DNA of 25,544 nucleotides from a virus: the IMG/VR virus record IMGVR_UViG_3300050015_000213, positions 1 to 25,544 of that record; one strand, 5' to 3'. Below the pieces are notes generated by a model that had not been told where the DNA came from, ran no database searches, and saw only the letters and a program-made list of their open reading frames with translations. The first letter of the stretch is position 1; each line of letters begins with the position of its first letter. Of this stretch, positions 1 through 25,544 are shown piece after piece. Both the position numbers and the translations under genes were made by a program.

Positions 1-213
1 CACTGTGTCGTGACCAATAATCTTCAAACTATCAATAAAGTAGGCCATCGGGCGGTTTTGATTGTAGCCTATGACGAGAACAAAGTTCTTTCGGTTTACG
101 CTTACGAGTCTGAAAACGAAGGAATAATTAAGGTTGAAAAGGGAAAACAAATAAGTATCCCTGTTTTTGGTACAATTTGGAACTATACGCCTGTGGACGG
201 TGAATTTAATTAA
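1..213 (+). CDS. C-terminal end of a papain/C39-like peptidase-fold protein (partial)
   Basis: The reading frame is open from the first base of the window, so the N-terminus lies outside; the GTG at 10 is probably not the true start. The visible part contains a GHRAVLIVAYDE segment, the form around the catalytic His in papain-like and C39-like cysteine peptidases (GHAVxVVGYD), followed by beta-strand-rich sequence. The catalytic Cys would be upstream and cannot be seen. It sits one base before a small membrane protein at the end of a rightward unit, a position where phages often keep lysis or late accessory genes. The peptidase call is an inference from one motif; a non-catalytic relative is possible. 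Confidence 0.45.
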   Translation, partial: HCVVTNNLQTINKVGHRAVLIVAYDENKVLSVYAYESENEGIIKVEKGKQISIPVFGTIWNYTPVDGEFN

Positions 214-214
214 A

Positions 215-571
215 ATGATTACTCCAAAGCAACGGCTGTGGTATAATTTACGTTGGCAGTTAAGTACGTTAGTTTTAGCTCCTGTAATGGCGTGGCTTGC
301 AGGCTGGAACCCTTGGATAGTGGCTGCAATAGCAAACTTGATAGGAGCAAATATTTTTATTTATGTTGACGAAATAATCTTTAATAAAAAATGGAGCAAA
401 CAGCGTTTTTTGAGTTTATTAAACAGTGTCATCTCAAGGAAGAAGAAATTACAAGAAAGAAAAATGGAGATTATTCGCCCCAGTCTGACGCCTTATCCAA
501 TTTCAGAAGATATGGGGAAAACCAGTTGCTGTCACGAATCTGGGAGAAGTTTCAACGCTTGGAGAATATAA
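215..571 (+). CDS. Small two-helix membrane protein
   Basis: I chose the ATG at 215, just after the upstream stop, over an earlier in-frame ATG at 167 that lies inside the previous gene. The protein starts MITPKQRLWYNLRWQLST and has two hydrophobic segments at about residues 16-31 and 34-52, separated by a short turn (GWNPW). The hairpin topology would suit a holin or an inner-membrane accessory, but no family is recognised. The last 60 codons overlap the next gene in another frame and read as poor protein (Cys/Ser/Arg-rich), so the functional part is probably the first 60 residues. The annotated end rests only on the first stop codon in frame. Confidence 0.55.
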   Translation: MITPKQRLWYNLRWQLSTLVLAPVMAWLAGWNPWIVAAIANLIGANIFIYVDEIIFNKKWSKQRFLSLLNSVISRKKKLQERKMEIIRPSLTPYPISEDMGKTSCCHESGRSFNAWRI

Positions 572-690
572 TTGAAAGCGGGAAGATCAATTGTGATGAT
601 GAGCAGTTTGAAGATACGGTTTTCGATCTCTCAAATTACTGCCACTTGTTGTTAGCTTACGTTAAGGAAAAAAAAGAACACCCTGTTTAA
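391..690 (+). CDS. Nmad1/DUF1599-like nucleotide-modification-associated protein
   Basis: The protein has 99 residues. The pattern K-x2-DY ... NF ... EKxQRLENII ... EDTVFDLSNYCHLLL matches the DUF1599 (Nmad1) family, small all-alpha proteins found mostly in phages and predicted to act on modified nucleotides or bases. The KNGDY at about 24-28 and the DTxxDLxNY at about 76-84 are the family hallmarks. The biochemical activity is not established. The start at 391 lies inside the membrane-protein frame, giving a 181-base overlap that is unusually long for a phage. The stop codon (688-690) lies in the loop of a hairpin that acts as a terminator for the opposite strand. Confidence 0.72.
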   Translation: MEQTAFFEFIKQCHLKEEEITRKKNGDYSPQSDALSNFRRYGENQLLSRIWEKFQRLENIIESGKINCDDEQFEDTVFDLSNYCHLLLAYVKEKKEHPV

Positions 691-698
691 GTAGGGTG
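668..698 (-). terminator. Intrinsic terminator, leftward
   Basis: On the - strand a CACCCT/AGGGTG stem (698-693 with 684-679, 8-base loop) is followed by TTC and a run of eight T (675-668). This is a complete Rho-independent terminator for leftward transcripts. It overlaps the last codons of the + strand Nmad1-like gene. Confidence 0.8.
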
Positions 699-761
699 CG
701 TGAATAAATCACTGGTAATGATTTATTACTACGAGCAATATACTCGCTTTTGTAAACTGTC
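668..761 (-). ncRNA. Candidate phage small RNA (three stem-loops)
   Basis: A leftward promoter (768-796) and an intrinsic terminator (668-698) bracket about 94 bases with no leftward ORF. In transcript order there are three hairpins: GCGAG/CTCGT with a 7-base loop (747-731), a perfect 9-bp stem AATAAATCA/TGATTTATT with a 7-base loop (727-703), and the terminator hairpin (698-679). Promoter, compact hairpins and poly-U end are the layout of a free-standing bacterial small RNA. It would also be antisense to the last codons of the Nmad1-like gene. The function is unknown; it could be just a doubled terminator region behind the early genes. Confidence 0.5.
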
Positions 762-767
762 AATAGC

Positions 768-796
768 ATTGTAACATACTCTGGCAAGTGTGTCAA
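768..796 (-). promoter_or_regulatory. Leftward sigma70-type promoter
   Basis: TTGACA (796-791), 17-base spacer, TACAAT (773-768), read leftward. A second TTGACA lies at 763-758 but has no clearly spaced -10. There is no leftward protein gene downstream in the window; the predicted transcript would be the small RNA at 668-761. Confidence 0.65.
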
Positions 797-833
797 TAGA
801 AACTCGCTTCATTGCGGGTTTCTATTTTATTAT
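795..833 (+). terminator. Intrinsic terminator, rightward
   Basis: A 13-bp stem (AATAGAAACTCGC, 795-807, with GCGGGTTTCTATT, 814-826, one G-T pair) and a 6-base loop are followed by TTTATTATT. It would stop rightward transcripts from the 1-690 genes before they enter the leftward array. Confidence 0.75.
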
Positions 834-836
834 TAT

Positions 837-907
837 AGGGAGATTTCGGTTACGATCCGAATCCCTAAGTGCCACAAACTTAGGTGCTACCATTACACCA
901 ATCCCCC
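837..907 (-). tRNA. tRNA-His-like (anticodon GTG), slightly degenerate
   Basis: Read leftward, a 7-bp acceptor stem (GGGGGAT with ATCTCCC, one G-T pair) closes a D-arm of normal form (TGGTGTAATGGTAGCAC), a 5-bp anticodon stem TAAGT/ACTTA with loop TTGTGGC (anticodon GTG), a 4-base variable loop and a 5-bp T-stem TTCGG/CCGAA. The T-loop is ATCGTAA rather than TTCRANY, no G-1:C73 pair typical of tRNA-His is visible, and CCA is not encoded. It may therefore be a decayed or specialised tRNA. Its 3' end lies next to the rightward terminator. Confidence 0.6.
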
Positions 908-912
908 TGTAA

Positions 913-1467
913 TCAGATGGTAAGCTCTAACTCTTTTAGCTTCTCAGTAAAAACAACTATAACTTGTTTAATATCTTCGTAAGAGTAAACCCTAGTGTTG
1001 GCGTCAAGTAATAAGGCCTTCATTCCATCTATCCCTAGTAGTTCAGTCATTTTCATTGCGTATACAGCTCCGTTGCCATTAAGAAAGATATTGCATCTGG
1101 CGCACTGAGGCTTTAGATTCAAGAGAGAATAATCCAATCTTCCATGAAACAAGTGCCCGGCGTGCATTTCTTTCCAGTGCTTTCTGCACCCACAAGTGAA
1201 GCAAGTTTGCATACCGTTACTGTCTGCTCCACATCTGCGGACGTATTCGCTTACAAGTTTCCAAGCAATCTTTTTAAGGACAGGGAGAGATTTTTGTCTT
1301 TTCTCAATCCTAATCTTTTTTCTTTCTTTAATCTTTAATACCTGCCTGATATGGGTTTCTCGTGCTTTCTTCTTATCCCTTTTAACTTTTTGTTCTTTTT
1401 GCCAACAACGGTAGCAGAGCTTTCCTGTTGGCAATCGTTTACTACCACAAGCGCAGAGTTTAATCAT
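913..1467 (-). CDS. NinG/Rap-like recombination nuclease (copy 1)
   Basis: The protein has 184 residues. NinG (Rap) of lambda is a structure-specific nuclease that cuts recombination junctions. The family layout is present: an N-terminal zinc cluster (C5, C7, C18, C21), a long basic helix (about 25-60), an AWKLVSEYVRR core, then an HNH/treble-clef-like module with C89, C92/C94, AGHLFHGR (104-110) and CARCN (122-126). Its start overlaps the stop of the preceding small gene as ATGA, so the two are translationally coupled. It is the last protein gene of the leftward array. A second NinG-like gene lies at 6671-7261. Role in this phage is inferred from the family. Confidence 0.8.
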   Translation of the reverse strand: MIKLCACGSKRLPTGKLCYRCWQKEQKVKRDKKKARETHIRQVLKIKERKKIRIEKRQKSLPVLKKIAWKLVSEYVRRCGADSNGMQTCFTCGCRKHWKEMHAGHLFHGRLDYSLLNLKPQCARCNIFLNGNGAVYAMKMTELLGIDGMKALLLDANTRVYSYEDIKQVIVVFTEKLKELELTI

Positions 1468-1643
1468 ATCAGTTGAGCAGATACTCGTCTTTTAGTTTTA
1501 CAAGGCTCAGAAGGCCGTTTCTGTGGCTTTAAAGGGCATACAGGGTCATTTGGTAAGGCCATACCTCCCACTAGGGGACAACAAGGGACGTTACACTTTG
1601 TCCAATGGGGACACTCACGCAGATTTTTTGTGTCTTTATCCAT
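1464..1643 (-). CDS. Small cysteine-rich protein (59 aa)
   Basis: I chose the ATG at 1643 (MDKDTKNLRECPHW); a longer frame to 1676 would overlap the upstream gene. Cysteines are arranged CPHWTKCNVPCCPL near residues 11-24 with DPVCPL at about 34-39, and a basic C-terminus follows, which suggests a metal-binding knuckle. No family is recognised. The stop overlaps the start of the NinG-like gene (ATGA), so it is probably made with that protein. Confidence 0.6.
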   Translation of the reverse strand: MDKDTKNLRECPHWTKCNVPCCPLVGGMALPNDPVCPLKPQKRPSEPCKTKRRVSAQLI

Positions 1644-1647
1644 AGAT

Positions 1648-1878
1648 TTAACCAAATAGGATATATAGCTTAGCAAGGAACCCTATCTTTTGCTGTTTAT
1701 AAAACTGCTTCATTGTTTCTATGAGAACTCCAATGTGCATTTTACAGTCAACTGACGATCCCTTTCCGCTATTGATTAAGAGAAGATACTGGTATTCTCT
1801 TGCTTTGAGATGATCCGTAAGGGAGGTAGAGAGGTCTATGAGTTTGGTTTTTTCAATTTCAAATTCTTCTTTTGTCAT
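1648..1878 (-). CDS. Hypothetical helical protein (76 aa)
   Basis: The sequence starts MTKEEFEIEKTKLIDLSTSL and is mainly helical, with charged N-terminal and hydrophobic C-terminal parts (IGFLAKLYILFG at the end). It has no cysteine cluster or catalytic motif. It sits tightly between two cysteine-containing small genes in the leftward array. No family is recognised. The A/T-rich leader without an SD is like its neighbours. Confidence 0.6.
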   Translation of the reverse strand: MTKEEFEIEKTKLIDLSTSLTDHLKAREYQYLLLINSGKGSSVDCKMHIGVLIETMKQFYKQQKIGFLAKLYILFG

Positions 1879-1886
1879 AAGTTTTT

Positions 1887-2054
1887 TTATTTAGATAAAT
1901 GGAACCACGCCCCCGTTGAATCTTGCGTTAATTCATCGTTACAAAACTCACAAGAATAAGTTGATTGAAAAGTGCCACTCCACACATTTTTAATTGGAAA
2001 ACCCCAGCCCAATCTATCGTGAAAAAACTTTTTGATCTTTTGTTTTATTTCCAT
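1887..2054 (-). CDS. Small protein with a CxxC knuckle (55 aa)
   Basis: A short frame from the ATG at 2054 to the TAA at 1887 gives 55 residues. It is aromatic-rich, with one SCEFCNDEL knuckle at about residues 33-41, which suggests a small zinc-binding or half-treble-clef protein. The leader is the A/T-rich repeat 2049-2076. It fits exactly between the neighbouring genes, which supports its being real despite its size. Function unknown. Confidence 0.5.
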   Translation of the reverse strand: MEIKQKIKKFFHDRLGWGFPIKNVWSGTFQSTYSCEFCNDELTQDSTGAWFHLSK

Positions 2055-2076
2055 ATTTTTAATTTATTTATTCTTT
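2049..2076 (-). repeat. 28-base exact repeat of a gene leader (copy 1)
   Basis: Identical to 7801-7828. Read leftward it spans the end of one gene, an A/T spacer and the ATG plus first bases of the next gene. The two downstream genes are unrelated (a 55-aa knuckle protein here, MT-A70 methyltransferase there). Confidence 0.7.
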
Positions 2077-2370
2077 TAACCCTCTTTTTTTTAATTCTTC
2101 ACGGATTTCGGCTTTGGCTTGGTTGTAACCGTTAATTACTCCTTCCGCGTAATGCCTGCTCTCATTTTCCATACCGGGATATAAATTTTTCACATCCATC
2201 ACATAATCAATTTTTTCTCTATCGTTGCCCATCGCCTCTCTCGCCAGTTCGGTATATTGGGAAAGAAAGAAATCAAATATTGATATAGTCCCGAATTTTG
2301 GATCGTCACGCAATAACTTTTTAAAATTTTCTTTTATACTATTGATATCTTTAATTTTATTTTTTTCCAT
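2068..2370 (-). CDS. Hypothetical protein (100 aa)
   Basis: A charged, mostly helical protein starting MEKNKIKDINSIKENFKKLL, with an IFDFFLSQYTELARE segment in the middle and a basic helical tail ending ELKKRGLKE. There are no cysteines and no membrane segments. It lies 2 bases from the next upstream gene, so it is clearly in the same operon. No family is recognised. Confidence 0.6.
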   Translation of the reverse strand: MEKNKIKDINSIKENFKKLLRDDPKFGTISIFDFFLSQYTELAREAMGNDREKIDYVMDVKNLYPGMENESRHYAEGVINGYNQAKAEIREELKKRGLKE

Positions 2371-2372
2371 AT

Positions 2373-2603
2373 TTATTTTAAATTATCTATGGCTTCATCA
2401 AGACCCTTTAAAGTTAAAAACGAATAAGTTTCGCTATCCTTAACAATTTTCCTCCCCGCAATTAACCCTTTCCGTTCGCCCCGCTTCTCGGCCTTGACGA
2501 TTAAAGAAGCAATAAAATCCATTTCACTTTTAGAATCTCTGCCTGGGGTTGTAAAACTAATCCACTCCTCCCTCCACTCCTCATTGTTGTTTTGGCTGGG
2601 CAT
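2373..2603 (-). CDS. PSQNNNEEWR-type small protein (76 aa, paralogue 1)
   Basis: It begins MPSQNNNEEWREEW and continues with a helical region containing EKRGERKGLIAGRKIV, ending DEAIDNLK. The PSQNNNEEWR peptide, the RGER(K/E)GL segment and the DxAIxxL end recur in the same order in the protein at 6412-6723, although the rest differs, so the two are paralogues. The matching DNA at 2571-2601 is also conserved. Function unknown; the repeated conserved N-terminal peptide could be a docking sequence. Confidence 0.6.
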   Translation of the reverse strand: MPSQNNNEEWREEWISFTTPGRDSKSEMDFIASLIVKAEKRGERKGLIAGRKIVKDSETYSFLTLKGLDEAIDNLK

Positions 2604-2614
2604 AGGTTTTAAAA

Positions 2615-2806
2615 TTAAATTTCAATTTTAACAATTTTTTTTATCAATTTATATTTAATTCCATACTTTGAACGCTCATTTCTGTATTTGTGCAACCAAG
2701 TTTCAGCGTCTAATCTTTTTAAAAATGATTTTGCAATTTTTCCATTTTTGGGATTTATTATTAAAAAGATTTTAATTTTTTCCTCAATTTTATTTTTGTT
2801 TTCCAT
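2615..2806 (-). CDS. Hypothetical basic protein (63 aa)
   Basis: A Lys/Ile-rich protein starting MENKNKIEEKIKIFLIINPK, with an ETWLHKYRNERSKYG segment. It is short, basic and mixed alpha/beta in look, possibly nucleic-acid binding. It is the first gene downstream of the structured RNA at 2814-2987, and its ATG lies only 7 bases after the 3' arm of that RNA, so the RNA could regulate it. No family recognised. Confidence 0.55.
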   Translation of the reverse strand: MENKNKIEEKIKIFLIINPKNGKIAKSFLKRLDAETWLHKYRNERSKYGIKYKLIKKIVKIEI

Positions 2807-2813
2807 TTTTTTT

Positions 2814-2987
2814 TAGTTAGCTGATTGAAGGAGGCGTAGTCTATCTTCTAACCTTCGCAGGTTCGTAGGGTTTTATTGTCGCTACTTTCGTATCGCAGAT
2901 TATCCCTTGATTAAGAAAGGTTATCCACCGCTCTCTGCATACGCACATTCCGTGAGGCGGCTATTAGCTCCTTCAATCAACTAACTA
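2814..2987 (-). ncRNA. Structured RNA domain A (20-bp closing helix)
   Basis: A 20-base inverted repeat with one mismatch (2814-2833 with 2968-2987) encloses 134 bases with no ORF. Inside, read leftward, there are a CCGC/GCGG stem, an AACC/GGTT hairpin, a CCTT/AAGG hairpin and a TAC-GAAA-GTA hairpin with a GNRA tetraloop. A long closing helix with multiple internal stems is the architecture of a folded RNA rather than a simple terminator. It lies in the same leftward transcript as tRNA-Ile and domain B. It may be an independent ncRNA or a leader controlling the 63-aa gene. I do not recognise an Rfam family. Confidence 0.6.
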
Positions 2988-2997
2988 ATTTAATTTT

Positions 2998-3130
2998 AAG
3001 AAAGCGTTTCTGGCTTCATGTTAGGCCCTTGATAAGAGGCAGAGCCACAGACTCTCGACTGATGTATCTTAAGAATGGATTATCAGTTCCATCCCGCAGT
3101 AACATTTTTTACGTTACCCTCAGCTTTCTT
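2998..3130 (-). ncRNA. Structured RNA domain B (8-bp closing helix)
   Basis: AAGAAAGC (2998-3005) pairs perfectly with GCTTTCTT (3123-3130), enclosing 117 bases. Internal hairpins read leftward include GTAACGT/ATGTTAC, GGATGG/CCATTC and GAGAG/CTCT. The domain lies directly between tRNA-Ile (ends 3132) and domain A (starts 2987). With domain A it would make a processed RNA of about 317 bases released by cleavage at the tRNA 3' end. No known RNA family is recognised, and no tmRNA or RNase P consensus is present. Confidence 0.45.
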
Positions 3131-3131
3131 G

Positions 3132-3204
3132 TCGAGAAGGATGGACTCGAACCATCAACCGTCCCCATATCAGGGGGATGCACAACCGATTGTGCTACTT
3201 CTCG
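3132..3204 (-). tRNA. tRNA-Ile (anticodon GAT)
   Basis: Full cloverleaf read leftward: acceptor CGAGAAG/CTTCTCG (7 bp), D-stem GCAC/GTGC with loop AATCGGTT, anticodon stem TCCCC/GGGGA with loop CTGATAT (anticodon GAT), 5-base variable loop, T-stem GATGG/CCATC with loop TTCGAGT, discriminator A. CCA is not encoded. This is the strongest RNA gene in the window. Confidence 0.95.
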
Positions 3205-3302
3205 CGCAGGGTTGGGGGAGTTGCACCCCCATTCCGACTCTCCGCTAACCAATACTTAGTCGGGTGTTTACTCTTTGCCTTGTATACGGCCGGTTATCCA
3301 CA
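3205..3302 (-). other. Gene-free stretch with tRNA-like T-arm
   Basis: Just upstream of tRNA-Ile in the leftward transcript is a GGGGG-TGCAACT-CCCCC hairpin (about 3212-3228), which has the size and loop (T54, C56, R57, A58) of a tRNA T-arm. It is followed by AACCCTG, which could pair with CGGGGTT at 3312-3306 in the end of the next gene. A CCGACT/AGTCGG stem lies between. The whole does not fold into a normal cloverleaf. It may be a decayed or unusual tRNA. Confidence 0.35.
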
Positions 3303-3851
3303 CTAAACCCCGATTTTCTTTAAACTCTTTAACTTTTCGTTAAATTTGATAGCTAACTCACAGTCTTCTTTCCATCTATTTTCATCTGGGGTATAAGGCC
3401 AGAGCTTCATAGGATAGGGAAACTCCCCTAAATAAACAGGAAGGCCAGTGAAACGATGGTAAACCTCACACTGGTCTTTGTATCTTTCAGGCAATTCAGT
3501 TAAGGGTTCTCTGGGAAACTTGGTTTCAATTACCATCTTATCAGGGAATAAGAAATCCATTTCAAAAGAGATCAGTAAGTCATCGGTTATCTTTAGCTCT
3601 CCTTTCTGGTGATGTTTAAGGGGGCTTTTGAGTTCGGTAAAGACTTTAAGTAAGAAATCCTCCATTGCGATACCCTTAGTTATCAAGTGCAAGGCCACAT
3701 CGTCTTCAATGGGTTTTCTGGTAAAGAAGTCTTTAGGTTTGAGATAGCCCTTCTTAATCTTATATAAATCAGTTGCGTATATCCTGCCGATTTGCCTTGT
3801 ATGGCCTGTATCTCTGTTGATATAAGCGGAAACGCATTGATTTATGTTCAT
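3303..3851 (-). CDS. PD-(D/E)XK exonuclease, RecB/Cas4-like
   Basis: The protein has 182 residues. It carries the core of the PD-(D/E)XK nuclease superfamily: E64 in GIAMEDF (motif I), D99 in FEMDF, E109-x-K111 in VIETK (motif III) and Q127xxxY131 in DQCEVYH, the QxxxY helix of the RecB/Cas4/lambda-exonuclease branch. The likely role is exonuclease for phage recombination or DNA processing, acting with the SSB-like and SWIM proteins encoded immediately upstream. The start overlaps the preceding gene by 4 bases (3848-3851), indicating coupled translation. The catalytic residues look complete. Confidence 0.78.
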   Translation of the reverse strand: MNINQCVSAYINRDTGHTRQIGRIYATDLYKIKKGYLKPKDFFTRKPIEDDVALHLITKGIAMEDFLLKVFTELKSPLKHHQKGELKITDDLLISFEMDFLFPDKMVIETKFPREPLTELPERYKDQCEVYHRFTGLPVYLGEFPYPMKLWPYTPDENRWKEDCELAIKFNEKLKSLKKIGV

Positions 3852-4114
3852 ACAGGAATATCTATATCATCGGGGTTTCCAGCAACCTTTTGTTTTTCAA
3901 TTAAATTTTCTTCAACTGCATCAGCGCACATCTGCTTGGCTAGTTTGTATAGCTCGTAGGCTTGGGTTTTCATTATTGAAATATCTGGGGTTTTTCCAGA
4001 AGCTACTATCTCTGCCGAAGCTATTTGAGCATAGGCTTGCATTAAGCTGCCAAAGGCAAATGTCCATCCTTCTTTTTTAAATTTCAAATCCCAAATATCA
4101 GGATTAAGGTTCAT
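3848..4114 (-). CDS. Hypothetical protein in the recombination module (88 aa)
   Basis: The protein begins MNLNPDIWDLKFKKEGW, has an Ala-rich helical middle (SLMQAYAQIASAEIVASGK) and an acidic tail ending DDIDIPV. It lies between the SWIM zinc-finger gene and the PD-(D/E)XK exonuclease, with a 4-base overlap with the exonuclease. The acidic, hydrophobic-ended tail loosely resembles the tail of the SSB-like protein two genes upstream. No family is recognised; an accessory recombination factor is a reasonable guess from context only. Confidence 0.6.
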   Translation of the reverse strand: MNLNPDIWDLKFKKEGWTFAFGSLMQAYAQIASAEIVASGKTPDISIMKTQAYELYKLAKQMCADAVEENLIEKQKVAGNPDDIDIPV

Positions 4115-4118
4115 ATGT

Positions 4119-4370
4119 TTATTTTTTATTAGGTTTATGTGTTTGTAACCACTTCTCTACTAGCAAGATGTGTCTGCAAGGTATGTGCGTAAAGATAAAC
4201 TTCTCGCAATCGCATTGAATTGAACCATCTACATAGGCAGTTACGATGTGGAGCAATCCCGGCCTTGATTTACTTTTAACCTTTATCTGAAAGTCAACCT
4301 TACCCTCCATTAGTTTTTGGTAAGTCTTTTGCTTTTCTTTGACAAATTCAGATAAAGGTTTAAGTGCCAT
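4119..4370 (-). CDS. SWIM zinc-finger protein
   Basis: The protein has 83 residues. C53-x-C55 and C65-x-H67 within the segment CDCEKFIFTHIPCRH form a classical CxC...CxH SWIM finger, a DNA- or protein-binding module seen in recombination mediators and some transposases. The N-terminus (PLSEFVKEKQK) resembles that of the SSB-like protein just upstream (SLSEFAQAKSK), and the coding DNA shares the 15-mer caaattcagataaag. This suggests a shared N-terminal docking element. Likely role: recombination or replication accessory, from motif and context. Confidence 0.75.
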   Translation of the reverse strand: MALKPLSEFVKEKQKTYQKLMEGKVDFQIKVKSKSRPGLLHIVTAYVDGSIQCDCEKFIFTHIPCRHILLVEKWLQTHKPNKK

Positions 4371-4374
4371 AGAG

Positions 4375-4794
4375 TTAAAAAGGAATATTCTCTGGGTCTA
4401 TTCCATCAGGTTCTTCCTCAATCACAGGGATTTCTTCTTCTATTTGTCTTTCAGGCATACCCGGATTGTAAGGTGAGGAAAGAGATGAAGAAGTAACCCC
4501 CATGTTCTCCACTTTCCACTTGGTATCAAATCCCTTGCCAGTCCTAGTGAGTTTAATGGTCTGTCCTTGCTTGATAGGAGCCATCTGCTTAGCAAGTCCG
4601 GCAGAAGCACTGTCTAGGTTGCGTACAACGTTGTCCTTGAGGTCTTCAATGAGGTAGCGGGCGTATTCTACCAAATCCCCGTTGTTGTCCTTGTTGAAGT
4701 AGGTATAGCCCCTGTAAATGCCAGAGTAGGGCTTGCCGTCTTCCATAGAAACCCACTTGGATTTAGCTTGTGCAAATTCAGATAAAGATTTCAT
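4375..4794 (-). CDS. Single-stranded DNA-binding-like protein with IPF tail
   Basis: The protein has 139 residues. The central part (about 20-100) is beta-rich, with GIYRGYTYF, YARYLIEDL and QTIKLTRTGKG, in keeping with an OB-fold. It is followed by a Ser/Pro linker and a strongly acidic tail ending DPENIPF. The IPF end on an acidic tail is the hallmark of bacterial SSB, where the tip binds replication and repair partners. Here it would let a phage SSB recruit host or phage proteins. The SWIM and exonuclease genes follow directly. The OB-fold is inferred; the tail is seen. Confidence 0.65.
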   Translation of the reverse strand: MKSLSEFAQAKSKWVSMEDGKPYSGIYRGYTYFNKDNNGDLVEYARYLIEDLKDNVVRNLDSASAGLAKQMAPIKQGQTIKLTRTGKGFDTKWKVENMGVTSSSLSSPYNPGMPERQIEEEIPVIEEEPDGIDPENIPF

Positions 4795-4799
4795 GTGTT

Positions 4800-4976
4800 T
4801 TATTTATTTTTAGTACCTACGCAAGCCACAATACTGAAAGCGAGTAAATATAGTGTATCGAGAACTCCCCAGCCTATTGCCGATTGAGGATCATCGTTTA
4901 TAAAGGCGCAGAGGCAAAGAAAACCAAAGACTGAAAATACAATACCTACGATTGACATAATTCTTGTTGCTGTCAT
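4800..4976 (-). CDS. Small membrane protein (58 aa)
   Basis: A short frame from the ATG at 4976 to the TAA at 4800. It has two hydrophobic segments, about residues 6-25 (RIMSIVGIVFSVFGFLCLC) and 34-54 (IGWGVLDTLYLLAFSIVAC), joined by a short acidic loop (NDDPQS), and a Lys-rich end. It fills the gap between two genes with no spare sequence. Possible early membrane effector; no family recognised. Confidence 0.55.
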   Translation of the reverse strand: MTATRIMSIVGIVFSVFGFLCLCAFINDDPQSAIGWGVLDTLYLLAFSIVACVGTKNK

Positions 4977-4980
4977 ATTT

Positions 4981-5229
4981 TTATTTTGTTATAAAGTTAT
5001 TTTCTAATGCTACTTTGTGAACTTGAGAGATTGCTTCCCAAATTATAGGGAAATGAATAGAGAAATCTCTTTTGAAGGCTCTCTCTTGGTTTCTCCTGTC
5101 GAGATGGAGAAGTTTTGCAGTTTGCTCACTGGTAAAGCCACAACTCCTTAATGCTGTTATGGCTTTACCCAGCAATGTATCTTTTGGCCTTCCCGGTGGT
5201 CTGCGCCTTGGTTTTATTGTTTCAAGCAT
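4981..5229 (-). CDS. Putative DNA-binding protein with AT-hook and HTH
   Basis: The protein has 82 residues. The N-terminus carries RRRPPGRPKD, an AT-hook-like GRP core flanked by basic residues, which binds the minor groove of A/T DNA. Residues about 30-55 (GFTSEQTAKLLHLDRRNQER) look like a helix-turn-helix. This suggests a regulator or a DNA-architectural protein in an A/T-rich genome. It overlaps the preceding gene by 16 bases (5214-5229). Both domain calls are from pattern only. Confidence 0.55.
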   Translation of the reverse strand: MLETIKPRRRPPGRPKDTLLGKAITALRSCGFTSEQTAKLLHLDRRNQERAFKRDFSIHFPIIWEAISQVHKVALENNFITK

Positions 5230-5426
5230 TTTATTAAGGCTTCCACTTCTTCGGGGGTAAGCTCATGGTTAATTATTTCGGCAATATCTTCCAATGAAAC
5301 CCCCGGTTCTCGGCGTGTTTGCCAAAGAGTATAAGCCAAATCCTTTCTAAGATTTACAGAGTCAATCGAGAAATCGTTAAACTTCTTGTAAATATCAATA
5401 TGCTTTAATTCTTCAGGGGTTATCAT
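5214..5426 (-). CDS. Small helical protein, possible HTH (70 aa)
   Basis: The protein begins MITPEELKHIDIYKKF, contains GVSLEDIAEIINHELTPEEV, which could be a helix-turn-helix or a small helical bundle, and ends LIKCLKQ. It is translationally linked to the AT-hook protein by a 16-base overlap, so the two may act together. No family is recognised. Confidence 0.55.
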   Translation of the reverse strand: MITPEELKHIDIYKKFNDFSIDSVNLRKDLAYTLWQTRREPGVSLEDIAEIINHELTPEEVEALIKCLKQ

Positions 5427-5430
5427 AGGG

Positions 5431-5721
5431 TTATTTTTTTAACTGTTTTCCAATTTTTGATGGAGCAAGTTCTGTGGTAATGCTACCAGAATGGTCTGGT
5501 ATAGCGGTTTTATCTCCTTCTGTGGTTGCTTCGGTTGAAGCATTTTCAATGGATTTGATTCTTGCGTTCATTTCGGCGAGTTTTTGACCGATCTCAATGT
5601 TCTCTTGTTTGAGTTCGTCAGATAAGGTAATCATCTTGACGGCTGCCTTTTCCGCCCACTTCTTTAAATCTATTTGCAATTCGTTTATTCTTTCTTCATA
5701 ATATCTTTTGTCTGCGCTCAT
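5431..5721 (-). CDS. Coiled-coil protein (96 aa)
   Basis: I chose the ATG at 5721 (MSADKRYYEERINELQ) over a GTG at 5730. Residues about 5-60 are a long heptad-like helix rich in E, K, L and I. A Ser/Thr/Ala-rich flexible tail with a GKQLKK end follows. This is the first gene after the promoter at 5800-5828. Function unknown; coiled coils of this size in phages are often anti-host factors or oligomerisation partners, but nothing shows that here. Confidence 0.6.
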   Translation of the reverse strand: MSADKRYYEERINELQIDLKKWAEKAAVKMITLSDELKQENIEIGQKLAEMNARIKSIENASTEATTEGDKTAIPDHSGSITTELAPSKIGKQLKK

Positions 5722-5799
5722 TTGGTTCACTTGTTTTTACGGTTAAGTGTTTTCCTCCGACACTCAACCTTATACAAGTGTATTTAATTAGATAATTTA

Positions 5800-5828
5800 A
5801 TCTTACAAAATTAAATTCATTGTGTCAA
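5800..5828 (-). promoter_or_regulatory. Leftward sigma70-type promoter
   Basis: TTGACA (5828-5823), 17-base spacer, TAAGAT (5805-5800), read leftward. It lies immediately after the stop of the 5831-6205 gene and about 80 bases before the coiled-coil gene, so it starts a second leftward transcript for genes down to 913. Confidence 0.75.
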
Positions 5829-5830
5829 TA

Positions 5831-6205
5831 CTACCATTTAGCGAGAAAATCATAGTGCTGTCTGGCAATAATGGTTTCTCCCAGTTCTTCGTTAAGTTTG
5901 GCGATGGTTTTTAATATTCTGTTCTTTGAAATCTTTTCTTTATCCACTTCTTCGTAAATATACTCCTCTGGTCTTCTCTTCCAATGGCTATTAGCTTCAA
6001 TCCACCTAATATCCACTTTAAGGATACAGCTAGGGTTCTCGCAAAGGAGAATTGAGTCGTAGGTAAAGACTTTTTCCCCGTCTTCGTTGGTTATCTGTCG
6101 GAATAGTTGAGTTAGTGGTTGTCTGCACTCTTTATTGGTACAATTAGTATTAACTATTTTAACGTCTGATTCCCTTAGAAGGCTGGTGTTTTTGATTATG
6201 GACAT
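5831..6205 (-). CDS. Zinc-ribbon-like protein (124 aa)
   Basis: Two cysteine pairs, CTNKEC (about 22-27) and CENPSC (about 55-60), are spaced as in a zinc ribbon or treble clef. A charged helical C-terminal half ends HYDFLAKW. The CxNxxC form recalls Ogr/delta-type phage late activators, but the rest does not clearly match them. A regulatory or nucleic-acid-binding role is an inference. A leftward promoter follows its stop directly. Confidence 0.55.
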   Translation of the reverse strand: MSIIKNTSLLRESDVKIVNTNCTNKECRQPLTQLFRQITNEDGEKVFTYDSILLCENPSCILKVDIRWIEANSHWKRRPEEYIYEEVDKEKISKNRILKTIAKLNEELGETIIARQHYDFLAKW

Positions 6206-6254
6206 TAATTAGAGTGTCCTGTTTTGCGTTTTTCACGCTCGCAGAAGCAGAGTA

Positions 6255-6377
6255 TTATCCTCTCCAAGTTAATTTACAGTTGGTACATTTCCAAACTTCG
6301 TATGACCAATGGAACAAAGATTTGTAACAATAAGGGCAAAATCCTAACCAAAGTATTGTTTTTTGCAGAATATTCAT
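6255..6377 (-). CDS. Very small zinc ribbon (40 aa)
   Basis: ATG at 6377 to TAA at 6255. CPYC (about 14-17) and CTNC (about 31-34) give a two-knuckle zinc ribbon, with aromatic residues between. The size and spacing are those of a minimal rubredoxin-like or C4 zinc ribbon. It occupies a gap between two genes in the same direction. It is one of several tiny metal-binding proteins in this array. Confidence 0.5.
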   Translation of the reverse strand: MNILQKTILWLGFCPYCYKSLFHWSYEVWKCTNCKLTWRG

Positions 6378-6411
6378 TATTTTTTAATTTTTACGGTTGG
6401 TTTGGCTTCTA

Positions 6412-6723
6412 TCATAGGTTTAAATCTTTTATGGCTTGGTCGATATAATAGCTTGCAGTTCTTCTAAAATCTCCGATAGTTACCATTGTCTTAGCCTCTG
6501 GTTTATCGTAAACACTTAACAAAATCTTATCTGCTTTCTCCAACCCTTCCCGTTCTCCCTGATTGCGGGCTTCTTTGCGGACTTGAAAAACAAATTCTTT
6601 AAAATCTTCTAATGACCCTCTCCACTCCTCATTGTTATTTTGACTTGGCAACGCCGGTTGTTGGTTTGGCTCAATGTATGAGAATTGATCGCCTAATTTT
6701 TCTTTCCACTCTATTTTTTTCAT
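6412..6723 (-). CDS. PSQNNNEEWR-type protein (103 aa, paralogue 2)
   Basis: It starts MKKIEWKEKLGDQF; residues about 26-35 are PSQNNNEEWR, shared with the protein at 2373-2603. Next come a helical region with NQGEREGLEKADKIL and the end DQAIKDLNL. It therefore has an extra N-terminal stretch compared with paralogue 1. The start overlaps the NinG-like gene upstream by 53 bases; an internal start could shorten the protein, but no better ATG is seen. Function unknown. Confidence 0.55.
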   Translation of the reverse strand: MKKIEWKEKLGDQFSYIEPNQQPALPSQNNNEEWRGSLEDFKEFVFQVRKEARNQGEREGLEKADKILLSVYDKPEAKTMVTIGDFRRTASYYIDQAIKDLNL

Positions 6724-7261
6724 ACTTTGAGATTATTTCTTTTAAAGTTTTAATATCGTACCCATTCCCGAAAGTGTTTGCGTCCAATTCCAATTTCACA
6801 ATATCGATACCCTCCTTAACTAAGTTAGCCGAATAAATATCTAATTCCCCGTGATTCCATTTGTTGCATCTTGTGCATTGAATCCGCAAATTCCTATCAA
6901 GATCGAAGTCTAATTGATCATGCCGGAAATGGCCTAACTGCGCTTCTTGCCACGGGATTTTTTCTTCTTTGTGTTCTTCATCAAACGTGTAACATCGCAC
7001 CATCCCGTTCTCATCCGCCGCCGCCATTCTTACCGCCCGACTTTGTAGCTTCCAGGCCTTTCTCATCAGCTCTCGCTTGCCTTCAATGCTTTGCTCGTGT
7101 CGGACTTTTGCCTTGGTCTTACTCACCGCTTGCTTTGCCAGTTTATCTTCTCGCTTTTTTCTTTGCTCATACAAATAATGAAAGTAACAAATCCGGCGGT
7201 TAGGTAGTGCTTTCTTGCAACAATCATCGTACTTACAGATTTTTTGTTTTAGGATTAACAT
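6671..7261 (-). CDS. NinG/Rap-like recombination nuclease (copy 2)
   Basis: The protein has 196 residues. It has the NinG order: N-terminal cysteines (C9, C14, C15, C25), a basic helix, KAWKLQSRAVRMAA, C90, AQLGHFRHD (107-115) and QCTRCNKWNHGE (128-139) with C129, C132, N133 and H137. The CxxC that usually follows the core helix is reduced to a single C90 followed by an inserted acidic loop, so this copy differs from that at 913-1467. Likely a junction-cutting nuclease. The start overlaps the end of the methyltransferase gene by 7 bases. Confidence 0.75.
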   Translation of the reverse strand: MLILKQKICKYDDCCKKALPNRRICYFHYLYEQRKKREDKLAKQAVSKTKAKVRHEQSIEGKRELMRKAWKLQSRAVRMAAADENGMVRCYTFDEEHKEEKIPWQEAQLGHFRHDQLDFDLDRNLRIQCTRCNKWNHGELDIYSANLVKEGIDIVKLELDANTFGNGYDIKTLKEIISKYEKNRVERKIRRSILIH

Positions 7262-7806
7262 TTTGTTTCTAATAAAATATCGCTTTCAACTTCATTTCCC
7301 CACACGTCCCAACCCTCGGTCTTTTGGCGGGCGAATAATTCAATTCGGGGAAGATCGCCCATAAGTTTAATAATTTTATCTCTTGCCTCTTGCGGTTTTT
7401 CGCTGTGCCGAGTTAATGGTTGTTGGATAATTTGGAACACACTTGCCGAAATTCTTTTTGGTTTTCCTTTTGTGGCTATTAAACATGGTTCAGTATTACC
7501 TCGTGTCCATCTTCCTAATCCATAAAAAGGTTTTCCGTTTTTCTTGTTTAATTTTATCCATTGAAAAGCAATACTTTTGTATTGAAATCCCCACGCTTTA
7601 ATTACTTTCAACGCCTCGCTAAGCATCGGATAAGTCGCCCAAAGAAATAAAACACAATCTTTATCCGCTACATCCCCCACAAGAATTTTACATATATCGT
7701 CAATTTTCATCCCCTTGTAGTGGTTTGCCATCGTTCCTTGGCACCCTTGATCGGAATAATTCCACGGCGGGTCGGCATAGATTATCTGATACTTCTTACC
7801 TTCCAT
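7255..7806 (-). CDS. MT-A70-type DNA N6-adenine methyltransferase
   Basis: The protein has 183 residues. The catalytic DPPW motif is at 12-15 (YADPPWNY). The family continues with LFLWATYPML (about 53-62), GRWTRGNTEPCL (about 97-108), RHSEKPQEARDKI (about 133-145) and IELFARQ...GWDVWGNE near the end. It transfers a methyl group from S-adenosylmethionine to adenine N6. In phages such enzymes usually protect DNA from host restriction. No partner nuclease is seen next to it, so an orphan protective role is likely. All key motifs are present. Its leader is the 28-base repeat 7801-7828. Confidence 0.9.
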   Translation of the reverse strand: MEGKKYQIIYADPPWNYSDQGCQGTMANHYKGMKIDDICKILVGDVADKDCVLFLWATYPMLSEALKVIKAWGFQYKSIAFQWIKLNKKNGKPFYGLGRWTRGNTEPCLIATKGKPKRISASVFQIIQQPLTRHSEKPQEARDKIIKLMGDLPRIELFARQKTEGWDVWGNEVESDILLETKC

Positions 7807-7828
7807 ATTTTTAATTTATTTATTCTTT
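7801..7828 (-). repeat. 28-base exact repeat of a gene leader (copy 2)
   Basis: Identical to 2049-2076. It spans the end of the Cys-rich gene 7820-7990, the A/T spacer and the start of the methyltransferase. Confidence 0.7.
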
Positions 7829-7990
7829 ACCTAAATTTTTAAGCTTTAATGCCGCCAAACAAATATTCTCACACTTATCAGGATAATTTTTACACCCCAC
7901 ACAACATTTTCTTTTTGGAAAAGTCTTGCAAATATTTATACAGAGATAATGAGTATCGGAAAACTTTTTATTATATTTACAATTTTTCAT
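7820..7990 (-). CDS. Cysteine-rich small protein (56 aa, 8 Cys)
   Basis: ATG at 7990 to TAA at 7820. Eight cysteines: C4, C17, C21, C29, C30, C33, C40 and C44, with the cluster KCCVGCKNYPDKCENIC. The CCxxC...CxxxC pattern suggests a zinc or iron-sulfur cluster or a knotted disulfide fold; with no signal peptide, metal binding in the cytoplasm is more likely. It lies directly before the methyltransferase. Family not recognised. Confidence 0.55.
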   Translation of the reverse strand: MKNCKYNKKFSDTHYLCINICKTFPKRKCCVGCKNYPDKCENICLAALKLKNLGKE

Positions 7991-8012
7991 ACTTTTGCCC
8001 TACAAGGGCTTT

Positions 8013-8240
8013 TTATAAATCCGCGACTCGATAACCTTTCCAATACCAGTAACCGTTTTTTAATTCTGCGTACTTTAAAACTTTCTCCCAACCATTCTTG
8101 AAGTGTCCCCAATTTCTCAAACTGTAAATTGTATGCGCTAACTCAAACTCTTTTTTTAGCCTCTGGGATGTTTTTTTGCTTTCTTTGCCTTGTAGTTGGA
8201 AACAGCACGAATAAATGGAAATAAATCTTCGGGGTTCCAA
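8013..8240 (-). CDS. Helical protein, likely second half of a -1 frameshift product
   Basis: The useful part is from about residue 25 on (KKEFELAHTIYSLRNWGHFKN...YWYWKGYRVADL), which looks like a real small aromatic helical protein. The first 24 residues (MEPRRFISIYSCC...) lie over the upstream gene in another frame and read as a shadow. No ATG, GTG or TTG is available near the beginning of the good part, which suggests it is reached by frameshifting from the upstream gene at the A7 run (8171-8177) rather than by its own start. See findings. Confidence 0.5.
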   Translation of the reverse strand: MEPRRFISIYSCCFQLQGKESKKTSQRLKKEFELAHTIYSLRNWGHFKNGWEKVLKYAELKNGYWYWKGYRVADL

Positions 8241-8410
8241 TCATCTTTTGCGGAATAAACATCGTCGGTCTCTTGGCAGTAGGTTTCGGGAAGCTGTTGC
8301 CAAAACTTAACTGAGGCTTCTTTCTTATTGCGTGCCATTATTTGCGCTTCATAATCGGGTAAGACGTTGTCTCCTGATTGGTTTTTAATAATTATTTGAT
8401 AGTAGTTCAT
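8156..8410 (-). CDS. Hypothetical protein (84 aa), possible frameshift donor
   Basis: It starts MNYYQIIIKNQSGDN and is mixed alpha/beta, with a middle ARNKKEASVKFWQQLPETY and an end KAKKAKKHPRG. The final codons contain GCA AAA AAA CAT, a run of seven A in the right phase for -1 slippage, after which the downstream frame (8013-8240) opens at once. It may therefore be the first part of a longer fused protein of about 134 residues. Function unknown. Confidence 0.6.
   Translation of the reverse strand: MNYYQIIIKNQSGDNVLPDYEAQIMARNKKEASVKFWQQLPETYCQETDDVYSAKDDWNPEDLFPFIRAVSNYKAKKAKKHPRG
8171..8177 (-). other. A7 slippery run, candidate -1 frameshift site
   Basis: Read leftward, the 0-frame is GCA-AAA-AAA-CAT, that is A_AAA_AAA; slipping back one base continues as ACA TCC CAG into the 8013-8240 frame. 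No strong downstream hairpin is evident. A homopolymer sequencing error would give the same picture. Confidence 0.4.
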
Positions 8411-8411
8411 A

Positions 8412-8450
8412 TTTTTATTAAAGGAAGAGGGTAGAAAAGTCCTACCCTCA
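8412..8450 (-). terminator. Hairpin, possible leftward terminator
   Basis: A perfect 8-bp stem GAGGGTAG/CTACCCTC (8428-8435, 8443-8450) with a 7-base loop lies directly after the stop of the 8457-8954 gene. Read leftward it is followed by TTCCTTTAAT, a weak U-rich tract, then the ATG of the next gene. It may be a partial terminator or an mRNA 3' stabiliser. Confidence 0.5.
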
Positions 8451-8456
8451 CCGTTA

Positions 8457-8954
8457 CTACAAGCCGCTAATCTGTACTCCCACGCTCACAGGGTAGGACT
8501 TCTCCACCTTGTAAACTATGATTGAGTTGGTGTCTAAGTCAATCTCGTTGGCTTTTTCTACTAATTCGTTGATTCGAGCTTTTACTCCTTCAAGAGAATT
8601 GAACTCTTCGATAGGATCGTGATTGGTGTCGTACTTTAAGATGTATTTCACTTCAAAGTCATCTTCCTCGTCAAGAATTTCAATCCAGCCCTTGCTGGCA
8701 AACCTGATAAGGGAGCTGAACGAATACCCACGGCTCAAAGGAGACACTTTGCCTACTGTACCCTCTTCGATATCAGAAAAGACAAAGAAACACGTTTGAC
8801 GAACTTCACCTACAACACCCTCAAAGGGTTCCGTGGTGTGAGAACCATCGCCATTGGTTCTTACTTTCATACCTACCTTGATTTGTCCGGCAGCTTCTTG
8901 CAGTTTGATGCGATTTGTTTCTTGAATTGTTTGGTTTCTTTTTGATGTAATCAT
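8457..8954 (-). CDS. Hypothetical protein with SH3/KOW-like N-terminal part (165 aa)
   Basis: Residues about 25-65 (IKVGMKVRTNGDGS...GVVGEVRQTCFFVF) resemble an SH3/KOW-like beta-barrel. An acidic stretch (EILDEEDDFEVKY) and an alpha/beta C-terminal half with a long helix (VKARINELVEKANEIDL) follow. The gene lies downstream of the glutamine-amidotransferase-like gene with a 66-base gap and may belong to the same functional group. No family is recognised with confidence. Confidence 0.6.
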   Translation of the reverse strand: MITSKRNQTIQETNRIKLQEAAGQIKVGMKVRTNGDGSHTTEPFEGVVGEVRQTCFFVFSDIEEGTVGKVSPLSRGYSFSSLIRFASKGWIEILDEEDDFEVKYILKYDTNHDPIEEFNSLEGVKARINELVEKANEIDLDTNSIIVYKVEKSYPVSVGVQISGL

Positions 8955-9020
8955 GTTGTTTGTTTAAGTTATAACTTTAACTGACAATCAATAATAGCAA
9001 GCCGACCATTGCTTTTATTT

Positions 9021-10058
9021 TTAATAGGAATACTTGTAAATGCCTTTTTGCACTTTCAATAAAGTAAATCTCTTTTCTTTCTCTGGTGCGGTTATCGCCC
9101 ATCCAAAAAGGTTAAGAGTTTTCTTTAACATTGGCTCGTAACTGAAAGTGATCGTAAAGGTCTTATAATCAGTTACCATCCAATATTCGGTGGTTGAAAA
9201 GTGCCAAACTTCTTTCTTTTTAACGTCTATTAGCACAGCTTTTCCGTTAAACTCTCCCCGTGAAGAACATTTTTCTTCCAATAACTCTTGGGTAATATTT
9301 TTGGGTAGGTCTAACAGAAATTCAAGGGTATCGCTCGGATTTTGTTTAGGGTCTTGTTTAAACTTATCTTTGTTTTTCTTTTTTGGTTTATCGGCGGGTG
9401 CGTTAATTTGCGGGTCATCTCCTACTAAAATTGCTTCTTCTTCCGCTTCTTCTGCTTCCAATAGGTCGTTTACTGCTTTTTCTTGTTCTTCGGGGGTCAT
9501 ATCCCCTGCGCCTAAGAGATTGAGCTGTTCATCTATTTTTCTTTCTTTTTCTTCCGCTTCCTTTTCTTCCTGTTTTTCCCGGTCTCTTTTTGAAAATCCA
9601 TCCTTATCAAGCCATTCGTTTTTGTGCTTATCCCATCTTGTGTAAGGATCAAAGTCTGTATGCCCGCATCCATAAAATCTTTCAAATTGGCTCATAACTC
9701 CATTGTGCGCCATATATAAGTTATCTTTATTGAAGAAATGGACGTTATAAAGACTTTTATCACCTTTGGTTCCAAACCGTGTATGAATACCAATAAATTT
9801 ACTTTTATCAATCTCGCTGAAAGCAGCTTTCAATACTCTTTGGTAATTGTCGAGACTTCTTTCAACTCTGTACTTATCATCGTAGTTTATCGCCATTGTC
9901 CCAACTCCATCGGGTTCTTCACAAAGAGTATCAACTTGGCTCAATAATATTTCTTTGATTAATTCATTGTTCGCTTCTTGGGTTTTCTGGAGGGTCAAAA
10001 GTTTACAGATTGTATTTACGAATTGTTTTATGGCAATCTCTGCAAAGAGTAATACCAT
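9021..10058 (-). CDS. Class-II glutamine-amidotransferase-like protein
   Basis: The protein has 345 residues. The N-terminal half matches the Ntn-type GATase-II fold: a candidate catalytic C18 (TICKLLTL), PDGVG (49-53), GIHTRFGTKG (90-99) and LYMAHNGVM (114-122), parallel to the HTRxATHG and HNG motifs of glutamine-hydrolysing enzymes. A long charged linker (about 150-240, E/K-rich) leads to an unrelated beta-rich end. In this family Cys must become residue 1; here 17 residues precede it, as in propeptide-bearing members, and these lie over the end of the HNH gene. The partner would be the amidoligase two genes upstream. The activity is an inference. Confidence 0.68.
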   Translation of the reverse strand: MVLLFAEIAIKQFVNTICKLLTLQKTQEANNELIKEILLSQVDTLCEEPDGVGTMAINYDDKYRVERSLDNYQRVLKAAFSEIDKSKFIGIHTRFGTKGDKSLYNVHFFNKDNLYMAHNGVMSQFERFYGCGHTDFDPYTRWDKHKNEWLDKDGFSKRDREKQEEKEAEEKERKIDEQLNLLGAGDMTPEEQEKAVNDLLEAEEAEEEAILVGDDPQINAPADKPKKKNKDKFKQDPKQNPSDTLEFLLDLPKNITQELLEEKCSSRGEFNGKAVLIDVKKKEVWHFSTTEYWMVTDYKTFTITFSYEPMLKKTLNLFGWAITAPEKEKRFTLLKVQKGIYKYSY

Positions 10059-10476
10059 TTGTAATCTCGTATCTTAGTTCAGGGTATTTAGCCCAGCTTT
10101 TTATATGGTGTGCTTGCAAGTAACATTTGACAACGCCACACTTCTGACAAGCATAGTTATCTCGTTTAAAGACGCTTGTTCTCCATTCTCTATATTCTAA
10201 TCCTTGGGGATGGTGATACCTTTTTGTTCCCCAGATTATATTTCCATTTCCTCCTTTAGCGATGCTCATTTTGATTCTTGATTTCATTGACAACTTCCAT
10301 CCAGCTTTTCTTTTTCCTGATTTCCATTCTTGTATTAATCTTTTTTTTGCCTTTTCTTTCCATTCTTTGCTGTGTATTGCTCCTAAAGAATATTTGTTTC
10401 CTTTCATTCTTTCTCTTAATTTTTGCTTCCACTCATCAGTATGCTTGTAGGTGCGTTTGTAAATACCTTTTGGCAT
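10003..10476 (-). CDS. HNH homing-type endonuclease
   Basis: The protein has 157 residues. The N-terminal half is basic with repeated EWKxK units (HTDEWKQKLRERMKG, HSKEWKEKAKKRL), like NUMOD3-type DNA-binding repeats. The C-terminal HNH module has C110xxC113, H123-H124 (LQAHHIKSW), N140 (ITNG) and C145xxC148-H149. It is a typical free-standing phage endonuclease that spreads by cutting DNA. It sits between the amidoligase and GATase-like genes, has its own promoter (10557-10585), and its 3' end overlaps the GATase frame by 56 bases. This is the mark of an insertion into a pre-existing gene pair. Confidence 0.88.
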   Translation of the reverse strand: MPKGIYKRTYKHTDEWKQKLRERMKGNKYSLGAIHSKEWKEKAKKRLIQEWKSGKRKAGWKLSMKSRIKMSIAKGGNGNIIWGTKRYHHPQGLEYREWRTSVFKRDNYACQKCGVVKCYLQAHHIKSWAKYPELRYEITNGITLCRDCHKTIRKYNL

Positions 10477-10477
10477 A

Positions 10478-10562
10478 TATAATCAAAGCCCCACTTTCCT
10501 TGGCGGGTTAGTGGGGCAAAATTAGTATAGCATATTTACCCGCCAAGGATAATTTGATTATA
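10478..10562 (-). repeat. Interleaved inverted repeats before the HNH gene (attenuator or pseudoknot)
   Basis: Three inverted-repeat pairs are packed into 85 bases: outer TATAATCAAA/TTTGATTATA (10478-10487, 10553-10562), 8-bp GCCCCACT/AGTGGGGC (10488-10495, 10510-10517) and 11-bp CCTTGGCGGGT/ACCCGCCAAGG (10498-10508, 10538-10548). The last two interleave, so they can form only a pseudoknot or mutually exclusive hairpins. In the leftward transcript the 8-bp hairpin comes last, followed by TTTGATTATAT and the ATG, which resembles a terminator or start-blocking stem. Confidence 0.75.
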
Positions 10563-10585
10563 CTGTATTTATTTTAAAATGTCAA
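10557..10585 (-). promoter_or_regulatory. Consensus sigma70 promoter for the HNH gene
   Basis: TTGACA (10585-10580), 17-base spacer, TATAAT (10562-10557), read leftward: both hexamers are perfect consensus. The -35 lies just before the end of the amidoligase gene; the -10 overlaps the outermost inverted repeat. Confidence 0.85.
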
Positions 10586-10586
10586 C

Positions 10587-11375
10587 TTACACATTTTCTT
10601 GTATTAGATTAATGGTGTCTATTATATTTCGGTTTCGACTTTTCTTCATTATTATTGAGTCTGTGATCTCAAGCGGTGGAATAACAATATCTTCAAGGTT
10701 GATAACGTACTCTCTGTTCAGTATCCCTTCATTGTTTGCCTTATCAATAAATTCATTGATTGTATTTACTGAAAAGTCAAAATAATCTTTCATCTTCTTG
10801 GGTTCATCGGCGGGGAAAGCTCTTAGTTCGATTGTACCGTGTTCCCTTAGGGCAACCATTGTGTTGAGGTAATGGTAACGATTAGAGTGTAATCTCCCCC
10901 AAGCCGTTGAGCCGATGTTCTTTTCAAGTAAAGGATTAAAACTACAATAGGAGATTCCTTTTCTCAATTCGTACACTTTGGGATATTTGGTGATTATCTG
11001 TTCTTTGAGATAATCGGCAAAAGCGAGACTCAAGAGTTCCGGCGGTTCTTTGGGTGTGAAGCTGAAATGAATATGAAACCCGCATGATCTGTTCCAATGA
11101 TAAGCCTTTCCGTCTTGGAAGCTTGAATGTAGATAGGCAAAAAGGTCTTTAATCTTTTCCAACCCTTCTTGGTTGTAAGGGATAGGCCAGGTTACTCCTT
11201 CACGAGTATCAAGGTTTTCACAGGATAAGCCTTCACGGGTTCTTAATTCGTAACAATGCTCCACACTTCCGTCATCGTGCCATTGTATTTCATATCTTGA
11301 GGTTAGCTCGCTTTGAAGATTCGGAGACCATTCTCCCTCTATTTCAAGGCCAATAGCTTTAATTTTGGATTCCAT
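10587..11375 (-). CDS. Amidoligase (Amidoligase_2-like COOH-NH2 ligase)
   Basis: The protein has 262 residues. It shows the glutamine-synthetase/GCS-like COOH-NH2 ligase pattern of the Amidoligase_2 family: GLEIEGEW (9-16), HDDGSVE...YEL (33-44), CGFHIHF (98-104), RYHYLN (166-171) and TIELRAFPA (181-189). The acidic and histidine residues are those expected to bind Mg-ATP. Such enzymes join a carboxylate to an amine using ATP, forming peptide-like bonds. Neighbouring GATase-II genes are a known association of this family. Substrate unknown; peptide, protein-tag or cell-wall modification are possibilities. Confidence 0.82.
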   Translation of the reverse strand: MESKIKAIGLEIEGEWSPNLQSELTSRYEIQWHDDGSVEHCYELRTREGLSCENLDTREGVTWPIPYNQEGLEKIKDLFAYLHSSFQDGKAYHWNRSCGFHIHFSFTPKEPPELLSLAFADYLKEQIITKYPKVYELRKGISYCSFNPLLEKNIGSTAWGRLHSNRYHYLNTMVALREHGTIELRAFPADEPKKMKDYFDFSVNTINEFIDKANNEGILNREYVINLEDIVIPPLEITDSIIMKKSRNRNIIDTINLIQENV

Positions 11376-11387
11376 ATCATTTCGTAA

Positions 11388-12098
11388 TTAAAAGTTAATC
11401 GTAATGTTGCAGTTGATTTTGAAGTCTTGCAGATAATTTTGAAAATACTCTTTTAAAAACTGTCTGGTATTTTCAATATTTGTCGCAAGTTCGGCGTGGC
11501 TGGTGGTGTTTTTAATTTTAATTCTGCCTTTTCCCCCCACGGTACGGATAAAAGCGATATTGAATAATTCATCAGTAAATAGGGCGTGGCCATAATCATC
11601 TCTTAACTGATATTTACTCAAAAGGCATTTATATTCGTAGCTGTCGGTGATGTCGGGAATAAAATAAAATTTAAGTCCTTCCCATGCTTCACTTTCTTTA
11701 ATTTGAGGTTCGTGGATTTTCCACAACTCTTCAATCTCTGGCGCAAACTCAAACGAAAGATAAGTTTGCCCTTTGGAGCGTTCGATACTAATACTTATTT
11801 GTTTTTTTGTTTCAGTTTCCATAATTTTTTTCCATTTTTTAATTATTTTTGGATTTATTTTTGACTTAAAGTCTACAGAAAGATTAATGAGATTATCTTT
11901 TGGCGTGGAGCTTGTGCATCCGTCTTTCCATTCTATTTGGATAGAGTACTGTCCATTTGGATACTCTATGTTTCTAATTGTCGCTATCTGGTCTTTGTGG
12001 TCTTTCCAATCGTTCCATCTTTCGTAACTTTTAAGTTTTACTTTATCTCCTACCTTAAATAGTTCAATGGGTTTTTTGGTTTCTGTACGGCTTTCCAT
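11388..12098 (-). CDS. Hypothetical protein with SH3/KOW-like N-terminus (236 aa)
   Basis: Residues 1-90 contain FKVGDKVKLKSYERW, an SH3/KOW-like strand pattern. At residue 93 a second start-like segment (METETKKQISI, ATG at 11822) is preceded by an A/T-rich stretch just like the leaders of separate genes here. It mirrors the true N-terminus MESRTETKKP. The ORF may thus be a fusion of two former genes or have an internal start. The second part (about 93-236) ends in a beta-rich KINCNITINF. First gene after the structured leader and directly before the amidoligase. Family not recognised. Confidence 0.6.
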   Translation of the reverse strand: MESRTETKKPIELFKVGDKVKLKSYERWNDWKDHKDQIATIRNIEYPNGQYSIQIEWKDGCTSSTPKDNLINLSVDFKSKINPKIIKKWKKIMETETKKQISISIERSKGQTYLSFEFAPEIEELWKIHEPQIKESEAWEGLKFYFIPDITDSYEYKCLLSKYQLRDDYGHALFTDELFNIAFIRTVGGKGRIKIKNTTSHAELATNIENTRQFLKEYFQNYLQDFKINCNITINF

Positions 12099-12184
12099 TT
12101 TTTTAATATTACGCTGTCGCCTTCTTTAAATTTTATATTTTTCATTTTTTTAAATTTATTGAGAACAGTTCGTAATAAGTTCAT
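12050..12184 (-). CDS. Possible leader peptide or small gene (44 aa)
   Basis: ATG at 12184 to TAG at 12050, or 31 residues from the ATG at 12145. It lies 6 bases after a strong hairpin and overlaps the start of the 236-aa gene by 49 bases. The part FKEGDSVILKKW resembles the FKVGDKVKLKSY of the overlapping downstream protein, as if a degenerate duplicate. It could be a leader peptide. Weakly supported. Confidence 0.3.
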   Translation of the reverse strand: MNLLRTVLNKFKKMKNIKFKEGDSVILKKWKAVQKPKNPLNYLR

Positions 12185-12186
12185 AG

Positions 12187-12432
12187 AGATACCCCCTGTA
12201 AGGCTTTTAAATGCCCTACAGAGGGGTTTACGATAGCAACCTGACTCGTTTATTAACTATTGAGTTATTGTGTCCTATAACTCAATATAATGGATTTGGT
12301 GGTGTTTTCCGCTTGCCAGTCTTGCAAATAATCAAGCCGTAGCTGAATTACCGTCAAGATTTGGTCATTTACCTTGCAATAGTCTTGAGACAAGCTATTG
12401 ATTTTAGTAAATGGCGGTGTCGTTTCTCTGAT
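12187..12432 (-). ncRNA. Structured 5' leader of the amidoligase unit
   Basis: About 245 bases without a convincing gene between a consensus promoter and the first ORF. Three strong stems, in transcript order: a nested hairpin with outer 7 bp CATTTAC/GTAAATG (12366-12413), inner CAATAG/CTATTG and CTTG/CAAG; a perfect 10-bp hairpin ATTGAGTTAT/ATAACTCAAT (12259-12286); and a 14-bp hairpin with one bulge (12191-12227) rich in G/C. No poly-U follows the last one. It may be a riboswitch, protein-binding leader or processed RNA. No known consensus, including the glutamine riboswitch core, is present. Confidence 0.6.
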
Positions 12433-12438
12433 GTTTTG

Positions 12439-12467
12439 AGTTTAGCACACTTCTTTTTTTGTGTCAA
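12439..12467 (-). promoter_or_regulatory. Leftward sigma70-type promoter of the amidoligase unit
   Basis: TTGACA (12467-12462), 17-base spacer, TAAACT (12444-12439), read leftward, beginning just after the stop of the 12470-12691 gene. Predicted start is near 12432, leaving about 330 bases of leader before the 236-aa gene. Confidence 0.75.
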
Positions 12468-12469
12468 TA

Positions 12470-12691
12470 CTATGGCAAGGTATCAATGTGTTTTGGCGTA
12501 ACCGTTATTTGTATTTTGTCCTTTTCTTCTTTGTAGCCTGTAATAATCAAGCCGTCGCCTTCGATTCGCCGCGTCTCGAATATCCGGCGCAGTTCAATTT
12601 CGGGCCTAGATGCAATCTTATAGTCAACCCATAGCTCAATTACTACCCGTTTTAGGTATGTTTCCTTGTTCTCTGGGATTATTGTTTTCAT
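12470..12691 (-). CDS. Hypothetical protein (73 aa)
   Basis: It begins MKTIIPENKETYLKRVVIEL and is beta-rich (VVIELWVDYKI, GLIITGYKEE, KIQITVTPKH), suggesting a small single-domain beta or alpha/beta protein. Its start overlaps the HTH gene by 56 bases. It is the last gene of its transcript before the promoter at 12439-12467. Family not recognised. Confidence 0.5.
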   Translation of the reverse strand: MKTIIPENKETYLKRVVIELWVDYKIASRPEIELRRIFETRRIEGDGLIITGYKEEKDKIQITVTPKHIDTLP

Positions 12692-12989
12692 GTTTTTTCA
12701 ACCTTAATTGTTTGGTTTGTCTCCATTTTTGCATTTGTAGGCGGTGCTTTTCTTTATTATAGTACCGCTTCCAGTCTCGACCTTTTCGCATTTCTGTTAT
12801 TCTTTGGGGATCAATCACAAATTGGATAGTTCGGCGGCATACTTGCGGATACAGTCGGGTAATTCCCCTGATTGTGTGGCCTTCTGCAAACAGTTTTTTG
12901 ATCTGTATTTTATCCTGTTCGGTTAGTTTGCGCCGTCTGTCCAATTCGGGCGGCAGTTTGATTTTGTGATGTTCAAAAGCATATGGCAT
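12636..12989 (-). CDS. Helix-turn-helix DNA-binding protein (117 aa)
   Basis: Residues about 22-57 (LTEQDKIQIKKLFAEGHTIR...QVCRRTIQFV) have the form of a resolvase/Hin-type or homeodomain-like helix-turn-helix, in which GHTIRGITR is the turn region. The C-terminal half is strongly basic and Gln-rich (MQKWRQTKQLRLKK). Probably a DNA-binding protein with sequence-specific and non-specific parts, perhaps a regulator of the leftward array. The 3' end overlaps the next gene by 56 bases. Confidence 0.62.
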   Translation of the reverse strand: MPYAFEHHKIKLPPELDRRRKLTEQDKIQIKKLFAEGHTIRGITRLYPQVCRRTIQFVIDPQRITEMRKGRDWKRYYNKEKHRLQMQKWRQTKQLRLKKHENNNPREQGNIPKTGSN

Positions 12990-13000
12990 ATAGTTAATTA

Positions 13001-13348
13001 TTATTCCCAGCTTCCCCTTATCGGCTTGATTCCCAATTTTTTGTCAATTAAAATTCCGATTTCTTTGGTCAACTCAATAACTTTAAAAAAATCATTTTCG
13101 CAATTTTTATCCATCATTCTGTCGCCGTGGCCTAAACTTAACGCTAACTCTTGTAGCTCTTTTGCTTTTTTGCCAATTTGGGTGTTTTTGAACTGTTTAG
13201 GTATTTTTAGTTCAAAAAGATGGTCACTTGCTCCATTAAACCATAAAGAGTAATCTTTATCATATTTTTGGTTTTCAAAATGTTTTGCAAACAAAATCAA
13301 GCTATAAACAAACCCTTTTCCATATTCCGATGTTTTTGTATTTTCCAT
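13001..13348 (-). CDS. Hypothetical protein (115 aa)
   Basis: A helical, soluble protein beginning MENTKTSEYGKGFVYSLILF, with YSLWFNGASDHLFELKIP in the middle and RGSWE at the end. It has no cysteine cluster except C102-like isolated residues and no catalytic motif I recognise. Its leader (AAAAAAAATATGG) is the standard A/T-rich type. It is in the same operon as its neighbours. Function unknown. Confidence 0.6.
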   Translation of the reverse strand: MENTKTSEYGKGFVYSLILFAKHFENQKYDKDYSLWFNGASDHLFELKIPKQFKNTQIGKKAKELQELALSLGHGDRMMDKNCENDFFKVIELTKEIGILIDKKLGIKPIRGSWE

Positions 13349-13359
13349 ATTTTTTTTAA

Positions 13360-13512
13360 TTAAAATCTGCCGCCTATACTTAAATACTTAAAAATCAAAT
13401 CAACCAAATACCAAACTATTACCGTTACCACGGTTCCCGTGATGTACCCGTGGGAATAGCTAACCCGTTTTTGCTGTTCTGCTTTTTCGTTATTAATGTT
13501 TATTGTTTCCAT
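13360..13512 (-). CDS. Single-pass membrane protein (50 aa)
   Basis: ATG at 13512 to TAA at 13360. A polar N-terminus (METININ...KRVSYSHGY) is followed by one hydrophobic helix at about 23-42 (ITGTVVTVIVWYLVDLIFKY) and a short basic tail. The start overlaps the end of the next gene by 20 bases. Likely an inner-membrane peptide; role unknown. Confidence 0.5.
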   Translation of the reverse strand: METININNEKAEQQKRVSYSHGYITGTVVTVIVWYLVDLIFKYLSIGGRF

Positions 13513-13636
13513 TTTGTTGGTCGGAGTTTGGGTGGTCTATTTCCCATTCGATTTTTTCTTGAAATTCTCTTAAATTACGAATAGGATTAAACCAAAACCA
13601 ATTCCAAAATTTTTTAATTAATATACTTATTTCCAT
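13493..13636 (-). CDS. Small Trp-rich protein (47 aa)
   Basis: ATG at 13636 to TAA at 13493. The N-terminus ILIKKFWNWFWFNP is amphipathic and Trp/Phe-rich, the tail polar (HPNSDQQNGNNKH). Possibly membrane-associated. It overlaps the next small membrane gene, so the two are probably coupled. Family not recognised. Confidence 0.45.
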   Translation of the reverse strand: MEISILIKKFWNWFWFNPIRNLREFQEKIEWEIDHPNSDQQNGNNKH

Positions 13637-13640
13637 AGCT

Positions 13641-13805
13641 TTAAAGAGTTTTTAAGTAGTTTTCAACCTCAACAATATCTCGATACAATACCGCCAAATT
13701 AAAAACTTCCTGTTGGTCTTTTCTTTTCTTTTCATTCAGTTTTTGCGCTTGTAGCCTTGCGTAGGCTGTTAATGCTTTTATGGCTTCAAGTGTTGTTTGA
13801 TTCAT
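13641..13805 (-). CDS. Small helical protein (54 aa)
   Basis: I chose the ATG at 13805 (MNQTTLEAIKALTAYARLQ), which has an A/T leader and avoids overlap with the upstream stop; a start at 13826 would add 7 residues. The protein is one long amphipathic helical region with a KLNEKKRKDQQEVF hinge. It may form a helical hairpin or dimer. No family recognised. Confidence 0.55.
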   Translation of the reverse strand: MNQTTLEAIKALTAYARLQAQKLNEKKRKDQQEVFNLAVLYRDIVEVENYLKTL

Positions 13806-13810
13806 AGTTT

Positions 13811-14062
13811 TTAAATTATTTCGCATTTATCAGTGAGTAGCCAACTACTTCCGATGCTTCGGCTAGTCAACATAATCATAAAGCAAGGCTTCCAGCCCGT
13901 TGTAACGCCAACCGTGCCGCTTTTAATCTCGCCACACTCAAACTTAATCTTGATCCGTCTTTGACTTTCAAAAGCCTCCATGAACTTTTGAGATAAATTA
14001 CGGTTATCAAAATTCGGGTATTGTGTGCGCTTTCTGTCCATAAAATTAAGTATTGTTTCCAT
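13811..14062 (-). CDS. Hypothetical SH3-like protein (83 aa)
   Basis: The second half is beta-rich: RRIKIKFECGEIKSGTVG and TGWKPCFMIMLTSRSIGSS, ending in WLLTDKCEII. The GTVGxTTGWKP motif looks like a conserved feature of small phage and metagenomic proteins, possibly a Sm- or SH3-like barrel. The N-terminus is helical. Function unknown. Confidence 0.58.
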   Translation of the reverse strand: METILNFMDRKRTQYPNFDNRNLSQKFMEAFESQRRIKIKFECGEIKSGTVGVTTGWKPCFMIMLTSRSIGSSWLLTDKCEII

Positions 14063-14069
14063 ATTTTTT

Positions 14070-14471
14070 TTAGTTATTGTGTAACTTGGTATAAATAGCT
14101 TCGATTACGTTATCTATTGAGATGCTTTGGCCTGTAGTACAACGACCCCACCACGTGCCATAATCATTTTCCAGTATCGGTTCCCCTTGCTCCAGTAACT
14201 GATCTTTCATCCACTCGCCAACAGTCCACCACTCAAAAATATCTTGATAGCCGTCGTTAATATCACCATCGTTAATTTGCCTGTCGGTATATCCTTCATC
14301 TAGCAACTGTTCCCGTGTTTTGGCGTAGTTTATAATGTCGTCATCGCCAAACCCTTCAACAACGCCATCCTGACCTTTGTTTAATAACATATCGACCAAA
14401 CTTGATTGGCAAATGCCAATTTCCCGGCTTGTAAACTCTTCCAATTCCCTTTGTGTTGGTTTTGTGTTCAT
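14070..14471 (-). CDS. Hypothetical acidic protein (133 aa)
   Basis: It begins MNTKPTQRELEEFTSREI, has a strongly acidic middle (FGDDDIINY, DGDINDGYQDIFEWW) and a conserved-looking end DYGTWWGRCTTGQSISIDN. The WWGRxTTGQ form recurs in uncharacterised proteins of environmental phages and bacteria. An acidic protein of this kind could be a DNA mimic, but nothing proves that. Family unnamed. Confidence 0.6.
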   Translation of the reverse strand: MNTKPTQRELEEFTSREIGICQSSLVDMLLNKGQDGVVEGFGDDDIINYAKTREQLLDEGYTDRQINDGDINDGYQDIFEWWTVGEWMKDQLLEQGEPILENDYGTWWGRCTTGQSISIDNVIEAIYTKLHNN

Positions 14472-14547
14472 ATTTTTTGAATAATTTGTTTTATTTTTTC
14501 GACTACTTCAATTTTTCCTGATCCCCATGTAATACTACTATTTTTTG

Positions 14548-14733
14548 TTATCTTTTCTTTGCTTTAATAACCCCGGCTTCGATTAATGCGGTTGCTGTCC
14601 GGCCATACCAGCCTTGCAAGTGCCAACATACCCCGGTATTTACAAGATATTGCCATGCTTTGATCTGTTCGGCTTTTGTGTGCGGTACTTCATCAAAACC
14701 TTCAACAATACTGCACGCTGTGTAACTGTCCAT
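14548..14733 (-). CDS. Small protein with WQYL...LQGWYGRTA motif (61 aa)
   Basis: I chose the ATG at 14733 (MDSYTACSIVEGFDEV), which follows an AAAAAT leader; a start at 14799 would add 22 unconvincing residues. The core QYLVNTGVCWHLQGWYGRT looks like a conserved family of small phage proteins of unknown function. Compact alpha-helical fold expected. About 75 bases without a supported gene follow before the next ATG. Confidence 0.6.
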   Translation of the reverse strand: MDSYTACSIVEGFDEVPHTKAEQIKAWQYLVNTGVCWHLQGWYGRTATALIEAGVIKAKKR

Positions 14734-14825
14734 ATTTTTACTAAACCATTTATATATTTTTATTGGTTTAGCGGTTAAGTTCTCATTTTTCCCCCTCAAA
14801 GCTTTAAAGGGGGAAATATCAAAAC

Positions 14826-15164
14826 TTAATTTATGAACTGTATTTTTTCGGTGGTTTCAATCATTCCTATGGCTTGTTGCTTCAATTCGTTTGCCAGCGC
14901 CTTACAAGTTTCAATTAATCCGGCTTTGTTGTCCGTTTCAATCTCGACCAATAGCGTGCGCTCGGCTTGCCCTTGCCAATATCCTTTGACCTCGTAAGCC
15001 GTGAAGCCTTGGAACAATCTAGAGATGATGCCGTTTGCTTTCTTAACCTCTAATTCGTGCGTCTCGTTGTTTGATCCTATATATAATTTAGTTATCACTT
15101 TTTTCGCTGGTTTTTGGCCTAGCGTGTTATATACTCTTATAATAGGAGTATAGCAGTCCTGCAT
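14826..15164 (-). CDS. Hypothetical protein, first leftward gene (112 aa)
   Basis: It begins MQDCYTPIIRVYNTLGQK. The body KKVITKLYIGSNNETHELE, FTAYEVKGYWQGQAERTL and LVEIETDNKAG reads as an alpha/beta fold loosely like DUF3574-type proteins. Its position next to the control region makes it the first leftward early gene. A TATACT -10-like hexamer lies inside its first codons (15147-15152). Function unknown; family resemblance weak. Confidence 0.6.
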   Translation of the reverse strand: MQDCYTPIIRVYNTLGQKPAKKVITKLYIGSNNETHELEVKKANGIISRLFQGFTAYEVKGYWQGQAERTLLVEIETDNKAGLIETCKALANELKQQAIGMIETTEKIQFIN

Positions 15165-15218
15165 TGTGTGTCAATACCCACTTATACACAACCTGTTATA
15201 CTCTTATCTTATAGCTTT

Positions 15219-15248
15219 ACTATACTCCATTACAAGCTAACTTGTCAA
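15219..15248 (-). promoter_or_regulatory. Leftward early promoter
   Basis: TTGACA (15248-15243), 18-base spacer, TATAGT (15224-15219), read leftward, about 48 bases from the predicted start point to the ATG at 15164. A second TTGACA (15174-15169) with TATACT (15152-15147) at 16 bases overlaps that gene's start codon. Confidence 0.65.
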
Positions 15249-15481
15249 ATAATGTCCCAGGATTAGTTAAAACAAAATAGCCGACCTGATAGCCAGCTAT
15301 GTGTCATAACTCTTGTCTCAATCAATCGTGGTGCCTCGTTTTTAAGCTCAACAACCCAAAACAAGGAAAAACAAGCCAACAAGCCGGGAAACAAGGCAAG
15401 CGCAGCGGATCAATCAAACTTTTTGACGCTTTACAATAAGCTCATTAATACACGAGTGAAATAAAACAAGTCCGGGAATTG

Positions 15482-15498
15482 TAGATATATTATATCTA
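15482..15498 (+). repeat. 17-base perfect palindrome (operator-like)
   Basis: TAGATATA-T-TATATCTA, 8-bp arms around one central base, in the middle of the divergent control region. The size and symmetry suit a dimeric repressor site. Confidence 0.55.
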
Positions 15499-15715
15499 TC
15501 AGTCAATGAATGAATGGTCATTACCCCTCATTGATAACTATTAAACTGAGACAAACTAAACCACAACACAGTTAAAGAGATAGTCAATGATTATAGATTG
15601 TGAGGCCGTTTCCCCTTTAGTCTTAGAGTTACAGTGTTAAGGTTAAGAATAAAAAGAAAAGTTTAGTCATTGGTAAAATATATATATTCTCCCTCAATTC
15701 ATTGCCCTCAATCTA

Positions 15716-15744
15716 TTGACATTACAATATTATATCATTACAAT
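15716..15744 (+). promoter_or_regulatory. Rightward sigma70-type promoter
   Basis: TTGACA (15716-15721), 17-base spacer, TACAAT (15739-15744). It would transcribe the packaging/head genes with a long leader. Confidence 0.7.
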
Positions 15745-15787
15745 ATAGAGGCTTTGGTGTTTTCTTTTGTAACAATAATTAAAATAT

Positions 15788-15815
15788 ATAATAACTATAG
15801 AATATAGTATGTCAA
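15788..15815 (-). promoter_or_regulatory. Leftward promoter inside the control region
   Basis: TTGACA (15815-15810), 16-base spacer, TATTAT (15793-15788), read leftward. The transcript would cross the whole control region before the first gene at 15164. Confidence 0.45.
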
Positions 15816-15911
15816 TAGGAGTTTGAGCTTAAATAGAGGGAGATATCTTTGGGGTTTTGGTATGTGTGGGTCGGTGTACTCCCCCGATTGCATACGATAA
15901 ATTCAACCTGT

Positions 15912-15940
15912 TTGACATAAAACCCATAGTGTGATATAAT
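15912..15940 (+). promoter_or_regulatory. Consensus sigma70 promoter of the packaging/head genes
   Basis: TTGACA (15912-15917), 17-base spacer, TATAAT (15935-15940): both hexamers perfect, with a TGTGA just before the -10. Predicted start near 15947. It is the strongest rightward promoter seen. Confidence 0.88.
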
Positions 15941-15957
15941 GTAAATAGAGTAAAGAA

Positions 15958-16020
15958 GAGTCTAAGTTTTAAGGTGTATGCTATACACTTATGTGATGGT
16001 AATAGCCTTCTCTAAGACTC
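15958..16020 (+). promoter_or_regulatory. Structured 5' leader of the rightward unit
   Basis: Right after the promoter start, GAGTCT (15958-15963) can pair with AGACTC (16015-16020), enclosing a GTGTAT/ATACAC hairpin (15974-15988). A five-codon ATG frame (at 16037) and a CCTTA/TAAGG hairpin follow before the first gene. May influence stability or translation. Confidence 0.4.
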
Positions 16021-16097
16021 CGAAAACTCATTTAATATGAAAGTTAAAGAGTAACCTTACCCATAAGGGCTAATTTAGTTTAATTTAATCATACAAA

Positions 16098-16952
16098 ATG
16101 CCCAAGAAATTTAAAGATAAGGTTGCAAGGGCTGGTTTAATAATGAATACTCTTGCAGGTGCGGAGATAGTAGAGATATTGGAACCACTGGTAGAGGAAC
16201 CTAAGGAACCTAAGGAACCTAAAAAATATAAATGCGAAGGAAGCGACCCTGAGGAGAAGATATTGGATGTTACTAAAAACCGAGGGAATCCTTGGTTGGG
16301 TAACTGGACTCAGAAGGTAAAGTATCCTTGGAAAGCTAATGAGGATGAAATTAAGAAACTTCTTTACTGGCTGAATTTGGCTTTTGAGAGAAATATTAAG
16401 TACCCTTACCACTATGCGTTTCAAGAGAGTGGAATGATGGATAAGGTAGGTCTTAGAAAGTTTGAACAGGAAGACCCTAAAAAATTTAATTACAAGTGTT
16501 GGAGTAAGATGAAGTACCTTATGATTGGTCTTACTTGGCATCCGGCTTTACTTACTGAGGAGTTAAAGGAATTGATTGAAGCTAACCCTGACCTTAAGAG
16601 ATTGATCCAGACCAAGGAGTATAAGTTGGTTAAAAGCGGAAATGAAGGTGTGATTGTTAAGGTGGATGATAAAAACATCACTCCTTTAGTACAGGAGCAA
16701 GCAGTAAAGGACAACATAATGGAGGGAATGATGGATAAGTTGGAACTGATGATCCAGTCCATGACTCCTAAGAAGATTGAGAAAGCTAACCTAGGAGTCC
16801 TTACTAAGAGCTTTGAGAATATAATGAAGGGATACCTGATGTTTAAGGATGAAGTAGGGCCGAAGAACATGACTCAGATTAATATTCAGACGTTAAATCT
16901 TCAGCAGAAAAGAGAGTTGAGTTTAAAGTTGGGTAAAAATAAACGAGAGTAA
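16098..16952 (+). CDS. Hypothetical protein, candidate small terminase position (284 aa)
   Basis: The start at 16098 (MPKKFKDKVARAG) has the usual A/T leader. The protein has a Lys/Pro/Glu linker built from an EPK tandem repeat (EPKEPKEPKK at about 34-43, with a nearly exact 9-base repeat in the DNA), an aromatic middle (KNRGNPWLGNW) and a helical C-terminal half (MTPKKIEKANLGVLTKSFENI). It is the first gene after the strong rightward promoter and lies upstream of the large terminase, where the small terminase is usually found. No HTH is obvious, so the assignment is by position only. Confidence 0.6.
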   Translation: MPKKFKDKVARAGLIMNTLAGAEIVEILEPLVEEPKEPKEPKKYKCEGSDPEEKILDVTKNRGNPWLGNWTQKVKYPWKANEDEIKKLLYWLNLAFERNIKYPYHYAFQESGMMDKVGLRKFEQEDPKKFNYKCWSKMKYLMIGLTWHPALLTEELKELIEANPDLKRLIQTKEYKLVKSGNEGVIVKVDDKNITPLVQEQAVKDNIMEGMMDKLELMIQSMTPKKIEKANLGVLTKSFENIMKGYLMFKDEVGPKNMTQINIQTLNLQQKRELSLKLGKNKRE

Positions 16953-17004
16953 TAAGAGTAATGAGAATAATAACTGCTTTGATGTGAACGGAGCTAAAAA
17001 ATAT

Positions 17005-17313
17005 ATGACAATAGATTCGATTATATCGTTTCTAGACAACAAGAAGACTACTATCTGGGCTGTATTGAACGCGGTGCTTGTGTGGGCCTTGGGACGAGGT
17101 TACGTTGCTCAGGACACGGCCCAGTTAATTGCTTATATCGGAGTAATTCTTGGATTGGCTGCTAATGTAGTTACTACTCAATACAATAACAATAAGAAGA
17201 CAGTTGATGCCTATGTGGTTCAAAGCCAAATAGCGGCGGCAGTTGCGGATACAAAAGCAAGTTGCGCCGTACAACAGGAAGTGCAAGGAGTAGAGAACGT
17301 AGAAAACTTGTAG
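17005..17313 (+). CDS. Small membrane protein, holin-like topology (102 aa)
   Basis: I prefer the ATG at 17005 (MTIDSIISFLDNKKTT), preceded by AAAAAATAT, over a GTG at 16984. Two hydrophobic segments lie at about 18-34 (WAVLNAVLVWALGRGYV) and 39-60 (TAQLIAYIGVILGLAAN), joined by a short turn. A polar, Ala-rich C-terminal tail follows. Two-helix proteins of this size can be holins, but the position before the terminase is not diagnostic. Membrane location is well supported, function is not. Confidence 0.6.
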   Translation: MTIDSIISFLDNKKTTIWAVLNAVLVWALGRGYVAQDTAQLIAYIGVILGLAANVVTTQYNNNKKTVDAYVVQSQIAAAVADTKASCAVQQEVQGVENVENL

Positions 17314-17395
17314 TTTCTTTTATTCTTAGCCTGATTAGCTAGGGAGTGCCTTAGTAAAAGGTATGCGGGAGAGCGTAAGCCCTGCGTAATCTAGT

Positions 17396-17551
17396 ATGAA
17401 ATACAAACATCTTAAACCTAAAAGAAGAAAGGAAGAACGCAAATTACGGATGGTTCCTTGGGGTAAACATAATAAGAACGATCTCTATCTATTCAAAACG
17501 AAACATGAATCTTCCAAAATTGGAGCAATATTTGAACTCGAAGGAATATGA
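17396..17551 (+). CDS. Possible basic small protein (51 aa)
   Basis: ATG at 17396 to TGA at 17549-17551. Very basic N-terminus (KYKHLKPKRRKEERKLR), then mixed. It overlaps the terminase start by 47 bases. The overlapped part may be shadow, but the basic N-terminal half lies in otherwise empty sequence. The 17314-17395 stretch before it has a GCGGG/CCTGC hairpin (about 17369-17384) and no other gene. Weak support. Confidence 0.35.
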   Translation: MKYKHLKPKRRKEERKLRMVPWGKHNKNDLYLFKTKHESSKIGAIFELEGI

Positions 17552-20135
17552 AGAGAGACTCACCAGTCGTCTTGAGATAAATAAACTGGCTCAGGACAAC
17601 TATTTTAAAAGACAGCAAGTGATAGCTAACTGTATTAATGATCCCAAGTACTTTATAAATAACTTCTGCTGGTTAAATGAACCACGAAATATCGGTAATG
17701 CTGATTTGGAGTTCTTTTTATTTCCTTACCAGGATACCGTGATTGATGATTTATACCAAGCCGAGACTCTAGGAGAGGACAGATTATTTGAAAAGAGCAG
17801 AGACCTAGGATTTACTTGGATGATGACTGCTTATTACTTGTGGAGATGGAAGTTCTCTAGAGGTTGGATTGGCCTTTTTGGAAGCAGGAAGCAAGAAGAA
17901 GTTGATAATAAGTGTTATTCCGATGATACTGAAGTTCTTACCAAGGAGGGTTGGAAGTTTTTTAAGGATGTAGATATCGAAAAGGACTTCTTTGCCACTA
18001 GGAGTAATAAAAAGGAATTTCAATGGCAGAAAGCTTTTTATAAACACCATAGTTATTACGAAGGTGATTTTTACCATATTCATTCAAGAACTCTTGATAT
18101 ATTAGTCAGCCCAAACCACAGGGTTCTTTATCGAAATAATCCTTGGGGAATGATACGAGGTATGTATAAAAGCAATGAGAATATATCAAGAGCTGAAGAC
18201 CTTTATAAGCGTGGTGATTCTTTAATCACTATACCTGCAACTTCGTCTTGGAAAGGAAAAAAAATAAATGAATTTAAACTTGATTGGAAAAAAAGCGTAC
18301 ATAGGGAATACAAAAAAAGTGAGTATGATACTAAAGAGTTCGGTGGTATTACTATGTCAGGAGATGACTATTGTGCTTTTATGGGAATGTGGCTTGCCGA
18401 AGGATGTGTTGTCAGAAACAGTGGAAACACGGTAATGGTTTCTCAGTTACAAAAAAGTAAGGGGTTTGTTGAATTTAAGGATTTACTTATAAGGGTTTTC
18501 GGAGAAGAACCTTGTTATAATGGAACGAGTTGGCAGATAGGTAGAAAGTCGTTATTCCGTTATTTATTTCAATTTGGTAAGGCTCCTGATAAGTTTATCC
18601 CTGAAGATATAATGAATTCAACCAAAGAACAGTTGGGTATCTTTCTTCACTACTATATGTTGGGAGATGGTTGTTTTTCAGCACAACCGACTATGGGTAC
18701 TGTCAGTAGGAAAATGGCAGATCAGTTACAGGAAGTTATTCAGAAACTTGGATATTCAGCGATGGTGCAAACAGAGATATGTAAAAAGGACAGGAGGATA
18801 GCAGGACATTTGGTCAAAAAAGAAAATACACTTCCTTTTTATAGGTTGAACATAAGAACTTCAGAGTACCAAACAATAAATATAAACAAGACTCAATACA
18901 AAGGAGATATATGGTGCGTGTCAGTCCCGAATGAAATATTATATGTTAGGAGAAATGGTAAACCTTCTTGGTGCGGCAATACGATTAGTTCCTTCTTTGG
19001 AAAATTAAGGTTCATGTTCTACAGATTGCCTGATTGGATGATACCCAAGAACTTTAAGAAGAAGATGTACGATAATGAAAATAAACTCTTCAATCCTGAA
19101 ATTAACTCTCTTATTCAAGGAGAATCAAGCAATCCTAACTTTGGAAGGGACAGGCGTTCAAGTATCACCGTCATTGATGAACTCTTCTTACATGAGTACG
19201 CTCAGGATATGTGGCGGAATGTCGCTGAAACAAGCAAGTGCAGAATCGGAGTTAGCACGCCAAAACCTACCAGATTTGCTAAAACTCTTAAAGAAGCAAT
19301 GGGGACTAACGGTTGGCTTAGAAGCTATCATTGGTCAAAACATCCTTTCAAAGACCAAGAATGGTATGAAGAAGAAAAGAAAAGATACTTAGGCGATGAG
19401 ATGGGGCTGAGGATGGAGTTGGAACTGGAGTACCTTACAAACCCCGATACCTTAGTTTACCCTCAGGCAGAGTTGATTAAGATTGAACACAAGGAATACC
19501 AGTTGGGTAATCCTATATATGTAAGTCTTGATTGGGGTTCTGCTCCGAGTGCTACTGTCTTTTGTTGGTGGCAGAGGCAGGATAAATGGGTTCTCTTAGA
19601 GGCCCTGCAAGTAAAAGAGAAACATATTAACTGGTATATGCCTTTTCTTTGTCCTGATGTTCCCGTAAACCTTGATTACAAGTATGATAAGTATGAACAG
19701 GAGGTCTTAGACAAAGTAAGGAAGTGGAGTAAGGCTTTTAACTTTTATGGAGAAGCTGCTCACTGGCAGAAGAATATGACTACCTCTACCAGTATCGCCC
19801 AGGAGTTAATGAAAGACCCTTATAGGGTTCAATTAAGATACAATCCTAATGCTATCGGTCATCAGGCACGGCAAGCGGCAGTTAAGGAACTCATAAGACA
19901 AGGAGTGGTGTTTAATGATACTTACTATTGTTCAGGAATCCTAGACTCAATGAGCATGGCTCACTTTCCCAAGACTCAAGGCACTAGAGAAAAAGAAGCT
20001 CCTGTCCACGATGAAACCGCTGATGCTCGTAGTGCCGTAGAAAATTTTGCAGTAAATGTTATGGGAGTCAGGACTGGTATTAAGGCAACTATTTATAATA
20101 AAAGATATGCAAACATTGGGAATACAGGAAGATAG
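17505..20135 (+). CDS. terL: Terminase large subunit interrupted by an intein
   Basis: 876 residues, of which 356 are an intein, leaving a 520-residue terminase. The ATPase has an adenine-binding FPYQDTVID (about 73-81), a Walker-A-like EKSRDLGFTW (96-105), a Walker B ITVIDELF (about 552-559) and the STPKPT coupling motif after it. The RNase H-like nuclease has YVSLDWGSA (about 671-679) and HDETADARSA near the end. It drives DNA into the head and cuts it. The intein sits shortly after the FGSRKQ segment following the Walker A motif, where loss of splicing would block packaging. Confidence 0.93.
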   Translation: MNLPKLEQYLNSKEYEERLTSRLEINKLAQDNYFKRQQVIANCINDPKYFINNFCWLNEPRNIGNADLEFFLFPYQDTVIDDLYQAETLGEDRLFEKSRDLGFTWMMTAYYLWRWKFSRGWIGLFGSRKQEEVDNKCYSDDTEVLTKEGWKFFKDVDIEKDFFATRSNKKEFQWQKAFYKHHSYYEGDFYHIHSRTLDILVSPNHRVLYRNNPWGMIRGMYKSNENISRAEDLYKRGDSLITIPATSSWKGKKINEFKLDWKKSVHREYKKSEYDTKEFGGITMSGDDYCAFMGMWLAEGCVVRNSGNTVMVSQLQKSKGFVEFKDLLIRVFGEEPCYNGTSWQIGRKSLFRYLFQFGKAPDKFIPEDIMNSTKEQLGIFLHYYMLGDGCFSAQPTMGTVSRKMADQLQEVIQKLGYSAMVQTEICKKDRRIAGHLVKKENTLPFYRLNIRTSEYQTININKTQYKGDIWCVSVPNEILYVRRNGKPSWCGNTISSFFGKLRFMFYRLPDWMIPKNFKKKMYDNENKLFNPEINSLIQGESSNPNFGRDRRSSITVIDELFLHEYAQDMWRNVAETSKCRIGVSTPKPTRFAKTLKEAMGTNGWLRSYHWSKHPFKDQEWYEEEKKRYLGDEMGLRMELELEYLTNPDTLVYPQAELIKIEHKEYQLGNPIYVSLDWGSAPSATVFCWWQRQDKWVLLEALQVKEKHINWYMPFLCPDVPVNLDYKYDKYEQEVLDKVRKWSKAFNFYGEAAHWQKNMTTSTSIAQELMKDPYRVQLRYNPNAIGHQARQAAVKELIRQGVVFNDTYYCSGILDSMSMAHFPKTQGTREKEAPVHDETADARSAVENFAVNVMGVRTGIKATIYNKRYANIGNTGR
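17913..18980 (+). other. LAGLIDADG-containing intein in terL
   Basis: Residues 137-492 of the large terminase. It begins with Cys137 (CYSDDTEVLT, splicing block A), has the block B VSPNHRV, two LAGLIDADG motifs (FMGMWLAEGC and FLHYYMLGDGC), block F (GDIWCVSVPNEILYVRR) and ends WCGN with Asn492 followed by Thr493. The penultimate residue is Gly instead of the usual His, which occurs in some inteins that still splice. The homing endonuclease appears intact. The boundaries are clear from the motifs. Confidence 0.92.
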
Positions 20136-20151
20136 AAGCAGGTCAGCTGAT

Positions 20152-20478
20152 ATGGTCAGGACAAGGAGGGGTTGTGATGTTGAATTAGACCTTACTTGGT
20201 CTAAGTATCTTGTTAATGAGATACAAACCCTCTCTCCATATATAGGAGCAGTCATATTTAAAGATTCAAGGCAAGTGGTTTTCTTTTACAAAAATATTAT
20301 AATTTATAAGGTTCTGATGAACGAACTGAATATCCAAGACATTAAATTCAAGGAACACAAAGAAAAGGTTAGGACTATACTAAAAATGATTGATCTTAAT
20401 TTTATTCCTTTAAAGGACTTGAATGAGTGCCGCAAGGGAATCAAGGGTATCAATCTTAAACTGGGAACAGTAAAATAA
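20152..20478 (+). CDS. Hypothetical protein between terminase and portal (108 aa)
   Basis: I chose the ATG at 20152 (MVRTRRGCDVELDLTWSKY), 16 bases after the terminase stop; longer starts at 20056 or 20107 would run over the terminase. The protein is alpha/beta, with YIGAVIFKDSRQVVFFYK and a basic C-terminal half. It ends in TAATG overlapping the portal start, so it is translated with the portal. Perhaps a virion accessory; family not recognised. Confidence 0.58.
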   Translation: MVRTRRGCDVELDLTWSKYLVNEIQTLSPYIGAVIFKDSRQVVFFYKNIIIYKVLMNELNIQDIKFKEHKEKVRTILKMIDLNFIPLKDLNECRKGIKGINLKLGTVK

Positions 20479-22550
20479 TGCCTGAAGCACCTAAAATGTT
20501 TGGAGAAAAACAAGAGAAAGTATTTCTCGAAGAATACTATCACCCTTCCAGAGATATTCAGGAAGCAATCTTTGATACCTACGAGAAGTTGTTGCGTTGG
20601 CGTTCACTGAGAGAGCAAGGGTATAAGCAGTTTAATGGAAAGCAGTTGCAAGATTGGTTGCAAGAATCCCGTGAAAAATACTGGGGGTATCTTCCTGTCT
20701 CTTATGACTTGGATGTTCCTCAGTTTTTTGTTCCTGAAACCAGAAACCAAGTCAACTATATGTTGGCAAAGATTGCTAATCTTAGAATGAAACCTTCTTT
20801 TGAGGGAGTTGAGAACTTTGATATTATTAAAGCTACGATACTAAAAGATTTCTTTGAATACTGGAGGCGTTCGAGCAATAAAAAGATTAAGAACTTCTGG
20901 GCTTTCCTTTATACAGTAATCAATGGAACGGCGATTGAATTTGTTGGTTATAAATCCAAAAGGAACAAAGTTAAGGATATAACAATGTTTGACCCTATCT
21001 CTGGCGAGGTAGAGTGGAAAGACAGGGATGATGAATACTCAGACGCAGTGGAAGTCCTTTGCAACTTAGAAGACATTTACATTCCTAAGTTATGGGAACC
21101 TGACATTCAGGAACAGGAAGAATTGATTTGGAGAACACTGATGAAGTGGTCTGACTTTAAAAATGCTTTCTCTGGGTACGAGTTAGGAGAGTATGTAATG
21201 CCTGGTATGCAGTTTGCTGACCAGAGTATCTTCTCTCAGTTCTTGGCTTATGATGTCAAAGGTTCCGATTTCGTAGAAGTAATCCGTTACTTCAATGCTC
21301 CCAAGGACAGGTATATGATTATTGCCAATGGGGTTCTGTTGAATCCTGTGAAGCAAAAAGGAAAGAGAGATGAGATTATTTCTCCTCTTCCTTGGAATCA
21401 TAAAAAACTCCCCTTTGCCAAGTCTATATTTGAGCCTCTGGATGCAAACTTCTTCTATGGGATGAGCCTACCTCAGAAGGTTAAGACTCCCCAAGAAGCA
21501 TTGAACAAGATGACTGAGCTTCAGATGGAAAGAGAAATCAGAAGCGTATCAAGTCCTATTATTACTACTGATCCCGCAGTTGATTTAGGGTTGGAGTTCA
21601 AAGCAGGGCGTATCTATCAGGTAGGTGTTCCTGTTGAACAGTATAAGGAAATGAATGTCCAGCCTACGAGTCCTGCTTTCCAAGGGTTTATTGCTTCTTT
21701 AAATGGAATGATTCAGAGGGCGGGTACAGGCTCATCTTATGTTGCTCCAGGTGGCAAACAGCCTCGTAGTGCCACTGAGAAGGCTCAGGAAGCCCAGACG
21801 CAGAAAGAAGCAGTTGGGTTGCCCCAGTTGTTTTATCAAGACCTTATTGAACAAGTATCTTGGTTGGTAATTCAGAATATGATTCAGTTCTATACTGCCG
21901 AGAAGACTAATAAGATTCTGGGAGATAGGAAGTTCAAGAAGATTCTTAACATGATTAATGTCCAGTTGGCACAGGGTGGAACTGGGAACAGGTATATTCG
22001 TATTACCGACAAACCTGCCACTGGAGATGACTTGAAGAATGAAGCGTGGTATCGCTCTATGTTCTCCAAGGAGAGAGCTGAAGTGATTGAGGTTACCCCT
22101 AGGATGTTAAGACAGATGAGATTCGATATTAAGGTAGACTTTGAGAAGGAAGAAGATATTGAATCAGAGCGTGCTTTGTTCTTGGACTTTAGCAATATGC
22201 TTATCACTCAGTTTGGCCAGCCGGGACAAGATGAACAAGGACAACCTACTGCTCCTTTAATTGATAAGAAGAAGATTCTCTTCAGAATTATTGAGAAGTT
22301 TGGTGAGAATGTATCTGACTTTATACCAGATCAGTTAGAGTCCCAGTACGAGCAAGAGAGGTTCGGTATGCCAGCCCAACCTCAGCCTCAAGGTCAGCAG
22401 ATGCCTCAGGTAGATAAGAATACTCAAGCCAGACTAGGTATGCAGAATGGGGCGCAAGGCCCCGCACAACAAATGAATAAACAAGTCGGTAGTTCTCCGT
22501 TGATGAACCAATCAAGGCCAGCAACGAAACAACCGATGCCAAGAATGTAA
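20478..22550 (+). CDS. Portal protein
   Basis: 690 residues, right after the terminase. The N-terminal part has the alternating helical pattern of portals (WLQESREKYWGY..., NQVNYMLAKIANLRMKP), a long stem/wing region in the middle, and ATEKAQEAQTQKEAVG in the crown-side helix. The last 60 residues are Gln/Pro/Met-rich and probably flexible. It forms the ring through which DNA enters the head. The identification rests on size, position and this pattern rather than on one catalytic motif. Confidence 0.82.
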   Translation: MPEAPKMFGEKQEKVFLEEYYHPSRDIQEAIFDTYEKLLRWRSLREQGYKQFNGKQLQDWLQESREKYWGYLPVSYDLDVPQFFVPETRNQVNYMLAKIANLRMKPSFEGVENFDIIKATILKDFFEYWRRSSNKKIKNFWAFLYTVINGTAIEFVGYKSKRNKVKDITMFDPISGEVEWKDRDDEYSDAVEVLCNLEDIYIPKLWEPDIQEQEELIWRTLMKWSDFKNAFSGYELGEYVMPGMQFADQSIFSQFLAYDVKGSDFVEVIRYFNAPKDRYMIIANGVLLNPVKQKGKRDEIISPLPWNHKKLPFAKSIFEPLDANFFYGMSLPQKVKTPQEALNKMTELQMEREIRSVSSPIITTDPAVDLGLEFKAGRIYQVGVPVEQYKEMNVQPTSPAFQGFIASLNGMIQRAGTGSSYVAPGGKQPRSATEKAQEAQTQKEAVGLPQLFYQDLIEQVSWLVIQNMIQFYTAEKTNKILGDRKFKKILNMINVQLAQGGTGNRYIRITDKPATGDDLKNEAWYRSMFSKERAEVIEVTPRMLRQMRFDIKVDFEKEEDIESERALFLDFSNMLITQFGQPGQDEQGQPTAPLIDKKKILFRIIEKFGENVSDFIPDQLESQYEQERFGMPAQPQPQGQQMPQVDKNTQARLGMQNGAQGPAQQMNKQVGSSPLMNQSRPATKQPMPRM

Positions 22551-22551
22551 T

Positions 22552-22716
22552 ATGCCAACACCAGCTAAAAGAAGTTTTGCTCTTAATCAAAAGGATTCTG
22601 CTGAATTAAAGCAGGTGCAAAAAGAAACAGTAGATTACGCAAAGACTCGTAGAAGTGATAAGCAGGATTTAAAATCAAGGTATAAGGGAGCCAATTTTGT
22701 TTCTATTGGAAAATAA
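22552..22716 (+). CDS. Small basic protein after portal (54 aa)
   Basis: ATG at 22552 to TAA at 22714-22716. Basic and polar (MPTPAKRSFALNQKDSAELK), a single helix rich in K, Q and D, with the end GANFVSIGK. It fits between the portal stop and the next ATG with one base on each side. Role unknown; small virion or assembly helper by position. Confidence 0.55.
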   Translation: MPTPAKRSFALNQKDSAELKQVQKETVDYAKTRRSDKQDLKSRYKGANFVSIGK

Positions 22717-22717
22717 T

Positions 22718-23113
22718 ATGTCAAATATAACGAACTGGATACTAAATAGAATAGGAATCAATAAGGTTTGGGATTGGATTCTTAATCAATCTCTCTATGA
22801 GGAAGGTCTTACAATCTCTTCTCAGACTATTCGGGAAGCGTTTAATAAGGTTCCTGACCTTGCAAACTGTTATAAAGCAAGGAAGATAGGTCTTTTAAAG
22901 TCAGTAATGATAGAAGAAAAGAACTCCGAGAGACTTAAAGGACATATTGAAGAGCTTGAATTCATGCTTAGGTTTGATATTCCAATTCAAGGAGTTATGC
23001 CAAAGGTCGAAGAAGTTAAAGTAGCGGTTCCTACCAAGGCTGATTTCCTTGGTAAGTGGAGTCCAAAAGAAGATGTTGGAAAAAAGGATACAATCGAAAA
23101 GAAAAAAAAGTAG
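22718..23113 (+). CDS. Hypothetical head-region protein (131 aa)
   Basis: I chose the ATG at 22718 (MSNITNWILNRIGINKVW) after the previous stop; a start at 22697 lies inside it. Trp/Ile-rich amphipathic N-terminus (about 4-24), helical middle with EEKNSERLKGHIEELEFML, then a linker and a Lys-rich tail. Possibly a head-assembly partner from its position between portal and scaffold. No family recognised. Confidence 0.55.
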   Translation: MSNITNWILNRIGINKVWDWILNQSLYEEGLTISSQTIREAFNKVPDLANCYKARKIGLLKSVMIEEKNSERLKGHIEELEFMLRFDIPIQGVMPKVEEVKVAVPTKADFLGKWSPKEDVGKKDTIEKKKK

Positions 23114-23231
23114 TCATCCTAAACGAAAACTGAATGATGTTAAGAAATCTATTGGAAAGTATCGAGATACGGTTGAGAAATACAATTACTATAAGATGAA
23201 GACTAATAAAGGATTTGGCGATGCCTATTAA
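23073..23231 (+). CDS. Small basic protein (52 aa)
   Basis: The ATG at 23073 (MLEKRIQSKRKKSSHPK) gives 52 residues; the first 13 overlap the previous gene in another frame. Basic N-terminus, then a helical DVKKSIGKYRDTVEKYNYYK and a GFGDAY end. It looks like a real small protein rather than a shadow because its later part covers otherwise empty sequence. Function unknown. Confidence 0.48.
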   Translation: MLEKRIQSKRKKSSHPKRKLNDVKKSIGKYRDTVEKYNYYKMKTNKGFGDAY

Positions 23232-23344
23232 ATACACAAACAGGACAAATAGTTGATTCTGTTATATAATATATGAATAGAGTCGCCGTCTTTACGGGCG
23301 TGTTAGCAAGCCTTATTTAAGTTATCTAATAATACAAAAATACT
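23232..23344 (+). promoter_or_regulatory. Capsid-gene leader with possible promoter
   Basis: TATAAT at 23265-23270 has a weak -35 (AGGACA, 23242-23247, 17 bases away). The transcript would contain a CGCCGT/ACGGGCG hairpin (about 23284-23300, one bulge). It may give extra transcription of the scaffold, decoration and capsid genes. The -35 match is 4 of 6. Confidence 0.4.
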
Positions 23345-23950
23345 ATGGCTATCGAAGAAGAATTGGAACAGTTGAAAAAGACCAATGATGAGTTGCAGTT
23401 AAAAGCAACTGAGTTGGAAAGTATTAAGACACAAATGGCTAGTGAGCAAAAGAAAAAGGAAGCTCTTGAGCTTGAAACTAAAAGACAACAAGAACTCCTT
23501 GATAAAACTCGTGGTCAAAAGCAGACAGAACAAGAGTCTGTTGTAGGTAAACTCAGGGAAGAGAACTTGCAAAAGGCTCGTAACTTACTCATTGAAAAAT
23601 TCAAATTGGAAGGTGATAGTATTAAGTTAGTAGATGACAAGTTCAAAAAGATTGACACTGGAGCTATTACTCCTGAAAACATTTACGAAGATTTAGAGGA
23701 AGCATATGTTTCCCTAAACCGTAAAAAGTTTTTAAAAGCTCAAGAAGAGATGGAGAATAGGTCACAGGCTGGAAATGATTTTGTAGCTCAACAATCTACT
23801 GACGCTTCGCTAGGAACTCAACCTTCAGCAAATGCTGAAAATATCCAAATTGATAAAGCAGATGAGTGGGTTATCCGTAATAACCCTCGTTTCCAAACTC
23901 CTGAAGGCTTACAAGCCTATAAGCGTTTGAAAGCGGCGGGAAAGATATAA
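23345..23950 (+). CDS. Scaffolding protein
   Basis: 201 residues. Residues about 1-75 form a long coiled coil (EEELEQLKKTNDELQLKATE...), followed by a helical region (EENLQKARNLLIEKF), a Gln/Asn/Ser-rich linker (about 140-170) and a basic helical end (EGLQAYKRLKAAGKI). Coiled coil, flexible linker and basic tail directly before the decoration and capsid genes are the usual form of a phage head scaffold, which templates capsid assembly and then leaves or is digested. No protease domain is seen. Confidence 0.75.
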   Translation: MAIEEELEQLKKTNDELQLKATELESIKTQMASEQKKKEALELETKRQQELLDKTRGQKQTEQESVVGKLREENLQKARNLLIEKFKLEGDSIKLVDDKFKKIDTGAITPENIYEDLEEAYVSLNRKKFLKAQEEMENRSQAGNDFVAQQSTDASLGTQPSANAENIQIDKADEWVIRNNPRFQTPEGLQAYKRLKAAGKI

Positions 23951-23970
23951 TATTTCCCTTAATATAAAAA

Positions 23971-24546
23971 ATGGCAGTAAAACCTATTAGCCCTTACGGT
24001 ATGGATGAAACTCGCAACTTGCTGTTGCAGGATTCTCTTACTTTTAAGGTCGGTGACTTGGTATTTGGTGCAGGTAGCGGCTCTACTCTTTATCAGACGG
24101 TAATGAGCAATGCTAATACTGGTACAGCGGGTTCGTATTATGTATATGGTATTATAACTGGATTTAGGGACAAACTTGGCAATATCTATCCTGCTACGGG
24201 ACAAGACCCTACCAATACTCCTAACCAGGTTACTACTGGTGCGACGAATGTATCGACTGTTAAACTTCAGGCAGTGGTTCTTCCTATTAAAGAGAGTGAA
24301 GAATATGAAGTTGATTTGGATGATACCGCAGGGACGACCCATTATTCGGATCAGCCCTTGGTTTGGTTTACGTTTGCTGATTGCAGGACTCTTGATGAAT
24401 CTACTGCCCTTGCTTGCAATGATGGTAGTTCTCCCTTGCAGTTTTTCTCTTTGGGTACTGTTAAAGACCCTTCAACAAGCACAGTTACAAAGGTCAGAGG
24501 AAAGTTTGCCAAAGCCAACATGATTGGTTTAGGTGAAGCCGTTTAA
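23971..24546 (+). CDS. Head decoration/stabilisation-like protein
   Basis: 191 residues, beta-rich, Gly/Thr/Ser-rich, starting MAVKPISPYGMDETRNLLL, with SLTFKVGDLVFGAGSG, TVKLQAVVLPIKESEEYEV and a C-terminal FAKANMIGLGEAV. A beta-rich protein of this size between scaffold and capsid is usually a decoration protein that cements the expanded capsid. The call is by position and composition; it could be another minor head protein. Confidence 0.6.
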   Translation: MAVKPISPYGMDETRNLLLQDSLTFKVGDLVFGAGSGSTLYQTVMSNANTGTAGSYYVYGIITGFRDKLGNIYPATGQDPTNTPNQVTTGATNVSTVKLQAVVLPIKESEEYEVDLDDTAGTTHYSDQPLVWFTFADCRTLDESTALACNDGSSPLQFFSLGTVKDPSTSTVTKVRGKFAKANMIGLGEAV

Positions 24547-24557
24547 GTAAATTAAAT

Positions 24558-24580
24558 AGGTTAATTGAAAAGATTAACTT
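24558..24580 (+). promoter_or_regulatory. Hairpin before the capsid gene
   Basis: A 6-8 bp stem GTTAAT/ATTAAC (24560-24565, 24573-24578), extended by A-T and G-T pairs, with a 7-base loop, ends 8 bases before the GTG start of the capsid gene. It may tune its translation or mark an mRNA processing site. Confidence 0.4.
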
Positions 24581-24588
24581 AAAATATC

Positions 24589-25544
24589 GTGCCTATAACT
24601 ACAAGTAATATTGATCTGTATCTCCGTGGCGTACGGGCAGACTTCGCTCTGGTAATCGACCAAGCTGAAAAACAGTTGGCCGCTTATGATTCAAATGTCT
24701 ATCTGGACGTTGCAAATAAAACTGGTGCGTTGTTTGAAGAATTTAATGCAATTGGTCAGCAAAGAGTTGAGTTCAATTCAGTGACTGGTGTGAAAGAATT
24801 ACAACCTACTGCTGAACTGCAACCTTTCCCCGAAGTTAGCTATGTTCCTAGCTTTATAACAGCTGTGGAACCCCAGAAGTTTACTGATCGTATTCGTGTG
24901 TCTTATGAATCGGCTGAGAGGCGTGATTCTAAGTACCAATCCGCTTTGAATGAAGCCAGTAAGTTGAATATCGCTTATGCGAATACGAAAGCTCGCCATA
25001 AGTTTGATCGTTTGAATCAGGGAACTGCTACTGTAACTGCTTCGTATCCTCAGTTGTTTGATTATAATGATTCTGTGGCTTTGTTTAGTGCTTCTCATCC
25101 TGATAAAGTAGGTTCAGTTCATTCTAATACTGTAACTGCTTCTGATATTTCTCCGACTACCATCGAAACGATGATTTTGGTGCTTCAGAATCAAGTTGAT
25201 GATATTGGTGAACCGATGCCGATGGGCGGTGGTACTAACTATCTGATTGTTCCTCCGGCTAAAGTTAAGAAAGCTAAAGAGAACATTGATAGCGAGTGGC
25301 AGGTGAATAGTGCTAACAACAATATCAATGTTTGGAGAACTACCAGTTGGGTATTGGTAACTTCGCCTTTCCTTGGTACTACCAATAGCGGTTCAAATAC
25401 TGCGTGGTATATTGTTGATGGTATGTTTTCTCCTTTCAAGGATGTTATGTTCAAGTCTGTCAACAACGATACTTGGGAAGACAAGAATAACAAATCCTTT
25501 GTGCATGATATTGAAATGGAACACAAGGTCGGTGCGATTGATTA
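24589..25544 (+). CDS. Major capsid protein (partial, GTG start)
   Basis: The frame opens at GTG 24589 (MPITTSNIDLYLRGVRADF); an in-frame stop lies 6 bases upstream and no ATG is available, so the GTG is the start. It runs past the window, 318 codons so far. The segments SVALFSASHPDKV and QVDDIGEPMPMGGGTNYLIVPP match the core of HK97-fold capsid proteins related to the Mu gpT-type head subunit. The N-terminal part could be an arm or delta-like region. It follows scaffold and decoration genes, as expected. Full length and C-terminus are not visible. Confidence 0.85.
   Translation, partial: MPITTSNIDLYLRGVRADFALVIDQAEKQLAAYDSNVYLDVANKTGALFEEFNAIGQQRVEFNSVTGVKELQPTAELQPFPEVSYVPSFITAVEPQKFTDRIRVSYESAERRDSKYQSALNEASKLNIAYANTKARHKFDRLNQGTATVTASYPQLFDYNDSVALFSASHPDKVGSVHSNTVTASDISPTTIETMILVLQNQVDDIGEPMPMGGGTNYLIVPPAKVKKAKENIDSEWQVNSANNNINVWRTTSWVLVTSPFLGTTNSGSNTAWYIVDGMFSPFKDVMFKSVNNDTWEDKNNKSFVHDIEMEHKVGAID

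Follow-up and report, generated by a model that had tools for sequence, protein, structure and literature searches.

An amidoligase and a putative class II glutamine amidotransferase in a phage fragment, with a homing-type endonuclease gene ending at the presumed catalytic cysteine codon

Genes for an Amidoligase_2 protein and a class II glutamine amidotransferase (GATase) are found as a pair in several phages. The pair is present as gp18-gp19 in LUZ24, as gp06-07 in MEP402 and as genes 98-99 in Salgado, and full cassettes occur in TC6, T4S1 and T5S1. In UFV-P2, ORF23-24-25 encode an amidoligase, an HNH endonuclease and a GATase. The set of amidoligase, GATase and ATP-grasp protein has been described as a peptidoglycan-modification cassette against superinfection (PMC5498523), and the amidoligase-GATase cassette has been linked to a possible modification of the cell wall (PMC10580990). 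For podoviruses of the LUZ24, phiEco32 and Zobellviridae types, the cassette goes back to Iyer et al. 2009, as that work is cited in PMC10580990. A literature search found no experiment on the amidoligase-GATase cassette.

The DNA analyzed here (the window) is a stretch of 25,544 nucleotides, positions 1 to 25,544 of the IMG/VR record IMGVR_UViG_3300050015_000213. The record comprises 25,544 bases, carries no completeness estimate and is probably a fragment. A rightward block (plus strand, from about 16100 to the end) contains a terminase gene followed by portal and capsid candidates, which were assigned by position; the terminase carries an intein-like LAGLIDADG insert. Two relatives of the presumed portal were found in IMG/VR (63% identity), both on short contigs that end before the early genes. 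The leftward block (minus strand, from 15164 down to about 900) contains small early genes, an MT-A70 methyltransferase gene and NinG-like genes. Within it, a preliminary description of this DNA had reported one protein with the motifs GLEIEGEW, CGFHIHF and TIELRAF and another with HTRFGTKG and AHNGVM. Both reading frames are present on the minus strand, at 10587-11375 (262 aa) and 9021-10058 (345 aa), respectively.

The 262-aa protein had been assigned to the Amidoligase_2 family, and the profile check confirmed this (Pfam PF12224, E 5.6e-11, 43.2 bits against a cut-off of 22); the PHROG amidoligase profile phrog_2443 matched as well (E 2.1e-10). Its motifs GxExE (GLEIEGE), GxHxH (GFHIH), RYHYLN and GTIELR are in register and invariant across an alignment with 19 phage amidoligases. 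The profile match, together with GxExE, GxHxH and E[FL]R, places the protein in Amidoligase_2. Searches of the phage and viral collections (E 1e-3) found no relative of the window amidoligase or of the window GATase. A protein search of phages, plasmids and IMG/VR likewise returned no close relatives of the window proteins, and the matches of the amidoligase were weak at best. AlphaFold modelled both enzymes with low confidence (mean pLDDT 47 and 50).

The assignment of the 345-aa protein as a GATase was borne out by PHROG profiles (phrog_4736, E 3e-5; phrog_18128, E 6.5e-4), but not by Pfam-A, where the full reading frame had no match and the trimmed domain reached only GATase_4 at E 0.09. 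Comparison with GlmS models gave E values of 0.001-0.01, and phmmer led to GlmS structures at E 0.1-0.2 via H-T-R..T-G and HNG. Two alignments, one including seven and one including three other GATases, showed C18, H92, R94, T97, G99 and H118-N119-G120 as invariant columns. Residue 18 of the 345-aa frame, the presumed catalytic Cys, aligns with the catalytic Cys of other phage GATases; where the others have Cys-Gly, the window protein reads Cys-Lys-Leu. None of 2,000 shuffles of the reading frame kept it open, so the 345-codon frame is not open by chance. Judged from its active-site columns and profile matches, the protein is a remote, very divergent class II glutamine amidotransferase.

The HNG motif is separated from the presumed second half of the fold by a charged, predicted-helical insert of about 110 aa (9336-9668, minus strand), with 16% E, 15% K and 13% D. 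Helices are predicted at residues 157-181 and 189-211 in the low-confidence model. The spacing from HNG to DTLE is 125 aa, compared to a median of 23 (range 17-121) in 73 phage GATases. The order in phage GATases is HNG, D-[ST]-[EN] and the second half of the Ntn fold, and the C-terminal part (9021-9335, minus strand) shows SDTLEF, GKAVLID and FTITFSYEPML in the order expected of that half. Its score against a second-half profile was inside the shuffle range and not significant. The preliminary description had proposed a long charged linker joined to an unassigned C-terminal domain. The charged stretch is there. What follows it is, judged by motif order, probably not a separate domain but the remaining half of the same GATase fold.

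Linkage of amidoligase and class II GATase genes in phages, which had been put forward from general knowledge of the families, was found in IMG/VR as well. GATases were picked there by a DNA pattern of ribosome-binding site, start and Cys-Gly, which is blind to the neighbouring genes. Amidoligase_2 was the gene directly upstream in 37 of 95 viral GATases with a clear upstream gene, near-identical contigs included (6/24 GATases starting with ATT or ATC and 31/71 others). The remaining upstream genes include those for a class I GATase-like peptidase, a COOH-NH2 ligase or an ATP-grasp protein. As in UFV-P2, the two window genes lie on one strand with the amidoligase upstream, and they are adjacent except for an HNH gene. 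Among the ORFs scanned in the fragment, none matched ATP-grasp, COOH-NH2 ligase, gamma-glutamyl cyclotransferase or class I GATase at E<=1e-3. The cassette is thus either a reduced set here, or its remaining genes lie off the contig. The window pair is a member of the known cassette kind, in a two-gene version, and the pairing itself is not new. The flanking genes at 8457-8954 and 11388-12098 had been suggested as partners with SH3/KOW-like parts. Profile searches gave no SH3/KOW match for either protein and no Pfam match above the cut-off (best GBBH-like_N, E 0.003), and their membership in the cassette is not supported.

The gene between the pair encodes a NUMOD3-HNH homing-type endonuclease of 157 aa (10003-10476, minus strand; Pfam HNH E 7e-8, HNH_2 6e-6, NUMOD3 0.01); its N-terminal part is NUMOD3-like and its C-terminal part is HNH. 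Right behind the amidoligase stop and ahead of the HNH gene sits a predicted sigma-70 promoter, TTGACA-17-TATAAT (10557-10585, minus strand), which matches the consensus at 12 of 12 positions. Two such 12/12 matches occur in 7000-17500, one of them being this promoter. The 5'-leader of the HNH gene is predicted to fold into a strong hairpin (CCTTGGCGGGT/ACCCGCCAAGG, 10488-10548, minus strand; fold z-score -4.6; 0/200 shuffles equally stable), and GCCCCAC/GTGGGGC in this leader could form an additional pseudoknot. No Rfam family matched the leader at E<=1. As an HNH nuclease gene outside any Rfam intron, it is, by its sequence features, a free-standing homing-type endonuclease gene. The enzyme genes had been regarded as one leftward unit. 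They do share a strand, but since the HNH gene with its own 12/12 promoter stands between them, they probably do not form one simple unit. Both the HNH gene and the missing ATG before the catalytic Cys had been overlooked in the preliminary description.

The stop codon of the HNH gene (10005-10003) overlaps the presumed catalytic Cys codon TGT (10007-10005) of the GATase. The HNH gene ends with AAT CTG TAA, which in the GATase frame reads ATC TGT AAA, that is, ATC and then Cys. The codon before the Cys is therefore ATC (10010-10008) and not the usual ATG; read from this ATC, the GATase gene spans 9021-10010 on the minus strand. Unlike in other ATT/ATC cases, no Shine-Dalgarno sequence is found ahead of the window ATC. 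The annotated ATG (10058) is located inside the HNH gene, 17 codons ahead of the Cys, and a GATase starting there would carry a 17-residue leader of out-of-frame HNH sequence before the Cys. Translation of the window GATase probably begins either at the ATC, in coupling with the end of HNH translation, or at ATG 10058 with removal of the leader. Overall, we consider it reasonably probable that the phage carries an early amidoligase-GATase module for amide formation, in which a free-standing HNH gene with its own promoter reaches the Cys codon and the GATase is read by one of these two routes.

Taken by itself, the second route, in which translation starts at ATG 10058 and Cys-1 is freed by removal of the leader MVLLFAEIAIKQFVNTI, appears possible but rather unlikely. 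Leader removal exposes Cys-1 in PurF of B. subtilis and in GltS, so that a precedent exists among class II GATases, and an in-frame ATG only 17 codons ahead of the Cys would be compatible with it. However, the leader is HNH coding sequence read in another frame and hence can hardly have evolved as a propeptide, ATG 10058 has no clear ribosome-binding site, and the remaining HNH-flanked phage GATases start directly at the Cys. A clearly lower probability is given to the idea that insertion of the endonuclease killed the GATase and that the amidoligase alone still works. A Cys without a standard start codon, an ATC without Shine-Dalgarno sequence and the unusual charged insert would fit a disabled gene; yet the 345-codon frame has stayed open (0/2,000 shuffles), the motifs of the catalytic site are intact, and HNH-bearing phages elsewhere retain full-length GATases with good ribosome-binding sites.

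From the two enzyme families and the literature on their relatives, we infer the following mechanism. The N-terminal Cys of the GATase would most likely free ammonia from glutamine, and the amidoligase would most likely activate a carboxylate with ATP and join it to that ammonia or to another amine. The product would be an amidated or peptide-extended compound. Its target is most likely a surface component; the literature on relatives points to peptidoglycan or another component of the cell surface. Modification of phage DNA bases, or synthesis of a small molecule, in place of a cell-wall or protein target seems about as improbable as a disabled GATase. Class II GATases also adjoin QueC in phages that make 7-deazaguanine bases, and one of the GATases with an ATT start has QueC directly upstream. 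In the window, however, no QueC, transglycosylase or base-modifying gene was found besides the MT-A70 methyltransferase.

HNH/NUMOD3 genes are frequently intron-borne, and the amidoligase end carries ATGTGTAAG, which is similar to the Cys codon with its surroundings, but a group I or II intron that carries the HNH gene, splits the GATase gene and provides ATG-Cys from a 5' exon is extremely improbable and was ruled out by Rfam (no intron at E<=1), by the available space (~110 nt of non-coding sequence, too short for an intron core) and by splice logic (no arrangement of splice sites fits), the likeness of the junctions being not significant (150/3,610 random segments reach the same score). On the same count, a duplicated target site at these two junctions, of the amidoligase and of the GATase, was rejected as well.

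Endonuclease genes at this place were also found in other phages. When the HNH protein of UFV-P2 was searched against phage records, the best records by similarity were, besides UFV-P2 itself, VPp1, 275E43-1, WD615, T2S1, T4S1 and Klyazma, at 40-57% identity. In all seven phages the HNH gene is located directly upstream of the GATase gene, and the gene that precedes HNH varies among them. The window HNH protein is unrelated to the UFV-P2 type by BLASTP (E 0.92), and the place upstream of the GATase therefore seems, from these sequence comparisons, to have been occupied by endonucleases more than once. An HNH_3 gene was directly upstream of 3/24 GATases with ATT or ATC starts compared to 0/71 others (hypergeometric p about 0.015, calculated by hand). 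The majority of ATT/ATC GATase genes have no adjoining endonuclease, and phylogenetic pairs included too few informative ones to show an association between endonuclease and ATT/ATC start.

Initiation at AUU or AUC is normally very rare. With an HNH gene upstream, the codon before the Cys is ATT in VPp1, 275E43-1 and T4S1, ATC in Klyazma and the window, TTG in WD615 and T2S1, and ATG in UFV-P2. Where the endonuclease is absent, it is ATG in LUZ24, tf and T5S1 and TTG in TC6. In a scan of IMG/VR, which used a GGAGG box 4-9 bases upstream of the start, 26 GATases started with ATT or ATC (19 ATT, 7 ATC), 74 with ATG, 3 with GTG and 1 with TTG. Of the phage class II GATases matched by the scan, about one in four opens with AUU or AUC (26/104). 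All 26 have an in-frame stop 3-17 codons upstream, and in 25 of them the stretch from stop to start is free of ATG, GTG and TTG. With a stop this close and one of these three codons intervening in just one case, translation of the Cys has to begin at the ATT/ATC or at another rare codon nearby. As a cellular control, the same ATT/ATC pattern was applied to bacteria, where GATases made up 3/119 of the matches listed compared to 26/51 of the matches on viral contigs, a comparison that is indicative only. In a quick tree of 115 GATases, the start class changes at least 17 times. Even pairs that are at least 90% identical differ in their start, as O4 (ATC) and TC6 (TTG) or VPp1 (ATT) and WD615 (TTG) do. 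In T4S1, VPp1, 275E43-1, Klyazma and O4 the annotated CDS begins downstream of the Cys, and for this reason the deposited GATase proteins look inactive.

Both features, the adjoining endonuclease and the ATT/ATC start, recur in other phages. This suggests repeated insertion of endonucleases at the start-codon/Cys region of phage GATase genes, and tolerance of AUU/AUC initiation there. More tentatively, and with slightly less than even confidence, we propose that free-standing homing endonucleases have a hotspot in phage class II GATase genes, at the catalytic Met-Cys-Gly codons, and that many of these genes now carry AUU/AUC in place of ATG immediately ahead of the Cys, which would serve either to resist cutting or to slow down translation. 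In that case the window would be an extreme example, with a second endonuclease family right at the Cys codon. No paper on a pattern of start codons and endonucleases was found in the literature search. From this pattern, mobile endonucleases and the choice of start codon may turn out to be linked. This side finding outweighs the enzyme pair, as one more divergent member of a common, known pair changes little.

Among the known systems, Firmicutes phages have the amidoligases nearest to that of the window by alignment (25-31% identity), but there the neighbour is a gamma-glutamyl cyclotransferase and not a GATase. The cassette of the LUZ24, phiEco32 and Zobellviridae-type podoviruses resembles the window in that Amidoligase_2 and class II GATase adjoin among early genes, and the gene order of LUZ24 gp18-gp19 and UFV-P2 ORF23-25 is that of the window. 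It differs in that the window fragment gives no matches to ATP-grasp, COOH-NH2 ligase or gamma-glutamyl cyclotransferase, and in that the window GATase is far more divergent and carries the charged insert. Methylophilales phage MEP402 and Arthrobacter phage Salgado likewise carry the enzyme pair alone, with the amidoligase in front, whereas no endonuclease separates the two genes and the start is standard. In the seven phages with an upstream HNH gene, the endonuclease is of the HNH_3 type, in contrast to NUMOD3/HNH in the window, and its stop lies 12-41 nt upstream of the GATase with a ribosome-binding site in between. As in the window, the GATase gene of these phages is bordered by an endonuclease gene on its 5' side, and in several of them it also starts with ATT or ATC.

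The 5'-leader of the HNH endonuclease gene (10488-10548, - strand) contains an 11-bp hairpin (CCTTGGCGGGT/ACCCGCCAAGG). A GCCCCAC/GTGGGGC pairing is interleaved with this hairpin, and the two may form a pseudoknot. The fold z-score of the leader region was -4.6, and a search of Rfam revealed no family matching it. The early genes also include two tRNA genes predicted by ARAGORN, tRNA-His (836-908, -) and tRNA-Ile (3131-3204, -), of which only tRNA-Ile had an Rfam match.

Between the leftward and rightward blocks lies a divergent cluster of near-perfect sigma-70 promoters (15147-15248, -, and 15912-15940, +), where the rightward promoter matches the consensus at 12/12 positions and has an extended -10 element. 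The first gene of the leftward unit (14826-15164, -) is similar to S-adenosylmethionine lyase, with a match below cut-off (PF23780, E 0.0015), and possibly encodes an anti-restriction protein. On the rightward side, the terminase large subunit (17505-20135, +) carries an intein-like LAGLIDADG insert from residue ~134 to ~494.

Class II GATases of 212 aa with an ATT start were also observed in three other viral contigs (L101, L089 and L106). In L101, QueC is located directly upstream of the GATase gene, pointing to 7-deazaguanine DNA modification. In a further viral contig, L121, a LAGLIDADG-like ORF recognized by eye (4283-4624, +; AGLFCGEGS) has its stop ending one base before an ATT-start GATase and may represent another kind of endonuclease located at the 5' edge of a GATase gene. 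Among bacterial genomes, at least three class II GATases (L322, L339, L358) have a Cys codon immediately preceded by ATC or ATA, with an in-frame stop 5-18 codons upstream; by eye, two are AsnB-like and one is GlmS-like.
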